Positions 1 to 64,000 of a stretch of 64,000 bases of DNA are shown one piece after another. The position numbers and the translations under genes are program-made. The stretch is from Acidobacteriota bacterium. Lineage in GTDB: Bacteria; Acidobacteriota; Blastocatellia; UBA7656. The notes beneath the pieces are model-generated. The model was not told the DNA's origin and made no database searches. It saw only the letters and a list, made by a program, of their open reading frames with translations. The number at the start of each line of letters is the position of its first letter. Position 1 is the first letter of the stretch. The DNA is taken from NCBI GenBank assembly GCA_038040445.1, contig JBBPIG010000006.1, positions 155,812 to 219,811 of the forward strand, in the 5' to 3' direction.

Positions 1-3000
1 TGCTGCTGGCGGCCAAGTTTCAATCCGCTAAAGCGCGTCTTCTTCTCTGCGACACGCGTTTTCGCTACCACAAGTTTCGGGTGATCTGGTTTCAATCCGC
101 TAAAGCGCGTCTTCTTCTCTGCGACTGGCTCGACATCCTCGACAAGAACGAGAGCAGCGTCGTTTCAATCCGCTAAAGCGCGTCTTCTTCTCTGCGACGT
201 GCGAAGTAGAGAGACAATCAATACACAACAAAGGGTTTCAATCCGCTAAAGCGCGTCTTCTTCTCTGCGACCTGCCCAAAGAAAGCTCGGCTGAAATAGT
301 AGTGGAACAGTTTCAATCCGCTAAAGCGCGTCTTCTTCTCTGCGACGTCAGGCTAAATGATTTGCTCGATATTTAACGAGTTTCAATCCGCTAAAGCGCG
401 TCTTCTTCTCTGCGACCGAGACCATTGGCCAGCACGAGAAAAATGTCACAGCGTTTCAATCCGCTAAAGCGCGTCTTCTTCTCTGCGACTTATATTGGGG
501 TACATAATCATCAACGACAAGTGGGGTTTCAATCCGCTAAAGCGCGTCTTCTTCTCTGCGACTGAAACTGTATTGTTTTCCTCATCACGCCGGAGGAAGT
601 TTCAATCCGCTAAAGCGCGTCTTCTTCTCTGCGACCCGCCCAACGCGATGTCCCTGCTCGATGTTCGTGAAGTTTCAATCCGCTAAAGCGCGTCTTCTTC
701 TCTGCGACAAAATGAGAACCGATCGGCTCTCACAATGGGCAACAGTTTCAATCCGCTAAAGCGCGTCTTCTTCTCTGCGACTTGTGTTTCATGGCCGAGG
801 TGGGGATTTTCGTGCAGTTTCAATCCGCTAAAGCGCGTCTTCTTCTCTGCGACGTCCCAAGGGTCTGAGCTGTGCTGACGGAACAGCAGTTTCAATCCGC
901 TAAAGCGCGTCTTCTTCTCTGCGACGACCTTTTGTGAAAGCGTTTTAAAGTGTGCTCGCAAGTTTCAATCCGCTAAAGCGCGTCTTCTTCTCTGCGACAC
1001 GGCGAATCAAGACCAGATCAAGCAGATATAGTGGTTTCAATCCGCTAAAGCGCGTCTTCTTCTCTGCGACGTTAAAATCTTTATGAGTACACCAATCAAT
1101 CAACAAGTTTCAATCCGCTAAAGCGCGTCTTCTTCTCTGCGACAGTACGATCGGACTGGGAGGCAGCGTTGAAGCGAGCGTTTCAATCCGCTAAAGCGCG
1201 TCTTCTTCTCTGCGACACCAAATATTCAACCCGCCGACGACGACTACTAGTAGTTTCAATCCGCTAAAGCGCGTCTTCTTCTCTGCGACTTGCAAATCAG
1301 TCGCGAGACAGTTAACAAGCATCTCGTTTCAATCCGCTAAAGCGCGTCTTCTTCTCTGCGACGCGAGCTTCAGCGACTATCTTACTGGTAAACGTTCGGT
1401 TTCAATCCGCTAAAGCGCGTCTTCTTCTCTGCGACCGACGCAGTGGCAAAGGCATGGGTTCAACTCGAGAAGTTTCAATCCGCTAAAGCGCGTCTTCTTC
1501 TCTGCGACATCCCAATCTGCGCGTCGGCTTTCTTTGTTGTGGTGTTTCAATCCGCTAAAGCGCGTCTTCTTCTCTGCGACTTGCGGACCGCTTGAGACAT
1601 GTGCGGCGTTGGGGAGGTTTCAATCCGCTAAAGCGCGTCTTCTTCTCTGCGACTCCGCAATCCAGCGTAGCACGGTGGCGATGCAGCGGTTTCAATCCGC
1701 TAAAGCGCGTCTTCTTCTCTGCGACGTAGTGCTACTTGTATCTGCCGTAGTGTTTTTTTTGAGTTTCAATCCGCTAAAGCGCGTCTTCTTCTCTGCGACA
1801 TCCCAAATCGAGACCGAGAACAGGACCTCGCGTTGGTTTCAATCCGCTAAAGCGCGTCTTCTTCTCTGCGACTTAACTTTGGAAAGCGGTGAAGTTGTGG
1901 TTTTTTTGGTTTCAATCCGCTAAAGCGCGTCTTCTTCTCTGCGACACATCCATGCCCAGGTCTTAAAACAGATCTTCGATCGTTTCAATCCGCTAAAGCG
2001 CGTCTTCTTCTCTGCGACGGCTTGGACTTCGACGGAGATCGGCAGCAACTCGAGGTTTCAATCCGCTAAAGCGCGTCTTCTTCTCTGCGACTGAACAATT
2101 CAGTAGAGAACAGCGTCATCACCACGTTTCAATCCGCTAAAGCGCGTCTTCTTCTCTGCGACGACAACGGCACCCCTCTAAATGTAAATGGCGACATCGT
2201 TTCAATCCGCTAAAGCGCGTCTTCTTCTCTGCGACACGACAGCCGCTACGCGCAACTCGATCACATCCACGTTTCAATCCGCTAAAGCGCGTCTTCTTCT
2301 CTGCGACAGCAACATCGCGTCGGACTTAAAGATCCGGGGGATGTTTCAATCCGCTAAAGCGCGTCTTCTTCTCTGCGACTAAGGAGCGAATGATGAACAT
2401 TCAAGATAACACTAGTTTCAATCCGCTAAAGCGCGTCTTCTTCTCTGCGACCTGCCCAACTATTAGGACCACCCCAGAAGGCTAAGTTTCAATCCGCTAA
2501 AGCGCGTCTTCTTCTCTGCGACGACACTCTATGGCCGTAGAGTGTCGGCCACCTTCTCGTTTCAATCCGCTAAAGCGCGTCTTCTTCTCTGCGACGCAAC
2601 CAGCCACTCGCCCGCTCGCCCGTGTCCCCATGTTTCAATCCGCTAAAGCGCGTCTTCTTCTCTGCGACACATACACCCTCCTCCCATCCTCTCGCGCCGT
2701 AGCGTTTCAATCCGCTAAAGCGCGTCTTCTTCTCTGCGACTTGACGTGGCGAGCGACCTCGCGGCTGCGCACAAAGTTTCAATCCGCTAAAGCGCGTCTT
2801 CTTCTCTGCGACACAAATGCACTAACTGTGGCAGCGCCAGGCCTGATGGTTTCAATCCGCTAAAGCGCGTCTTCTTCTCTGCGACTGCAAAATCTAGTTG
2901 GTCCGGCCCTAATCTTAAGGTTTCAATCCGCTAAAGCGCGTCTTCTTCTCTGCGACCAAACATTTCCTCGGCATTGCCGTTAAACTCAATTCGTTTCAAT

Positions 3001-6000
3001 CCGCTAAAGCGCGTCTTCTTCTCTGCGACCGCCCCAAAGCCAGCGGTGGTCCATCGCTTTCGTGTTTCAATCCGCTAAAGCGCGTCTTCTTCTCTGCGAC
3101 GTTGTCACGAAAGACGACAAGCCGGTCGAAGCCGACGTTTCAATCCGCTAAAGCGCGTCTTCTTCTCTGCGACGCTCTATAACAGTAAAGCCTGTGAATC
3201 GAGAGCCGAAGTTTCAATCCGCTAAAGCGCGTCTTCTTCTCTGCGACCCATGCGAGCTAAGAACAACAACTCGAAGCAGGATCGTTTCAATCCGCTAAAG
3301 CGCGTCTTCTTCTCTGCGACTGGGAGGGTGGCGTTAGCGCGCAACCAGTCTGCTCGTTTCAATCCGCTAAAGCGCGTCTTCTTCTCTGCGACCAGTCCAC
3401 GTACCTCTGGAAGGCAACGAGGGTCTTGTTTCAATCCGCTAAAGCCCGTCTTCTTCTCTGCGACAGGTCATTCTTTCCCTTAAGAAGCTTGCTAGTATAG
3501 TTTCAATCCGCTAAAGCGCGTCTTCTTCTCTGCGACAGGTGAATATGGCTTGCAACGGATTCAGTTGCATGTGTTTCAATCCGCTAAAGCGCGTCTTCTT
3601 CTCTGCGACTGAGAAAACGAAACACGTGTGAAGCAGAAGAGACAGTTTCAATCCGCTAAAGCGCGTCTTCTTCTCTGCGACATGGTTGTTCTGCCATTTA
3701 AAATAAAAGAACTTGCTGTTTCAATCCGCTAAAGCGCGTCTTCTTCTCTGCGACCGCCGGGTCGTGGGAGGAGTGGGTGCAAGAACCCAGTTTCAATCCG
3801 CTAAAGCGCGTCTTCTTCTCTGCGACATATGCCATGAGTCGGGTTTAGTGTTGCTGGTAAGTTTCAATCCGCTAAAGCGCGTCTTCTTCTCTGCGACGAA
3901 GGAGAGTCTTCGCACTGGCAACCCGGTCGATCTGTTTCAATCCGCTAAAGCGCGTCTTCTTCTCTGCGACAAAGGACTGTATCAGGATGCTTGTTGTGGG
4001 CTATCGTTTCAATCCGCTAAAGCGCGTCTTCTTCTCTGCGACAGCAAGAAACTGAAAGAGCACGGTGAAACACTCGAGTTTCAATCCGCTAAAGCGCGTC
4101 TTCTTCTCTGCGACAGCTCCGATCGATACGTAGTAACGGGGAAACCAGGGTTTCAATCCGCTAAAGCGCGTCTTCTTCTCTGCGACAGGAGCTTGCACTT
4201 CTCAACTACCCGAACGGTGGTGTTTCAATCCGCTAAAGCGCGTCTTCTTCTCTGCGACATGGCGAGTAGTCAACAATCAACCAGGAGGGAAAAGTTTCAA
4301 TCCGCTAAAGCGCGTCTTCTTCTCTGCGACGACCGTGCCACTGCTCGAACGATGAGTAGCTACCAGTTTCAATCCGCTAAAGCGCGTCTTCTTCTCTGCG
4401 ACATAATCCCTAGTTCGTATGAGCTAGGTCCGGCGAAAGTTTCAATCCGCTAAAGCGCGTCTTCTTCTCTGCGACCCGCCCGTGACTTTACGGATCAATC
4501 ACAATTGGCCGGTTTCAATCCGCTAAAGCGCGTCTTCTTCTCTGCGACGTAAGCAGCTTAACAACTTAGTTTGAAACGAGGTGGTTTCAATCCGCTAAAG
4601 CGCGTCTTCTTCTCTGCGACGGACAGGACCTCGCCAGCGCAGCGATCATCCCCCTCGTTTCAATCCGCTAAAGCGCGTCTTCTTCTCTGCGACCTGACCC
4701 GAGCAAAGGAGATTCTCGATGAAACGAGTTTCAATCCGCTAAAGCGCGTCTTCTTCTCTGCGACACGATCAGAAGCTGGAGCTGGGTCAAGCCAACTGGG
4801 TTTCAATCCGCTAAAGCGCGTCTTCTTCTCTGCGACGGAGACGAAAATTATTATGAATACAGATGACGAAGACGTTTCAATCCGCTAAAGCGCGTCTTCT
4901 TCTCTGCGACACCACGAGCGTCAGTCCCTTGACCCCACTGGAGTCGTTTCAATCCGCTAAAGCGCGTCTTCTTCTCTGCGACGCCGCAAACGACACAACA
5001 ATGGATTAAGGATAATCCGTTTCAATCCGCTAAAGCGCGTCTTCTTCTCTGCGACATGATTGGAATTCCGCCTACTATTCCCGCAAGATTGGTTTCAATC
5101 CGCTAAAGCGCGTCTTCTTCTCTGCGACAGGGTAGAATTATAGGAGACACCTATGATGGCTACGTTTCAATCCGCTAAAGCGCGTCTTCTTCTCTGCGAC
5201 AAGCCTAGCGTGACGCGGCCGTCTCAGCCGAACTGTTTCAATCCGCTAAAGCGCGTCTTCTTCTCTGCGACGCGAGGTACGGATGGCTTGTGGCGTCCAA
5301 AGTAAGGTTTCAATCCGCTAAAGCGCGTCTTCTTCTCTGCGACCAGATCAACAAGATTGGACTCAACCGCGGCGGATACGTTTCAATCCGCTAAAGCGCG
5401 TCTTCTTCTCTGCGACTACTTTAAAACATAGCGCCCTGATAGACGGCGCGAGTTTCAATCCGCTAAAGCGCGTCTTCTTCTCTGCGACGTCCACATGTTT
5501 TGGTGAACGGAGGTAAGGATGTCGTTTCAATCCGCTAAAGCGCGTCTTCTTCTCTGCGACAAGACGAGGGGTGGATATTAGTCAAAGGTGATAAGGTTTC
5601 AATCCGCTAAAGCGCGTCTTCTTCTCTGCGACTGGAAAAGCCAGGAGGGCGTTGACTACATTAAGAAGTTTCAATCCGCTAAAGCGCGTCTTCTTCTCTG
5701 CGACTGGCCAAGGTCCCACCGGACTGGCCGGGCGAGCTGCGTTTCAATCCGCTAAAGCGCGTCTTCTTCTCTGCGACATGACTGGACATCTGTTCAATAC
5801 AGCCTCCCGTATTGTTTCAATCCGCTAAAGCGCGTCTTCTTCTCTGCGACAAACTAAGGGGCTTTATGCCTTATTGGGTAGGAGGTTTCAATCCGCTAAA
5901 GCGCGTCTTCTTCTCTGCGACAAAGTGAGGTTTGCAACATCATGAGGATACTCACTGTTTCAATCCGCTAAAGCGCGTCTTCTTCTCTGCGACATATCTG

Positions 6001-8024
6001 GGAGGTTTTGAGAGCAAAAGGGATCTAGAGTTTCAATCCGCTAAAGCGCGTCTTCTTCTCTGCGACACCAAGGAGCTCGATCGGCCTTAACTTCTGGGAA
6101 CGGTTTCAATCCGCTAAAGCGCGTCTTCTTCTCTGCGACGAAGCCTTTATCAGAGGGATGCCTGACTACAAAAGCGTTTCAATCCGCTAAAGCGCGTCTT
6201 CTTCTCTGCGACGAACTTGGCCCGGAAGACAGAGAAGGGGAATCTGAAGTTTCAATCCGCTAAAGCGCGTCTTCTTCTCTGCGACAGCAGATCAAACAGA
6301 CGGTGGGGTCGCCCCTTGTCGTTTCAATCCGCTAAAGCGCGTCTTCTTCTCTGCGACTAGAACAGCATTACGGCAAAGGCTACGAGTTCGGCGTTTCAAT
6401 CCGCTAAAGCGCGTCTTCTTCTCTGCGACGCGAGAAGCCTGACCAGATGGAGCGGATACGTCCGTTGTTTCAATCCGCTAAAGCGCGTCTTCTTCTCTGC
6501 GACGGCATCATCACTTGTGTGTGGATGGTGCAGAACAGTTTCAATCCGCTAAAGCGCGTCTTCTTCTCTGCGACATGGTGACAGCTCTTGCCTCGGCCAG
6601 TTGGTTTCTTGTTTCAATCCGCTAAAGCGCGTCTTCTTCTCTGCGACGACGTTAAATGGACCCAATGTTGGTCTTGCTGGTGTTTCAATCCGCTAAAGCG
6701 CGTCTTCTTCTCTGCGACCGACCCAAGCTTTGTCAAAATAGCACGAACGATGGGTTTCAATCCGCTAAAGCGCGTCTTCTTCTCTGCGACGTCAATCCGT
6801 CAAAGTTGGCCCTCACACCATTTACGTTTCAATCCGCTAAAGCGCGTCTTCTTCTCTGCGACTTCATGGTCAACGATAGGTTGGCCTGGTTGTGGGATGT
6901 TTCAATCCGCTAAAGCGCGTCTTCTTCTCTGCGACGAGATCGAAACCGGGGACTCAGTCCAGCTTACTCTGTTTCAATCCGCTAAAGCGCGTCTTCTTCT
7001 CTGCGACGTTGTGGAATAGCGTCCTGGCGGCTGGTGAATGATGTGTTTCAATCCGCTAAAGCGCGTCTTCTTCTCTGCGACTCAACTGAAACTACCTGTC
7101 TGTGATAGATGGCGAAGTTTCAATCCGCTAAAGCGCGTCTTCTTCTCTGCGACTGAGGGGAGTGGAGATTTACTTTATCACCGCCGATGTTTCAATCCGC
7201 TAAAGCGCGTCTTCTTCTCTGCGACAAAATCTTCATGGTGCGAATGGTCGGACTGCTCTGGTTTCAATCCGCTAAAGCGCGTCTTCTTCTCTGCGACAAG
7301 CAGATCTGTCCAGAGGTTTGCGGTTCAGAAAGGTTTCAATCCGCTAAAGCGCGTCTTCTTCTCTGCGACTAGTATTACTGGTTTTGGTGAGTGGCGTCGT
7401 GTTAGTTTCAATCCGCTAAAGCGCGTCTTCTTCTCTGCGACTTCCTAGCACACACGGAGGTAAGCAAATAATGTCGAGTTTCAATCCGCTAAAGCGCGTC
7501 TTCTTCTCTGCGACTTCCTAGCACACACGGAGGTAAGCAAATAATGTCGAGTTTCAATCCGCTAAAGCGCGTCTTCTTCTCTGCGACATGACTACCCAAT
7601 TACTGTTTGATGCTCGTGGTCGGTTTCAATCCGCTAAAGCGCGTCTTCTTCTCTGCGACATTCATAAACGACGATTTACCCAGCTTGGTTGAGAGTTTCA
7701 ATCCGCTAAAGCGCGTCTTCTTCTCTGCGACAAGCGCGACAGCGTCTTACATGCAATGCCATCGCCTCGTTTCAATCCGCTAAAGCGCGTCTTCTTCTCT
7801 GCGACCCGATGACGGGTTGCGTATTGTCTCTGGTGGGACGGGTTTCAATCCGCTAAAGCGCGTCTTCTTCTCTGCGACATCAAACAGTCACTCGTGGGCG
7901 GTGTTGTTGTTTTGAGTTTCAATCCGCTAAAGCGCGTCTTCTTCTCTGCGACTCGGAGAGATCCAGCGCAAATGTCGCGCTGGAAAGGTTTCAATCCGCT
8001 AAAGCGCGTCTTCTTCTCTGCGAC
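1..8024 (-). CRISPR. Very large type III CRISPR array, 111 repeats, left end outside the window
   Basis: Counted by eye there are 111 copies of a 37-nt repeat that begins GTTTCAATCC and ends CTGCGAC on the plus strand (first 17-53, last 7988-8024), enclosing 110 full spacers of about 33-38 nt. Bases 1-16 are the end of another spacer, so the array continues to the left. Read on the minus strand the repeat ends GGATTGAAAC. This is the classic form whose last 8 nt become the crRNA 5' tag, so transcription runs leftwards from the leader at 8025-8306. All repeats look identical except the one at 3428-3464, which has one G-to-C change. Spacers 7442-7477 and 7515-7550 are identical. The repeat holds a weak CGC/GCG stem around TTTA, so processing by Cas6 (26743-28065) is expected. 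Confidence 0.99.
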
Positions 8025-8306
8025 TGTCGGCTCTCTAAACCTAGCGATACCAACTGTAAGCCCCCGCATTGGGCTAACCCGTCTTTTTTGGTCTCGCAGT
8101 GGCCGAAGCATACAACCAATTCGTCCCTCCGTGCAAAGGCAAAATGAACGCAGGCCGCGTATAGCGGGTCTGGGCTAAACCCCCGGCATTTTCGGGTTTC
8201 ATGTGGTTAGCCCAACACGCGCCACGACCCTCCAAGAGAGCAATGAAGCCGCCAAGAAATCCCAGTAAGAATATGTGCTGCTGAAGGCGGCGCGGCACAA
8301 CCGGGA
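8025..8306 (-). promoter_or_regulatory. CRISPR leader region
   Basis: This is the non-coding stretch between the leader-proximal repeat (ends 8024) and cas2 (8307). Repeat polarity puts the leader here and the array promoter on the minus strand. It contains a nested hairpin at about 8172-8214: an outer pair TGGGCTAA/TTAGCCCA and an inner pair AAACCC/GGGTTT. A related GGGCTAACCC motif recurs near 8073-8084, close to the array. I could not define -10/-35 boxes with confidence. New spacers should enter next to position 8024. The first 30-40 nt beside the repeat look like neither repeat nor any spacer. Confidence 0.7.
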
Positions 8307-8579
8307 TCAGAGAATATACACCATTTTGTCCGTAGTTGTAACGGCTCGCCCGAGAGCGACGGTCTCTTTTCGACAGGCGGCACAGATGTCGTAATAGCGC
8401 ACATTGTCTTCGGGCAAGACGACCAGGGCGACCGCGCGCCGCATCTCGTCGAAGAGTTGCTCGGTGATGACGCACTCGAAGACGCTGAACTGAACGCGAT
8501 CGCCAAAGCGCCTCAACGTCTTGTGGAGTTGAGTGCGCCGCTTATCATCGGAGACGTCATATGCAACTACAATGAACAT
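8307..8579 (-). CDS. cas2: Cas2 (copy next to the leader)
   Basis: A 90-residue protein of typical Cas2 length. It opens MFIVVAYDVSDDKRR, the Cas2 ferredoxin-fold first strand with the conserved Asp (D8), followed by the usual VQFSVFEC strand. Cas2 is the non-catalytic bridge of the Cas1-Cas2 integrase that inserts new spacers at the leader end. It is the last gene before the leader and lies downstream of the reverse transcriptase on the same strand. It differs clearly from the second cas2 at 10074-10349, so the two are not a recent duplication. The C-terminal part, with a CAACRK motif and the end DKMVYIL, is normal for the family. Confidence 0.96.
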   Translation of the reverse strand: MFIVVAYDVSDDKRRTQLHKTLRRFGDRVQFSVFECVITEQLFDEMRRAVALVVLPEDNVRYYDICAACRKETVALGRAVTTTDKMVYIL

Positions 8580-8662
8580 GGCTATAGTAGTCCGTAGTCA
8601 GTAGTCCGTAGTCCGTAGCGGGTAGTTCGCGTTCACTCATACACGAGAGGCCAGATCAGGAA
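8580..8662. repeat. TAGTCCGTAG-type short-repeat cluster
   Basis: The gap between cas2 and the reverse transcriptase carries overlapping copies of TAGTCCGTAG/TAGTCAGTAG (about 8586-8620). It is the same family as the perfect 28-bp inverted repeat at 10351-10458 beside the other cas2, but only one arm is present here. No gene is visible in the gap. The shared element on both sides of the RT-cas2 block could serve as a recombination site; this is inferred from position only. Confidence 0.75.
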
Positions 8663-10042
8663 TCACCGGTCGCGCACCGCGTCTCTTAGTCGAGTGAGAA
8701 GGCCTCTTGCTTCGGTGCTTGCTGCTTTTATTCGACTAGTGGTCTGGCGGCGATGCCGGCCGGCGAACTCGATTATTCGCTGGGTAACGACCTCCGGCAA
8801 TGACGGTGGCGGAACGACACGACCATCCGGGCTGAACGTGTGACCCAGGAACTTGAACGACTCGAGCGGCGAAACGACTCGGCTCTTCTCAGGATGGAGG
8901 CGAAGGCGGCGCTCGCGAAGGGTGGCTTGAGATTCGCGCATCACCGCGCGCGCGTCGGCTTCGGTCCGGCAAAGGATGACGAAATCGTCGCAGTAGCGGA
9001 CGAGCCTGTGAGAGGGTTTCGTCATCGCCAGGTCGAACGGATGCAGGTAGACATTGGACAGCAGCGGCGAAAGCGGCGCCCCCTGGAGGGTACCTCGTGG
9101 AGACTTGAGCTTTTCGAGTCCCTTTAGCGCGAATGGCGCAGCGGCAACTAACCCAATAGCGGCGCCGCCTATGCCGAGGGCTTTGAGGGAGAACAACCCC
9201 CGAAGCGCCGCGCGTTGGGCTACGACGAGCAACAATCCGTCTTGAAGCAAGCGCCCCATGGCGGCGCGGCGGAGTTCCGAGCCCGGCGAGCTGTTTTGCG
9301 GCGATTCAGCTTCCGATTGCGCAGGCCAATCCGTTTCGGCTTGCTCGGGGCTATCAACACCAAGGCGCTCGCAGGCGAATTGATCGAGGCGGCTGTCGAT
9401 GGCGTCGCGAACCGCCAGGTTCATTCCGGCTACTGAAGATCGCCAGCGCCGTATCCAGTCCAGGGTCGGGCGACCTCCGTCCAGCGCTCCGGCGTCGAGC
9501 CACTGCTTGATCAACTGCAATACATCCGGGTCGGGCAGTGTGCGAGCGAGGTCATCGAGGAGAAGCTGATGATCGAGCGCGCCGAAGAAGTTTTCGACGT
9601 CGGCGTCGACGGTCCACAGGAAGCCCTGGGCGCGAGCTACGACGAGGCGCTGGATGGCCATCTCGACAGAACGTTCGGGGCGAAAGGCAAAGCTACAATC
9701 GAGGAACTGCCTTTCGAACATGGGCTCGACGGCATCGAGCACGGCGCGCTGCGCGATGCGGTCGCGAACGGTGAGGATAGCGATCTCGCGCTGGCGGCCA
9801 TCGGGCTTCAAGACGCAGACGTGGCGTGCAGGGAGCGGTTCGTAGGTCTTATCGAGCAGGTTGCGGCCGAGCTCTTTAAGGTTCGGCGCGAGATTGCGCT
9901 CGAAGGCGCGGATGCTGACGGCATCGGCGCCGGCTGAGCCGCGATTCGCGCGTACCTTGCGCCAGGCGACCTGGAGCGAGGGGATGGAAGAGATCTGGAG
10001 TAACAGGCCGTGTGACTGAGTTTGTTTGGTTCGTGGTTGCAT
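8663..10042 (-). CDS. CRISPR-associated reverse transcriptase with a large internal insertion
   Basis: A 459-residue group II intron-like RT. Motifs in order: PDGRQREIAILTVRDR (about 80-95), CSFAFRPERSV (116-125), catalytic motif A VDADVENFFGALDH (145-158), GTLQGAPLSPLLSNVYLH (317-334), YCDD active site (350-353) and FKFLGHTFSPDG. RTs in CRISPR adaptation modules can copy RNA for spacer acquisition; here the RT sits between two cas2 genes and close to cas1 but is fused to neither. Start ATG at 10042 is backed by GGAGG five bases upstream. Odd feature: about 125 residues lie between the helix ending WLDAGALDGG (190) and GTLQGAP, where most relatives have a short linker. The insert includes a hydrophobic stretch at about 282-306. 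All catalytic residues are intact, so activity is plausible. Confidence 0.93.
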   Translation of the reverse strand: MQPRTKQTQSHGLLLQISSIPSLQVAWRKVRANRGSAGADAVSIRAFERNLAPNLKELGRNLLDKTYEPLPARHVCVLKPDGRQREIAILTVRDRIAQRAVLDAVEPMFERQFLDCSFAFRPERSVEMAIQRLVVARAQGFLWTVDADVENFFGALDHQLLLDDLARTLPDPDVLQLIKQWLDAGALDGGRPTLDWIRRWRSSVAGMNLAVRDAIDSRLDQFACERLGVDSPEQAETDWPAQSEAESPQNSSPGSELRRAAMGRLLQDGLLLVVAQRAALRGLFSLKALGIGGAAIGLVAAAPFALKGLEKLKSPRGTLQGAPLSPLLSNVYLHPFDLAMTKPSHRLVRYCDDFVILCRTEADARAVMRESQATLRERRLRLHPEKSRVVSPLESFKFLGHTFSPDGRVVPPPSLPEVVTQRIIEFAGRHRRQTTSRIKAASTEARGLLTRLRDAVRDR

Positions 10043-10073
10043 AGGTCCTCCGATTACGGGTTGTTATTGATTG

Positions 10074-10349
10074 TCAGCATATCCAGACGTCAGGGTCGCG
10101 GCTGAGCTCGGCATCACTGTGCAGGCTGAACCGATCCCGGCAGTCCTGGCATAGCTTGTAGATCTGGACCTTGTCCTCGAGTCTATTCATGCGCATCTTC
10201 GATTCGTGGACGAGGGCGGCCATCCGCTGTTTTGAGAGCGAGCATTCAAAGACGCTGCGCTGGACTCGCTTCCCATACGCCTCCATCAACTTCGCGACTT
10301 CGCGGAGCCGCTTGTCGTCGCAAATGTCATAAGCCACTAGAAAAAACAT
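10074..10349 (-). CDS. cas2: Cas2 (second, divergent copy)
   Basis: A 91-residue Cas2 beginning MFFLVAYDICDDKRLR with the conserved early Asp (D8) and the VQRSVFEC strand. It lies between cas1 (upstream) and the RT (downstream) on the same strand. Only scattered residues match the other Cas2 at 8307, so these are two old lineages kept in one module. They could pair with Cas1 separately, form a heterodimer, or one could be a relic; the sequence alone does not tell. The start ATG at 10349 is the natural family start. Confidence 0.96.
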   Translation of the reverse strand: MFFLVAYDICDDKRLREVAKLMEAYGKRVQRSVFECSLSKQRMAALVHESKMRMNRLEDKVQIYKLCQDCRDRFSLHSDAELSRDPDVWIC

Positions 10350-10350
10350 G

Positions 10351-10458
10351 GTCCGTAGTCCGTAGTCAGTAGTCCGTATGTTCGGGGTTCGGAGTTCGAC
10401 GTTCCGACTCCGGGACCCCGGAGTACGGACTACGGACTACTGACTACGGACTACGGAC
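10351..10458. repeat. Perfect 28-bp inverted repeat between cas1 and cas2
   Basis: The arms 10351-10378 and 10431-10458 are exact reverse complements built from GTCCGTAGTC/CAGTAGTCCGTA units, and the spacer between them holds a further imperfect palindrome (GTTCGGAG region). Transcribed leftwards it would form a very stable hairpin between cas1 and cas2. It has no T-run of a normal terminator. The same unit occurs at 8586-8620. It resembles intergenic palindromic repeats scattered through many genomes and may attenuate or protect the mRNA. Confidence 0.85.
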
Positions 10459-10468
10459 TAACCCCATC

Positions 10469-11467
10469 CTAGTGCCAGCCCCGGAAGGGCTGATATGGCG
10501 CGCCCTGTGATACGGTCCTTTGCATTGCGAGCGCTTGATCGTGAAGGACACGCCTGAAGTTCATTCGTTCGCCGGTGCGCCGGTGCGGGAACTCGGCGGT
10601 CATCAAGCGCTCATACTCGTTGAGAAATCGTTTACGTGCGGCGTCCTTGATCTGAATGCCCTGGAGGGCGTCGCCAGTGAAATCGTTCGCCTTTACCACT
10701 TCCAGATTTGTTACATTCAGCACGAGCCGGTCGGCAATCAGCGCGCGCAGCTCCTCGATTAGATCGAGCGCGAGCGAACAGCGGCCATAGTCAAGGCTGT
10801 GCAGGAAGCCTAAGTAAGGATCGAAGCCCACCGATACCAGTGCCCCGATTGCTTCGTTGTACAGCAGCGTGTAGGCGAAGCTGAGCAGGGCGTTTATCGG
10901 GTCAGTCGGCGGGCGGCGCGTTCGCTTTTTGAAATCCATCGAGCGGCGTAGCATCCGAGGAAAGCCTTTGAAATAGATCGCGGCCGCCTGGCCTTCTATT
11001 CCTCGAAGCACGTCGATGGTGGGTTTCTCGGTGGCCTTCACTGAAAGCCTTGCGAGTAGAGAGATCTCGAGCTGGAGCTTGCATTCGGGATGATTGCGCT
11101 GATGACGGGCGAGCACTTCTGAAGAGTTGTCGATCTTGCCGGATACGATGGCGCTAGCGACCTCGGCGGCGAAGCGGACATCGCGGACTCGCTCATACTG
11201 GCGCACGCGCAAAAAGGCGTTCTTGGATTCGAGCGGCGCGAGGCGGCCCTTGAGCTTGCCGTGTGAGCTGAGAAAGGTGGTGTCAATGCCGCGGTCGAGC
11301 AGGAAAGCCATGGCCTGGGTTGAGACTTGAACGTTGCCGAAGATTACGACTCGGTCAACTTTGAAGTCGTGAATCTCGGCGAGCTTGACGTTGTCGCGCT
11401 CGACGACGAGGCGGTTGTGAGTCTTGCGGAGAGTGGCTTGTTGGTCGGTGATGTAGAGAGTTGGCAT
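10469..11467 (-). CDS. cas1: Cas1 integrase
   Basis: A 332-residue Cas1, the metal-dependent integrase that inserts spacers at the array leader together with Cas2. The expected active-site residues are visible: Glu in GIEGQAAAIYF, His in GFLHSLDYGRCSLALDL, and Glu in LIEELR. The N-terminal beta domain starts MPTLYITDQQATLRK; an upstream in-frame start would add 19 unrelated residues, so I place the start at ATG 11467. It begins just downstream of the RDD gene stop (11469), which suggests one transcript. It is a free-standing Cas1 with no RT or Cas6 fusion, unlike many RT-associated type III systems. Confidence 0.97.
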   Translation of the reverse strand: MPTLYITDQQATLRKTHNRLVVERDNVKLAEIHDFKVDRVVIFGNVQVSTQAMAFLLDRGIDTTFLSSHGKLKGRLAPLESKNAFLRVRQYERVRDVRFAAEVASAIVSGKIDNSSEVLARHQRNHPECKLQLEISLLARLSVKATEKPTIDVLRGIEGQAAAIYFKGFPRMLRRSMDFKKRTRRPPTDPINALLSFAYTLLYNEAIGALVSVGFDPYLGFLHSLDYGRCSLALDLIEELRALIADRLVLNVTNLEVVKANDFTGDALQGIQIKDAARKRFLNEYERLMTAEFPHRRTGERMNFRRVLHDQALAMQRTVSQGAPYQPFRGWH

Positions 11468-11468
11468 T

Positions 11469-12119
11469 CTACGAGCACCCCCGCGTCCCGCAATGAGGAC
11501 AGTACTTGGTTGATACCGGGACACGCTCGCCGCACCCCGCGCAGACAGGCCGGAGTTTCTGATACTGACCCTCGCTGATGACTTGCGTACCGGCTAGATA
11601 GTCCTCGATCCGCCGGCCAGTCGGGTTGAGCCACACGAACGCGAGCGAGACAAGCTCATACGCTATTGCGAATGGCACAAGCGCCCACGTGCAATAGGCA
11701 GCCTGGCCGAGAGCAATTGACAAACGTCGTAGCGCGGCTCGGCAAATCCCACAAGGCTGCTTTGATGACACGGACACAACTCGAAGGCGGAAGATCCACT
11801 TGCCTGGGCCGCGGCCCGAAGGCGCGCCGTCACATATCAAGTGATAAGCAATGACTACGAACACCCACGGAGGGAACACGTAAGCGATGAATGGCAGCGG
11901 CGCCAAGCGATCGATCACTTCCGCCAGGAGACGGCGCGCCACGGTCGATTGCCGGCTTGTGACTGCCGAGGACTGAATGGTGTGCGCAGCCGCGCCGCAA
12001 GCCGGGCAGAAGCTCGCAGCGTTCGGTAGCCGGGCGCCACATTCGCAGCCTGCGGATTCGCGCATTCTCGCGAGCCGAGCAGCGGTGGTATTCATTAGCG
12101 CGCTTCTGATCATTCCCAT
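11469..12119 (-). CDS. RDD-family membrane protein with two zinc ribbons
   Basis: A 216-residue protein with an N-terminal zinc ribbon (CECGARL...FCPACG, about 24-42), an RDD-type membrane core of hydrophobic helices (FPPWVFVVIAYHLICD, then WALVPFAIAYELVSLAFVW, with GKWIFRLRVV between) and a C-terminal zinc ribbon (CAGCGERVP...YCPHCG). Start ATG 12119 is chosen because GAGGTG sits seven bases upstream; a longer reading would overlap the previous gene. RDD proteins are poorly characterised membrane proteins, some linked to ion transport. Its position between a penicillin-binding protein and cas1, one base from cas1, suggests co-transcription, but it is not a known Cas protein. It may be a passenger or an unrecognised ancillary component. 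Confidence 0.82.
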   Translation of the reverse strand: MGMIRSALMNTTAARLARMRESAGCECGARLPNAASFCPACGAAAHTIQSSAVTSRQSTVARRLLAEVIDRLAPLPFIAYVFPPWVFVVIAYHLICDGAPSGRGPGKWIFRLRVVSVSSKQPCGICRAALRRLSIALGQAAYCTWALVPFAIAYELVSLAFVWLNPTGRRIEDYLAGTQVISEGQYQKLRPVCAGCGERVPVSTKYCPHCGTRGCS

Positions 12120-12129
12120 GATTTTCACC

Positions 12130-14493
12130 TCATTTAGAACATCGGCGCAGCTCACGCCCTGCGACGAAGTACGCTTCCACGCCGGGACCGTCCGTGACGC
12201 ACCCACGTTGCGGGTCAATCTTCAGCACCCGTACATTAGCCGGCATCTCGATCGCACCTTCCAGCAGGTCCGGGCGATAGAGCTTGACTCCATTCCTTAT
12301 GAATGACGCCCAGATCGGCATTGCCGTGGTCACGCCTTGAAAGCCGTGCTCGAGCTTGAGAGCAGGCTTGTTATGCGGCATACCGACCCAGGTGACTACG
12401 ATGAGTTTTTTCGAAACTGATACGAACCAGAGATCGGCAACTTCTCCGGTTCCCGTTTTCGCGGATACCTCTGCATCGCTCGACAAGCCAGCGAGACTGA
12501 GTGCTCCGCTCGCCGTTCCGCCCGGCTTGAGCACCGAGCGCATCATCTGCGTCAGGACATAAGCGGGCGCAGGATCAACGATGCGAATCGGCAATGGGCG
12601 CGGCAGGTTGATTCTTGCGCCGTCGCGATAGACGGCTGCGAATGGCGTATGCGATACCTTCGCCCCGCCGTTAGCGAAGATGCTGTAGCCTTCGCACAAG
12701 TCGAGGGCGGTGGTTTCGCTGCCGGCCGATCCGCCGATCGCAAGCATGCCGGTCAGGTCGTCTGAGTAGGCGCCGGTGGCTCTGTGTATGAACTCCCGTA
12801 CAGAAGCGAGCCCTGCGTCGTGAGCCGCGACCACCGCCGCGCCGTTGTCGCTGCGAGCGAGCAGCGCGCGCGCAGTTCCGGGCGCGCCAACGTGGCTTGT
12901 TGGGCGATAGTCATCAACCTGATCATTCTGAGGGTCGATGATAGTAGCTTCGGTGAACGGTTCGCCCGCGTGCCACCCGTGATCTACTGCTTGCAAGTAA
13001 ACGAACGGCTTGATCGCAGATCCGGTAGAGCGCTTTGCGGTGGCGTAGTTGAACTCGCTGTTGCGCCCGTTGGCCATCGCGAGAATCTCACCCGTCTGCG
13101 CGTCCATGGCCACGAGCGCAGCTTGTATCGGCTCATCGCCTCGCTGATCAGCGGGCAAAGTGCGGCGAACGCGCGCGACCATCGGGTCCATGCGAGAGAG
13201 CTGATCGTTCACCGCTTTGCAGGCCGCGATCTGAAGCTCCGGCTCGATCGTCGTAAAGATGTGGACGTTACCCGCCGCGAAGTCCCGGCCAAGGGTTTCA
13301 GTAAGCTCGCTTGCAGCGAGATTCTCAAACGGCTTCGAGATCAGATCGAGCGAGCGCTCAGGTTGCTGCTGGCTGGCGAAGATGAACCTGAGGGGCTCGG
13401 CTTTTGCCTGGGCGATGGTTTCGGCGGAGTAGCGGTTGGGGGAAAGTTGTTGCATTAAGTTCAAGACTCTTTCGCGGCGAGCAAGAAGCAATGAGTAGTC
13501 GTTATTATGCGCGGCTCGAAGATAAATTTCCGGCTGATTCAAGAGAGCCGCCAGACTGGCTGATTGGGCAACAGTGAGGCTCCGGACCTCAGCGCCAAAG
13601 AACTCTTGAGCGGCAGCCTCAAACCCCAGCAGAGTCGGGCCGTTCTCAACATGTCCGAGATAGACGTTGTTCGCGTATGCACAGAAGATTTCCTGCCGGG
13701 TCATCATTCGAGTTGCGGCGAGCGACAGGAATAGCTCACGCTCCTTTCGACTAAAGGTCTTGTCGCTCTCCTTGAGCACCGCTATTTTCATCAATTGCTG
13801 AGTCAAGCCCGATCCGCCGGACGTCCTCTTGAACCCGCTGGTTATCCACTTGAGGCCGCTGCGCGCGATACCAAGCTCATCGATTCCGTTGCTTGATTCG
13901 AACGTCTTGTCCTCGCTGGCGCGAACGGCGTCGTACAACGGCGAGGGTATGTAGGCAGAGGCTGGAAGGACTATGCGGCGGACATTCATTTCTCGCGCAC
14001 GCTCGTCGCGAACCATGCGCATTAAGGCAATCAAGGTTTCCGGCTCGACCTCGACCTGATCGACCGGGCGAGAATCGACCGAAATGGCGGCGATTCGATC
14101 GCCTTCAAATGTGAGCGTGCAACTAGGGAGTTCGGGAAGCCGCGAGCGGATGTGCAGCGTTCGGCCTGGGAGCGCACCTGGGAGCACAGGCGTCCCGCCT
14201 GCAAGATGTGAACTCGCATGACCTAATTCGCCGTCTAACCAAAAAGTTCCAGGCACTCCGTGTTCACTGCTTCTGAAGCCTACGCGAGTCAGGTGTTCAA
14301 TGATTTGCTTGGGGGCGTACCTGCTGATTGCGGCGATAGACTTTCGAGCGAGCGAAAACAATCGTTCCGGTAAGGTTGCCGTTGTTAGACTCTGCTCTTG
14401 GTAGCAGCGACCATGCACCTCCACCAGGCAAGCTGGTGGCATCCTAGCAGCTTTCACACAGTTTGTGCGGTAGGTGGTATCCCTGATTTCCAC
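12130..14493 (-). CDS. Class A penicillin-binding protein lacking its membrane anchor
   Basis: About 787 residues if read from GTG 14493. It contains a GT51 transglycosylase domain (ASEDKTFE, GGSGLTQQLMK, then RKERELFLSLAATRMMTRQE and ANNVYLG) followed by a transpeptidase domain with SxxK (STGSAIKPF), SxN (SDNG) and KTG (AKTGTGEV). Such enzymes polymerise and cross-link peptidoglycan. The usual N-terminal transmembrane anchor is missing. The first 33 or so residues look non-native and homology-like sequence begins only near ATLPERLFSLARK, so the gene appears 5'-truncated or has lost its anchor. The His usually found in the first GT51 motif is also absent (ESSNGID). It lies between the CARF membrane protein and the RDD gene, same strand, and is unexpected inside a CRISPR locus. 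Confidence 0.85.
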   Translation of the reverse strand: MEIRDTTYRTNCVKAARMPPACLVEVHGRCYQEQSLTTATLPERLFSLARKSIAAISRYAPKQIIEHLTRVGFRSSEHGVPGTFWLDGELGHASSHLAGGTPVLPGALPGRTLHIRSRLPELPSCTLTFEGDRIAAISVDSRPVDQVEVEPETLIALMRMVRDERAREMNVRRIVLPASAYIPSPLYDAVRASEDKTFESSNGIDELGIARSGLKWITSGFKRTSGGSGLTQQLMKIAVLKESDKTFSRKERELFLSLAATRMMTRQEIFCAYANNVYLGHVENGPTLLGFEAAAQEFFGAEVRSLTVAQSASLAALLNQPEIYLRAAHNNDYSLLLARRERVLNLMQQLSPNRYSAETIAQAKAEPLRFIFASQQQPERSLDLISKPFENLAASELTETLGRDFAAGNVHIFTTIEPELQIAACKAVNDQLSRMDPMVARVRRTLPADQRGDEPIQAALVAMDAQTGEILAMANGRNSEFNYATAKRSTGSAIKPFVYLQAVDHGWHAGEPFTEATIIDPQNDQVDDYRPTSHVGAPGTARALLARSDNGAAVVAAHDAGLASVREFIHRATGAYSDDLTGMLAIGGSAGSETTALDLCEGYSIFANGGAKVSHTPFAAVYRDGARINLPRPLPIRIVDPAPAYVLTQMMRSVLKPGGTASGALSLAGLSSDAEVSAKTGTGEVADLWFVSVSKKLIVVTWVGMPHNKPALKLEHGFQGVTTAMPIWASFIRNGVKLYRPDLLEGAIEMPANVRVLKIDPQRGCVTDGPGVEAYFVAGRELRRCSK

Positions 14494-14518
14494 CGGCCCC
14501 GCTCTGCTTGCGGAGAAA

Positions 14519-15025
14519 CTACAATAGTGGCATCCAGTATTTGTAGACGTGCAGCTGCTGCGGAGTCGGCCTGTGGTAGAGCTTCACGGGAATCCAATTC
14601 CGATAGAGGCACCCAATGATAGTCCCCGCTTGCACCGGTCCTTGGATGAACAAGTGAAGCTCCGTACAGCCGATTGATTCGAAGTATCGCCGTTTATCTC
14701 GAAGAGAATTGACGAGTTGCTCCAGGTCCGCTGTGCATTTGATGCCGTCCATGGTCAGCTCTTCGATGGGCATCGGCCAGCCTTTGGATCGAAGGAGCTG
14801 GTCAACTTGCGGCTTCATCGAGTTAGTAGTATCAACGAGCGACACTGCCAGAGCGGCAGGCCCGGAGGTCTTTACACCTTCATGAAGTGAGATAAGCTGC
14901 TGGAAGTTTTCAAACGGCGGAGTCTTTCGGGCGAGGTCGCGCAGTTGCGTGTTTTGCTTCCAGAGGCGAAACGCGGCATAGGCTGCGAACACGACGTAGC
15001 GACCTGAAGAATGTTTGCGAGCCAA
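14519..15025 (-). CDS. Membrane CARF (Cam1-like) protein, N-terminus apparently frameshifted
   Basis: The readable frame (TTG 15025) gives 168 residues: a hydrophobic YVVFAAYAAFRLW, then a Rossmann/CARF-like domain (ALAVSLVDTTNSM; helix MKPQVDQLLRS; LHLFIQGPVQAGTIIGCL; WIPVKLYHRP; ending YKYWMPLL). A single membrane helix plus a CARF domain of this size resembles Cam1, the cyclic-tetra-adenylate-gated membrane effector of type III CRISPR; the final strands also recall SAVED domains. A better start exists at ATG 15063 with GAAAGG upstream, giving MFTWLNSLGSSIGWLANILQ in another frame. Restoring one lost base near 14995-15010 would join both into one full transmembrane helix. So the gene is either frameshifted or misread by one base. 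Assignment is by pattern, not alignment. Confidence 0.6.
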   Translation of the reverse strand: MARKHSSGRYVVFAAYAAFRLWKQNTQLRDLARKTPPFENFQQLISLHEGVKTSGPAALAVSLVDTTNSMKPQVDQLLRSKGWPMPIEELTMDGIKCTADLEQLVNSLRDKRRYFESIGCTELHLFIQGPVQAGTIIGCLYRNWIPVKLYHRPTPQQLHVYKYWMPLL

Positions 15026-15079
15026 CCGATGGAACTGCCTAATGAATTGAGCCAGGTAAACATGGTCAAGCCTTTCGTC

Positions 15080-15190
15080 GCTAGTCAGTTGTAACTTGTC
15101 AGTTGTAACTTGTAACTCGTCACCGAGCTTTGAGTGCTAACGACTGACTTCTGATCTCTGACCTCTGACTTCCGACCTCTGACTTCTGCT
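15080..15190. repeat. Low-complexity tandem repeats
   Basis: The gap between the DUF1874-like gene and the CARF membrane gene holds short imperfect direct repeats: TCAGTTGTAACTTG (about 15086-15116) and TCTGACCTCTGACTT-like units (about 15147-15188). There is no gene here. Such runs are prone to slippage and may have contributed to the deletions seen on either side. Confidence 0.7.
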
Positions 15191-15203
15191 CACTTCGTCC
15201 TCG

Positions 15204-15443
15204 TCAGAGTCCGAATTCAAACCCTATCTCTTCGATCTCTTGCCGGCTAAGAACGACGCCTGCCGGGATTCGTGATTTCAGCTTGAAGACGATGGCCTTC
15301 TCGCCAGTTTGTTGAGTGTACTCGGTGCGATTGACCGGCACGGCGTGTTCAAGAGTTCGCTTAAGACCGCAGAGCGTCAACGGCTGGTAGGTGTACGAGC
15401 CAAAACTGGTGATGACCGAAGTGTTAAGCAGCCTTATTGTCAT
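15204..15443 (-). CDS. DUF1874 (AcrIII-1/Crn2 ring-nuclease family) protein missing the catalytic segment
   Basis: 79 residues. The start (RLLNTSVITSFGSYTYQPLT) and the end (VPVNRTEYTQQTGEKAIVF, KLKSRIPAGVVL, EEIGFEFGL) match my memory of the DUF1874 consensus, whose members normally have about 100-115 residues. The family includes viral AcrIII-1 and the host ring nuclease Crn2, which degrade cyclic tetra-adenylate using a His in a SAIGHxxT motif plus an Arg and a Glu. Here the stretch between YQPLT and LCGLKR is gone, with the GH motif, and the usual RxPEG reads RIPAG, so Glu is replaced by Ala. The frame is intact. It is probably an inactive remnant, or possibly a non-catalytic cyclic-nucleotide binder. 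It lies 96 bp downstream of the effector operon. Confidence 0.62.
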   Translation of the reverse strand: MTIRLLNTSVITSFGSYTYQPLTLCGLKRTLEHAVPVNRTEYTQQTGEKAIVFKLKSRIPAGVVLSRQEIEEIGFEFGL

Positions 15444-15539
15444 CTGAGTCGTTAATCGATCGGTGCCACGTCAACGGGATCGTTGAACCGTCCAGCAAGG
15501 TTGTTAGACATTCCGCAGGTGACATGAGCTATACCGACC

Positions 15540-17705
15540 TCAACTGTCCGAATATTCGTTGCCATTCTTTTCCAGCAGCGGCAGACCTATTTCCTCCTTG
15601 CTAGCCAATGGCAGGGGTATTGGTTCAGGGCGTCGTTTATTACCGACGAACCATTCAAACTGCATCCCTTCAGGATTGGGTTTAGCGAAGTCCCCGTGAG
15701 GTTCAACATAGTAAGGCGGACGGGGATAGTGGATAGGCAAACCTATGGAGGGTTCAGTGAGCAGTGCTTGCAAGTCTTTGACATTTTCCAGTTCGAGAAA
15801 ATCCTTGCCGTAAAGCTCTTTCATCTTCGTCTTGAATGAAATGACACAACGCTCACGCCAGACGCTCTCCGTGATGGTTCGCCAGCCACTTGTGTCCAAC
15901 ATGGCATAACGTTCGCCCGGATCGCAGATTTCCACCTTCTCTACTTTGACCAAGACACTGCCGAACCCAAGCGGCTTGGCGAAACCGAGGCGATGATGCC
16001 AGCCCTCGAGTTCCAGAGCCCAAAGCAGCGCGCCCACCTCTTCTTTTGCCAGATTCTCGAATTCCACCGTGAAAGTGAACGCCCCAGATTTCAACACGCC
16101 GCTGGCAGTGCGATTTTGATCGTCTTCTCTCCAGCCCGAGCGTACATACTCTTGCTCGCTAAGCATTTGCCCGTGATGCCGATACACCTTGCGCCCTCGC
16201 AACCGCGCTTGGTTGTCATCGTAGTTGAGTTTGCCTGTTCGATCAGGCTGCCCGTCCCCCCTTACCAGATAGAAGTTGGTGGTAGTTGGTTTGGGACTTG
16301 AAAGAATGGCAAGAGGGATTGGTGTCTCGAACGCCTCAATTGTGCCTGCGACCGGCTTGCCGTGCGAGAAGCGGACACGGCCAGCGTAGGCGGTTTGTTT
16401 ACCTTGTGCTTGCTTCTCCTCTCCGGAGACCCAGCCAAAGATACGGCACGCCGGGCACAGCGTTTGTGCGTCATTGCAGCGATGAAGGCGCGGAGGCAAC
16501 AGATCACCTATGGAGCGCTTGTATCCCACTCGTGGAACGGAAACGGGAACAATGAACTCGACTTGGGGGTTATTCGATGTTCCGTTCAAGAATGCGTATA
16601 CAAGCTCGCCGCCTTTCAATTGTCGCTCCTCATCTCTGTACACGAAGCGACTGAGAGCGGGTTCGTCACCAACACGCTTATCGATTGGTTGGCCTTGCCG
16701 AGAGCGGTTCTGCACTTTATCGCGGTGGCGTTCTTGATAGTCTGAGATCAACCCTTCGTAGGCTCTACGGACAGGCTCATCCAGACTGATTGTCTCAGGG
16801 CAAGAATCGTCTTCCTGATCTCGGAAGAAAAACCGCTCGCTGTGTTTCGGCTCAATGTTTTGATTTGTCAGGCAAAGCCATCCCGGTTTCACAACCTGAC
16901 CGTCGCGTAAATTACTTTCTAGTTCATCTCTGCTGTTGCCAAGCGCAACAACATCCCAGAACTTTATTCGAGGGTGAGGGTGCTCAGTCAGTTGCATTAT
17001 GGCGAAACACTCTTTGCCATGAGTCAAATCGCGCAGCTTTACTTCCATGCCAGCTTTTGTACGAACTTTGAAGAGGCGCGTTCTGCGATTTTGCGGCTCT
17101 TTCACCAAAGTCCCGCTTGGCTTGATTGGCCAATAGCGAAAGAGCCATGCCGCATATTGTTCGTCTCTCGGCCCGGTACCGATTCGCAAATCTGCCGTGC
17201 CCGTTAGCAAACGCAAGAGCCAGCCCGACGCGCTTTTTTCCACTCGCGCTGGAACCAACCAAGGAGCCTGCCTTGAGTCAAAGTGATAGCTCAACCTCTT
17301 GTTGGTGAAAACCGCAAAACAGGAATTCGTCGCGGTCTCGAATATTGCACGAATCATTCCGCGCAAGCTGCTAGCAGGCAAAGCTGGTTGTCCTTCGTAC
17401 TCGAAAAATCGGTAAATCTTGTGCCCTTCCTTCTCCTTATCTTTCAACTCTCGTACCGCATGCGAGTCGGAGATGAACAGCGGTGTCTTTGCGTCAACGC
17501 GACAAGTGATGCGCCCGGTTAACCCGATATAGCGGTCGTGCGGCGGCGGCGGACAATTGCCCAAGTTGTGATCGGTTGGGCGTTCACGCTCCAGGTAGCG
17601 CACGAAGTTGTAGGGATTGAGAAAGCGATACGGGCCTTTGCGCTCTTTGGTCTTCGGTTCTTCGCTGGTTGAGACTTGATTTTGCGTGTTCTGCTCGACA
17701 GCCAT
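15540..17705 (-). CDS. cas7: Type III-D Cas7 with insertion (TIGR03986-like RAMP)
   Basis: 721 residues. The N-terminus carries the family hallmarks FLNPYNFVRYL and HDRYIGLTGRITC, then a RAMP fold with SSLRGMIRAIFETATNSC. A Cys pair motif CPACRIFGWVSGEE lies near the middle, and the C-terminal glycine-rich loop is LGFAKPLGFGSV. This matches the TIGR03986 RAMP of III-D loci, the counterpart of the Cas7-insertion subunit in the III-Dv complex, which caps the backbone near the 3' end of the crRNA. It is the last effector gene of the overlapping operon, 14 bp after csx19. The size is normal for the family. Whether its own loop aspartate is cleavage-competent cannot be judged by eye. Confidence 0.88.
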   Translation of the reverse strand: MAVEQNTQNQVSTSEEPKTKERKGPYRFLNPYNFVRYLERERPTDHNLGNCPPPPHDRYIGLTGRITCRVDAKTPLFISDSHAVRELKDKEKEGHKIYRFFEYEGQPALPASSLRGMIRAIFETATNSCFAVFTNKRLSYHFDSRQAPWLVPARVEKSASGWLLRLLTGTADLRIGTGPRDEQYAAWLFRYWPIKPSGTLVKEPQNRRTRLFKVRTKAGMEVKLRDLTHGKECFAIMQLTEHPHPRIKFWDVVALGNSRDELESNLRDGQVVKPGWLCLTNQNIEPKHSERFFFRDQEDDSCPETISLDEPVRRAYEGLISDYQERHRDKVQNRSRQGQPIDKRVGDEPALSRFVYRDEERQLKGGELVYAFLNGTSNNPQVEFIVPVSVPRVGYKRSIGDLLPPRLHRCNDAQTLCPACRIFGWVSGEEKQAQGKQTAYAGRVRFSHGKPVAGTIEAFETPIPLAILSSPKPTTTNFYLVRGDGQPDRTGKLNYDDNQARLRGRKVYRHHGQMLSEQEYVRSGWREDDQNRTASGVLKSGAFTFTVEFENLAKEEVGALLWALELEGWHHRLGFAKPLGFGSVLVKVEKVEICDPGERYAMLDTSGWRTITESVWRERCVISFKTKMKELYGKDFLELENVKDLQALLTEPSIGLPIHYPRPPYYVEPHGDFAKPNPEGMQFEWFVGNKRRPEPIPLPLASKEEIGLPLLEKNGNEYSDS

Positions 17706-17719
17706 GCCTGCTCCTCCTT

Positions 17720-18313
17720 CTACTCTGCCAACTCACGCAACCAGACGAACTCTACGCGTCCGGCGCGGCTGAACGTCCAATAACAAATGCGCACTCGTTG
17801 CCAAGCTGCCGTCGCGGCTGGCTCAGGGTAGTCGAGTGACGCGCGGCCTACCCGGTCGTCAAACCAGCGGGTTTGCCCGTCTTTGCGCTCGCCCCAGAGC
17901 AAGGCGCTTTCATCGCAACGGTGAAAAGTGACAACCTTGGTTTTCGTCCAGAACTTATCTGGCGCCGATTGATTGCTAGATGGCGGTTGCGCAGTGGGTT
18001 TGCCGATAAAGCGCCAGCGAAAGTTTGCGCCATCACGTCGCAACTCCAAATCGCCTCCATCGCCGAACAATCGGCCACGCTCCAACAGGTTGATCTCGTC
18101 CGGCAGCGCGTCTCGCTCGAAATCTATCCGGCTGGCATATTCCCAGATGCGGAACGGCATTTCGTTCAGGCTGTACTTTGATAGCAACTCAGCCAATTCG
18201 GTTTCCGCGCACAGACCCCCCCAGATTGCCAGATCAGCTTCGCCATATTGCTTCCCTGTTGTTACTTCGGTGACAAGTTGATTGAAGTCCACTGCTTTCT
18301 GCTTTGCGCTCAT
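17720..18313 (-). CDS. csx19: Csx19, type III-D subunit
   Basis: 197 residues. No enzyme motif is visible. The central LLERGRLFGDGGDLELRR...FRWRFIG and the C-terminal strand VRICYWTFSRAGRVEFVWLREL resemble Csx19, a small subunit unique to III-D complexes, described in III-Dv structures as part of the effector. Context supports this strongly: the gene overlaps the double-Cas7 gene by 4 bp (ATGA) and precedes the TIGR03986-like RAMP by 14 bp, the expected III-D order. The name is assigned on motif memory plus position, so it carries some uncertainty. Confidence 0.78.
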   Translation of the reverse strand: MSAKQKAVDFNQLVTEVTTGKQYGEADLAIWGGLCAETELAELLSKYSLNEMPFRIWEYASRIDFERDALPDEINLLERGRLFGDGGDLELRRDGANFRWRFIGKPTAQPPSSNQSAPDKFWTKTKVVTFHRCDESALLWGERKDGQTRWFDDRVGRASLDYPEPAATAAWQRVRICYWTFSRAGRVEFVWLRELAE

Positions 18314-20010
18314 AGCGTCTCCTTCCTGGGATAAAGGTGATCGACCTTCCCGAAGTAGGTGTCATCGCATCGCTCAATACCCCAATCACATTTCTTGATT
18401 TCTTTCTTGAATGCTTCTACCCAGTGTTCGACTTGAGTCAGCCATTGTAGCTGGGTGTCGTTGTTCAAAGCGGCCACGCGATATACACCGCTGCTCGTTG
18501 TTACTGGCAGCCCAAAGCCATCATCACCCAGAAACCCGAGTTGCGCTTCCCAGTCGCCTGTTGGAATGTGAACTCGCCCGAAGCCTTTGGCTGCGCCGAA
18601 CCCAACACTGAGCCAACCGTCGCGCAGGTCTCGTAACACCAGCACCAACCAGCCCAATTCCCACGGCTCCGGGTTCTCCAGATGCATGCGCACGCGGAAA
18701 GCCGGACGCCACAGCGCGAGGGCGTCAAACTTGAATTGGTCCGCACCGCCGCCGGTGAAGCGGTCAATCGCCAGGAAATCCTGCATCTTGTATTCCGGTT
18801 TTTCTCCGGAGAACGGCGCGTCTTCGACGATCAAGCGACTGCCGCGTTGCGTGCTGCCGAACAAACGGCAGGCCAAGCAAAGTTGAGGTTGATTGTCTTT
18901 CTCTTTCTCAGTGGCTGCCTTGTTATTGTGCTTGGGACGGTTTTTGAACAAACTGTCGCAGCTTTCGAGAGATGGGATGATTCCTCCCAAGCGACTTGCC
19001 AGAGGATGACAGGCCGGACAATGACGCAGGAACTCTTGGGTATTATTCGCCGCCGACGTGGCTAGCGTGCGCGCGATGCGCTCAGCGTGCGAGCGCAGCA
19101 CGCCGCGCAACCCTGCGCCAGGCAAAACCGGCTTGGCCCAATCTGCAACAGCACTGGTCAATGGCGCGTGATCGAAGCCGCTGATGCAGCCGGAGGTGGC
19201 GTCATTTGTTAGCAATGGTCCATCAGCTTGCAACGCGAAGGTGAGGTTGAGCCAGCATCTTGCGACCGTTTGCGCATCTGTTGACTGAATTTCGATCTGT
19301 CCCACTTGCTGTGACAGCCACCCGGAGACTTCCTGAGCGCCTTTTTTCCAAGGGTAATCCTCGCGTAGGAAGTTCATCAGTTGGGCTTGCTGATTCAAAT
19401 CAAGTCCGACACAACGCACGTCCTGTAGCGTAAATGCGCCAAGCCCACGCGCTACACGTCCGCCCAGCCAAGCTCGCCCGGCTTGCCACTCGGCCAATCC
19501 GGCAGCCAGCAATTGTTCGCCCCGTTCATCGGTTCCGCGCAACTCCAACCGCAACTCGAAAGCGCATCCCTGCGGGATTGCTTCGAGATCGAATTTGACT
19601 GCGCCCGCTCGCGCCGCTGCGCCGGTAGCCCGATCAATTCCCACACTGTCACGGATAAAACTGGCTGTGCCGTCCTTCAGCTTCGCGTCAAAGACCAACA
19701 ACCGGGATGCAGTGGCAGGGCTATTCTCTTCGTCTGTCGGATTCACATCGCCGAACAGATGGCAGACTTCGCAACCACAAGCCTTGCCGTCATCGGCCCC
19801 CAGCGCTTTACAAGCCCGCACTCCCAGATGCGGAACCAAGCGGGTCAGCAGAGCGCGTAACGCGCCCGCAATCGCAGTGCCTGGGATGAGAGGGTGACCA
19901 GCCCCGTCGCGCCGAATCAAGGCATCGGTCGTCTCGTTGCCTACGCCAGCGCCGAGGTGAACAGCGGTGCGCGCCTGCATCGTTCCAGTAATGACGCAGT
20001 ATTGTGTCAT
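18310..20010 (-). CDS. cas7: Cas7-Cas7 fusion (Cas7-2x) of the type III-D effector
   Basis: 566 residues with two tandem Csm3-like RAMP domains. Domain 1: VHLGAGVGN, then a loop with Asp29 (TTDALIRRD), PLIPGTAIAGALR, Cys cluster CGCEVCHLFGD, ending RVARGLGAF. Domain 2: loop GFDHAPL (Asp280), PVLPGAGLRGVLRS, Cys motifs CPACHPLA and CLACRLFGS, final loop VGFGAAKGFGRV. In type III backbones the Asp in the first loop of each Cas7 cleaves target RNA at 6-nt spacing; both positions are Asp here, so two active sites are plausible. The architecture equals the Cas7-2x subunit of III-Dv. It overlaps both neighbours by 4 bp, so translation is coupled. Confidence 0.9.
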   Translation of the reverse strand: MTQYCVITGTMQARTAVHLGAGVGNETTDALIRRDGAGHPLIPGTAIAGALRALLTRLVPHLGVRACKALGADDGKACGCEVCHLFGDVNPTDEENSPATASRLLVFDAKLKDGTASFIRDSVGIDRATGAAARAGAVKFDLEAIPQGCAFELRLELRGTDERGEQLLAAGLAEWQAGRAWLGGRVARGLGAFTLQDVRCVGLDLNQQAQLMNFLREDYPWKKGAQEVSGWLSQQVGQIEIQSTDAQTVARCWLNLTFALQADGPLLTNDATSGCISGFDHAPLTSAVADWAKPVLPGAGLRGVLRSHAERIARTLATSAANNTQEFLRHCPACHPLASRLGGIIPSLESCDSLFKNRPKHNNKAATEKEKDNQPQLCLACRLFGSTQRGSRLIVEDAPFSGEKPEYKMQDFLAIDRFTGGGADQFKFDALALWRPAFRVRMHLENPEPWELGWLVLVLRDLRDGWLSVGFGAAKGFGRVHIPTGDWEAQLGFLGDDGFGLPVTTSSGVYRVAALNNDTQLQWLTQVEHWVEAFKKEIKKCDWGIERCDDTYFGKVDHLYPRKETL

Positions 20011-22397
20011 TGTCTTTTCCCCTTTCTCGCCAACTCAGCAGTGGCAGCCACTCGGTCGGCCAGCATCATTACGCCACGCGCCTGACACTGCTTGCCGTAC
20101 TTGCCAACCAACTCTTCTAACTTCCGAAGCAGCTTACTAATCAGTTCAAGGCCCTTAGGGTTGAGCTTGCTTTCTTTGCTCCGGTCTCCGTAATCAGGAA
20201 TCAAATCACGCAACTCCTGGCTCGGGCTGTCGGCCAATTTCAGCAACTCCTTGTTTAGCTCCGACTCCGCATGGCGCGCCAACAGCCATCGCGCAACCGC
20301 TGCGAACATCTCTGACTGACATTGCACCCAGTGCTTCTCTCGATCCAACACCCTCTGCCATTCCTTCTCGAAGCGGTCTTCTTTGCGCAGCAGGTGCTCG
20401 CCATCTCCCAAGCGTAGATCGTTGCCGAGTTGTAGATCGCTTTGTGTGATTCCCTGACCGCCCACATAAACCGGATGATTGAAGACTACACGCCCAAAGC
20501 CTTCTTCGCGCCGCAAGCCGATTCCGTCTCGCTCGACTTCTCTCAAGCGCTGCTGCCAATCTTCTGGCGGCTCAACCAAGCGCAACCCGACCGAGGAACC
20601 AGCCTCAATCACTGTGTCACGCCAGCGCGGTAATCCTAAGTGCCCGTTGAAACCGTCCACGTGGCGGGTGCTGGCAAAAACGTTCAGGGTGCTGGGATCA
20701 ACCGTAAGCTTCAACTCACGACCCATCCAGTCGGCGTCGAAACTCAAGTGATAACGTCCCCAAGCATCGGTGATGATCGTATCAGTCAACAGCGTGAGCG
20801 TGAGTTGCTGGGGGTCAGTTACACGATTTTCCAGCGGTACGCCAATCCACACCGGCTCTTTGCCCGCGCCATCCTCGAAACGTGCCGTCACTCGACCGTA
20901 GCCGCGTCGCGTCGCCTTACCCAACCGCAGTTCGAACGCCTGGCCGAGCGCTGGCAGCCCCGTCATCTGCTGGAATCGTTGCCAAGCAGCGTCGTCAGCA
21001 AAAGTCACCTCCCCGACGAAATACTGTCCGGCGTCTAAGGCGGAGTACGCAAAGAGGTCACCGGTGGCCACACGCTGTTGTACTGGGTTGATCTGAATGT
21101 GTAGTTCGCTGCGTTGGCTTAGGTGAAAAGGCTGCGGCGGTTGTTTGGCAACGACAAAGCCGTCTAACGCTCGCAAGGGCGTCTTCTCTTTTTTCTCAGC
21201 CCAACACTGCGGGCACTGTTGCGCTGCAGGTGATGATTGGTGCGCGAAGCCCTGAGCACCATGCTGATCGGGCTTCACTGCCAACCCGGGAAAGATTTTG
21301 CAAGTTAGCAAGTCTCGCGGCGCAGGGATGCAGGGATACAGTGCATCGCCGTGTCCCACCAACTCGGCAGGGCATAGCGACGAGAAACTGACTTGCCCGC
21401 GAAGAATCAAGCCAACGAAACCCTCATAGTTCGTCTTCTCGTCAAGTTTGACCCGTTCGGCAATACATGCCGCAAAAGCGCCGCGCAAAGTTACGCCGGA
21501 GATGGCGTCCAGCGTTTCGAACTGGTTCCCTGCATCGCCACGCCGCGCTAAAGTGATTGGCTCGTCAATACGCACGATCAATCGTCGCCGCACAGTGTGT
21601 GGGGCGACGCTCGCGGCGACTGCGACTTTGGGGATTAACCGTGAAGGAATGCTCCGCGCTGGCGCCTGCTTGGAGAGCCAGCGAGTCTCGAAGCGATTAA
21701 GCAAAGCCTGCTCCAGTGACTGATCCTCAGCTTTCGTAACGCCGGGTAGAGACGCTGGCTCAGCCAGATGGATTCGGCACTCTCCCTGGCCGCGCCGCCG
21801 CGAACGCCCCAGTTCGCGCACGTTACGCGCCGCTGCCATCAGCAAGGCGGCTTCATCCAGCGCCTTCTCGCCCTCACTCCCACAGTCAGCCGTGAAGCGA
21901 AAATGCAAGCGGCCGTCACCCTGTTCCTGTGAAAAGAGTTTGCCCGCTTCCGCGCGGCGTGTCTGTGGATTGATGCGAACACGATGCACGACCTGTGCTG
22001 CGGTCGTTCCTGGCTTCCAGCCACTCTTGCTTGATCCTACCTGTTCCAATCCGACAGGTCGCGCGGAAGAGATATCCCATCGCTTCGGCGTGCGCGGCGT
22101 ACCGAACAAGCGGCAGACTGGGCATTCATCGGCATAAGGATTATACTGGCCGCAGTAAAGCGGCGTTCCTTCTCCAGCTTTGCCGGAACGTTCGCAGTTC
22201 CTCTGATCAAATGGCTGCAGTTGCAGCAACCGCCATAAGCCATCGCGCAGCAGACCAGTCACAGCAGTTCCGCGCAGAACCGGGACACCGTCTGACTCGC
22301 GCAATAAGGCGGAATCAACGCCCGCGCCCAATCCGCCGCCTGCGCTAACATGGTAATCGGAGTGCAATTCAATCTCGAAAGTGAGCTTCACAGGCAT
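20007..22397 (-). CDS. csx10: Cas7-Cas5(Csx10)-Cas11 fusion subunit
   Basis: 796 residues in three parts. (1) About 1-240: Csm3-like Cas7 with loop Asp28 (GAGVDSALLRE), PVLRGTAVTGLLR and a Cys motif CPVCRLFGT. (2) About 265-665: Csx10-like Cas5 region with FETLDAISGVTLRGA, CPQCW, LGKATRRGYGRV, HVDGFNGHLGLPRW and GIGLRREEGFGRVVF. (3) About 686-796: an all-helical tail rich in Leu, Lys and Glu, consistent with a small-subunit (Cas11) domain. This is the composition of the fused Cas7-Cas5-Cas11 protein of III-Dv, which holds the crRNA 5' end. It starts one base after cas10 ends and overlaps the next gene by 4 bp. Confidence 0.88.
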   Translation of the reverse strand: MPVKLTFEIELHSDYHVSAGGGLGAGVDSALLRESDGVPVLRGTAVTGLLRDGLWRLLQLQPFDQRNCERSGKAGEGTPLYCGQYNPYADECPVCRLFGTPRTPKRWDISSARPVGLEQVGSSKSGWKPGTTAAQVVHRVRINPQTRRAEAGKLFSQEQGDGRLHFRFTADCGSEGEKALDEAALLMAAARNVRELGRSRRRGQGECRIHLAEPASLPGVTKAEDQSLEQALLNRFETRWLSKQAPARSIPSRLIPKVAVAASVAPHTVRRRLIVRIDEPITLARRGDAGNQFETLDAISGVTLRGAFAACIAERVKLDEKTNYEGFVGLILRGQVSFSSLCPAELVGHGDALYPCIPAPRDLLTCKIFPGLAVKPDQHGAQGFAHQSSPAAQQCPQCWAEKKEKTPLRALDGFVVAKQPPQPFHLSQRSELHIQINPVQQRVATGDLFAYSALDAGQYFVGEVTFADDAAWQRFQQMTGLPALGQAFELRLGKATRRGYGRVTARFEDGAGKEPVWIGVPLENRVTDPQQLTLTLLTDTIITDAWGRYHLSFDADWMGRELKLTVDPSTLNVFASTRHVDGFNGHLGLPRWRDTVIEAGSSVGLRLVEPPEDWQQRLREVERDGIGLRREEGFGRVVFNHPVYVGGQGITQSDLQLGNDLRLGDGEHLLRKEDRFEKEWQRVLDREKHWVQCQSEMFAAVARWLLARHAESELNKELLKLADSPSQELRDLIPDYGDRSKESKLNPKGLELISKLLRKLEELVGKYGKQCQARGVMMLADRVAATAELARKGKRQ

Positions 22398-22398
22398 T

Positions 22399-23991
22399 TC
22401 ATGCCTCCTTGTACACGTCCCGATCTTTGTCCAGATCGAAAGCGAAATCCCAAGCCTCTAGCAGATCCAGCAGCGCATGACCGTGCCATATTGCTTCGTC
22501 TGTCTTGCGATTGATCTTGTAGAGCCAGCCGGAATCGCCGCTGCCCAGTTGGGCTAAAGCCGCGCGGGTGATCTTCTCCGCCTCTTCGTCACGCCCGACC
22601 CGGCCAAGCAATTGCTCAAGATCCATTCGCCACGACTCGAGCTCAGCGGTCGAGTCCGGCAACCGGTCAAAGAGGGAGCGCAATTGCGCCAAGCGTTTGT
22701 TCGGTAGTCCGCTCAACTTTAATCGTTGATTGATCAGGCGATGCAGAGGCAAACCCCACTGCTCAGCGCGCGAGGGCATTGACTGATTGTCTTCCGGCAG
22801 AACCCAAAATGGCCGCAGAGTGGGCCGCCGCGTGCCTTCTCTTGGCGCTTCCACGATCTGACTACCGAGAATGATCTCGAAATCCACCACCGACAAGTGC
22901 TCGCCTGTTTCGTAGGCCAGCGCTTTACTCAGTTGCTTGGCGCGTCCAAGTCGCTCGACGCCGGCACGGTAGGCCAGACGATACGGATAACTCTCCTTGC
23001 AGATCACTACCACTGCGGCGATGGTCGGCCTCTCTACTTGCACCGTCAGTTTGAGGCCATTGATAATTTGAGCCATGCCGGTCTCGAACTCGCGGCAGAA
23101 CTTCAGCGCAAAATCTAAAGCCCACGGCGCCGGTACCAACGCGAACAGATCATCACCGCCCAGGATGAGTGGCAAGACCGGCACTTTGAATGGATCAACC
23201 TCACCACGCGCATCTCGTTGTGTCATCGCCTTGCGCGTCGGCGCTGCCAGAGCCTGACGCAACTTTTGCGTCATCTGCTTTGACAGCTCGCGCATTTGCT
23301 CTTCGTTGCATTGGCCGAACAGTTTGCCCAAATTGTTGCCATCGGCCATCAGATAGGCGACATAACGGCGTGGATCAAAGCGTGCTGTGTCCTTTGCTTC
23401 CATCGGCCAATCAAACGTCCCGGCGCGCCCGCCGGTCACCAGTTGGAGAAAAGGCCGGAGGAAAGTCCCTTCTCCCGGACTGTCACGCTCGCGCCCTTTG
23501 ACCATACAGGCGCGGCACAAATAGTTGGCGCGCTCATCGGCATGGCGATTACCGTATGCGATTGCCAATCCCGCACCGCACGAAGCACACCAGGCTGTAA
23601 ACGGCATCTGGGGCGTAGTCTGTACTGTTTGTTGCCGCCAGCGTTTAGCTACACGCAGTTTTTCTTCGGCGGCTTCGCTGGCTTTGGCAAAATCGCCATT
23701 CTTAATTTCCTCCGGTTCCGCCACAGTGATCGCGCCATCGGCGGCACGGCGATAGATTTCAGCCAGATTTTCGCCGAATGTCCGCGCCTGATTCAGGTCA
23801 TTGAACACTATGCGGAATGCACCGCCATCATTCACTACAATGCGCTCGCCACCGCCGAGCAGTTGCTGCGGCACCTCGTTGCAAAAGCGCGTGAGCAATT
23901 GGCTGCCGCCTACCACTTCGCGCAGATGCGAGGCGCGAAAGATGAAATCCTGAATCTGATCGGCCTCCGCGGCCAACAGGTATTCGGTCAT
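22399..23991 (-). CDS. cas10: Cas10 with GGDD cyclase motif and no HD domain
   Basis: 530 residues. The N-terminus EYLLAAEADQIQDFIFRAS and VVGGSQLLTRFC is typical of Cas10. A treble-clef zinc finger (C135, C138, C159, C162) is followed by the first palm motif YLMADGNNLG (about 213-222) and the catalytic LILGGDDLFALV (GGDD at 278-281), then a helical C-terminal domain. GGDD converts ATP to cyclic oligoadenylates when target RNA binds. No HD nuclease motif precedes the palm, so single-stranded DNA cleavage is not expected. The gene overlaps the CARF-HEPN gene by 4 bp. The family is certain; subtype is judged from the neighbours. Confidence 0.95.
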   Translation of the reverse strand: MTEYLLAAEADQIQDFIFRASHLREVVGGSQLLTRFCNEVPQQLLGGGERIVVNDGGAFRIVFNDLNQARTFGENLAEIYRRAADGAITVAEPEEIKNGDFAKASEAAEEKLRVAKRWRQQTVQTTPQMPFTAWCASCGAGLAIAYGNRHADERANYLCRACMVKGRERDSPGEGTFLRPFLQLVTGGRAGTFDWPMEAKDTARFDPRRYVAYLMADGNNLGKLFGQCNEEQMRELSKQMTQKLRQALAAPTRKAMTQRDARGEVDPFKVPVLPLILGGDDLFALVPAPWALDFALKFCREFETGMAQIINGLKLTVQVERPTIAAVVVICKESYPYRLAYRAGVERLGRAKQLSKALAYETGEHLSVVDFEIILGSQIVEAPREGTRRPTLRPFWVLPEDNQSMPSRAEQWGLPLHRLINQRLKLSGLPNKRLAQLRSLFDRLPDSTAELESWRMDLEQLLGRVGRDEEAEKITRAALAQLGSGDSGWLYKINRKTDEAIWHGHALLDLLEAWDFAFDLDKDRDVYKEA

Positions 23992-25640
23992 TTGTCCTCC
24001 TTCAGGCTCGGCGGCAGCAGGTCAGCCAAACCGCAACGTTGGCAGAGTTGCGACCATTTCAAGTCTTCAGCACACAAACTCAATAATTCCATTGAGTAAC
24101 CAAGAAAGTCTTCAAAGTTGGCGGTGACAAAGCGAAGTGCGTCTTCAGCCAAGTAGGGCGGCACAGTGAGATGCGTATGGGTCAGCTTGTTTCTGATACG
24201 CAGAAAATGCTCCCAGCCTCTCACGTCAATGGAATCCTTGTCCCTGAAGTCTTTGAAGTGGTGGTTCTGTTGCCACCATTCAGACATTCTTCGCGGCAAT
24301 GCTACTGAAAGCTGTGGCGCGCTTCTAAACGAAAGGTCTTTTGTTCTGCGTTCACGTCCGATTTCGATGGTCGAATTATCAGGTTTGAGCAAGGCTTCAT
24401 AGACTGAGTAAGCCCCAGGAGTTTCACGGTCGAGCGCACTTAATAGCGATCTCTTATCAACTTGGTTGCTCACCAATTTAACAACACGCGCGATCATAAG
24501 AACTTCATTCACCCCAGCCACGCGCAAGAATGCCGAGTTGCAGTCTTCGTTCAAGTAGATGAGCCGTTCGACACGCTTGATCTCGTCGTAAACATAGGCT
24601 CTGAGTTCAGGCGTATCGTCGTAAAACGAGCTTACGGATTGGGAGATTTCACCACCGCTAAAGCTGAACCAACTCCCGCCCAAGTCAGTCACCGTGTTTG
24701 GGAACTCTGTGTTCCAGCCTTCTTGGTTAATTGTGTTAGCTTCGACCTGCGCCGCATTGAACTCGCCGCTCTCCCAAAGTTCATAGCAATAGAGCATCCG
24801 CCCAAGCCGGTTCATCGGCTCTTCCATTTCGGGCAAATAGATTCGCGCTGTCGCCAGAATCGTGCCCACGCTGCCACTACCATCACGCCCAACCAGCAAC
24901 GTGCGCGCCGCGCGGAAGTTGTATTGGTTGTAAAGCTCACGCACAAGCTCCCAGTCGCGGAGCGCGAAAGCCTGATACGGATTGCTTAGGCTTCCAATCC
25001 GGCATTTGTAACCATAAGGACGGCCCCGCTCCGGGTCGTAAGCGTCATCATCAAAATCCACGTATGAGACCGGCACATTGGCGTAGGCGGCATAGAGAAA
25101 TGCCCCGGCAACCATGCTCTTCTTTGCTCCGGTGATGTCTATGATGACGCCCTCGGTTACACTCACCTTCTCGCGCAATCTGCGGAAAACGGACGCAGGA
25201 TCGGCGTTAACGATCTCACAATCTACTTGTGGCTTGCGCTTCAAGGGTTTCTTGACGGACAGATGATCTTGAATGAGGGACTTGACCATCTCACCGAAAT
25301 CTTCCCCCCGCATTCCGCCCTCTTCCAAATCACCGTAGGCCTGATTGAGCAGCAACAGCACCTGCTGCGGCTCGTAAGCCCACACCGTCTGTAACAATGG
25401 CTCGACCGAGAATCCCACCAGCATCGCCAAAAGCTGATACTCTTGCTGTGGCAACCGGCTACGGTTATCTGGGAGTGGAGAGTCGTTGGCCCAGCACATC
25501 TCTTCGTTGAGTAAGTCGTCTACGTAACGTTCAAGTCGCGGCTTGAGCTTCCCGCTCTCAAAGGTCTCCCAGTATTCTTGGGTCAGGCTTTTCAATGTCT
25601 TCTCGTCTGCCTTGTGTTCCTGACAAATGCCTTCGTCCAT
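23988..25640 (-). CDS. CARF-HEPN ribonuclease (Csm6/Csx1-type ancillary effector)
   Basis: 550 residues. A CARF-like domain occupies roughly 150-260, with the strand VIIDITGAKKSMVAGAFLYAAYA, VPVSYVDFDDDAYD and NPYQAFALRDWELVREL, resembling the TIGR02710 branch of Csm6-like proteins. The C-terminal third has a HEPN active-site motif RNKLTH (R483, H488; pattern Rx4H) followed by helices. Such proteins bind cyclic oligoadenylate and cut RNA non-specifically. A CQRCG pair near the end is unusual. It is the first gene of the effector operon and overlaps cas10 by 4 bp, so sensor and signal producer are co-expressed. Confidence 0.85.
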   Translation of the reverse strand: MDEGICQEHKADEKTLKSLTQEYWETFESGKLKPRLERYVDDLLNEEMCWANDSPLPDNRSRLPQQEYQLLAMLVGFSVEPLLQTVWAYEPQQVLLLLNQAYGDLEEGGMRGEDFGEMVKSLIQDHLSVKKPLKRKPQVDCEIVNADPASVFRRLREKVSVTEGVIIDITGAKKSMVAGAFLYAAYANVPVSYVDFDDDAYDPERGRPYGYKCRIGSLSNPYQAFALRDWELVRELYNQYNFRAARTLLVGRDGSGSVGTILATARIYLPEMEEPMNRLGRMLYCYELWESGEFNAAQVEANTINQEGWNTEFPNTVTDLGGSWFSFSGGEISQSVSSFYDDTPELRAYVYDEIKRVERLIYLNEDCNSAFLRVAGVNEVLMIARVVKLVSNQVDKRSLLSALDRETPGAYSVYEALLKPDNSTIEIGRERRTKDLSFRSAPQLSVALPRRMSEWWQQNHHFKDFRDKDSIDVRGWEHFLRIRNKLTHTHLTVPPYLAEDALRFVTANFEDFLGYSMELLSLCAEDLKWSQLCQRCGLADLLPPSLKEDK

Positions 25641-25847
25641 TTTGCCCTCCGACTAGCGCGCCAGGTCGTCTTTACGCCCGACACGTCACGCTCGAAGTCG
25701 CGAATAGGTGCCAAGGGTAGTTGATCATTCCCATTCCTCCCGAGTGCGACAGAATGAAAACACAAAACCCTTATCCATATTGCATCCGTCTAGATGCCAG
25801 AGGCGCAAACTCGACGGGGAGACTCGGCGGCGCGGAGACTGGGTGAC
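25641..25847. other. Non-coding region upstream of the effector operon
   Basis: These 207 bp separate the CARF-HEPN start codon from the remnant of the DUF1016 gene. I see no convincing gene and no clear promoter boxes. As the only sizeable gap before six overlapping genes, it is the most likely place for the effector promoter. Confidence 0.4.
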
Positions 25848-26706
25848 TCAATTCTCTCCTCCCGCTGCTTCAATCCGTTCGCTCAATTCGGCTTCGATCT
25901 CTTCAATCGTCGGCAGACTCCCTTTAAGCTCTTCTGGCAACGCGCGAGTCAACTCATAGGCCGATACGCCAATCCGCTTTTCATGTCACGTACTCCTTAT
26001 GGGGGTCCCGGCCGCCGACCTCCAGGTGATATTGATTGCCCGCGAAGGCAAAGCCCACGCCCAACTCGAGGAGGAAGTCTCGCAGGTTCTCCAGCAGACC
26101 CCGCTCGAGGTCTCGTTCGTGAAACTCGCGGCCGAGGCTCAGAAAGTCAAAGTTGTAAGGGTCTTTTAGCAGTTGCTGGGCGAGGTCGCTCTGAGGCGCA
26201 GGCAACGTCTGAGCAAAGTTGGTCACCGCCTTGCCTTGGCGTTGATACAGGCCGCTTTCGATTTGCAGGACAAGGACGTTTCGGCTCCAACCGTTTTCAG
26301 AGGTTTGGCGGATATACCATTCGCGTTCGCCCGGGTCTTTGACGTGATCTAATACCCTCACGTTATGCCCCCAGGGAATTTGTGCAACAAGCTGTTGCAC
26401 AAATTGCTCGTCTGGGTATGCGCCGGCAAAAGCGCGCATATACTTCAGGTTGCGCGGCGAGAAGCCCTTCATCTCGGGAAACTCGCTGCGCAGGTCTTTC
26501 GCCAACCGGTCGATCACCTTTGCACCCCAGCCCGCCGTCTGTTGTCTTTGCAAGATCTCGCGCCCGATGCCCCAGTACAACAGTACGAGCTCGCGATTGA
26601 CCGACAAGGCGGCTCGGACTTGCGCCTGCCGAATTCGCGCCTTCAGGTCTTGCAAGAACTTGGAGTAGCCTTCTATCACAATTTGTTTTTCTAGATCAGC
26701 AGTCAT
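25848..26706 (-). pseudogene. DUF1016 (YhcG-like, PD-(D/E)xK) nuclease gene with the nuclease core deleted
   Basis: From ATG 26706 the frame gives the DUF1016 N-terminal half (ELVLLYWGIGREILQRQ; GWGAKVIDRLAKDLRSEFP; GFSPRNLKYMRAF; IPWGHN) up to FAGNQYHLEVGGRD, where the PD-(D/E)xK core should begin, then stops at 25981. The expected DUF1016 C-terminus (IGVSAYELTRALPEELKGS, then LPTIEEIEAEL) lies directly downstream in another frame, 25848-25982. So roughly 80 residues holding the catalytic nuclease motif were deleted and the ends joined out of frame. It lies between cas6 and the effector operon on the same strand. Intact relatives occur in defence and restriction contexts; this copy should be inactive as a nuclease. 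Confidence 0.85.
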
Positions 26707-26742
26707 CAGGAACCTCTGCCCTTCAGCAACCTTGCCGGAAAC

Positions 26743-28065
26743 TCAAACCTTTCGCTTCTCGCCAGCACTGATTTGGTATCTCCCCAGCCCCAGGCTGGTA
26801 CCCGTTCCAACTCCCAGAAGCTCACCCGCACAAATAAGCGGCATAAACTCGTCGATGACCCGCCCTTCGTATTCAACCTCGCCGATTAGACCGCCCACTC
26901 TTAGTTTGGTCTCCTGACGATCGGTGTAGCGCTCAAGGTCCCACCATCGCAGAGTCGAGCGTACTACCCTCGCAGAGCCTGCCTGCTCGATAAGCCCTCG
27001 ATAGTCCAATTGCATTCGGCCGCTGCCATGGACCGCTGCCAGCATTGAGACCCGGCGCAACAGGCTCCGCACGAGCAACTGGAAACTGAGGCCTGTTTGC
27101 AAGTCGTCTTTGACCCTGATTCGAGCCGGCGTCAAGAATCGCAGCGTTAGGCTGGAGTGGCTGTCCACTGCGCGCGCGACGGAATCGCTTGCTGGCCGCG
27201 CAAGCTGGGACAGGGTTGTGGCAATCACCTGGTCGATCGATTCAAGGACTGGTGTTCCGCCGTCCCCGCTCGTCTGCTCGGCGAGTTTCGCCGCAATCGA
27301 CTCAGACAGAGGTTCTCCGATTCGGGCCGGTAACGAGAGTCCCTGATCATCGCTAGAGTAGACCCGCTCTCGCTCGCCACGAGCGCCTTTGAGAAAGACC
27401 TCTTTCAGATCAAACCCTGCTCGGCCGGCTCCTAACCCTCGATTCGCCATTTCGTTGATCGCGTGTAAGAAAAAGGGGGAGTAGTCGATCGCTTTGCCGA
27501 TCAGTACTAGTCCGAAGCGCAACTCATCTCCAATGTTGAACCGTCTTGGCCGGTCGGGGAAAACAACTGAACTCACTACCGAGGCCGGCGTAGAGATCTG
27601 TCGTTGCGGAACCGAAGCCCGCGTATCAAGAGCGCCTTCAGCATTGGCGCATCTGTTCGCTTCCGGTGACTTCGTTTGAGAGGAGTTCGCAGACTGAACA
27701 GCCGAAGCCGCGGACGAAGCCGCCGCCATTACGTTGGCGGCCGGGACTCGCCACACCCGTCGAACCGGGTTCTCGACCAGGGGCGGTTCTATGAGGAAGG
27801 GCAGCGGTGCGTGAGTTTGTCCGCGCAACTCCTTGATCTCGGGCGGAACGGGCGTCTCGAACAAGTAAGGATAAGCGCAGGTATCCAGCAACGGACATCG
27901 CCGGCAGTCGCGGTGTTCGACAACGCAGGCGGCGTCTTTCAGCGCATGGCCCAATGCGCCTCTGAGAGTCGAACCGAGATACGGCGGCAGTACCGTCTGT
28001 TCTCGCGCGCGCAGCGTTACGTCGAAGCGCGCGATATCCAATCTGTCGAAGTCCTGACACCGCAT
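26743..28065 (-). CDS. cas6: Cas6 pre-crRNA endoribonuclease
   Basis: 440 residues. The N-terminal RAMP part has LPPYLGSTLRGALGHALK and a Cys cluster (CVVEHRDCRRCPLLDTCAYPYLFE); the C-terminal part has SLTLRFLTPARIRVK and ends with the glycine-rich loop GVGTGTSLGLGRYQI. This is the pattern of the Cas6 family (PF10040-like) that cuts repeats to leave the 8-nt ATTGAAAC 5' tag. Residues of about 110-175 are a low-complexity Ala/Ser/Thr-rich linker, unusual for the family. It is the first cas gene in transcription order, separated from the effector operon by the broken DUF1016 gene. The Cys cluster and long linker make it longer than simple Cas6 proteins. Confidence 0.87.
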   Translation of the reverse strand: MRCQDFDRLDIARFDVTLRAREQTVLPPYLGSTLRGALGHALKDAACVVEHRDCRRCPLLDTCAYPYLFETPVPPEIKELRGQTHAPLPFLIEPPLVENPVRRVWRVPAANVMAAASSAASAVQSANSSQTKSPEANRCANAEGALDTRASVPQRQISTPASVVSSVVFPDRPRRFNIGDELRFGLVLIGKAIDYSPFFLHAINEMANRGLGAGRAGFDLKEVFLKGARGERERVYSSDDQGLSLPARIGEPLSESIAAKLAEQTSGDGGTPVLESIDQVIATTLSQLARPASDSVARAVDSHSSLTLRFLTPARIRVKDDLQTGLSFQLLVRSLLRRVSMLAAVHGSGRMQLDYRGLIEQAGSARVVRSTLRWWDLERYTDRQETKLRVGGLIGEVEYEGRVIDEFMPLICAGELLGVGTGTSLGLGRYQISAGEKRKV

Positions 28066-28449
28066 AGGGGCTCCATGCGATACTTCCGATTGCGAAGTCT
28101 CGATCGCGAGTTGTTAACTTCAAACCGGCGAGGGGTCGTGAGGCCAAGGCCGATCGTTTTGCAGTTAAGAATAAGCTCGCTTGGGTCAGCGGGGTCGAGC
28201 GAGTCAGATTTCATTTAGATACGTTCAGACTAATTGTCTCGAAGTGCGGGGCTGCTACTCCGACTTCGAAGACGGCGGCATTGTACGTGGAACCATGCTT
28301 CCATGCAAGAAAAGAAAAGAAAAATACTATTGGGATTGGGTCGCCTTTTCTATAGGCTTCGGCGGCTGCTGTCTTCCACTGCTTGGTCTGCTCTTTCTTT
28401 GGAAGATGCTGGAGTAAACACCCCGCTTGTGAAAGCGAGGCAGGTTCAC
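28066..28449. other. Intergenic region upstream of cas6
   Basis: 384 bp with no recognised gene. Short open frames exist on both strands, including one at 28294-28417 (plus) encoding a hydrophobic peptide, but none has a good ribosome-binding site or a familiar motif. The cas6 promoter should lie here. The stretch may be degraded sequence from the same event that left the STAND fragment next to it. Confidence 0.5.
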
Positions 28450-28788
28450 TCAAATGCGCTTTCGCCTGTCAGGCGAACTCACGCTCTTGAATGCGCCTGA
28501 TTCTAACGCTCGGCAAAAATGGAAGGCATAAAGAAAGACTCCACCTGACCGTTTCAATATACCATCAAGAAGTTCAGATGACTGGAATACCTCGGGCAAT
28601 CTTGCACTTAAGTAAGTGCGCAATAGGTTGTGATTAGTTTCGTCTGAAGAATGTACGCTGAGCTGCACAAACTCTTTCAGCTCCCGTTCCTCGCCACGAC
28701 TCCCAGCCTTCAAGCTTTCGATATCTTTTTGAATCTTTGGCCGTAACCCTTCTCGACTGCTCAGGAGTATGTCAATAACGCTCGGCAT
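28450..28788 (-). pseudogene. Fragment of a STAND/NACHT-type NTPase
   Basis: The 112 residues match only the middle of large STAND NTPases: a sensor-like ILLSSREGLRPKI, an acidic helix linker, LLRTYLSARLPEVF, and the typical SGGVFLYAFHFCRALESG. The Walker motifs that should precede it and the repeat domain that should follow are absent. A TAG stop lies just upstream of the ATG, so it is an isolated piece rather than a full gene. STAND NTPases are frequent in defence islands, which fits its place at the outer edge of the CRISPR locus. Identification is by pattern only. Confidence 0.6.
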
Positions 28789-28942
28789 CTACTCCCACGT
28801 CGCTCCATCGATGCAGGAAAACGCTTCGGCGAAGATCACGAACGAGATGTACGGAAGGCGGAAGTCACACAAAGGACAAAACGAGCGGGAACGGTGAGAA
28901 GTGATGGAATCCGTAAACTGCTTTCAGCAAAGGTTTGCAGTA

Positions 28943-29016
28943 TGGCTGGGAGGCAGGGATTCGAACCCCGATAAGCAGAGTCAGAGTCTGCTGTCCTACC
29001 GTTGAACGACCTCCCA
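28943..29016 (-). tRNA. tRNA-Gln (anticodon CTG)
   Basis: On the minus strand the acceptor TGGGAGG pairs with CCTCCCA. The anticodon arm GCAGA/TCTGC encloses CTCTGAC (anticodon CTG). The T-loop is GGTTCGAATCCC and the 3' CCA is encoded. Length is 71 nt plus CCA. It marks the outer boundary of the CRISPR/defence block. Confidence 0.96.
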
Positions 29017-29387
29017 GCAAACGTCCAAACTATATCGGCCCGCGGATTTTATTGTCAAGTTTTGCGCCCGATGACAACAGGTCTGCGCCTGCTCTGCTTC
29101 GACTTTCCTCCCACCTTTGCTAATGTATCTCCTTCGCGAAACTCACTTGCCGCTGAGGCGCCGGCCGAAATCGACACGAACGAATAAGCGAACGCTGGTC
29201 AGTGATCAATGTTAGGAGGCTCCCTATGACGTGTTTCAGAAAGCTGATCATTCTTACTCTTGTGCTGTTGCTCGCTCAGCCCTAGCACTCTTTCAGCCAG
29301 TTCTCACCGTCACGAATGAAACTGTGAGCGCTTGCTAGCGCAGCGTTGGCAAAGTAGCATTGCAGCGAACTTCGGGGGTAGGATCGC
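29017..29387. other. Intergenic region with a truncated signal-peptide frame
   Basis: 371 bp between tRNA-Gln and the lipoprotein gene. At 29226-29285 (plus) an ATG with AGGAGG about six bases upstream opens a 19-residue hydrophobic peptide (MTCFRKLIILTLVLLLAQP) that stops at TAG. It looks like a signal peptide whose mature part has been lost. Nothing else recognisable is present. Confidence 0.5.
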
Positions 29388-30323
29388 GTGACGTTATCAC
29401 CAAGTCTCAACCAGAAGTTCGAGCGCTCAATGCAATACTTTCAACATCGTGTGTATCGGCGAACGTCAATCGTGTCTCTTATGCTGCTTGCCTCTCTCGC
29501 TCTTGGCTGCACCAACGCGGCTAAGGGAACCAACGCAAACTCGACCGCCTCGAGTCCAAACGGCAAAGGCAACGCGAACGCCGGCCCACGCTCGACCAGC
29601 AGCCAGTCCGCCGCTATCGACATCAAAGAGCCCGAACGTTACAGCGTGTCGATGACCATAAGCGCGCAAGCGGCTTCCGAAGCTCCTTCACCAATGGCGA
29701 CGCAGCAGTTCGGCTTCGCGAAACTGGGAGCGGACCGGCGGTGGACCTTCATGTTACCGGCGCCACTCGGTCAGACGGTGTACCTGGAAAAATCGGGGTT
29801 GAAGTATCTGGTTCTCCTCGACCGCAAACAATATGTTGAGCTTATGCCGGAAGCGCTCGGGGTCCAGTTGGGTGGCATGTTGACGCCCGGCGCGATCGCC
29901 GAACGCTTGAAGTCCCGAGCGCAGCACGAACAGCTCGGGCTGGATACGATCAACGGGCGCCCCGCGATCAAGTATCGGTTAACCGGTTCCGGCGACGCTT
30001 CGAGGCAGATGGACGGCATGATCTTTGTGGATCGGGAAACAGGCTTGCCGCTTCGTTGTGAGATGAACCTGGTATTGCCGGCGGGAACAAAGTCGCGAGT
30101 GATTGTCGAAGCGCGTGACCTTCAGCTTAGTCCGGATCGCGCGCAGTTCGACGTGCCCGCCGGAATGAAAAAGGTCTCGCCGCAAGAGGCAAAGCAGCAA
30201 GTCGAAGGCTTCGCCAGCGCTCTTCGACTTTTCGCAGACATAATGAGCGGCGCCCAGCCGGCGGCACTTGCTGAGGCCGCTCGACCGATCGCCAACAAAA
30301 ATGCGAGCGGGCGCACGCGATAG
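29388..30323 (+). CDS. Secreted lipoprotein of unknown function
   Basis: Up to 311 residues. A lipoprotein signal is clear: SIVSLMLLASLALGC with Cys in a lipobox, followed by an Asn/Ser/Thr-rich linker and a folded region with beta-strand character (FGFAKLGADRRWTFMLPAP, GLPLRCEMNLVLPAG, ARDLQLSPDRAQFDVPAGM). The layout resembles outer-membrane-associated lipoproteins of the DUF4412/LolA-like type, but I cannot assign a family. The start is uncertain: GTG 29388 has a GTAGGA-like site, while ATG 29430 would leave a shorter, still normal signal. It precedes the sugar-binding protein gene by 70 bp on the same strand. Confidence 0.72.
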   Translation: MTLSPSLNQKFERSMQYFQHRVYRRTSIVSLMLLASLALGCTNAAKGTNANSTASSPNGKGNANAGPRSTSSQSAAIDIKEPERYSVSMTISAQAASEAPSPMATQQFGFAKLGADRRWTFMLPAPLGQTVYLEKSGLKYLVLLDRKQYVELMPEALGVQLGGMLTPGAIAERLKSRAQHEQLGLDTINGRPAIKYRLTGSGDASRQMDGMIFVDRETGLPLRCEMNLVLPAGTKSRVIVEARDLQLSPDRAQFDVPAGMKKVSPQEAKQQVEGFASALRLFADIMSGAQPAALAEAARPIANKNASGRTR

Positions 30324-30393
30324 AGCGTCAGCGAACCTGGAGCTCAAGCAGCCGGCTAACGAATCCGCATTGCACCTCGGGGTAAGACAAGAT

Positions 30394-31704
30394 ATGCAAA
30401 ACACCTTGCGATCGGCTGGCGCACGAGTCGCGATGATACTGGTGATGTCGTGTATGGGGTTTTCGCTTGCGAGCTGCAAGGGCACCGGTGGCGAAGCCGG
30501 GCAAATAACACTCGCGGTCAACTCAGGCGTCGAAGGCGACGCGCTCAAGCAGGCGGCTCGCGACTACGAGACTCTCACCGGAGTTCGGGTCAACATAGCG
30601 GAGTTTCCCTACGACAATCTCTTCGAGAAGGAACAGCTAGACCTGACGGCTTCGACTGGCGCGTACGACTTGATCATGCTCGACGACCCCTGGTTTCCGC
30701 GATTCGCAAGCGAAGAGCTTCTCACCGGCCTCACGCCCCTCTATCAGAAGCGCGGGCAGTCCGGACCCGATGAAGATTACGTGCGATCATCGATGGCGCT
30801 CTGCAAGCACCCTTATGAAAGCGGCGAGCTGTACGCCTTGCCTTATGTAGGCAACTCGCAGTTGTTCTTCTATCGCAAAGACCTGCTTCAAAAACACGGC
30901 CTGAAAGACCCGGCGACGTGGGATGATGTGCTGACGGCGGCGAAGACGATCGATGAGCGTGAACGGAGCGGGGCCCCAGGCGGGGGGCGCGTCTACGGCT
31001 ACGTGATGCGAGCCGCTCGCGGCAATTCTGCGGTCGCCGATTTCATGCCGATCTTCTGGTCGTTCGGCGCGGAAATGTTCGACGCCGCCGGCAAGCCCAC
31101 GGTCAACAGCGCGGAAGGGATCAATGCGTTGCGGTTCATGATTGAGTTGGGAAAGTACGCACCGCCCGGCTATGCGAGCTTTAATGCGAGTGAGGTCTCG
31201 GCGCACTTGCTTCAAGGCACCGCGGCGATGTCGATCAACTGGCCCGCGTGGATCAGCGCCTTCGACGATCCGGCAAAATCGAGAGTAGCAGGCAAGATGA
31301 GCTTCGGGACGATGCCGGGCGCAAAAGCCGAAGGCCGCGCCGAGATCGGCAACTGGCTGATTGCGATCCCGCGCGGAGCGCGAAACACGTACGCAGCGTT
31401 CGAGTTCCTGCTGTGGGCGACTGCGGCGGATCAGATGAAGAAGTCGGCGCTGATCGGGAATCCGCCGACGCGGCGCTCGGTGTTCAATGATCCCGATCTC
31501 CTGGCAAAGTTCCCGGCTTATCCGGCGCAGCTTCGCTCGCTCGAGAGGTCCAAGCCTCGGCCTCGTACGCCGCAGTGGAATGAGATCGAGAACGTGTTCG
31601 GGATATTTCTGTCGCGAGCTAACAGCGGCGAATTGACGGCGGAAGCGGCGATGAATCAGGGCAACCTCGAAATAGCGAAGATCGTCGAGCGCAACCGTAA
31701 GTAG
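30394..31704 (+). CDS. Sugar ABC transporter substrate-binding lipoprotein
   Basis: 436 residues from ATG 30394, which is preceded by GGGGTAAG. The lipobox is FSLASC, followed by the family-1 extracellular solute-binding fold: ITLAVNSGVEGDALKQAARDYE, FEKEQLDLTASTGAYDLIMLDDPW, LYALPYVGNSQLFFYRKDLL, then NWLIAIPRGARNTYAAFEF. It should capture a carbohydrate outside the membrane and deliver it to the two permeases at 32434 and 33354. A longer reading from 30268 would overlap the previous gene and put sequence before the signal, so I reject it. The substrate cannot be inferred; the downstream isomerase and oxidoreductase suggest a polyol or modified sugar. Confidence 0.9.
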   Translation: MQNTLRSAGARVAMILVMSCMGFSLASCKGTGGEAGQITLAVNSGVEGDALKQAARDYETLTGVRVNIAEFPYDNLFEKEQLDLTASTGAYDLIMLDDPWFPRFASEELLTGLTPLYQKRGQSGPDEDYVRSSMALCKHPYESGELYALPYVGNSQLFFYRKDLLQKHGLKDPATWDDVLTAAKTIDERERSGAPGGGRVYGYVMRAARGNSAVADFMPIFWSFGAEMFDAAGKPTVNSAEGINALRFMIELGKYAPPGYASFNASEVSAHLLQGTAAMSINWPAWISAFDDPAKSRVAGKMSFGTMPGAKAEGRAEIGNWLIAIPRGARNTYAAFEFLLWATAADQMKKSALIGNPPTRRSVFNDPDLLAKFPAYPAQLRSLERSKPRPRTPQWNEIENVFGIFLSRANSGELTAEAAMNQGNLEIAKIVERNRK

Positions 31705-31719
31705 GTGATCAGCAACCTG

Positions 31720-31836
31720 CTCAAGCTCGCGGTCGGGAAGGGTGGCTTGCCCCCGCCGCTTCTAAGCTGGAGATTCACAATGATGGGTCCTTCACTCAGC
31801 GGGGGCAAGCCACTCTTCCCGACCGCGAGCTTGAGG
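31720..31836. repeat. Long inverted repeat after the binding-protein gene
   Basis: The arms 31720-31756 and 31800-31836 (TCAAGCTCGCGGTCGGGAAG...) are reverse complements with about one mismatch over 37 bp and enclose a 43-nt loop. The rest of 31705-31919 has no gene. The hairpin may stabilise the upstream mRNA end or reduce read-through to the permeases, as seen for binding-protein genes. It is unrelated in sequence to the other hairpins of the window. Confidence 0.82.
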
Positions 31837-31919
31837 ATCATGGTAGGTTCCGGCAGTCACTTGGTGGACTCAGAGGTCAGCAAAGTGGTCAACCTCAGTG
31901 GGGTTTAAAGAAGACCGTC

Positions 31920-32471
31920 ATGCAAACTATAGAGACCGCGCGAGTGTATCTGCGGCCCTTTACTTCGGATGATCTCGACTCGTTCGCATTGATTGGAAGC
32001 GACCCGGACGTGATGCGCTACATCGGGGACGGAAAGCCTCAATCAAGAGAGCGGACCCGAACGCGGTTTAACGCAATCCTCGACCACCATAACCGGCACG
32101 GCTTCGGTGTGTGGGCTGCAGTCGATAAGACTAGCGGCGAGTGGATGGGGTTTTGCGGATTGCAGTTTCTGGACAACGCATCCGAGATCGAAGTCGGATA
32201 TCGACTCGCGAAACGGTTCTGGGGAATTGGCCTCGCTTCCGAAGCGGCAAAGGCGAGCCTGCGGTATGGCTTCGAAGCACTCGGCCTCAACCGCATCGTC
32301 GCGGTTGTGCAGCCGGGGAACATTGGTTCCCGTCGCGTGCTCGAGAAAATCGGACTCAGGTATGTGAAGGATGCTCGCTTCTACAACTCCGACGTGAAGT
32401 ACTACGCAATGACGCGAGAAGAATACCAGCGCGATGATTCAACATACATCCAACGGCCGGCAGAAGACTGA
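31920..32471 (+). CDS. GNAT acetyltransferase (RimJ/RimL type)
   Basis: 183 residues. Family marks include ETARVYLRPFTSDDLD at the N-terminus, GFCGLQFLDNASEIEVGYRL, the acetyl-CoA loop region RFWGIGLASEAAKASLRYGFE, and IVAVVQPGNIGSRRVLEKIGLRY. It transfers acetyl from acetyl-CoA to an amine, often a protein N-terminus or small molecule; the target is unknown. Its end overlaps the start of the permease gene by 38 bp, so it is co-transcribed with the transporter although it has no obvious part in sugar uptake. Confidence 0.92.
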   Translation: MQTIETARVYLRPFTSDDLDSFALIGSDPDVMRYIGDGKPQSRERTRTRFNAILDHHNRHGFGVWAAVDKTSGEWMGFCGLQFLDNASEIEVGYRLAKRFWGIGLASEAAKASLRYGFEALGLNRIVAVVQPGNIGSRRVLEKIGLRYVKDARFYNSDVKYYAMTREEYQRDDSTYIQRPAED

Positions 32472-33357
32472 CCGGCGCCGCGGTACCGCCTCGCTGTGGC
32501 GCGAGACGTCGCTGCCCTACTTGCTGATCGCGCCGACGGTCGCGGTGCTGGTTGCGCTTTCGATCTATCCTCTCTTCTATGCGGTGAAGGTCAGCCTTCA
32601 GACCGGCTCAGGTGAAGCGGCGCGGTGGACCGTTGCGAACTTCGCGCGGCTCGCGAGCGACAGGTTCTTCCTCGAAGCGCTTGCCCACACTTTCATCTAC
32701 GCGGCGGTTGCGCTCACGTTTGAGTTCGCACTCGGGTTGGGCCTCGCCGTGCTGCTGGATCGGCCCTTGCGCGGCAGATCGTTGTTTCGAAGCGCGCTGC
32801 TGATTCCGATGATGCTGCCTCCGGTCGTGGTCGGAGTGGTTTGGCGATTGATGCTCAACCCGGATTTCGGCGCGGTCAACGGCACGCTCAAGGGCGCCGG
32901 AGTAAACACCGAGGCTTTGACCTGGACGGCGTCGCCCACGCTTGCGCTGGCGTCGGTCATCGCCGTGGACATTTGGCAATGGACGCCGTTCATGTTTCTG
33001 GTACTGCTCGCCGGGTTGCAAGCGATCCCGCAAGAACCCTATGAAGCAGCGGTCATCGACGGGTCGAGCGCGTGGCAAACCTTTCGCCATGTCACGCTCC
33101 CGCTACTCAAGCCGGCGATCCTGATTGCGCTATTGCTCCGCACGATGGACCTGCTGAGAGTGTTCGATCAGATCTTCATTCTGACCGAGGGCGGCCCGGG
33201 ATTCTCGACCGAGACGGTCAGCCTGTACATCTATCGCACGGCATTTCGCTTCTCCGACTTCGGTTACGCGGCGGCGATGTCGTTTGTGTTGCTCGTGCTA
33301 ACAAACATAGTCAGCGTCGGCTATATTCGATTGCTTCAGAAACAGGAGGCCGTTTGA
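32434..33357 (+). CDS. Sugar ABC transporter permease (MalF-like)
   Basis: 307 residues with six hydrophobic helices (PYLLIAPTVAVLVALSIYPL first). The EAA loop that contacts the ATPase is EAAVIDGSSAWQTFRHVTLPLL (about 210-231), the signature of family-1 sugar permeases. It forms the membrane channel with the second permease at 33354. Its stop TGA overlaps the TTG start of that gene. The start at ATG 32434 lies inside the acetyltransferase gene, which implies translational coupling. Confidence 0.93.
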   Translation: MIQHTSNGRQKTDRRRGTASLWRETSLPYLLIAPTVAVLVALSIYPLFYAVKVSLQTGSGEAARWTVANFARLASDRFFLEALAHTFIYAAVALTFEFALGLGLAVLLDRPLRGRSLFRSALLIPMMLPPVVVGVVWRLMLNPDFGAVNGTLKGAGVNTEALTWTASPTLALASVIAVDIWQWTPFMFLVLLAGLQAIPQEPYEAAVIDGSSAWQTFRHVTLPLLKPAILIALLLRTMDLLRVFDQIFILTEGGPGFSTETVSLYIYRTAFRFSDFGYAAAMSFVLLVLTNIVSVGYIRLLQKQEAV

Positions 33358-34241
33358 GCGGACAGCACCCGACATCCAAAGCTGCAGGGCAAAGCCCGCC
33401 GGGCGCGTGGCTAACGAGGCTTGCCCGATCGACAAAGTACGTCCTGCTCAGCGTGTCAGTGTTGGCGGCACTCACGCCGGTTTACTGGATGGTGACAATC
33501 TCGCTCAAGAGCGAGGTCGACCAGTTCGCGGTGCCGCCGCGATGGTTGCACTTCTCCCCGACATTAGCTCACTACTACGACGCGTTCTTCACACGTTCGT
33601 TCGGCCGGTACTTGACCACCAGCGTTACGGTTGCCGTGCTTTCGACTATCCTGGCGGTGACGATTGGAACGCTGGCAGCTTACGGGCTATCGCGATTCAG
33701 GCTACGGGGCAGGCTCGACCAGCGGTTGTCGCTGTGGATACTGTCCACGCGAATGTTTCCGCCCATCGTGACCGCGGTCCCGCTGTTTCTGATGATGCGC
33801 GATCTGCGTTTGCTGAACACGATCACATCCCTGGTGATCGTTTACACGGCGCTCAATCTACCGTTCGTCGTGTGGATGATGCGTGGATTTTTTCGGGAGC
33901 TCCCTCGCGAATTGGAAGAGGCGGCAATGGTTGATGGCGACTCGCGGCTTGGGGCATTGGTGCGAGTGATTCTTCCGTTGGTTACCCCGGGTCTGGCTGC
34001 CACAGCCGTCTTTTGCCTGATCGTATCGTGGAACGAGTTTCTGCTTGCGCTGGTGCTGACGCAGACCGATGCGGCGATGACGCTGCCGGTGGGAATCGCC
34101 GGGCGCGTGACTCAGTACGAAATCAAGTGGGGAGTGATGAGCGCGGCGGGAGTGGTTGCGATGATTCCAATACTGGTGTTCGCGATGGCGGTTCAGCGCT
34201 ACCTCGTGAGGGGGTTGTCGCTGGGCGCAGTGAAAGGGTGA
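33354..34241 (+). CDS. Sugar ABC transporter permease (MalG-like)
   Basis: 295 residues from TTG 33354. The start is chosen because AGGAGG lies four bases upstream and the TTGA overlap couples it to the previous stop; a longer frame from 33072 only duplicates the upstream gene. Helices include VLLSVSVLAALTPVYWMVTISLK and the C-terminal MIPILVFAMAVQRYLV. The EAA loop is EEAAMVDGDSRLGALVRVILPL. With the MalF-like partner and the ATPase at 34398 it completes the importer. Confidence 0.92.
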   Translation: MSGQHPTSKAAGQSPPGAWLTRLARSTKYVLLSVSVLAALTPVYWMVTISLKSEVDQFAVPPRWLHFSPTLAHYYDAFFTRSFGRYLTTSVTVAVLSTILAVTIGTLAAYGLSRFRLRGRLDQRLSLWILSTRMFPPIVTAVPLFLMMRDLRLLNTITSLVIVYTALNLPFVVWMMRGFFRELPRELEEAAMVDGDSRLGALVRVILPLVTPGLAATAVFCLIVSWNEFLLALVLTQTDAAMTLPVGIAGRVTQYEIKWGVMSAAGVVAMIPILVFAMAVQRYLVRGLSLGAVKG

Positions 34242-34244
34242 CAA

Positions 34245-34387
34245 GTGATGCGTGGTGCGTGAAACGTGATGTGTGATGCGTGACCGGACCGAAGTCGAAG
34301 TGCAGGTTCATCAGGCATCATCCGGTCACGCATCACGCATCACGCATCACGCATCACGTTTCACGCATCACGCATCACGCGTCACGA
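34245..34387. repeat. CATCACG tandem repeats forming an inverted repeat
   Basis: Between the permease and the ATPase the left part (GTGATGCGTG units, about 34247-34288) is complementary to the right part (TCCGGTCACGCATCACG, about 34321-34387), where CATCACG is repeated many times. A long hairpin is possible and slippage is likely. There is no gene in the gap. Confidence 0.82.
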
Positions 34388-34397
34388 ATGAGTTTCA

Positions 34398-35468
34398 ATG
34401 GACGTGAGATTCGAAAACGTAACGAAGAAGTTCGGCCAAACGGCGGTGGTCGATAACTTCAGCCTTGAATCTGAAGACGGCGAGCTGGTCGTCTTGCTTG
34501 GACCATCGGGGTGTGGCAAGACGACAACCCTGCGAATGCTTGCCGGACTCGAAGACGCAACGTCGGGTGACATCTTTGTCGGGAACGAGCGCGTGAACGA
34601 TGTTCCGACTCGCCACCGCGACATCGCGATGGTCTTTCAAAACTACGCGCTCTATCCTCACATGACTATCGCGCAGAATATCGCCTATCCGCTGCGGGTT
34701 CGAAAGATCGCGAGAGACGAGATCAACCGGCGAGTGAACCAGGTCGCCGACATGCTCGAGATCGGCGGTCTGCTCGGAAGAAGACCGCGCGAGTTGTCGG
34801 GAGGCGAACGCCAGCGCGTCGCGCTCGCCCGCGCGATCATACGCGAGCCCCGCGTCTACTTGATGGACGAGCCGCTTTCGAACCTCGACGCGAAGTTGCG
34901 CGTTCAGATGCGCGGGGAATTGAAGCGATTGCAGCACGAGCTGGGTACTACGGCAATCTACGTGACCCACGATCAGGCTGAGGCGATGACCCTCGCGCAC
35001 CGAGTGGCGATCATGCGTAAGGGTAAGCTCCAACAATTCGACACGCCGATGAACATCTACAACCGTCCGGCCAATCGTTTCGTCGCGGAGTTCGTCGGCA
35101 GCCCGAGTATGAACTTCATCGAAGGCCGATTCGACGCTCCCGCACGCAGCTTCGCAAGCGACGCGCTGTCGCTGAGGATCGAGGAGCGTCAGCTCACCAG
35201 ACTGAATGGCTGCGACCGGGTCACGCTTGGCATCCGCCCTGAACACGTTGAAGTTTCAACTGCCGAGCGCGATGGCTGGCTGAAGGCAAAGGTCTACGTG
35301 ACTGAGTTAATGGGGAACGAGACATTCGTGTTCTTGAGACTGGGCGATGAGAAGATAGTCGCTCGTGCTGCTGCGGATTTTCGCGCTGATATGGATACGC
35401 CGGTGTGGGTGCGGATCGAGATGGACAAGGCTGGCTTCTTTGACTCGAAGACGGGAGATGCGGTTTGA
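34398..35468 (+). CDS. Sugar ABC transporter ATPase (MalK/UgpC/MsmX-like)
   Basis: 356 residues. Walker A GPSGCGKTT, Q-loop VFQNYALYP, signature LSGGERQRVALARA, Walker B VYLMDEPLSNLDAKLR, and switch His in YVTHDQAEAM are all present. A C-terminal TOBE/OB-fold region (LGIRPEHVEV) is typical of the MalK branch. It energises the permease pair encoded just upstream. The downstream isomerase and oxidoreductase share the direction. Confidence 0.95.
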   Translation: MDVRFENVTKKFGQTAVVDNFSLESEDGELVVLLGPSGCGKTTTLRMLAGLEDATSGDIFVGNERVNDVPTRHRDIAMVFQNYALYPHMTIAQNIAYPLRVRKIARDEINRRVNQVADMLEIGGLLGRRPRELSGGERQRVALARAIIREPRVYLMDEPLSNLDAKLRVQMRGELKRLQHELGTTAIYVTHDQAEAMTLAHRVAIMRKGKLQQFDTPMNIYNRPANRFVAEFVGSPSMNFIEGRFDAPARSFASDALSLRIEERQLTRLNGCDRVTLGIRPEHVEVSTAERDGWLKAKVYVTELMGNETFVFLRLGDEKIVARAAADFRADMDTPVWVRIEMDKAGFFDSKTGDAV

Positions 35469-35472
35469 TTTC

Positions 35473-35584
35473 GGATTTAGCCCTGGGAGCGCAGGCTTAG
35501 CGTCCTTTGCGAGTCTTAGCGTACTTTGCGCGAACCTCGTTTCTCGCAAAGAACGCTAAGCCTGCGCTCCCAGGGCTAAAATCC
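35473..35584. repeat. Long inverted repeat after the ATPase gene
   Basis: The left arm (about 35473-35513, containing TAGCCCTGGGAGCGCAGGC) and the right arm (about 35543-35584) are near-perfect reverse complements. This is a third, unrelated hairpin family in the same operon. No gene lies in 35469-35614. Confidence 0.84.
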
Positions 35585-35614
35585 AAAATCAGAAGACGGT
35601 AAAGGAATAAGAGG

Positions 35615-36436
35615 ATGAAACTGGCACTCAACGGCGCGACTACGATGAAAGCGGGCCTCGTCGCCGATATCGAGGCGGCGAGCGCGGCAGGGTTCGACTG
35701 TCTGGAAATCTGGGCTTCAAAGCTCAGACAGTTCTTAAAAACGCGCAGCTCCGCCGAGCTTAAAGCGTTGTTCGACAATCACTCGCTCGCACCGTACAGC
35801 ATCAACTCAATCGAGAGAATAACTTTTAGAGACGAGCGCGGGCATAAGGATCTGCTGAGCGAATGTGCGGAGATATGCCGCCTGGCCTCCGAGATCGATT
35901 GCCCTTATGTAGTCGTCGTGCCGGGTTTGCTGCCCCACGGAGCAACACGCGAGGATGTGATAGTCGAAACGAGCCGGGTGCTCGAAGAACTCGCGGTGAT
36001 CGCAAGCCGATTCGGTGTCGGGCTAGCATTCGAGTTTCTAGGCCAACCGGCGTGTAGCGTGCAGACGCTCGAGCTGGCTTCGAAGATAGTCGAGCGCGTT
36101 GCCCGGCCGAATGTCGGGCTGGTGATTGACAGCTTTCACTTTTACGCGGGCGGCTCGACGATAGAATCAATCGACGCACTCGACGTGGCACGGCTGTTCA
36201 TCTTTCATATAAACGACGCTGAAGACCTTCCGCGCGAGCAGCTCGAAGATCGACACCGGCTGTTGCCCGGGATTGGAATCCTGCCACTCAAAGGAATCGT
36301 CGCGGCGCTGCAACGCATCGGTTACGACCGCGTGACAAGCGTCGAAATATTCAGACCCGAGTATTGGGAGCGCGATCCCACTGAGCTTGCGCGGGAAGCG
36401 CGGGCGGCTGCCGCCAGGGTCCTTGGCTTACAGTGA
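35615..36436 (+). CDS. Sugar phosphate isomerase/epimerase (TIM barrel)
   Basis: 273 residues of the xylose isomerase-like TIM-barrel family: KLALNGATTMKAGLVADIEAASAAGFDCLEIW at the start, metal-binding acidic residues in LAFEFLG and VGLVIDSFHFYAGG, then FIFHINDAE and VTSVEIFRPEYW. Members interconvert sugars or inositol derivatives; the exact substrate is unknown. It is followed by an oxidoreductase of the inositol/glucose-dehydrogenase type, a common pairing. It starts at ATG 35615 after AAGAGG. Confidence 0.88.
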   Translation: MKLALNGATTMKAGLVADIEAASAAGFDCLEIWASKLRQFLKTRSSAELKALFDNHSLAPYSINSIERITFRDERGHKDLLSECAEICRLASEIDCPYVVVVPGLLPHGATREDVIVETSRVLEELAVIASRFGVGLAFEFLGQPACSVQTLELASKIVERVARPNVGLVIDSFHFYAGGSTIESIDALDVARLFIFHINDAEDLPREQLEDRHRLLPGIGILPLKGIVAALQRIGYDRVTSVEIFRPEYWERDPTELAREARAAAARVLGLQ

Positions 36437-36457
36437 TCTGAGGTGACGGGGAGAAGG

Positions 36458-37435
36458 ATGGGCAAGTTGAGGGTTGGAATTATCGGCGCGGGTTACATAG
36501 GCGGGCTTCACGCAGCAGTGCTTGCGCGAGATGAGCGAGTGCGCGTCGCGGCGATTCACGACATCGACCGCGACCGGGCCGAGCGATTGGCAAGCTCAAC
36601 CGGCGCCGCGATCGCGCGTGATGCCGAAGCATTGATCGAAGGCGTAGACGCCGTCTACATCACGACACCCAACACCAAACACACCGCCCTCGCGCTTGCG
36701 GCCATCGCGGCAGGCAAGCACGTGTTTTGCGAAAAGCCGATGGCTACATCAATCGCAGATGCGCGCGCAGTGCTTGCTGCGGCGTCCCAAACCAACGCGC
36801 TGTTTCAGGTCGGGCACAACAGGCGCTTCGCCCCGGTCTACGCGACGCTCAAACAAATGCTCGCGGAATCAGCGCCGCCGCATTCGGCTCACGTCAAGAT
36901 GAATCGAGGCGAGCTGCTCAACCCCGAGTGGGTCGGCGATCCCAAAATCACGGGCGGGTTTCTTTACGAGACGACCATCCACATGTTCGACATGATGCGA
37001 TTTCTGTTCGGCGAAGTAGCGAGCCTCGACGCCGTGGGATCGTCACACGAATATCCCGAGACCGATGATTTTTCAGTGTTGCTGCGATTCGAATGTGGAA
37101 TGCACGCAACTCTGGCGAGCTCGGCTGATGCTACATGGCTATTTCCTTTCGAGCGCGTTGAAGTCTTCTGTCACCATCGGACTTTGGCGACTCGCGAGAT
37201 GGAAAGCTTATCCGGAAGCGAAGGACTGGATGGGAGGTATTTCACTCAGACGATGCAACAGCTATCGAAAGAGGAGAAGTGGGGATATGCACAGGAGGAT
37301 CGAGCGTTCGTGGATTCAGTGGTGAACGGGGCGCCTGCCGCGGTTACGGCGCTTGACGGATTCAAGTCGGTCGCGCTCGTCGATGCGTGCTACCGGGCGG
37401 TTCAAACCGGGAAGCGCGCCCTTCTTAGCGATTAG
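36458..37435 (+). CDS. Gfo/Idh/MocA family oxidoreductase
   Basis: 325 residues from ATG 36458, which has GGGGAG a few bases upstream (GTG 36443 is an alternative). The Rossmann loop VGIIGAGYIGGLHAAVL and the family motif HVFCEKPMATS are clear; GGFLYETTIHMFDMMRFLFG carries the usual catalytic-region His. These enzymes oxidise or reduce sugars and cyclitols with NAD(P). It is the last gene of the plus-strand transport cluster. Confidence 0.92.
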   Translation: MGKLRVGIIGAGYIGGLHAAVLARDERVRVAAIHDIDRDRAERLASSTGAAIARDAEALIEGVDAVYITTPNTKHTALALAAIAAGKHVFCEKPMATSIADARAVLAAASQTNALFQVGHNRRFAPVYATLKQMLAESAPPHSAHVKMNRGELLNPEWVGDPKITGGFLYETTIHMFDMMRFLFGEVASLDAVGSSHEYPETDDFSVLLRFECGMHATLASSADATWLFPFERVEVFCHHRTLATREMESLSGSEGLDGRYFTQTMQQLSKEEKWGYAQEDRAFVDSVVNGAPAAVTALDGFKSVALVDACYRAVQTGKRALLSD

Positions 37436-37484
37436 GGCGGATCACAAGAGTGTGGGGGGCGCATTGACAGCGCGGCCGACTGTC

Positions 37485-38243
37485 TTAATTCGCGGGTCTT
37501 ACAGTCTGCTGTCGGCTGTAATACTCATTAAGCGCCTGCGGGAACGCGTTGATACCTGCGGGAACCGATTGCGGATCGATCTCTTTCCCGGCTAAGACAT
37601 CCCGCCCTTTCACGCCGTACAAGGGTTTATTGAGGTTATTATCCGGATTGAGCAAGAAATTCTTGAAGAACCCGCCACCAAGTCCGGCTCCAACTAAGAT
37701 ACCTTTGTAGAGGGCGTACGCGATGATGTTTGCCTTCGCTGTCTGAGCCTTTTGCTCGTCAGTTATTGACCCCACCGGGCCGCTTGTGGGCCGCTTTTCT
37801 CCCTTCATCTGCACTCGGCCCTTTTGGAACCAGCTCAAAGCTGTTTCATTCATAAACAGCAGGATTATGTCGGCTGTGTCCCCGCCTCCAAAGCCGGCAC
37901 CCGAGAAAACATAATAGGCCGGCAAGCTCCATCCTGCGGGATTGCGGCGACTGATCACACCGTATCCGAGTGACAACTTATCAACGATCAAGTTCGCCGT
38001 GACCACACGAGGGATCACGCCGACAGCGTGCGCGTTGTCGATAAGCTCTCTTGGGATGCCACTATGAGGAAGTTCGGCAATCGTCTTAAGAACGTTGGCA
38101 GATTTCTCGGATCTCTCGACAGCCTTCTTGAGTTGTTTAGGTTCAATCTTCTGTGCAAACGCCGAATGAGGCCAGAGCCACAGTACGAGAACAAACAAAA
38201 CTGGCAAAAGAATCGTCCCATTCAAACTTGAGGTCTTTTTCAT
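37485..38243 (-). CDS. SYLF (Ysc84-like) lipid-binding secreted protein
   Basis: 252 residues. A signal peptide (TILLPVLFVLVLWLWPHSAFA) is followed by the SYLF pattern: ELIDNAHAVGVIPRVV, LSLGYGVISRR, WSLPAYYVFSGAGFGGG, DIILLFMNETAL and the glycine-rich AGLGGGFFKNFL. SYLF domains bind lipids in eukaryotes; bacterial roles are unclear. It begins a minus-strand series of small exported proteins. The start ATG 38243 gives a normal signal peptide. Confidence 0.85.
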   Translation of the reverse strand: MKKTSSLNGTILLPVLFVLVLWLWPHSAFAQKIEPKQLKKAVERSEKSANVLKTIAELPHSGIPRELIDNAHAVGVIPRVVTANLIVDKLSLGYGVISRRNPAGWSLPAYYVFSGAGFGGGDTADIILLFMNETALSWFQKGRVQMKGEKRPTSGPVGSITDEQKAQTAKANIIAYALYKGILVGAGLGGGFFKNFLLNPDNNLNKPLYGVKGRDVLAGKEIDPQSVPAGINAFPQALNEYYSRQQTVRPAN

Positions 38244-38289
38244 CCCTGTTCCTCGTCAACGAACAAGACCAACAGAGCTTGTGCCATTC

Positions 38290-38769
38290 CTATTTATCTT
38301 CTCCAAGTGTTTCAACCTTAACACCGGAACGAGTTTCGAAGGCCGGAAGAATCACTTTGTAGTTATTCTTGTCCAGCCTCAACACAGCGTAGTCTTTATC
38401 GGTTTTGACAGTAAGCCAGTGCTTTCTACCCTTCATGAAGAAAAGCGGCAGCGCGAAGATACCAACAGCAATGGCAGCGCCAACCCCTGCCTTCCATCTC
38501 GGATGCTTCGAGTAAGTATACTCCGCGCTCTTGATCTCAGAGTACGTAAAGTTCTTAAGGATACTGCCTTCCTTGCGAGATTCGATCATAAGGTGGGTTT
38601 CCTCAAATCGTAATCGTACCGGTGTTTGATCGGCCTTGTTGCCGTGGGGAACAAGCATTTCTACGTTTTGGAATACATCAGGACCCTTAGCGGCCTGCTC
38701 CTGGCCCATAGATGGCGGTACTGACATAAAGGTGAGGACCATAACGAGCACTAGTGCGATGGACTGCAT
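38290..38769 (-). CDS. Exported protein of unknown function
   Basis: 159 residues. A signal peptide (MQSIALVLVMVLTFMSVPPSMG) is followed by a short beta-rich part, then one hydrophobic helix (AGVGAAIAVGIFALPLFFM, about 98-116) and a final strand pair (HWLTVKTDKDYAVLRLDKN). I know no named family for it. The single central helix suggests membrane association with a PH-like beta domain split around it. It lies 46 bp upstream of the SYLF gene on the same strand. Confidence 0.75.
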   Translation of the reverse strand: MQSIALVLVMVLTFMSVPPSMGQEQAAKGPDVFQNVEMLVPHGNKADQTPVRLRFEETHLMIESRKEGSILKNFTYSEIKSAEYTYSKHPRWKAGVGAAIAVGIFALPLFFMKGRKHWLTVKTDKDYAVLRLDKNNYKVILPAFETRSGVKVETLGEDK

Positions 38770-38871
38770 TTGTAGTCTCCTTCTTCAAACTCTATACAGG
38801 TCGTGCGGGACCAGAATTCTTCATCTAGCCTAACAACTACTACTTCCATTCGCTAGCAAAAACGTCTGGCT

Positions 38872-39966
38872 CTATTGACCCTCTCTAGTATCAGGAAGAG
38901 TTAGGACTGTCTGCCAGGTATTCCCCCCATCATCCGTGCGATAGACCTTGTTGTAACCGACTAACCAGCCGTTCTGCGCGTCGCCAAAATATATTTTGTC
39001 GTATCCTAATTCCTCGCCTCCTCCGGAAACCCTTTCCCACTCTTTGCCGCCATCGATTGTATGCAGAACGAGAGGCTCAAATTCCTTGCCTGTGGCAGCC
39101 TCGTCCAAGACCTCTTCCCCTACAGCCCAACCCTCGTCACCGTTGACGAAAAAGATCGATGCGAGACTAACGTTTTCGACTGGCACTCGCAGTCTCCTCC
39201 AAGTCACTCCCCCATCGCGCGTGCTATAAATCCCACCCTTCCTAGTACCGGTACAGAGCCAACCAACATGCCGATCGATGAAAAAGAGGTCACGTATCCA
39301 CTCACCGGGCAATTTCAGCTTGCCCCCATTCCATGTCTTGCCGCCGTCTGTGGTGCGATAGACTGATTTCTTTTGGCTGTACCACCAACCTGTCTCGGAG
39401 TCGACAAACACCAACTCCGCGATCAGCTCTAGGTCTTCGACATCCCATGGAATTTCGGAAGGCTTCCAAGTAGCGCCTCCGTCCTCGGTCCACCAGATTG
39501 CAAATGGTTCAGCAAGCCATCCGTGTTCTTCATCCACGAACTCAACTTGCATGATTCCGCCGACCAGATCGCCGGCAAAGTATTCTCGATTCGTAACAAC
39601 AGACCAGGTTGTTCCGCTATCGGCGCTGCTCAGCACTTCTTCTTTTTCTTTAGAATTGATGGACCACCCACGTTTCGAGTCAATGAAGCTAATTTTCTCA
39701 AGCCGACCGGTACCGGCGTAGGGTGTTTTGCCCCACGCAGAACCACCGTCTTCACTGCGCAGCAACTCTCCACTGCCTGTGATAATCCATGCGCTAGAGA
39801 GCCCGCTGAATGCGGAAGCTTCAATCGGCCACCTGAGCCTGAGCATTTCGGGAACGCGCGACTCTTGTGCCGAGTTCTTGCTTTCCTGTTGAGGTTTTGT
39901 CTTTGTGCAGCCGCTTGCCAAGAGAATGGAGCAAACTAACAAAGAGCAAATCGCGGCCTTCTTCAT
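38872..39966 (-). CDS. YCF48-like beta-propeller lipoprotein
   Basis: 364 residues with a lipoprotein signal (LLVCSILLASGC). Repeated units of the form LLRSEDGGSAW, VLSSADSGTTW, IWWTEDGGATW, VYRTTDGGKTW, IYSTRDGGVTW and VYRTDDGGNTW, each followed by a buried strand and GWxx, define a BNR/YCF48-type seven-bladed propeller. YCF48 (HCF136) helps photosystem II assembly in phototrophs; in other bacteria such lipoproteins have no fixed role. The propeller looks complete, with no internal stop. Confidence 0.87.
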   Translation of the reverse strand: MKKAAICSLLVCSILLASGCTKTKPQQESKNSAQESRVPEMLRLRWPIEASAFSGLSSAWIITGSGELLRSEDGGSAWGKTPYAGTGRLEKISFIDSKRGWSINSKEKEEVLSSADSGTTWSVVTNREYFAGDLVGGIMQVEFVDEEHGWLAEPFAIWWTEDGGATWKPSEIPWDVEDLELIAELVFVDSETGWWYSQKKSVYRTTDGGKTWNGGKLKLPGEWIRDLFFIDRHVGWLCTGTRKGGIYSTRDGGVTWRRLRVPVENVSLASIFFVNGDEGWAVGEEVLDEAATGKEFEPLVLHTIDGGKEWERVSGGGEELGYDKIYFGDAQNGWLVGYNKVYRTDDGGNTWQTVLTLPDTREGQ

Positions 39967-40019
39967 ACGGACTCCTTCCTGTGATTCATCCTTGCCGAAT
40001 GTGAACTACAAGCGAACTG

Positions 40020-40402
40020 TTACTTGATGCACTTTTGGTAACCTTTTGGCTCTTTGTACTCAGGTCTGATATCTACTTGTACCTTCACGAATCCGTCCGC
40101 ACGATAGCGCTCTTTCAACCGCTCGGCGCAGCCTTCAATAGATTGATCTCTAGCAAAGCACCGGGGTTAATGCCGCAGCGATGGATCACAACCGCGTCGG
40201 TTAAGTGTCCGCTACCAAGAATCTCGGTTCTTCCGACTCGATACTTAGGTCTTGCCTGCCGTTGGGATTGGCGCGCTTCTGAATCGCTGTCACTCATCGC
40301 AGTTGCACATGACTCACCATTCTTCGCCTCAACGTAAGAAGCTGTAAAACAAAATGGCAAGAGGATCGCTACCGAAATTTTATGAAGGGACGAACGGTCC
40401 AT
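40020..40402 (-). pseudogene. Small exported POTRA-like protein, frameshifted
   Basis: From ATG 40402 the first frame gives a signal-like MDRSSLHKISVAILLPFCF and RVGRTEILGSGHLTDAVVIH, then RCGINPGALLEIN before an early stop at 40115. The sequence continues without stops in a neighbouring frame as IEGCAERLKERYRADGFVK, then VQVDIRPEYKEPKGYQKCIK, ending TAA at 40020. Joined, the part after the signal reads like one POTRA domain (GI.PG, then a helix RLKERY..DGF). One missing base near 40135-40142 explains the break. It could be decay or an assembly error. Confidence 0.65.
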
Positions 40403-40534
40403 TTTTCGCTTTCTCGTTGTGGACCTGCACTATGCAGTCAGGGCATAACTCGTTATTGATCGGTTCGTGGTCTGATCGTATGAGATCGAGACGGCGAACC
40501 TTCTCTCAAAAGGAAGACAGAGCCCAACCTTCAA

Positions 40535-41134
40535 CTATCGGTCCCAGCGCGCATGGGGCGTAAGGTCTGCTTTACGGCACCGACCAAATAATACTTCATC
40601 CGGCTTCATAATCTGTATCTTTCCCGACTTAGAAGCCGATTCCAGTGTCAGCACACTATCTCCGGACGGGCTATTGATGTCGATGTTTCCCCCTTCTGCG
40701 AATCCAGACATAGCGATGGCTAGCTTGCCATATCTGCTATAGAGGCCCAAGTATCCGCTGTCTTCGTTGGCAAATAACATCAGTTTCGGAACACCTTGAC
40801 TATTGAAAATACCCAGGACGCCTCCGCGGTCCGATGAGTAGACCGCTGCCACTGAAGTCCCCTTGTTGTTGTATACCGTGAAGCGTCCGCCATCCGATTC
40901 AAAAGACAGTTTAGCGACTATCTTTCCCTCCGGGTTCTTGAATAAGAGGCCATCTGGTGGGACGATCAATTCGCTTGCGTTATTCGACCCAGCCGGTTGA
41001 GGTTGCTGAGCCGCAAGCAAGCGACTAGACACCACGCCACCTGCCAGGCTAACGATCAGAGCAATCACCACCACTAACCCAAATTGATATCCACGCACAT
41101 TTCGCGAACGAAGACCATCGCTTTCGTTACTCAT
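40535..41134 (-). CDS. Membrane-anchored beta-repeat protein of unknown function
   Basis: 199 residues. One N-terminal transmembrane helix (FGLVVVIALIVSLAGGVVSS) is followed by an extracytoplasmic region of short repeated strands (GGRFTVYNNKGTSVAAVY, GGVLGIFNSQGVPKLMLF, SGYLGLYSRYGKLAIAM, GGNIDINSPSGDSVLTL), which suggests a small right-handed beta-helix or solenoid. No family is recognised. AGGAGGTG lies just upstream of ATG 41134 and overlaps the end of the transglycosylase remnant. Confidence 0.75.
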   Translation of the reverse strand: MSNESDGLRSRNVRGYQFGLVVVIALIVSLAGGVVSSRLLAAQQPQPAGSNNASELIVPPDGLLFKNPEGKIVAKLSFESDGGRFTVYNNKGTSVAAVYSSDRGGVLGIFNSQGVPKLMLFANEDSGYLGLYSRYGKLAIAMSGFAEGGNIDINSPSGDSVLTLESASKSGKIQIMKPDEVLFGRCRKADLTPHARWDR

Positions 41135-41140
41135 CTTTCA

Positions 41141-41596
41141 TCACCTCCTTGCAGCACAACCTAGCACCGCATCGACATATTCCTGTGATCTGGCGGTTAA
41201 ACCGATCCTTTTAACGCTGGTCGCGCCTTGCTTGTATGCGCCCAATGCCGTGCGAACATCGCCGTTGAACCCGTTGAGCAGATTGCTTAAGATGCCTCGT
41301 AGACAATTGTGTGTTGGTGGCGGGGTCTTTCAATTGCGCAACGGTGAAGGTTCCGAGACCGAGACTGTTTGCAGTCGAAGGCTTGATTTGAAACAGACCG
41401 ACTTCTCCCTGAAAGCCTATTTGTTCAGGGTTAGAGCTACTCTCGATCGCGGACTGGCATAGCACAATGTTCTTACCTAAACCGCTTTCATTGTTTTGCT
41501 TGATCGTCTTTCTTAGGCTACGTGCGACACGCGCCGCCTGCGATGCCGCCAGCCAAGCTCTACGTTCTGCGTCTTTACTTGCGAGCCTACTTCCGG
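41141..41596 (-). pseudogene. Fragment of an SLT/lysozyme-like domain, frameshifted
   Basis: A readable frame lacking any start codon runs from about 41596 (RRAWLAASQAARVARSLRK, then SGLGKNIVLCQSAIESSS, GEVGLFQIKPSTANSLGLG, TNTQLSTRHL) and then shifts by one base near 41276-41290 to continue SNLLNGFNGDVRTALGAYKQ, ending TGA at 41141. The AIESSS...GLFQIKPSTAN core is the catalytic part of a lytic-transglycosylase-like domain. The layout resembles the lysozyme-like C-terminal domain of the RHS protein at 44423. A TGA just upstream in its own frame and the lack of an N-terminus show it is a leftover tail. Confidence 0.7.
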
Positions 41597-42303
41597 TTCA
41601 CCTGGCTCAATAGTTTTACTATTGCTAGCCAACTAGCACTTAGACTGCGCATCGACTCATTTTGCAAGCTTGCATTATGCTCCTTCTCAGCCAATTCCAA
41701 TGCCGTGTTGCCTTGATTGTTCTTCGCCGTGACGTCGGCGTGTCTTTCTATCAGAAGGCGCACAGTCTCAACATGTCCAAACTTTGCGGCTAGCATTAGA
41801 GCTGTCTCACCATTCCGCTCTTTTACGTTTGAGTCCGCACCTCGATCCAAGAGCATTCTTGCGAGATCAGTGGCGCCCCAGCTAGAGGCTCGCATAAGGG
41901 GTGTGGCACCTCCGAAGTCGGGAATGTTGACATCCGCTCCACCCTCTAACAGAGCTGCGACATTCTTGGTGGTTCCTCCCGGATCCAAGGCCGCCAGCAA
42001 GGCGGTGGACCCAGACGCGTCGCGGACATTGACATCAGCACCTGCGCGCAAGAGCGCTTTAACCGCCGCCGGATTGACCTTCCCATTCGTTGCCGCATAG
42101 AACAGCGGAGTTTGCCCGCGTTGATCTTTTCCATTCACAGCGGCTCCTCCGCGAACCAGCCGCTCGATAGCTGCGGCGTCACCGCCAGCGGCCGCTTCGA
42201 ACAAGGTTCTCCGGGCGTCGGAATGCTCATTGGCTTTCCTTTGCTTTTGTCGTTTAGGCAACGTTGAATTATTAGGGTTATGGGCGTCACCCCGTCTCCG
42301 CAC
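41587..42303 (-). CDS. Ankyrin-repeat protein, probable frameshift at its N-terminus
   Basis: 238 residues from GTG 42303 with about five ankyrin repeats (RTLFEAAAGGDAAAIERLV, QTPLFYAATNG, STALLAALDPGG, ATPLMRASSWGATDLARML, ETALMLAAKFGHVETVRLL). The reading has no export signal. In another frame, ATG 42383 with TAGGA upstream opens a lipoprotein-like signal (VHGLLLTSLFLQC) that would join this protein if one G were added to the GGGG run near 42290. So the true product was probably an exported ankyrin lipoprotein like its neighbour at 42403. Ankyrin repeats mediate protein binding; the partner is unknown. Confidence 0.78.
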   Translation of the reverse strand: MRRRGDAHNPNNSTLPKRQKQRKANEHSDARRTLFEAAAGGDAAAIERLVRGGAAVNGKDQRGQTPLFYAATNGKVNPAAVKALLRAGADVNVRDASGSTALLAALDPGGTTKNVAALLEGGADVNIPDFGGATPLMRASSWGATDLARMLLDRGADSNVKERNGETALMLAAKFGHVETVRLLIERHADVTAKNNQGNTALELAEKEHNASLQNESMRSLSASWLAIVKLLSQVNRK

Positions 42304-42402
42304 TGAAGAAACAGACTGGTCAGCAGCAGGCCGTGTACACCAAACCTCGCTACTCGAATGTAAGCGAGCACTCTCTTGTTCATAAGTGTCCTACTGCGCG
42401 GT

Positions 42403-43527
42403 CTACAGGTCATCTTTTTTTTGGTGAGGCGGAGTTCTCAGGGCTTCCCTTAACATGTTGAGAATCCTTCTTCGGTTATTCCTTTCGTAGTTGTTTACAG
42501 ATCGCGCATCTTCCGCGTATCTTTCTTCCGCGAGTTGCAGCGCGGTTCGATTCTCACCGTCCTTTACACGTGGATCAGCTCCGCCTTTCAGCAGGATCTC
42601 AACAGCTTTCGCGTGTCCCAGCTTTGCTCCTATCATAAGAGCGGTGCTGCCTTGTCTTTGCCTCTTGTTTGGATCGGCGCCTTTACTCAACAGCATCTGC
42701 AGGATGACCGCGTCATCCCAACCAGCGGTCCTCATCAGAGGAGTGTCACCGCCAAGATCCGCTGCATTCGGGTCAGCGCCGCCCTCCAGCAAGGCTCTGA
42801 TGATTCCAGGAGTTCCGCCAGGGTCTATCGCTATCAACAGCGCGGTAGTTCCACTGTTGCTTTCTGTCGCGTTTACTTCCGCCCCCGCTTTGAGCATTGC
42901 AGTGACGATGGAACCATCAGTCAGTCTATTGCTTGCTGCGTAGAACAGTACCGGCCACCCTTTCTCATCTCTCGCATTCACATTGGCGCCATTCCTAATC
43001 AGTCGCTCAACGCCAGATGTGTCAAGGTGAGCGATGGCGACAAGCAGTTCTTTCAACTTGATGTCTGTCTGTTGGTTCATTGCTGCTACGCGCTCACTGT
43101 GTGGCCGTCCGGGCGGCGGCTTTATCTTGCCTCTTTGATTTGCACCAGAATATGCAGAACACAATATCATTGAGAAGGGAAGATCGGAATCGAGGTCCTC
43201 CGTGAAGAGTGTTGTGCCCGAGGTAATGTTATTGATGACTATCCGGGAGAATGGAAACCCATCGGGTAGAGCATCAAGCAACACTTTGGCTGTCTCGATT
43301 CTCGCTTCGACGAGCGTCCCTTTGTCATCTACCCGCCAGGTTACCTTGCCAAATTCGCGATAGTATTTTTGCCGCTCTTCCTTGCTGATATGCCTGGTCG
43401 GAGAGATTTCAGGTACCTGTGCAGATTCAGAGACGTGGGCTGCGTTAGAGGTGCGCGTAGAACAGCCACCTCCAAAGGTTCCGAGAATCCCTACGCTTGC
43501 CACCAGCGTCAAAATGTATCGTTCCAT
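42403..43527 (-). CDS. Ankyrin-repeat lipoprotein
   Basis: 374 residues. The lipobox is GTFGGGC. Residues of about 55-130 form a beta-rich domain (VTWRVDDKGTLVEARIET; FSRIVINNITSGTTLF) that matches the first half of the lipoprotein at 43755 (VDNKGTKVEARLET; RLTIRNLATNETIF). Ankyrin repeats follow from about 160 (VERLIRNGANVNARDEKG, TALLIAIDPGGTPGIIRAL, DTPLMRTAGWDDAVILQML, TALMIGAKLGHAKAVEIL). It thus looks like a fusion of a neighbour-related domain with ankyrin repeats also found in the gene at 41587. Confidence 0.85.
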   Translation of the reverse strand: MERYILTLVASVGILGTFGGGCSTRTSNAAHVSESAQVPEISPTRHISKEERQKYYREFGKVTWRVDDKGTLVEARIETAKVLLDALPDGFPFSRIVINNITSGTTLFTEDLDSDLPFSMILCSAYSGANQRGKIKPPPGRPHSERVAAMNQQTDIKLKELLVAIAHLDTSGVERLIRNGANVNARDEKGWPVLFYAASNRLTDGSIVTAMLKAGAEVNATESNSGTTALLIAIDPGGTPGIIRALLEGGADPNAADLGGDTPLMRTAGWDDAVILQMLLSKGADPNKRQRQGSTALMIGAKLGHAKAVEILLKGGADPRVKDGENRTALQLAEERYAEDARSVNNYERNNRRRILNMLREALRTPPHQKKDDL

Positions 43528-43754
43528 GATTCTCCTGACCCACCCCCTGTACCCGGAGAGATGGAAAGCTTACAAAATGCGTTCTAATCCGACATTTCGG
43601 AGGAAGCGATCAAAACAACTCATGCGGCGCAGTATGCGATCAGACTCGCTGAGAACGCCATCAGTGATGGAGACCAAGCAGTCCAACTGCATTCACTGAC
43701 TTTGGTGCAGCTTCGTATCTTGGTTGCGAACTCACATTTCCCGCAGCCTAGGCG

Positions 43755-44411
43755 TCATTTTGTTGTCGGTCTGAACTGCCTCTCGATCGTATCTCCGAGG
43801 GACTTGTATGACACTTTACCTGCCGGCTGAAAACGGTCGCCGTTCCAAACGTATCGAGTCGTAGAAAAAGGACCGACTCCGCTGTCTCCGGTTGTAATCA
43901 GGACATCAACCTGTCCGTGACCGGAAACATCAATCAACGCCGCGTCAACGCGATAGCGTTCATCGAGTAGCACCCGGGCTTTCGACGAGTCCACCGCAAG
44001 GATCTCGATTCGGTCGCCAGAGCCGCCACTCCATGTCACAACCAGCGCCTCGCCGACTTCCTCGTTGAGGGCGCGAACATAGGCCGACAGTGCAGTGTCA
44101 TCGCTTTTCTCTTCGAATATCGTTTCGTTGGTTGCCAGGTTCCTGATGGTCAGGCGTGATGGAACGAGGCTCGGATGCTTGAACGGTTCATCCACAGTTT
44201 CCAGTCTCGCCTCTACTTTCGTGCCCTTGTTGTCGACGGACAAGACGTTCACACTCACCGCACGATACTCGTCTTGCCCCGCCGGCGGCACATTTGTCTT
44301 GGAAGACGAGGACCCGGAGTTTGTTACTTGCGCCGAAGGCGTCGAGCAGCTCAGAAGTACGAGACTAAGCGCCGCGACCGCCCCGATCGGCATTAGTGTT
44401 TTCTTGATCAT
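43755..44411 (-). CDS. Exported lipoprotein of unknown function
   Basis: 218 residues with signal and lipobox (AALSLVLLSC), a Ser-rich linker, then a beta-rich domain (VNVLSVDNKGTKVEARLE; SRLTIRNLATNETIFEE) and a second part with an FG-GAP-like strand set (DVLITTGDSGVGPFSTTRYV; GDRFQPAGKV). The first domain is shared with the ankyrin lipoprotein at 42403. No family name is recognised. It directly follows the RHS gene on the same strand. Confidence 0.78.
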   Translation of the reverse strand: MIKKTLMPIGAVAALSLVLLSCSTPSAQVTNSGSSSSKTNVPPAGQDEYRAVSVNVLSVDNKGTKVEARLETVDEPFKHPSLVPSRLTIRNLATNETIFEEKSDDTALSAYVRALNEEVGEALVVTWSGGSGDRIEILAVDSSKARVLLDERYRVDAALIDVSGHGQVDVLITTGDSGVGPFSTTRYVWNGDRFQPAGKVSYKSLGDTIERQFRPTTK

Positions 44412-44422
44412 ACTTCACCGCT

Positions 44423-46567
44423 CTACGGATAGATGGTGCGCAGGCCCTGGTTAAAGAACGTGGTTCCCGCATCCGGGCCGAATTGCCGTGTCGCGTTAAT
44501 CCCAATATTAACCCACGAAGCACACCCCACAATGTTATCGGCGTAGCCGGAACCGGTGCCATAGCCTTCGAGCCCTTTTGTCAGATCACCGCCCGCCTGT
44601 CCAATACGAAGTCCCAGATAGCTCGTTCCTGTGCGAATGTTCTGAGCCGGATCCTGAATTCCATTGAAGAAGGCAGGATTTTTCGGCGCGCTAAACTGCC
44701 CGTTGCCAAGCCCGCCGGCCTTTGCCGCTGTTGGACCGATCTGCAACAAACCACGGTGCGAGCCCGCGCGAGCAGTCGGGATAAAGCGCGACTCCTTGTA
44801 AGCTTGACACACCACGGTCGCATCATCGACTCCGGCATCCCGTGCCTGATTGTTATCCTTAACCAACTGCAGCACCGCGTCAAAGGACAACGCCGCTTGC
44901 GCTACCCGCTGCGCCGGCCTCTTCCTCTGCACGCGACGCGCCCCTTTCTTAGCCATGAAACTGTTGACGGCTCCAGCAGCCGCCAAGCCTCCTATGACGA
45001 GCCCGGTTGCGCCCAGCGAGATGCCAGCCGCTACCGCGCCTCCTGTAAGGAATGACGCTGAAACGCCAGCTCCTAGCTGCCATATCCCGGTGTTAAACAA
45101 GATCGTCCCCAGTATTGGCGCAAACGCCGGAAATGCGACTGCCACGAGCACGGCGACTGCCACTACGATCGCTACCCACTTTGCGACTTTCGCAAAGAAG
45201 CTGAAGACCTTCCCCAGGAAACTAAAGAAGCCCAGTCCGCTCGGGTCTGTGTGGTTGATTGGGTCATTTGTGCAGTATGCATAAAGGTTCAGAGTCTGCG
45301 GACTCGATAAGCTCACCGAGCTCATCCCAATCGGATCGACTTGAGTGAACCTCCCTTGCAGCGGGTCGTAGTGACGATTCACAGCATAGTCCAACCCGCT
45401 GACCGTGCTTCGATCATAGCTCGTGAACCGCCGTTTCGTTGACCCGCTCGACTCAGCATCCAACGCAGTCCCAAACGGCAAAGCAGCTTGCTCAAAGCTC
45501 GCCGTGTCTTGATTGTTCGTTACGAGGCGAGTGCCCAGCCGATCAGGATGGTGATACTCCACTCGCTCGCTTCCGCCGTTGGGAGCTATCGTCGCAAGCA
45601 GCCTGCCTCCCAAATACACATAGCTCTTAACCCATCTCGGAGTCGTAGGCGCAGCGGCGGTCTCTTCGTATTCCGCAATCACCGAATCACCCGCCCACCC
45701 GTAGTACGTCCGCTGATTAGAGCTTTCATTCCCGGCCTGCTCGATCAGGCGATGATTGCTCGCGCCATAGGTATGAATGACCTGAGTGACGGCCGAATCA
45801 TTCTGCACCTTCACAAGCCGGCCTGCCGCGTCGTAGACATACCTCTGCCAAGCTCCGTCTGTTCGCTGGACGCGCGTCTGATTGCCTGCTGCATCGTACT
45901 CCCACCCCGCCGTGTTGATGCGATTCGTAGTCTGATCGTATGAAACAGACGCCAGCCCGTCTCGCGGCAACAGGTTGCTCCCACCGTTGTTCGCAATGCT
46001 CACCGTGGTCGGCGTGGGCATGTCGCCGCTTACACCCCAGCCCTGCGTTGTGACAGATCCGTTTGAGCTGTTGATGATCCACCAGGCGCCATCCCTCCAT
46101 ATAGCCAAATCAGTCTTGCCATCGCCGTCGTAATCTCCGGGCACAGGTTTATCACTGCTATTGGGATTGCCCCACCCCTGCACTCTCCCACCGCCGGTCG
46201 AGCTGTTGACGATGTACCAGAATCCCTCTGATGGCCGCCACACTGCTAAATCAGTTTTTCCATCTCCGTCGTAATCTCCTGGCACCGGCACATCGCCGCT
46301 CACCCCCCAGGTCTGCGTTGTGACGGATCCGTTTGAGCTGTTGATGATCCACCAGGCGCCGCTCCGCCATATAGCCAAATCAGTCTTGCCATCGCCGTCG
46401 TAATCTCCAGGCACAGGTTTGTCGGTGATATTGCCCCACCCCTGAGAGCTTCCTCCCCCTGTCGAGCTGTTGATGATGTACCAGAATCCCTCTGATGGTC
46501 GCCACACCGCTAAATCAGTTTTTCCATCTCCGTCGTAATCTCCTGGCACCGGCACATCGCCGCTCAC
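44423..46567 (-). CDS. RHS core with FG-GAP-like repeats and lysozyme-like C-terminus (3' part of a broken gene)
   Basis: 714 residues from GTG 46567. It starts inside tandem repeats (VPVPGDYDGDGKTDLAVWRP; SEGFWYIINSSTGG), continues into RHS sequence (NTAGWEYDAAGNQTRVQ, YVYDAAGRLVKVQND) and the RHS core hallmark (DPLQGRFTQVDPIGM, NLYAYCTNDPINHTDPSGL), then hydrophobic helices and a lysozyme/SLT-like tail (CQAYKESRFIPTARAGSHRG, LLQIGPTAAKAGG). RHS proteins form a shell around a C-terminal toxin or enzyme. The first repeat is truncated and continues upstream in another frame inside 46564-47691, so the natural start is lost and this reading is probably not made on its own. Confidence 0.75.
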   Translation of the reverse strand: MSGDVPVPGDYDGDGKTDLAVWRPSEGFWYIINSSTGGGSSQGWGNITDKPVPGDYDGDGKTDLAIWRSGAWWIINSSNGSVTTQTWGVSGDVPVPGDYDGDGKTDLAVWRPSEGFWYIVNSSTGGGRVQGWGNPNSSDKPVPGDYDGDGKTDLAIWRDGAWWIINSSNGSVTTQGWGVSGDMPTPTTVSIANNGGSNLLPRDGLASVSYDQTTNRINTAGWEYDAAGNQTRVQRTDGAWQRYVYDAAGRLVKVQNDSAVTQVIHTYGASNHRLIEQAGNESSNQRTYYGWAGDSVIAEYEETAAAPTTPRWVKSYVYLGGRLLATIAPNGGSERVEYHHPDRLGTRLVTNNQDTASFEQAALPFGTALDAESSGSTKRRFTSYDRSTVSGLDYAVNRHYDPLQGRFTQVDPIGMSSVSLSSPQTLNLYAYCTNDPINHTDPSGLGFFSFLGKVFSFFAKVAKWVAIVVAVAVLVAVAFPAFAPILGTILFNTGIWQLGAGVSASFLTGGAVAAGISLGATGLVIGGLAAAGAVNSFMAKKGARRVQRKRPAQRVAQAALSFDAVLQLVKDNNQARDAGVDDATVVCQAYKESRFIPTARAGSHRGLLQIGPTAAKAGGLGNGQFSAPKNPAFFNGIQDPAQNIRTGTSYLGLRIGQAGGDLTKGLEGYGTGSGYADNIVGCASWVNIGINATRQFGPDAGTTFFNQGLRTIYP

Positions 46568-46640
46568 GCCCCACTGCTGAGTCCTGACAGATCCGTCCGA
46601 GCTGTTGATGATCCACCAACTGCCATCTGAAGGCCGGCGG
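46010..46640 (-). repeat. Tandem near-identical FG-GAP-coding repeats inside the RHS gene
   Basis: About five units of roughly 135 nt alternate between two types ending WWIINSSNGSVTTQ and FWYIINSSTGGG. Nucleotide blocks such as GAGCTGTTGATGATCCACCA recur exactly at about 46066, 46337 and 46600. Each unit encodes VPGDYDGDGKTDLA, an FG-GAP/VCBS-like calcium loop. The high DNA identity makes the stretch prone to unequal crossing-over and assembly collapse. Confidence 0.85.
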
Positions 46641-47691
46641 CGTACTGAACCCGCATGCCGTTAGGATATTGGGCCTGGGCAAAGAAGATCTCGTTCGTAG
46701 CTGGGTCACTTTTAGTTGTGTAGTCTACGAATGTGCCGTCAGTGGTGTGACCCGTGAATTGCAGTATGGCGCCCACTTGGGTGACCGTCCCGGCAAAGCC
46801 ATGCCGCGTACCATCGGCGTCGATAAGCATAGCCCCTTGATTACCCAATCCTGCGATGCGCCCGAAGCCGAGCGACCAGCCTGCCGCCGGCCAGTCCCGA
46901 TCGATGTCGTAGATGATTTCCGAGTTTGACTTGGTCCATACGCGCGAGTTGAAGACGAGGTTGAGGGTGAGATCGATGCCGCGGCCGGGAAGGGAGAGAA
47001 CCGGCGCACTGAACTGAAAGTTGCCGGTCCCGGCGCCGTGGTGTTTGGGTTTGCCTGGCGGGTCCCCACGCTCGTTGCCCGGATCACGCATCGCTCCAGA
47101 GTTACCAGGATTCCAACCAGGTCCGGGCTCTTCGACAACATTGATTTGCATCTCCTTCACCGGCCCATCAACCGCTTTGACGATAACCTGCGCAGTGTGT
47201 TCGGCGCCTTCCGCGATTATTCTATAGCTGCCAGGTGAGGGCGGAACGAACTCGCCGGAGGGCGAAATCTTCATTGGGGTTTTTCCGGAGTCATCCTCGG
47301 CCCGCCAGGTGAACTTGACGCCACCGATCTGCTGGCCCTTGGCATCGTAGGCTAGTGCGTCGAAGAACTCCATCACACCGCTCCTGATGGTCACATCGCC
47401 GGGAAATACTTGAATGCTCGTAACCCGGTCGTTACGGTCGGATTGCTTCTCAGGTTGAACCGCGGAAGACTGGCTGATGAGCCGGCGCATTGCCGACGTC
47501 CAGCCGCTGGCGTGAAACCAGAATTTGAGGTCGTCCCGCAAACCTGAAGCGATGTCAGAGAAGGTACGCGGGGCTGCGGGTACCTGAGTCGCCAGGATTA
47601 CGATGATCAGGCACAAACTCAACGTACTAGTCAGGGCGCGACGGAAGGCTGGGAAGGGAAGAAGAGTGTGAGGGAAATTCGCGCGAGTCAT
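46564..47691 (-). CDS. N-terminal part of the broken RHS protein
   Basis: 375 residues. An export signal (LSLCLIIVILATQVPAAP) is followed by a bacterial Ig-like part (VFPGDVTIRSGVMEFFDALA, PSGEFVPPSPGSYRIIAEG) and the start of an RHS shell (FQFSAPVLSLPGRGIDLTLN, WSLGFGRIAGLGNQG). After YPNGMRVQYAAG the frame becomes unrelated and stops; in the next frame the FG-GAP repeats begin (RPSDGSWWIINSSDGSV). A deletion near 46645-46660 has fused the N-terminal third to the repeats and removed the RHS middle, out of frame. Together with 44423-46567 this is one damaged gene. Confidence 0.75.
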   Translation of the reverse strand: MTRANFPHTLLPFPAFRRALTSTLSLCLIIVILATQVPAAPRTFSDIASGLRDDLKFWFHASGWTSAMRRLISQSSAVQPEKQSDRNDRVTSIQVFPGDVTIRSGVMEFFDALAYDAKGQQIGGVKFTWRAEDDSGKTPMKISPSGEFVPPSPGSYRIIAEGAEHTAQVIVKAVDGPVKEMQINVVEEPGPGWNPGNSGAMRDPGNERGDPPGKPKHHGAGTGNFQFSAPVLSLPGRGIDLTLNLVFNSRVWTKSNSEIIYDIDRDWPAAGWSLGFGRIAGLGNQGAMLIDADGTRHGFAGTVTQVGAILQFTGHTTDGTFVDYTTKSDPATNEIFFAQAQYPNGMRVQYAAGLQMAVGGSSTARTDLSGLSSGA

Positions 47692-48007
47692 ATCGGAAGA
47701 CCTCCGGTGACTTGATTCTGTCTATTGGTCGAATGGTGCGAAAACACCTAAGGGCATCCCGCCTTACGTCATTGACTCTGTCGCCCTCAGAGTCAAAGCT
47801 TTCGGAATTCTCCCTCGACATCAACCATGACGGAATCCGTATCCGGGAATTTGCAGTTATTTTCGAATCGATCAGAGTTTTCTTGAAGAGCAGGATGGGT
47901 CAAAAGAGGTGGGACGACTTATTCTCCCGCGTGAGCTTCTTAATCAAGTAAAGCAACCGGGCCATGTTCGCGGGCTTGGTATGTGCGCGTTGTATCCGGC
48001 ACCGAAA
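47692..48007. other. Intergenic region upstream of the RHS gene
   Basis: 316 bp between the RHS start and the lytic transglycosylase stop. No gene, repeat or hairpin stands out. Short open frames on the plus strand have neither ribosome-binding sites nor familiar motifs. Confidence 0.5.
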
Positions 48008-48766
48008 TCACTTGCCGGATCGCGCTGCGTCGCCGTTGGAGGACGTGAATCGGATGATCTGATTGTAGGTGGGATTCTTCACACCGGGCAGCTCCGCCGG
48101 CTTGATCGCTTCCACTGCGGGAGCGGCCGGAACTGATCCAAGATGTATGTTGCTGTAGCGCGAGTAGATCGTTCGCACGTAGTTCTGCGTTTCCACAAAA
48201 GGAGGTATGCGATAGCCGTAAAACTCAACCGCGCCCTCACCGGCGTTGTAGCCCGCGAGTGCGAGTCTGACATCCCCGCTGAATCGATCGAGCAACCATC
48301 TCAGATACTTTGTTCCACCCAGGACGTTCTCGCGCGGATCAAAAAAATTCTTCACGCCGAACCTGGTGGCAGTTGCAGGCATGAGCTGCATCAGGCCCAT
48401 CGCGCCTTTCACCGACACCGCCGAGCGGTTGAACGCGGACTCCGCTCGCATAATAGAAACAATAAGGCAGGGGTCCAATCCGTTCAGAGCGGCGGCTTCC
48501 TGAACGAGCGCGTCTATCGCAGCATTCCCCGAGGAGATGTGATGTCCGGTAAGAGCAGCCGGCACTTTGATCAGCGTAGCTCGCTGAAGCGCCGCCGCGT
48601 CGGCTGCCTTTCCCCTCTTCAATTCCTCGGCGCGTGCGCGCTCCTGATCTTCGTTGGTGAGCGGCACCGGCGGCCGTTCAGGCGGCGAGAGCGGACGCTG
48701 CTGCGCCGAGGCGCTAACAGCGGAACACACTAAGATGAGGATTCCTAAAACCTTTTTCAACATCAT
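48008..48766 (-). CDS. Lytic transglycosylase (SLT family, VirB1-like)
   Basis: 252 residues. A signal peptide (VLGILILVCSAVSASA) and a charged linker precede the SLT domain: SIMRAESAFNRSAVS with catalytic Glu, GAMGLMQLMPATATRFGV, NVLGGTKYLRWLLDRF, VRLALAGYNAGEGAV and TQNYVRTIYSRY. It cleaves peptidoglycan glycan strands in the periplasm. It overlaps the VirB9-like gene by 4 bp, so the two are translated together; in type IV secretion the analogous VirB1 and VirB9 open and line the envelope channel. No other secretion genes are nearby. Confidence 0.93.
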   Translation of the reverse strand: MMLKKVLGILILVCSAVSASAQQRPLSPPERPPVPLTNEDQERARAEELKRGKAADAAALQRATLIKVPAALTGHHISSGNAAIDALVQEAAALNGLDPCLIVSIMRAESAFNRSAVSVKGAMGLMQLMPATATRFGVKNFFDPRENVLGGTKYLRWLLDRFSGDVRLALAGYNAGEGAVEFYGYRIPPFVETQNYVRTIYSRYSNIHLGSVPAAPAVEAIKPAELPGVKNPTYNQIIRFTSSNGDAARSGK

Positions 48767-49791
48767 TGATTGATCGTTACGTGAGCAAGCTCGGCGCTGT
48801 CTTCGCCGCGAACGAACAGCGTGAGCTTTTGTTTGGCTCCAACCTGCTTCGGGTCGAAGACGATGACGCCCGTCAGAGACTCACCCGGGGCGAGCAGATT
48901 CTCCGCCTTGCTTTGATTGACAACGGCCGTAAGCGGGCTCGCCTCTTTTCCCAAGCCCACCTCGAGGGACATCGCCGTGAATGCAAAATCCTTGTCACCG
49001 GTGTTCTGAATGGTGTAGCGCAGGTACGCCTTGTCGTCGAACTGGAGCATTCGCGGATCGAGAGTGATGACGATCTTCTTCGCGGTCACGCGGGTGTTGC
49101 TCACTTTGGCTTCGCGTAGTCCCAACATCAGAGCTTGCATGAAGCGCCGCTCGATTTCCTGATCGGCCCGCTGCGGCGCCAGTCGCTCGGCCTCGGCAAG
49201 TTTGGCGTCGGCCTCGGCAATCTTTCTATCGGCCTGCTCCTGCGCGTTACGAATAATCTCGCCGGCCTTTTGACGAGATTGCTGCTCTGCGTCTGCTTTC
49301 AGGCGTTCGAAGTCCGGCGCCGGCTTCTCAGGCTCGGAACCACGTTGATCGGGCGCGGGCGGCGGCGCGCTTGGGCTCGCACTAGTTGCCGGCGCCATGT
49401 CGGTAACGTTGACCATGCGGTGTGCCTGAGTTGTAGGAACTATGGTCAGATCGAAACTGTAGGTGCGCTTGCCGTCGGTCTTCACGAACATGTTGCTGGC
49501 GCCTTTAGGCGAGACGGGCTTGATGAAGACTTCATTGCCGGGATGGTCGGGTTGGCCGCTGCGCTGGACAACGAATGTGCCCTTCCCGGTGGCCGCATCG
49601 TACAGATCGCCGCAAATGATCTCTTGAACTGCCTCGGGAAAGCGGATCATCGTAGTGATTCCCTGAGCGGTTTTAATTTCTCCGATACGATCCGCATTCA
49701 ATGCAAGCGTAGTGACAGGCGACTGCGCGCGCGCGCTCGAAACTGCTCCGAACGACATCAATAAGATTCCGAAGGTTACGACTACTTTCAA
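48763..49791 (-). CDS. VirB9/TrbG-like exported protein with a coiled coil
   Basis: 342 residues from TTG 49791, chosen because GGGAGG lies five bases upstream and the product then begins with a signal peptide (VVVTFGILLMSFGAVSSARA). The N-terminal domain (IKTAQGITTMIRFPEAVQEI, CGDLYDAATG, VFIKPVSPKGASNMFVKTDG, RTYSFDLTIV) has the strand pattern of VirB9/TrbG. A Pro/Ala linker and a coiled coil (RLKADAEQQSRQKAGEIIRN) follow, and the C-terminal part is a beta domain (MLQFDDKAYLRYTIQNTGDK). The C-terminal half differs from conjugation VirB9, so another envelope role is possible. Confidence 0.72.
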   Translation of the reverse strand: MKVVVTFGILLMSFGAVSSARAQSPVTTLALNADRIGEIKTAQGITTMIRFPEAVQEIICGDLYDAATGKGTFVVQRSGQPDHPGNEVFIKPVSPKGASNMFVKTDGKRTYSFDLTIVPTTQAHRMVNVTDMAPATSASPSAPPPAPDQRGSEPEKPAPDFERLKADAEQQSRQKAGEIIRNAQEQADRKIAEADAKLAEAERLAPQRADQEIERRFMQALMLGLREAKVSNTRVTAKKIVITLDPRMLQFDDKAYLRYTIQNTGDKDFAFTAMSLEVGLGKEASPLTAVVNQSKAENLLAPGESLTGVIVFDPKQVGAKQKLTLFVRGEDSAELAHVTINQ

Positions 49792-49942
49792 TCTTGCCTC
49801 CCAGCTTGAACCCCGAGTACAGGACACTTCGAGACATCAGCGCGCAGTTAAGTATTGTGCAAAAGAAACGCTAGCTAAATCAAGGACAAAGTTCGACGCG
49901 TACACACAGGCCGCAATCAGAGCGCGCGAAGCTGCCTGGTTA

Positions 49943-50221
49943 CTACGGCGTTTGCTGGAAGCCTGCGCCTGGTGCAGGCAGGCTGAGCTTTTCGACTATG
50001 TATAGAGCCAGCAACGTCGTAATAAGCAGGGTCAGCAACACGCTAATAATTGTTCTCAGTGCGTGACGGCGCTTTGATGGATCACCGGTGCGAAGCCAGC
50101 CTCGCCAACCGCACTCGCGGCAACGGTAAGTCTTGTACGAGGTCAATGCCTTGACCAGCTTCTCATTAAGCCCTCGCGTATGAGATCTGTGGGTGTGCCC
50201 TCCGCATTGAGGGCAGAGCAT
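49943..50221 (-). CDS. Small zinc-ribbon membrane protein
   Basis: About 92 residues from ATG 50221 (a TTG at 50230 with AGGAGG nine bases upstream is an equally good start). The zinc ribbon CPQCGG...CRECGW is followed by a single transmembrane helix (TIISVLLTLLITTLLALYIV). Function is unknown. It lies between the VirB9-like gene and the FecR-like gene on the same strand, with a terminator just upstream. Confidence 0.72.
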   Translation of the reverse strand: MLCPQCGGHTHRSHTRGLNEKLVKALTSYKTYRCRECGWRGWLRTGDPSKRRHALRTIISVLLTLLITTLLALYIVEKLSLPAPGAGFQQTP

Positions 50222-50259
50222 AGGACTCAAAGATTGCGCCCTCCTGTATTTGCTGCTAA

Positions 50260-50296
50260 CGACAAACGCCCCGGCGTGGGTCATCGCCGAGGCGTC
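50260..50296 (-). terminator. Hairpin terminator after the FecR-like gene
   Basis: Read on the minus strand, ACGCCTCGGCG pairs with CGCCGGGGCGT around an 8-nt loop and is followed by TTTGTC. It lies 40 bp after the FecR-like stop and before the zinc-ribbon start. The T-run is short, so efficiency is uncertain. Confidence 0.7.
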
Positions 50297-50335
50297 TTTC
50301 AAATCTCAGTCACCGAAATCAGGTGAACCTTCGCT

Positions 50336-50986
50336 CTACGTTGTCGGACTGGTCGGCGTCGTTGGTCCCTCGTTCCCACCCTCGTCGCCTATCGCGATGC
50401 CAGCGGCGACCGCGGCTCCAAGCCCTATCAAAGCCAGCAGACCCAACAGACCGGGGCCTATGAACCCACCAGCGCCTTTGCGGCCTTCGCATTCAACCTT
50501 CACGTCAACGCCCCCGGTGGAAGTCGCATCAAACGGCCTGTCATAGTCTTTCTTCTGACCGGCGCTGAGCGTTTCCTGCTTGGGCTCTTTCACGTCAAGC
50601 GCGCCGCGCCGTACCTCTACCTCGGTCTTCGCGCAGTTCGTTCTGATCTCGAGCAAGCCCGCCGCGCATATCAGCGTAACGGTGGTGTTGTCACCGATCT
50701 CGACTCGCCCAAGCGCACCCAGATCTACTATCGCCTTTCCATTCGAGCTGGTGCTTAAGACGCTCCCGGTCATTACGGTTGCGCCAGTTTGCGCAGGGTT
50801 GCCGTTGATCGTGACCTGACCGGATTTCACCGTGAGCGTGCCCGTGCAGTCCTGAATAAGATACGGGTCGACTGCCGGCTTGCTCACTTCGGGCGCGGCG
50901 AACGCACGGAGGGTGAAGACGGTGGCGACCGCCATCGCAAGTACGAGGCTGATCGGCACTCTGGGGTAACTCGTCCGCAATTTCAT
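50336..50986 (-). CDS. FecR-like exported protein
   Basis: 216 residues from ATG 50986, set by GGAGG seven bases upstream. A signal peptide (ISLVLAMAVATVFTLRAFA) leads to a FecR-type beta domain: GTLTVKSGQVTINGNPAQTG, SVLSTSSNGKAIVDLGALG, VEIGDNTTVTL and VEVRRGALDVKEPK, ending with a glycine-rich hydrophobic segment (GLLGLLALIGLGAAVAAGIA) that may anchor it. FecR domains often sense or present signals at the envelope; stand-alone forms near polysaccharide genes are common. Confidence 0.8.
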   Translation of the reverse strand: MKLRTSYPRVPISLVLAMAVATVFTLRAFAAPEVSKPAVDPYLIQDCTGTLTVKSGQVTINGNPAQTGATVMTGSVLSTSSNGKAIVDLGALGRVEIGDNTTVTLICAAGLLEIRTNCAKTEVEVRRGALDVKEPKQETLSAGQKKDYDRPFDATSTGGVDVKVECEGRKGAGGFIGPGLLGLLALIGLGAAVAAGIAIGDEGGNEGPTTPTSPTT

Positions 50987-51102
50987 GTTTCCTCCGTGAC
51001 GCGGGAAGCTTTGAACTATGCGTTCCAGGTTAGGCCCTCCCAGAATATGAGATCGACTGGCAAGAGTCAACAGCTTTTTCGCCGCGGCCGGCATAGCTGA
51101 CT

Positions 51103-51657
51103 TCATTTGTACTCCGGCAGCTCAGCCAAAGCAATGTCACCGAGCGCCGGGTTTGTTCGATCCTTAGCGGACAGAATCGGGGTCTGTATGCCCCACTTGA
51201 TCCCAATGTCCTGATCGTTCCATGCGACGCCGCGCTCGAACTCGGGACGGTAGAAGTCGCTGCACTTGTACAAAAACTCAGCGGTCTCGGTTAAAACCAG
51301 ATAGCCGTGCGCGAAACCGGGCGGCACATACATCTGGCGCTTGTTTGCCGCCGAGAGCACGCTGCTTTCCCACCTGCCGAAATGCGGCGAACCGCGTCTG
51401 ATGTCGACTACAACATCGAGCACTTCTCCCTGAACTACGCGGCAAAGCTTCACTTGAGGGTCCTTGATTTGATAGTGCAAGCCACGCAAAGTGTGTTTGA
51501 CCGATCTGGCATGGTTGTCCTGAACAAACCGGTGTCTTATTCCTAGCTCGGCCAACTTGAGCTCGTGATAGCTTTCGAAGAAAAACCCCCGTTCATCCTC
51601 TAAGACAGTGGGCTCGATCAAACAGACACCGGGAAGCGAAGTATCAATACGTTTCAT
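51103..51657 (-). CDS. rfbC: dTDP-4-dehydrorhamnose 3,5-epimerase
   Basis: 184 residues. The cupin enzyme of dTDP-rhamnose synthesis: PGVCLIEPTVLEDERGFFFE, FVQDNHARSVKHTLRGLHYQ with the catalytic His, VVQGEVLDVVVDIRRGSPHF, MYVPPGFAHGYLVL and EFLYKCSDFY. It epimerises the 4-keto sugar at C3 and C5. It starts an envelope-sugar gene set on the minus strand together with an aminotransferase and a ketoisomerase, so the actual product may be an amino-deoxysugar rather than rhamnose. Confidence 0.95.
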   Translation of the reverse strand: MKRIDTSLPGVCLIEPTVLEDERGFFFESYHELKLAELGIRHRFVQDNHARSVKHTLRGLHYQIKDPQVKLCRVVQGEVLDVVVDIRRGSPHFGRWESSVLSAANKRQMYVPPGFAHGYLVLTETAEFLYKCSDFYRPEFERGVAWNDQDIGIKWGIQTPILSAKDRTNPALGDIALAELPEYK

Positions 51658-51719
51658 CAGTCGGCCTGGGTCACCGTGGACTTTTGATCACGCCTTATGA
51701 GATGGCAAGCGAACGGTTG

Positions 51720-52832
51720 TTAGTTTTGGATCCTGAATGATCGCACGCCTTCGATTACTCGCAGAACGCCAGCATCAGACAGCTGCGCCCCCATCGGCAG
51801 GCTGAGAACTTCGCGATGGATCGCTTCGGTAATTGGTAGTCGCCGGGCCGAAAGAGCCAATTCCGGATAGGCCTCCTGCAAGTGTGGCGGGACGGGATAG
51901 TGAACCAGCGTGTGAACGCCACGGCTCTTCAGATATGCCTGTAGCTCATCGCGCCGTTGACTCCTCACTACGAACAAGTGCCAGACAGGGTCCGCGCCCT
52001 CGCACACTGCAGGAAGCATCAGGCCGGTTTCTCGCAGCTCTTCAAGATACTTCGCTGCAATCCGCACTCGGCGGCTGTTCCATTCGTCCAGATGCTTAAG
52101 CCTCACTCTAAGCAGAGCCGCCTGGAGCTCGTCGAGACGGCTGTTGATACCCTTCTCGTCGTTGTAATACTTGATCTTAGATCCGTAGTTGCGAAGCAAG
52201 CGCACTTTGTCGGCTAACTCATCGTCATCAGTCGTCACCGCGCCCGCGTCGCCATAAGCTCCAAGATTCTTAGTGGGATAGAAGCTCCACCCCGCAGCGT
52301 CGCCAAGACTGCCAACCTGGCGGTCCCGGTACCGCGCCCCGTGAGCCTGCGCTGCGTCTTCGATAACTTTCAACTCGTGTTTTCGCGCGAGGTCATTGAT
52401 CGGGCCCATATCCGCCGGCTGGCCATATAGGTGAACGGGAAGAATCGCTTTTGTTCTCGGCGTAATCGCTGCCCCGATGCGTCGAGGGTCGATGTTGTAA
52501 GTTCCCTCGGTCGGCTCAACGGGAATTACCGTTGCTCCAGCTTGGGAAACCCCGAGCCACGTCGCGATGTAAGTGTTCGCCGGAACAATAACCTCATCGC
52601 CCGGCCCGATCCCATACGCACGAAGGATCAGATGCAACGCTTCGAGTCCATTGCCTACTCCGACGCAATGTTTTGTGCCGCAGTAGGCCGCGAACTCTTT
52701 CTCAAACTCTTTCACTTCTTCGCCCAGAATGTACCAGGAGGAGTTCATCACCCGCTGGTAAGCGGCGTCCAGTTCATCTTTTATTTCGATGTAGGTTTGC
52801 CCTAACTCCAGGAATGGGACTTCTGCCGTCAT
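51720..52832 (-). CDS. DegT/DnrJ/EryC1 sugar aminotransferase
   Basis: 370 residues. PLP enzyme of the VioA/FdtB type: [53 protein letters not shown] with the cofactor Asp, and the Schiff-base Lys in [15 protein letters not shown]. It aminates a dTDP-keto-sugar. It overlaps the FdtA-like ketoisomerase gene by 4 bp (ATGA), the usual pairing for dTDP-3-amino-3,6-dideoxyhexose synthesis, which makes a 3-aminotransferase likely. Confidence 0.94.
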
Positions 52833-53266
52833 GCCTTAACCGCCCTCAGGAATTCGTCATAGTCTTCTATGTACTCGTCGGGATCGTACACGTCGGAGGC
52901 AAGCACCATTAGCACCGCGTCACGAGAGAATTGTTTCTCGGTCGCCCAGATTCTCGGAGGTACGTAAAGAGCTAGTTCGGGTCTGTCGAGCCACACCTCG
53001 TCGCGAGCCCTTCCATCGTCGAGCGAGACCAGGCACGAACCTTTCACGCATACGAGAAGCTGATGCACCTTGCTATGTGCATGTCCACCTCGCGTCTGCC
53101 CCTCGCCGACATCGAAGACGATGAAGTACCGCTTAGGCAGGAAAGGCAACGTCTCTTCATACTGAGCGAAAGAAAGGCTCCCGCGTGGGTCCCGAATGAG
53201 AGGTAACTCTTGAAGGCGAACTGCCGCAACGCTGCAACCCTCAAGCAACCGGGCTTCTGTGGACAT
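52829..53266 (-). CDS. dTDP-4-keto-6-deoxyglucose ketoisomerase (FdtA/QdtA-like)
   Basis: 145 residues of the WxcM-like cupin family: [40 protein letters not shown] with the catalytic His pair, [34 protein letters not shown]. It moves the keto group between C4 and C3 before amination by the gene it overlaps. FdtA makes the galacto and QdtA the gluco product; the sequence alone does not separate them. Confidence 0.9.
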
Positions 53267-53418
53267 TCACCAAGGTCCTTTCAACAAAAAAGAAGGTGAG
53301 AAGAGCCTCCACTCGGGTTGCCTGCGCAGCTCGGAGTAGAACGGTAAATCACCAATGGTGGTCGTCCTCGCAGCCAGCCTTTCGCAGCTCCCGTTCGATG
53401 ACGACGCATCTCTGTTCG

Positions 53419-54513
53419 CTAGCGAATTATTCCTCGTTGCGCCGAGGCCATCCCCATGGCTTTTAGTATCGAATTGCCAACGGTCTTGGCTCTGCTGTTA
53501 GGAACTATCACCATATCATTCGCCAGGATCTCGATGTCTTTCCCTCCCTTCATCACCGCGCCGATGTCAACCTGTATCTCCAGGCGCTTGCCGGTGGCCA
53601 GATCTTGACGGAAGATGACACCTTTCCCCATTGCGGCGTTGAGCGTTGTGCCCTGTGATAGCGCAATGGCCTGTCGTAAAGTCGTCCCGTCGCTTAAGCG
53701 AAAAGATCCGGGCGCATTCACCTCGCCCGCCACGAAGAACACATCGGCTTGCGGTATGTTTACAATGTCACCCGGCTCGACGTAGGCGTTCTGATCGAAG
53801 CGTCCCTGAAACAGGCCGCTGATGTTCACCGTCTTAAGCGTGTAATCGGGGACTGGTTCTTCGGCCGGACTCGCGGTTTGAGTCGTTTGATTCGCTACAA
53901 CAGCCGGCGACTGTTTGGTAGTTCCGTCAGCGTCGCTCGACAAATCGGCTTTCTTGTTGCTCTTGACCTCGCGAATGATGAATGCAGTAGAGCCGTGGTT
54001 CTCAGCCAGCCCCCCCGCGACGTTAATCAACTTCAATAGCGACGGATGGCCTTCCATCTGATAAACGCCCGGCGACCTAACTGCCCCCTGTATGAAGAAG
54101 GTGCGGCTGTAATACTGCTTCACTACCACAAGCACCTGCGGGTCTTTAAGGTAGCGGTTACGCAGTGTGTCGCCAATGAACCTGGACAGTTCCTCGGGCG
54201 TCTTGTCTTGCGCCTTCACCCGCTTTAGATAAGGCATCAAGAAAGTGCCGTCGGCGTTGACCTGATATGTGTTTGATAATTCGGGTGCGTCTTCCACTCG
54301 AACCTCGATCACATCGCGAGGACCGATGCGGTAGTCCTGATCGGGCGCGACCACGATCGACGGTGTTGTGTTTTGCTCGACAGGCGTGGAAGGCGGAAGC
54401 TTGACCTGCGGCTGCTGGCGAGTCTGCGCCGCCGCCGGCGCAAGCGCGACAACGAGTAGCGTGATCATTGCTCCTATGAGGATTGGCTGCGTCGTCCTGG
54501 TTTCGTCGCTCAT
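53419..54513 (-). CDS. Wza-type polysaccharide export protein
   Basis: 364 residues from ATG 54513, chosen for AGGAG eight bases upstream. A signal (ILIGAMITLLVVALAPAAAQ) precedes the poly-export domain (YRIGPRDVIEVRVEDAPELS, YQVNADGTFLMPYLKRVKA) and SLBB domains (FFIQGAVRSPGVYQMEGHP, VFFVAGEVNAPGSFRLSDG), ending EILANDMVIVPNSRA. It should form the outer-membrane part of an exopolysaccharide exporter. No lipobox Cys is visible, so it is not a typical Wza lipoprotein. The tyrosine-kinase partner is not in this window. Confidence 0.92.
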   Translation of the reverse strand: MSDETRTTQPILIGAMITLLVVALAPAAAQTRQQPQVKLPPSTPVEQNTTPSIVVAPDQDYRIGPRDVIEVRVEDAPELSNTYQVNADGTFLMPYLKRVKAQDKTPEELSRFIGDTLRNRYLKDPQVLVVVKQYYSRTFFIQGAVRSPGVYQMEGHPSLLKLINVAGGLAENHGSTAFIIREVKSNKKADLSSDADGTTKQSPAVVANQTTQTASPAEEPVPDYTLKTVNISGLFQGRFDQNAYVEPGDIVNIPQADVFFVAGEVNAPGSFRLSDGTTLRQAIALSQGTTLNAAMGKGVIFRQDLATGKRLEIQVDIGAVMKGGKDIEILANDMVIVPNSRAKTVGNSILKAMGMASAQRGIIR

Positions 54514-54627
54514 ACCCGTACTCCTATTGCGAAACAGCGTCGTGGCCGGCGCCGTGAATCCTTCGACCGCAAGAAACATCAGCGGCCGCGTCTGTGTTTA
54601 GGGTTCGAATTATACACCCGGCATCGA

Positions 54628-56028
54628 TCACTTACTATGTTCCCTTATCGAGAAGTCATCGAACCACACGGTTCCCCGCGTCGGTTCGTCGTAGCTGAAT
54701 TTTGGCTTGCGTTTTACTGAGACGAAAGCGCCGTTCGCGTTTTCAGGCGCCACAAAGTCGACCGTGAGGCGTTGCCAATCGCTTGACCCTCGAGCGACAG
54801 GCTCGGACGCGGCTATCCAGACCGGCGAAGCGCTGCCGGTCACCACCACCCGCGGACCTTCGGGAGTTTCAAAGCCGCTCGTCTTGGCGTAGCACTCAAG
54901 CCTGTACCGCGCGCCCGGTCGAAGCAGCACCATCTGCTTGACCTCGTTGTCGAGGCGGGTTGTGTCTTGCCCGGCGAAATCTATCCTGAGCGATCGCGAA
55001 CCTGATCGAGCTACCGTTTCGTCTATCGCGAGCCGCGCATATTCGGTTCGTCCGAGTGACCACTCGAACTGTGCGAAATCCTTTGCAATGTCTGATTCAA
55101 AGCTGCCATTCCAAATTGGCGCCGACTGTCGGTCGCTGCCGGCGAGATCGCTCAAGAGATCGCGCGCCGTCTCTAACTTTCCGGCGGCGATGAGCGTATC
55201 CAAAAACGCGGAACTCTCCCTGGACGAGGCTATGCGGTCTCTGCGATCGATGCTGCTGAAGATGCTCGCCGCTTCCGCCGGTCGCGAAACCTTGAGCAGA
55301 AACTGCGCCAGCGCCAGCCTGGTTCTTGGATCGTTCCCGCTGACGGCCTGGACGGCGTTGACGTCTCCGCCCGAGGCACGCCACACAAGATCCAGTGTCC
55401 CGGCCAGGAGTTCGCGATTGATGATGACGGCGATGCGGAACTCATCAAGCGACTCAGTCAGCTTACCCTCTCTCACCAGCAGGTTCCCGAGCCGATAGTG
55501 AACGCTCCAGTAGTTTGACGCCAGAGCGCTCGCCGATTTCAGCGATTCTTCCGCGGCTGCCCGGTCGCCGCCGGCTTCCTTGATCGTGGCCAGCGTAAGC
55601 CTGAATCGGTAGTCGTGGGGCGATAGATTCACCGCGCGTTGCGCATGCGACTCGGCCCGCCCCAGATCGCGATCGCTCTGCGATAGTTCGGCCGAGGCCA
55701 GTCGAGCATTCAATCGCGCGGAGCCCGGAAAGTATTCGACAGGCACTCGGAGCATGTCGCGCGTCACCGCGATCCGATAGTCGGCAAGCGTGCCAATGAC
55801 GAACCGCGATACTATCAGCGCGAGCAGCAGCAAGCCGCCGGCAAACGCCCCCATTGCGAGCGCTAACCTTCCGGCCGGTTTGGTTAGATTCAGCTCAAGA
55901 ACCATGCGGTTTAGCGAGTCTGGTGTTATCGAAAAGCGACCGGCGGCGGCGGCCGTTTGCGCAGGCTTCGCCCCAGGTCGGTTGAACCCAAAACGGGAAG
56001 CCGCAACAAGCGGCGTTAGCACTTTCAA
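54628..56028 (-). CDS. Membrane-anchored TPR protein with carbohydrate-binding-like C-terminus
   Basis: 466 residues. A single transmembrane helix at about 52-76 (GRLALAMGAFAGGLLLLALI) is followed by TPR-like helical pairs (SARLNARLASAELSQSDRDL, AESHAQRAVNLSPHDYRFRL, VHYRLGNLLVREGKLTESLD) and, from about 310, a beta-sandwich resembling a galactose-binding domain (WNGSFESDI, GSRSLRIDFAGQ, LLRPGARYRLECYAKTSG, WFDDFSIRE). Similar proteins accompany exopolysaccharide gene clusters. Its neighbours are the exporter and an HprK-like kinase. Confidence 0.8.
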   Translation of the reverse strand: MKVLTPLVAASRFGFNRPGAKPAQTAAAAGRFSITPDSLNRMVLELNLTKPAGRLALAMGAFAGGLLLLALIVSRFVIGTLADYRIAVTRDMLRVPVEYFPGSARLNARLASAELSQSDRDLGRAESHAQRAVNLSPHDYRFRLTLATIKEAGGDRAAAEESLKSASALASNYWSVHYRLGNLLVREGKLTESLDEFRIAVIINRELLAGTLDLVWRASGGDVNAVQAVSGNDPRTRLALAQFLLKVSRPAEAASIFSSIDRRDRIASSRESSAFLDTLIAAGKLETARDLLSDLAGSDRQSAPIWNGSFESDIAKDFAQFEWSLGRTEYARLAIDETVARSGSRSLRIDFAGQDTTRLDNEVKQMVLLRPGARYRLECYAKTSGFETPEGPRVVVTGSASPVWIAASEPVARGSSDWQRLTVDFVAPENANGAFVSVKRKPKFSYDEPTRGTVWFDDFSIREHSK

Positions 56029-56094
56029 ATGACGCGGTTCACTGACCCCGCGTTCGTTCTAACTCGCGCCTGGCGATTGCCAACACAAACGGCG

Positions 56095-56970
56095 TCACTG
56101 GCGACCCAGCCTTTCGAAGATGAAATCCACAACCTGGCCGGCCTCACCTCTATTGCCTTTCAAGACCTGAGCCTGCGACGCGACCAGCCGGACAGCTTCG
56201 AGCATCCTCGCGGGTTGCCGGCGGGCGGAAACGGTGTTGGCCATGAGCTCAAGCGCGCCTTCGCCTGCTGAAAGCTCGCGCGGACGCCATCTCGCCCCAG
56301 GCTTGTATTTGCTCACGACAACCAGCCCGACCGGCAGAGGCTTGACTCCTGACCGTCCCCCCAATGCTTCGACCCGATATTTTTTCGATTTCCCGGGATG
56401 ACCGTTCTCTCGGATCGACAGCGGCCTCGCGTAATGATGCACGCGACCTTGATCGTCGAGCACGGCATACTCGTCAGAATAGTAGATGGCTCCTGCCTTC
56501 ACCAGCGCCGCAACCAGACTGGTCTTTCCGCTGAAGCTGCGTCCGGGTATGACGATCGCTTTTCCTCGCCAGCCGACCACTCCCGCGTGCACGAAGACTC
56601 TGCGCGGCGCGGTCTCCGCCACGAAAAGCTGCAGGTCCGATTCAAACGCGTCAATCGCTTGCTTCATCGTAGACGCGCCGGTTATTTTCTCCTCATCAGC
56701 ATATACGCGAGGGAGCCGTTGACCCTTGCCGCGCGGTTCCTCGACGCCGAGTACGAACGAATATAGTCGATCCACGACGCGTGAACGCGAGGGCTTCCAC
56801 CCGGGCGGCAAGCTAAGCAGAATCCGATCGAGGGTCCTCTTCCTATTGGCCCGAACGCCAAAGCACACTCCGTACGACGTGAATGAGAGGCTCTCCGCCC
56901 ACACTCGGCGGTCTAAATCGGAAATCTTACTTTGCTCGGTGTTCAGACGAAGAGAATTTGACTTAGGCAC
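56095..56970 (-). CDS. HprK-like P-loop kinase
   Basis: 291 residues from GTG 56970, which has GGGAGG six bases upstream; the longer in-frame reading adds unrelated residues. The P-loop is VIPGRSFSGKTSLVAALVKA, followed by YYSDEYAVLDDQGRVHHYAR, as in HPr kinase/phosphorylase relatives found in polysaccharide and exosortase-type clusters. The target is unknown; no HPr gene is nearby. The N-terminal region (SFTSYGVCFGVRANRKRTLD) is typical of this stand-alone branch. Confidence 0.8.
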   Translation of the reverse strand: MPKSNSLRLNTEQSKISDLDRRVWAESLSFTSYGVCFGVRANRKRTLDRILLSLPPGWKPSRSRVVDRLYSFVLGVEEPRGKGQRLPRVYADEEKITGASTMKQAIDAFESDLQLFVAETAPRRVFVHAGVVGWRGKAIVIPGRSFSGKTSLVAALVKAGAIYYSDEYAVLDDQGRVHHYARPLSIRENGHPGKSKKYRVEALGGRSGVKPLPVGLVVVSKYKPGARWRPRELSAGEGALELMANTVSARRQPARMLEAVRLVASQAQVLKGNRGEAGQVVDFIFERLGRQ

Positions 56971-57194
56971 CCATGCCCTCCCGATCGTTCTTTTTCTTTC
57001 CCAATCAACGCTCGCGGCGCAGTTACGACGGCACAATGGTCGGATCGCCAAAGAGCATATCATTATTAGCGCCGAATTTTGCGCCGGGCTCGACTGTCGC
57101 TCACAGCATCAACCGTGGGGGCTAACAGATCACGAATAATATCAAGTCAAGGTTAAGCACCGGCCCCGGGGTGAGTCAACCTTCTACTGCGTCG

Positions 57195-57230
57195 AAAGAA
57201 AAAAGGGACCATAACCAGGCTTATGGCCCC
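57195..57230 (-). terminator. Second terminator after the ExeM-like gene
   Basis: On the minus strand GGGGCCATAA and TTATGGTCCC pair around GCCTGG and are followed by a run of six T. This is a strong rho-independent terminator, in tandem with the one at 57243-57281. Confidence 0.85.
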
Positions 57231-57242
57231 AGAGGAATCCGG

Positions 57243-57281
57243 TTTAGAAGAAAAGCCCGCTCACTTTCCATGTGAACGGGC
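57243..57281 (-). terminator. First terminator after the ExeM-like gene
   Basis: On the minus strand GCCCGTTCAC and GTGAGCGGGC (one mismatch) enclose ATGGAAA and are followed by TTTTCTT. It lies about 30 bp after the stop of the 57311-60706 gene. Confidence 0.88.
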
Positions 57282-57310
57282 TATTGACTCGAGCGATGCT
57301 TGTTAGCCCA

Positions 57311-60300
57311 TTATTTGAACTTGAAGTTCGCTCGATGAATGGTGCCGTCAATCAACTTCACAACCAGTTGCCGGCAGGTGTTGGCCCAGGTCTTATCTGT
57401 TTTCCAGACGTAGCTGTACTGATTAGTGGTGGCATCGAAAGACAGGCCGGTTGATCCAGCCGCTACTGTCGACTCGGCGCCTTCCACCTCGGCCGTCGAG
57501 CCACAAGGTATTACTTGCGACTTGGGATAACCAGTTTGGAAGATCCCCAGTCCCTTGTTACCGCCCAGGCTGAATTTTATCTGTACGGAAGAGCCGGCCT
57601 TCACCAAGTTTACTGCTGGGAGGTTGTCAATCGGAGGGAAGAAACCGCTGAAGTTGTAAATCACAAATACGGTCGCCTCGTCGGTTGCAGTAAGACCACC
57701 ATCATCGGTGACTTGCACCTTGATCGTATGCGTGCCAGGAGCAGTCAATGCGGCAGCCGAAAAGGTCGCGGTCTGGCCCGGCGTCTCAAAGCTGCCATTG
57801 TTGTCGAGGTCCCAGGCATAGGTGAGAGTCCCGCCGTTCGGGTCGCTCCCCACCGCACTTACCAGGACGGATCCGCCTTCAACCACCGAGTACGGTCCGC
57901 CCGCATCGACTGTTGGGGGGTCGTTAAGGGCCAGCCCCACGACGACTGGGTCGTGATCAGACGCGCGGAATGCGCCCGGATCATAGAACGTATTAACCTG
58001 ATTGACTGTCTTGAACTCGACGTTGTAGTCGAGGACTACCGGCTCATCAGCATTGATATGCCACTCGGTCGCGCCTGTCACTTGCGAAGACAGGGTTGCG
58101 CTGGCCAGCGCGTGATCAAGATAGCCTGACTGCCCGTCGAATTGGTATGAGTAGGCATCGGCTCCCACGAAAGCATTTATCAGCTCAGTGTAGCCGGCGT
58201 TCTTGATCACGGTGATCGGGTCTTCCTTCGCATAAGAATTGAGATCGCCCATGATCAGAAAGTCCGGATCGCCGCTGCCAGTGGGGTCTGTCGCAAGCCA
58301 GTTAACCAACGCCGTGGCAGCGTTGGTGCGGGTCAAGTTACAGTTGCCCTGACCATCACCTGTATCAGGGTCACCTATGTCAGCGCAGGCCGAGCCCTTT
58401 GACTTCAAGTGATTGACCACGACCGTGAATTTCGCGCCCGTCGAAATCTGACTAAACGTCTGAGCCAGCGCCGGACGATTTCTTGTGTCAATGAACAGCG
58501 GGTCCACCGTCGTAGTGAGAATGGCGTGTGAGCCGACAGGCGCAACGGTCGCGGGCTTGTAGATGAACGCGACGCGAATTTCATCTGTCCCGACCACTCC
58601 GGTATTAATAAAGGCATAGGTGCCAGGCGCGGTCGCTGCGTTCAGGCCGGCTACAAGGTCTTCAATGGCGCTGTTGGGGGTCGCGTCATTTTCTATTTCA
58701 CTCAACCCCGCAATATCAGGATTGATGGTCGTAATCGAGTTGATGATCTTGTCTCTCTGGCGTGTGAACTCAGTCGTTGTGTCTGCGCCTCGCGCAGTCG
58801 GGAATCCTCCGCCCAGCCCGTCACCGTTGAAATAATTCAAGACGTTGAGGCCGGCGACTTTAAGCGTGCCGCCAACAGCAGCGTGCGCGGCCGGTCGCGG
58901 GTTATCCGCGGTAAAGCTGATCGGACCCACCGGTTGCACTCGGTAAAGCCCGAACCTCTGCTCCAGCACACCGGTCAGGCCGCTGACCTTGTAACCCACC
59001 CGCAGAGTGTTGAAGGCGCTCAACCCTGGAGCAGGATAAAGCGTCGGGTCGATGTTTTGAAGGTTGTTGGCGTCATCGAGCACTATGCGTCTGCGGTCGT
59101 TGAGGTCTTGTTGCGCGATAGCCAAGGCGCCGGGCGTTGTGATGTTGGTCGGATTCAACAGGCGTCCGTCTACAGAAAGACCGACTTCCCCGAATCGGCC
59201 AAGGGTGAAGTTGTCGGTAACGGTCAAATCTTGCAGAATGTCGATCCGCATCCCCTCGTAGCGTTCCCAATCAGCGATGCTTGCGACTGGAAGCGTAACA
59301 GTTGAGGACGAGGGAAGGCTGTTGCCGGAACTACAGACAGAGAGTGCGGAAACACTTGTGAGTTCGGTCAGGGTAACGCCGCTGGTTAAGAACTCGGTGA
59401 CGGTGCCCTTCACACGAACCTTATCGCCGACATTAACCGCGAAGCTGGTGTTGAAAACAAAGATCCCTTCCGACGTCGCGGGATCAGCATCGGCATCGGC
59501 ATCTTCCTCTTGCACGAAGTAGCCACTAAACTGGCCGGCTCCCTGATAATCGCCGACGACGATCCCCTCAATTACCACATTCGTCGCTCCAACGATCGGG
59601 CTGGCCGGACCGCTACCCTGGATGGCGTGAATAAGAGTAGCCGGGTCGCCGCAGATCAGTACGACCGGCGTGGCAAAGCTGAAGGCAAAGTCCGCTGCCA
59701 TTAGGTCTGGCGGATCATTCGTATCCAGGTCAGTCACCTGGCTCGCCACAATTGTCACGGTGACAGATTCGTTATTAACAAAATCGATGGTGGGATCGAG
59801 GGTGAAGGTCGTCGGACCGCCGCTCACCGCAGCAGCATGCGAGCCACTCGAGGTGCCGACGATCGTGAACCACGTGCCGCTCACGTTTACAGCTTCGCTG
59901 AAGTTGACTGTGATGGACGCGTTCAGGGCGACGTTGGTAGCGCCGTTGATCGGAACAGTACTAGCTACCGCTGGCGCAGCATCGCCAACACAGGTATTTA
60001 GTGGAGAGCTCGTGTTGCGTGGGTTCGGCGTAGCAGCAGCAAAATCGGACGCGTTGTTATCCGTATCGGTGCAGCCGCCCAGTGCCCGGAAGGCAGCAAG
60101 TATAGCCGATAGAGTCGGCGCGGCTCCGGCTCCCTCGAAGAAGTTCGCATTGCCGTAGCCGACTAGGTCCACGATAGTGGCAAGCGCGGCAGGTGTGCAG
60201 GGTTGCCCAACGCTTCCGTTGCAACCGAGAGGAGTTGTTGTGTTGACCAAAGCCACTTTCCCTGCGCCAGCGGCCATAGCAATTGGAGTTGCATCGGTAA

Positions 60301-60706
60301 CGTCCGGTGTTGGAAGCGGTGAACCGACAGCCGCGTTTGTAGCTTCCTGAATCAAAAAATACTGGCCCGGAGCAATGGAACCAGACAAAGGTGTGATCAG
60401 ATTAGTTGCGGAGCCGAAGTTACCGGTGCCAGTTGCGCTCGTATACTGCACCGACCATCCGGCCAGTGAGACCGTGGTAGTGCCACGGTTGAATAGTTCG
60501 ATAAAGTCGTGAGTGAAGGTCGCGCCGACGTTGCCGCCGCCGCCGTACACCTGACTGATTACGACTCCGCTTGAGATGCCTTGGACTCGGGGGGGCGACG
60601 CAACCAAGTAGGCTGCAGATAGAAAGATCGTTATCAGAAGCAGAACGGAGGCGTTCCGCCGTACACGCACAGCTATTCTCTTCCCAGGACTTGCTTTTCT
60701 TTTCAT
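57311..60706 (-). CDS. ExeM/NucH-like extracellular nuclease with lamin-tail domain
   Basis: 1131 residues. Signal peptide (SVLLLITIFLSAAYLVASPP), then a lamin-tail domain (VVISQVYGGGGNVGATFTHD, FIELFNRGTTTVSLAGWSVQ), a bacterial Ig-like domain (VASTVPINGATNVALNASIT), an OB-like part (GIFVFNTSFAVNVGDKVRVK), and an endonuclease/exonuclease/phosphatase domain (VAGLNVLNYFNGDGLGGGF, IAGLSEIENDATPNSAIEDL, VVVNHLKSKGSACADIGDPD, FLIMGDLNSYAKEDPITVI, ASDHDPVVVGLAL). A PKD domain (AVGSDPNGGTLTYAWDLDNN) and a C-terminal beta module follow. It should degrade extracellular DNA. Strong tandem terminators follow, so it is probably a single-gene unit. Confidence 0.93.
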   Translation of the reverse strand: MKRKASPGKRIAVRVRRNASVLLLITIFLSAAYLVASPPRVQGISSGVVISQVYGGGGNVGATFTHDFIELFNRGTTTVSLAGWSVQYTSATGTGNFGSATNLITPLSGSIAPGQYFLIQEATNAAVGSPLPTPDVTDATPIAMAAGAGKVALVNTTTPLGCNGSVGQPCTPAALATIVDLVGYGNANFFEGAGAAPTLSAILAAFRALGGCTDTDNNASDFAAATPNPRNTSSPLNTCVGDAAPAVASTVPINGATNVALNASITVNFSEAVNVSGTWFTIVGTSSGSHAAAVSGGPTTFTLDPTIDFVNNESVTVTIVASQVTDLDTNDPPDLMAADFAFSFATPVVLICGDPATLIHAIQGSGPASPIVGATNVVIEGIVVGDYQGAGQFSGYFVQEEDADADADPATSEGIFVFNTSFAVNVGDKVRVKGTVTEFLTSGVTLTELTSVSALSVCSSGNSLPSSSTVTLPVASIADWERYEGMRIDILQDLTVTDNFTLGRFGEVGLSVDGRLLNPTNITTPGALAIAQQDLNDRRRIVLDDANNLQNIDPTLYPAPGLSAFNTLRVGYKVSGLTGVLEQRFGLYRVQPVGPISFTADNPRPAAHAAVGGTLKVAGLNVLNYFNGDGLGGGFPTARGADTTTEFTRQRDKIINSITTINPDIAGLSEIENDATPNSAIEDLVAGLNAATAPGTYAFINTGVVGTDEIRVAFIYKPATVAPVGSHAILTTTVDPLFIDTRNRPALAQTFSQISTGAKFTVVVNHLKSKGSACADIGDPDTGDGQGNCNLTRTNAATALVNWLATDPTGSGDPDFLIMGDLNSYAKEDPITVIKNAGYTELINAFVGADAYSYQFDGQSGYLDHALASATLSSQVTGATEWHINADEPVVLDYNVEFKTVNQVNTFYDPGAFRASDHDPVVVGLALNDPPTVDAGGPYSVVEGGSVLVSAVGSDPNGGTLTYAWDLDNNGSFETPGQTATFSAAALTAPGTHTIKVQVTDDGGLTATDEATVFVIYNFSGFFPPIDNLPAVNLVKAGSSVQIKFSLGGNKGLGIFQTGYPKSQVIPCGSTAEVEGAESTVAAGSTGLSFDATTNQYSYVWKTDKTWANTCRQLVVKLIDGTIHRANFKFK

Positions 60707-60915
60707 GTTGAAAGGCCTGTCTTGCAGCCAAAGACCAGAGGGTGGTCAAGGGTAGAAGACTTAAGCCGACTCCTTTAGCTTAATTTTGTGACTTGAATGC
60801 CTTTTTTTCTAAGGCTTAAAGCTCAATGGTAAGGCGCATTCTATCTGAGGCCACTCCTGCGGGCAAGGCGGAAACGTGCGGCGGACAGGGCGGAGCGCCA
60901 AGAATCAACTCGCGC
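60707..60915. other. Intergenic region upstream of the ExeM-like gene
   Basis: 209 bp between GtrA and the nuclease start. The AT-rich stretch at about 60775-60815 (TTAATTTTGTGACTTGAATG) is the likeliest promoter for the nuclease, read leftwards, but no clear box pair can be fixed by eye. No gene is present. Confidence 0.4.
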
Positions 60916-61356
60916 CTAGATGAATACCAAACGGTCGGCTAGAGCGAAGTTCACCAGAGAACAGATTCCTATTGTAATAAGGTTCGCCGCATGCGGGTTC
61001 AGATTGAGCAGACCCACCAGTAAGAACATCACCGCCAGGTTGCCAATCAACGACGTCGCTCCGTTCATCGCGTTAAACCGCAGCAGAGAATGCGAGGCCC
61101 GAGACTGCGGACGGTCAGCCCAGGTCCATCGTCTGTGCCAAACGAAATTGTGCAGCACTGATGCTTCAACCGCGAAAGCGGTCGCGATCAAATAGTGCAT
61201 TCCCGCAACCCGCAACAGAACGGCAAGCGTCGCCGTTTGCACGATGACACCCCCGGCCCCAACCGCGCTGAACCTGGCGAAGCGATGGAAGACGCCCGTC
61301 CGTTCGAGCCCGGTCTCTTCTCGTGGATGACTGCCTGCGCGAGCGCCGTTCATCAA
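60916..61356 (-). CDS. GtrA-family membrane protein
   Basis: 146 residues with four hydrophobic helices: FARFSAVGAGGVIVQTATLA, YLIATAFAVEASVLHNFVWH, LIGNLAVMFLLVGLLNLNPH, LITIGICSLVNFALADRLVF. The motif HNFVWHRRWTW is the GtrA hallmark. GtrA proteins are thought to flip or position lipid-linked sugars for cell-surface polysaccharide modification. It overlaps the CDP-alcohol phosphatidyltransferase gene by 4 bp, which suggests lipid-related coupling. Confidence 0.9.
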   Translation of the reverse strand: MMNGARAGSHPREETGLERTGVFHRFARFSAVGAGGVIVQTATLAVLLRVAGMHYLIATAFAVEASVLHNFVWHRRWTWADRPQSRASHSLLRFNAMNGATSLIGNLAVMFLLVGLLNLNPHAANLITIGICSLVNFALADRLVFI

Positions 61357-62063
61357 ACCCTCTCCGCGCGATACAGCGTTATGGTGTTTCGCGTGACTGA
61401 AACGAGCAGCACGACCGCCATCAACGCCACGGCTACGATGGCGCCGATATCGAAGAACAGGTACGTGTCGCCCAGTACCTGAGTGGTCGGATGCCCCATT
61501 GCTCTGATGTTGCCAATGGCGAGCAGTATTCTTAGCTCGGTCGGGCTGAACTTATAAAACGAGAGCTTGAAAGTCCCAATCGTATAAGTCGCAAGATAGA
61601 CGTCGATCGACAGCATGAAGTAAGTCACCAGCGTTGCGAGCGCGATCGTCCACGACATATAGCCGGATAGCGCCAGTCCGCAGATCACGAACAGAATGCC
61701 GAACGCGTCGATGATGTGGTCGACGTAAAAGCCGTATCGCGGTCTCTGTTTGTTGCGGGCGCGGGCTAGCGTTCCGTCGAGACTGTCGCCAAACCAGTTG
61801 AGCGCGAGGCACAGGTTCACAATCAGAAGCGCGGGCGGCCACCACCTCGCGAGTGCGTAGCACACACCTGCAGCCAGCATCGCGGCCAGACCCAGCAGCG
61901 TGAGGTGGTCCGACTTGACCCAGCCCGGCATATGACTCGCCAGCCAGCTCAAACAAATGCGCTCGAGCGGCGCGAGCATGCTCGTCTGCTGTCGAACCGC
62001 ACTCTTGAACTCGGGATTGAGTTGAGGTTCCATTGTAAGATTTTTTTCGGCCGGGCTGTTCAT
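61353..62063 (-). CDS. CDP-alcohol phosphatidyltransferase
   Basis: 236 residues. The active-site motif GDSLDGTLARARNKQRPRYG followed by FYVDHIID fits the DxxDGxxAR...GxxxDxxxD pattern of the family, which joins a CDP-linked lipid or alcohol to a second alcohol. Five or six membrane helices are visible (HLTLLGLAAMLAAGVCYALA; ILFVICGLALSGYMSWTIAL). The acceptor is unknown. It overlaps GtrA downstream and is 2 bp from the zinc-ribbon gene upstream, so the three probably form one unit. Confidence 0.92.
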   Translation of the reverse strand: MNSPAEKNLTMEPQLNPEFKSAVRQQTSMLAPLERICLSWLASHMPGWVKSDHLTLLGLAAMLAAGVCYALARWWPPALLIVNLCLALNWFGDSLDGTLARARNKQRPRYGFYVDHIIDAFGILFVICGLALSGYMSWTIALATLVTYFMLSIDVYLATYTIGTFKLSFYKFSPTELRILLAIGNIRAMGHPTTQVLGDTYLFFDIGAIVAVALMAVVLLVSVTRNTITLYRAERV

Positions 62064-62065
62064 TC

Positions 62066-62470
62066 TTACCTCGCTAAGTTCTTCACTGCCGCGTAAGCGT
62101 CCAGCGGCGAAAGCAAAACTATGATCAACCAGATTGGAATCGAGATGAGCCCGAGGATCATTCGCTTTACGAGACGGCTTTGATTCTCCGCTGAAGGCCC
62201 CGCTAGAGCGCCGGTGACCACAGCACTGACAAGCGGCGCGGAGACTCGGCGATACACATCCGATCGCGCGCCGGTCGCAAGCAGAGAGGTCGCATACGAC
62301 GTCGCTCCAGAGACAGGCTCGGCAGGCGCTTGTTCAAGCGTTAACGCCGTGCGCTCGTGCTGATGCTCGCCGCACCAACGGCAAAACTTGTCGCGGTCGA
62401 GCAGTCCCGAGCCGCACCCGCAGCAAGCCTTGATCGCGACCGTCCTTACTTCTTGTTCCATCTCATCCAT
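62066..62470 (-). CDS. Zinc-ribbon protein with C-terminal membrane helix
   Basis: 134 residues from ATG 62470 (a longer frame from 62539 adds unrelated sequence). The zinc ribbon CCGCGSGLLDRDKFCRWCG (about 16-34) is followed by a Ser/Ala-rich linker and one membrane helix (MILGLISIPIWLIIVLLSPL). Function is unknown. It is the first gene of a three-gene set with the phosphatidyltransferase and GtrA. Confidence 0.72.
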   Translation of the reverse strand: MDEMEQEVRTVAIKACCGCGSGLLDRDKFCRWCGEHQHERTALTLEQAPAEPVSGATSYATSLLATGARSDVYRRVSAPLVSAVVTGALAGPSAENQSRLVKRMILGLISIPIWLIIVLLSPLDAYAAVKNLAR

Positions 62471-62699
62471 AACAACCCCTAGCAGGTCCTGTCCTCGATG
62501 GCTCAAGTCCACCCAGTGACAGGGCAACGGGGATGCCACAACAATGAAGTTGGTAAAGGGTTCAAAACGAATGGAGTTTGGCAGACTTGATTAAGAGCGG
62601 TGATAAATCGTGTGCAGTAAAAACCTGACAGATGCAACTTTGCCCGGAGTTCAAGCGCCCGACCTATGATCGTGCAGACCGGGGCACATTTGGACTGCG

Positions 62700-62913
62700 G
62701 CGGCGCCGCTTTGGATGTGCCAAATAAGTAGAGCGGTGCAGAACTCAGTCGTAGTACCGAGAGCCAAAGCGCCGCGAATGACACGTCTTGCAAAGCTCTT
62801 TGGTGGTGGACGGCGCACTCCAAAAGTCCGCCGCTTTGGGTGTGACGCATAACTAGAGCGGTGCGGAACTCAGTCTTAGTAACAAGAGCCAAAGCACCGC
62901 GATGACACGTCTT
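62700..62913. repeat. Imperfect direct repeat of about 85 bp
   Basis: Two copies, about 62707-62792 and 62831-62913, share CCGCTTTGG.TGTG, TAGAGCGGTGC.GAACTCAGTC, GAGCCAAAGC.CCGCG and ATGACACGTCTT. Each also carries a GCACCGCTC/GAGCGGTGC-like internal palindrome. This is the main content of the 62471-62937 gap, and no gene is visible there. It looks like a duplicated intergenic element. Confidence 0.8.
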
Positions 62914-62937
62914 CTTAAGCGTCGCCGTTTGTCCCGC

Positions 62938-64000
<1,063 letters not shown>

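Follow-up and report, generated by a model that had tools for sequence, protein, structure and literature searches.

Antisense orientation bias among the spacers of a reverse transcriptase-associated type III-D CRISPR array, estimated from codon statistics

Introduction

The literature has not settled whether type III CRISPR systems linked to a reverse transcriptase (RT) fix the orientation of their spacers on acquiring them, or whether a preferred orientation emerges only through subsequent selection. A long array beside an RT gene in an Acidobacteriota genome raises this question directly. An initial reading of the locus, hereafter the original prediction, held that many spacers span junctions between a ribosome-binding site and an ATG start codon, mostly in one orientation, such that the crRNAs would be antisense to mRNA, and it tied this arrangement to the RT. 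Here we examine the orientation of these spacers and the part that an RT might have in establishing it.

Results

An RT-associated type III-D locus

The analyzed window is a stretch of 64,000 nucleotides, of which positions 17 to 8024 (minus strand) are occupied by 111 repeats of 37 bp, GTCGCAGAGAAGAAGACGCGCTTTAGCGGATTGAAAC in the crRNA sense, and 110 spacers of 33 to 38 nt. The whole array comprises 152 repeats, 41 of which lie left of the window and end in a degenerate terminal repeat. An assembly gap, represented by a run of Ns at about −117 to 16 relative to the window, is flanked on both sides by copies of one spacer, which makes the exact spacer count at this point uncertain. When the gap, an aberrant spacer of 53 nt and a duplicate are excluded, the set comes to 148 unique spacers. 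No copy of the repeat is present elsewhere in the genome when as many as three mismatches are allowed.

The direction of transcription proposed originally, leftward through the array, is supported by the degenerate left terminal repeat, by the position of the leader and cas genes to the right of the array, and by the 3′ repeat end ATTGAAAC. On the first two grounds, we assign the crRNAs to the minus strand. The putative leader (8025 to 8306, minus strand) adjoins the perfect-repeat end and separates the array from cas2; no sigma-70 consensus was seen when it was scanned. Two adjacent spacers near the leader (7442 to 7550) are identical, and probably arose by duplication of a repeat-spacer unit.

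The adaptation genes, all on the minus strand, have the order cas2 (8307 to 8579; TIGR01573, PF09827), RT (8663 to 10042), a second cas2 (10074 to 10349) and cas1 (10469 to 11524; TIGR00287, PF01867). This arrangement places the locus among RT-associated adaptation modules, in which the RT is fused or adjacent to cas1. Fusion of RT and Cas1 is the commonest form, but here the two are separate genes, and the unfused RT is flanked by two cas2 genes (8307 to 11524). Three genes outside the cas core, encoding a zinc-ribbon/RDD protein, a PBP1A-like protein and a SAVED-like protein (14519 to 15025), lie between cas1 and the effector genes. The last of these is possibly a second cyclic-oligonucleotide effector.

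The effector genes, also on the minus strand, begin with a cas7-type RAMP gene (15540 to 17705; TIGR03986) and csx19 of type III-D (17720 to 18313; TIGR03984 above the cut-off, Csx19 at 9e-58). These are followed by a type III-D cas7 encoding a tandem RAMP (18310 to 20010), a type III-D cas7-cas5 (Csx10-like) fusion (20007 to 22397; Cas5_IIId at 2e-30) and cas10 (22399 to 23991; PADLOC Cas10 at 8e-59, PF22335). A Csx1/Csm6-like CARF-HEPN effector gene (23988 to 25640) and cas6 (26743 to 28065) complete the set. The presence of Cas10 together with a Csx10-like Cas5 and Csx19 is as expected for type III-D. Taken with the Cas7 proteins, Csx1 and Cas6, these components mark the effector as a transcript-dependent one of type III-D. 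With its cas gene profiles and array, the locus is classified as an RT-associated type III-D CRISPR-Cas system.

The RT is group II intron-like, carries a YCDD motif and matches the group II-like profile at 4.5e-79, a score below the TIGR04416 equivalog cut-off. A search of genome contigs with this protein returned mostly group II intron RTs. An insertion of ∼125 amino acids (residues about 186 to 315), located before the QG...SPLLSN motif, splits the two palm halves and contains a hydrophobic LGIGGAA segment. Solved group II-type RTs have ∼10 residues at this site. The insertion has no Pfam match, and it is shared by three related RTs, such that all four same-clade genes in our alignment carry it.

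Codon periodicity indicates a coding-strand bias

Searches of phages and plasmids with the spacers at E ≤ 1 yielded no protospacer, nor did limited pattern scans of IMG/VR or a search of 98 related genomes. A lone phage match (E = 0.2) was dismissed because it crosses a spacer/repeat junction. Three weak matches at E ≤ 0.01 in the related genomes were likewise set aside, two because they cross artificial spacer joints and one because it is at chance level. When the array was searched with its repeats included, relatives returned chiefly other arrays with similar repeats. The absence of protospacers agrees with the scarcity of matches reported for RT-linked spacers (PMC5513706).

Because no protospacers were found, we used a protospacer-free test in which both strands of each spacer are scored by a codon model. 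Training used four phages and host genes rather than the host's real viruses, and in a calibration with phage genes withheld from training the model assigned 75% of 35-nt fragments correctly. By this measure, the plus strand is the coding strand in an estimated 0.82 [0.67–0.94] of the 148 spacers. A model trained on host genes gives 0.905 [0.75–1.0]. Correction by dinucleotide shuffling of the same spacer gives 0.75 to 0.80, with lower bounds of 0.59 to 0.63 and Wilcoxon p values of 0.001 to 0.007. The estimate is 0.82 when spacers with a ribosome-binding site and ATG are dropped, and 0.76 when the first 5 nt are trimmed. Stop codons do not separate the strands (open frames, 2.01 versus 1.98).

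Since the array is transcribed leftward, a coding plus strand makes the crRNAs antisense. The antisense excess anticipated by the original prediction is thus upheld, with ∼75 to 82% of spacers plus-coding and 50% excluded, as judged purely from codon statistics. These statistics support a real antisense bias of the kind expected for type III systems, and by the same codon-based measure the array has the property of a functional type III spacer set, namely crRNAs antisense to target transcripts. The bias is evident at both ends of the age range, with plus-coding fractions of 0.93 for the newest 40 spacers versus 0.79 for the oldest 40.

Related arrays without an RT are also biased

We applied the codon model to two sets of comparison arrays. 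Each array of the RT-linked set is either linked to one of two same-clade RTs or has repeats of a similar family, and the 49 spacers of this set have a plus-coding fraction of 0.87 [0.66–1.0]. The RT-less set (n = 460) consists of related arrays from genomes that lack a close relative of the RT or have a different repeat family; it is typed in part, and the typed arrays are type III. Its plus-coding fraction is 0.68 [0.60–0.77]. Since the bias is also present, at this lower level (68%), in relatives without an RT, the RT is not required for it, and these data do not bear out the proposed tie between the RT and antisense orientation. Nonetheless, the bias is stronger in arrays linked to an RT than in RT-less ones (0.83 versus 0.68; Mann-Whitney p = 0.018), although the comparison of the present array alone with the RT-less set is not significant (p = 0.11). 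Because few arrays are involved, we treat the difference as a lead and not as a result. A modest contribution of the RT to the antisense bias is plausible.

Spacers resembling gene starts

We scored gene-start-like spacers by two rules. The loose rule calls for GGAG, GAGG, AGGA or AAGG located 4 to 12 nt 5′ of an ATG whose frame is open to the spacer end, and the strict rule for a 5-nt core 3 to 12 nt 5′ of such an ATG. The original prediction named seven plus-strand spacers of this type and only one in the opposite orientation. The coordinates and sequences of all seven are correct, and six of them, representing five distinct sequences, pass. These are the spacers at 2380 to 2414 (TAAGGAG...ATGATG) and 5129 to 5163 (TAGGAGACACCTATGATGGC), which read like gene starts, 5489 to 5523 (TGAACGGAGGTAAGGATGTC), which resembles an intercistronic junction, 5922 to 5956 (TGAGG and ATG 11 nt apart), a weaker candidate, and the identical pair at 7442 to 7477 and 7515 to 7550 (TAG...GGAGGTAAGCAAATAATGTCG), a gene start counted as one sequence. 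The spacer at 3537 to 3572 fails, since it offers only AGGTG at 3 nt from the ATG. Two clear plus-strand gene starts had been overlooked, at 4694 to 4727 (AAAGGAGATTCTCGATGAAACGA) and 4837 to 4873 (GGAGACGAAAATTATTATGAATACAGATGACGAAGAC), along with weaker cases at 3971, 5272 and 5851. In the opposite, crRNA sense, the spacer at 2669 to 2703 (GGAGGAGGGTGTATG) passes as claimed, but it is not the only one, because a second candidate is present at 3465 to 3499 on the minus strand (TTAAGGGAAAGAATGACC).

Among the 148 unique spacers, the loose rule finds 13 plus and 6 minus cases, compared with 6.4 ± 2.5 and 3.3 ± 1.8 under a first-order Markov null. The strict rule finds 11 and 3 (sign test, p = 0.057). 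Strict cases number 9 plus versus 1 minus within 2380 to 7550 and 1 versus 2 among the spacers to the left of 2380, which are older; the newest 40 spacers have 6 versus 0. In the younger half the strand asymmetry is genuine; over the array as a whole it is modest.

Sense phage DNA sampled at 82% sense would be expected to yield 6.4 (T7), 3.7 (Mu), 4.4 (lambda) or 1.9 (Syn5) strict plus cases. The 11 observed exceed three of these four expectations (Poisson p from 6e-6 to 0.06), in keeping with the proposed clustering near gene starts. However, the frequency here (11/148) is not significantly above that in RT-less related arrays (19/460; Fisher p = 0.13). Gene-start clustering is thus suggestive only, and the preference is not specific to having an RT beside the array.

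Base composition and reading frame at the spacer end

The leader-distal spacer end, read as the first seven bases on the plus strand (54 to 7987), is non-random. A occupies position 1 in 37% of spacers, position 4 in 39% and position 7 in 42% (62/148), and T is found at position 3 in only 7% (11/148). This preference is not seen in the pooled related arrays, and the motif is not clearly reproduced in the other RT-linked arrays. End-position base preferences account for the seven spacers that begin with ATG, as they predict 6.6. In-frame acquisition, hinted at by the three-base spacing of A (positions 1, 4 and 7), was ruled out for the plus strand, where the frames are distributed 56/37/55; the minus strand has an excess of frame 0 (67 to 69 of 148 spacers). 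Terminal-transferase A tails added by the RT were also considered as the origin of the motif and rejected. Their order of preference matches position 1 (A>G>T>C), but the end affected misfits 3′ tailing of sense RNA.

Discussion

About four fifths of the spacers in this array are stored in the orientation that makes the leftward crRNA antisense to the source's coding strand, and we consider selection the most likely mechanism (probability roughly 0.6). New spacers would be inserted either way round; their source would be DNA and perhaps, by way of the RT module, RNA. Because type III interference needs pairing between crRNA and transcript, as established type III biology indicates, lineages with useful antisense spacers would be retained. 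The RT may contribute a modest intrinsic antisense skew. Spacers at ribosome-binding-site/ATG junctions would be partly an expected by-product of sampling the sense strands of gene-dense phages, and a further slight enrichment of gene starts among the spacers of the younger half is possible, though unproven. An array-wide value close to 80% is compatible with selection, whether or not the RT adds a little to it. There is precedent in Thermus thermophilus, whose type III spacers are also antisense to phage transcripts, although no RT is present. There, spacers derive from either strand before selection and show a strong strand bias after it, demonstrating that the bias arises by selection during infection (PMC7515739). 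One observation counts against selection alone: bias among the newest 40 spacers is no weaker than among the oldest 40, an outcome that selection would predict only if it acted quickly.

That same observation would be accommodated if the RT-Cas1-Cas2 module captured mRNA or its cDNA and integrated it in a fixed orientation, such that the bias arose at acquisition. The stronger bias of RT-linked over RT-less arrays (p = 0.018) and the non-random leader-distal end in this array point the same way, as does the moderate RT-dependent antisense skew published for the RT-Cas1 of Marinomonas mediterranea, which acquires spacers in either orientation (PMC5576922, PMC11014452). However, that skew is only marginal, RT-less arrays are likewise biased, few arrays underlie the RT comparison (with p = 0.11 for the present array), and the end motif is not clearly repeated in other RT-linked arrays. 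We consider an origin at acquisition unlikely. A preference for translation-initiation regions of mRNA, such as 5′ ends or RNase cuts, would explain why 11 strict plus cases are found where 1.9 to 6.4 are expected from sense phage DNA, with 6 versus 0 among the newest spacers. According to a review, an RT-less type III system favors positions 10 to 50 bp downstream of start codons (PMC9048733). Conversely, this signal is absent from the older half and not significantly above that of RT-less arrays, the phage expectation varies with gene density, and ATG-first spacers follow from base preferences at the spacer end. This preference is distinctly improbable as the explanation. We are somewhat more doubtful still that the separate RT with its lineage-specific insertion, two Cas2 proteins and Cas1 capture phage mRNA directionally and with a preference for translation-initiation regions, making spacers antisense by design and not by selection.

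It could also be supposed that the asymmetry is due to chance or to purine composition, with no coding-strand bias at all. The strict counts of 11 versus 3 reach only p = 0.057, purines make up 54% of the plus strand, and purine content readily affects motif counts. Yet the codon signal outlasts mono- and dinucleotide-preserving shuffles (p = 0.0005 to 0.007), removal of the gene-start-like spacers and end trimming, and independent arrays replicate it. An artifact has only a very slight chance of being the correct explanation, and selection acting on transcript-dependent interference is the reading we prefer.

Among known systems, the RT-Cas1 III-D system of Vibrio vulnificus (Gonzalez-Delgado 2019), as summarized in a review (PMC9048733), resembles this locus in its III-D effector, the RT in its adaptation module and its RNA-targeting logic. 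It differs in that the present locus has a separate RT gene between two cas2 genes and an unfused cas1. The M. mediterranea system likewise joins an RT adaptation module to a type III effector, but it is of type III-B, has an RT-Cas1 fusion, and acquires spacers uniformly along genes, with no RNA region enriched (PMC11014452). Codon periodicity allows spacer orientation to be estimated without protospacers, here for an array of about 150 spacers and its relatives. Together, the array and its relatives suggest that the presence of an RT goes with a moderately stronger antisense bias.
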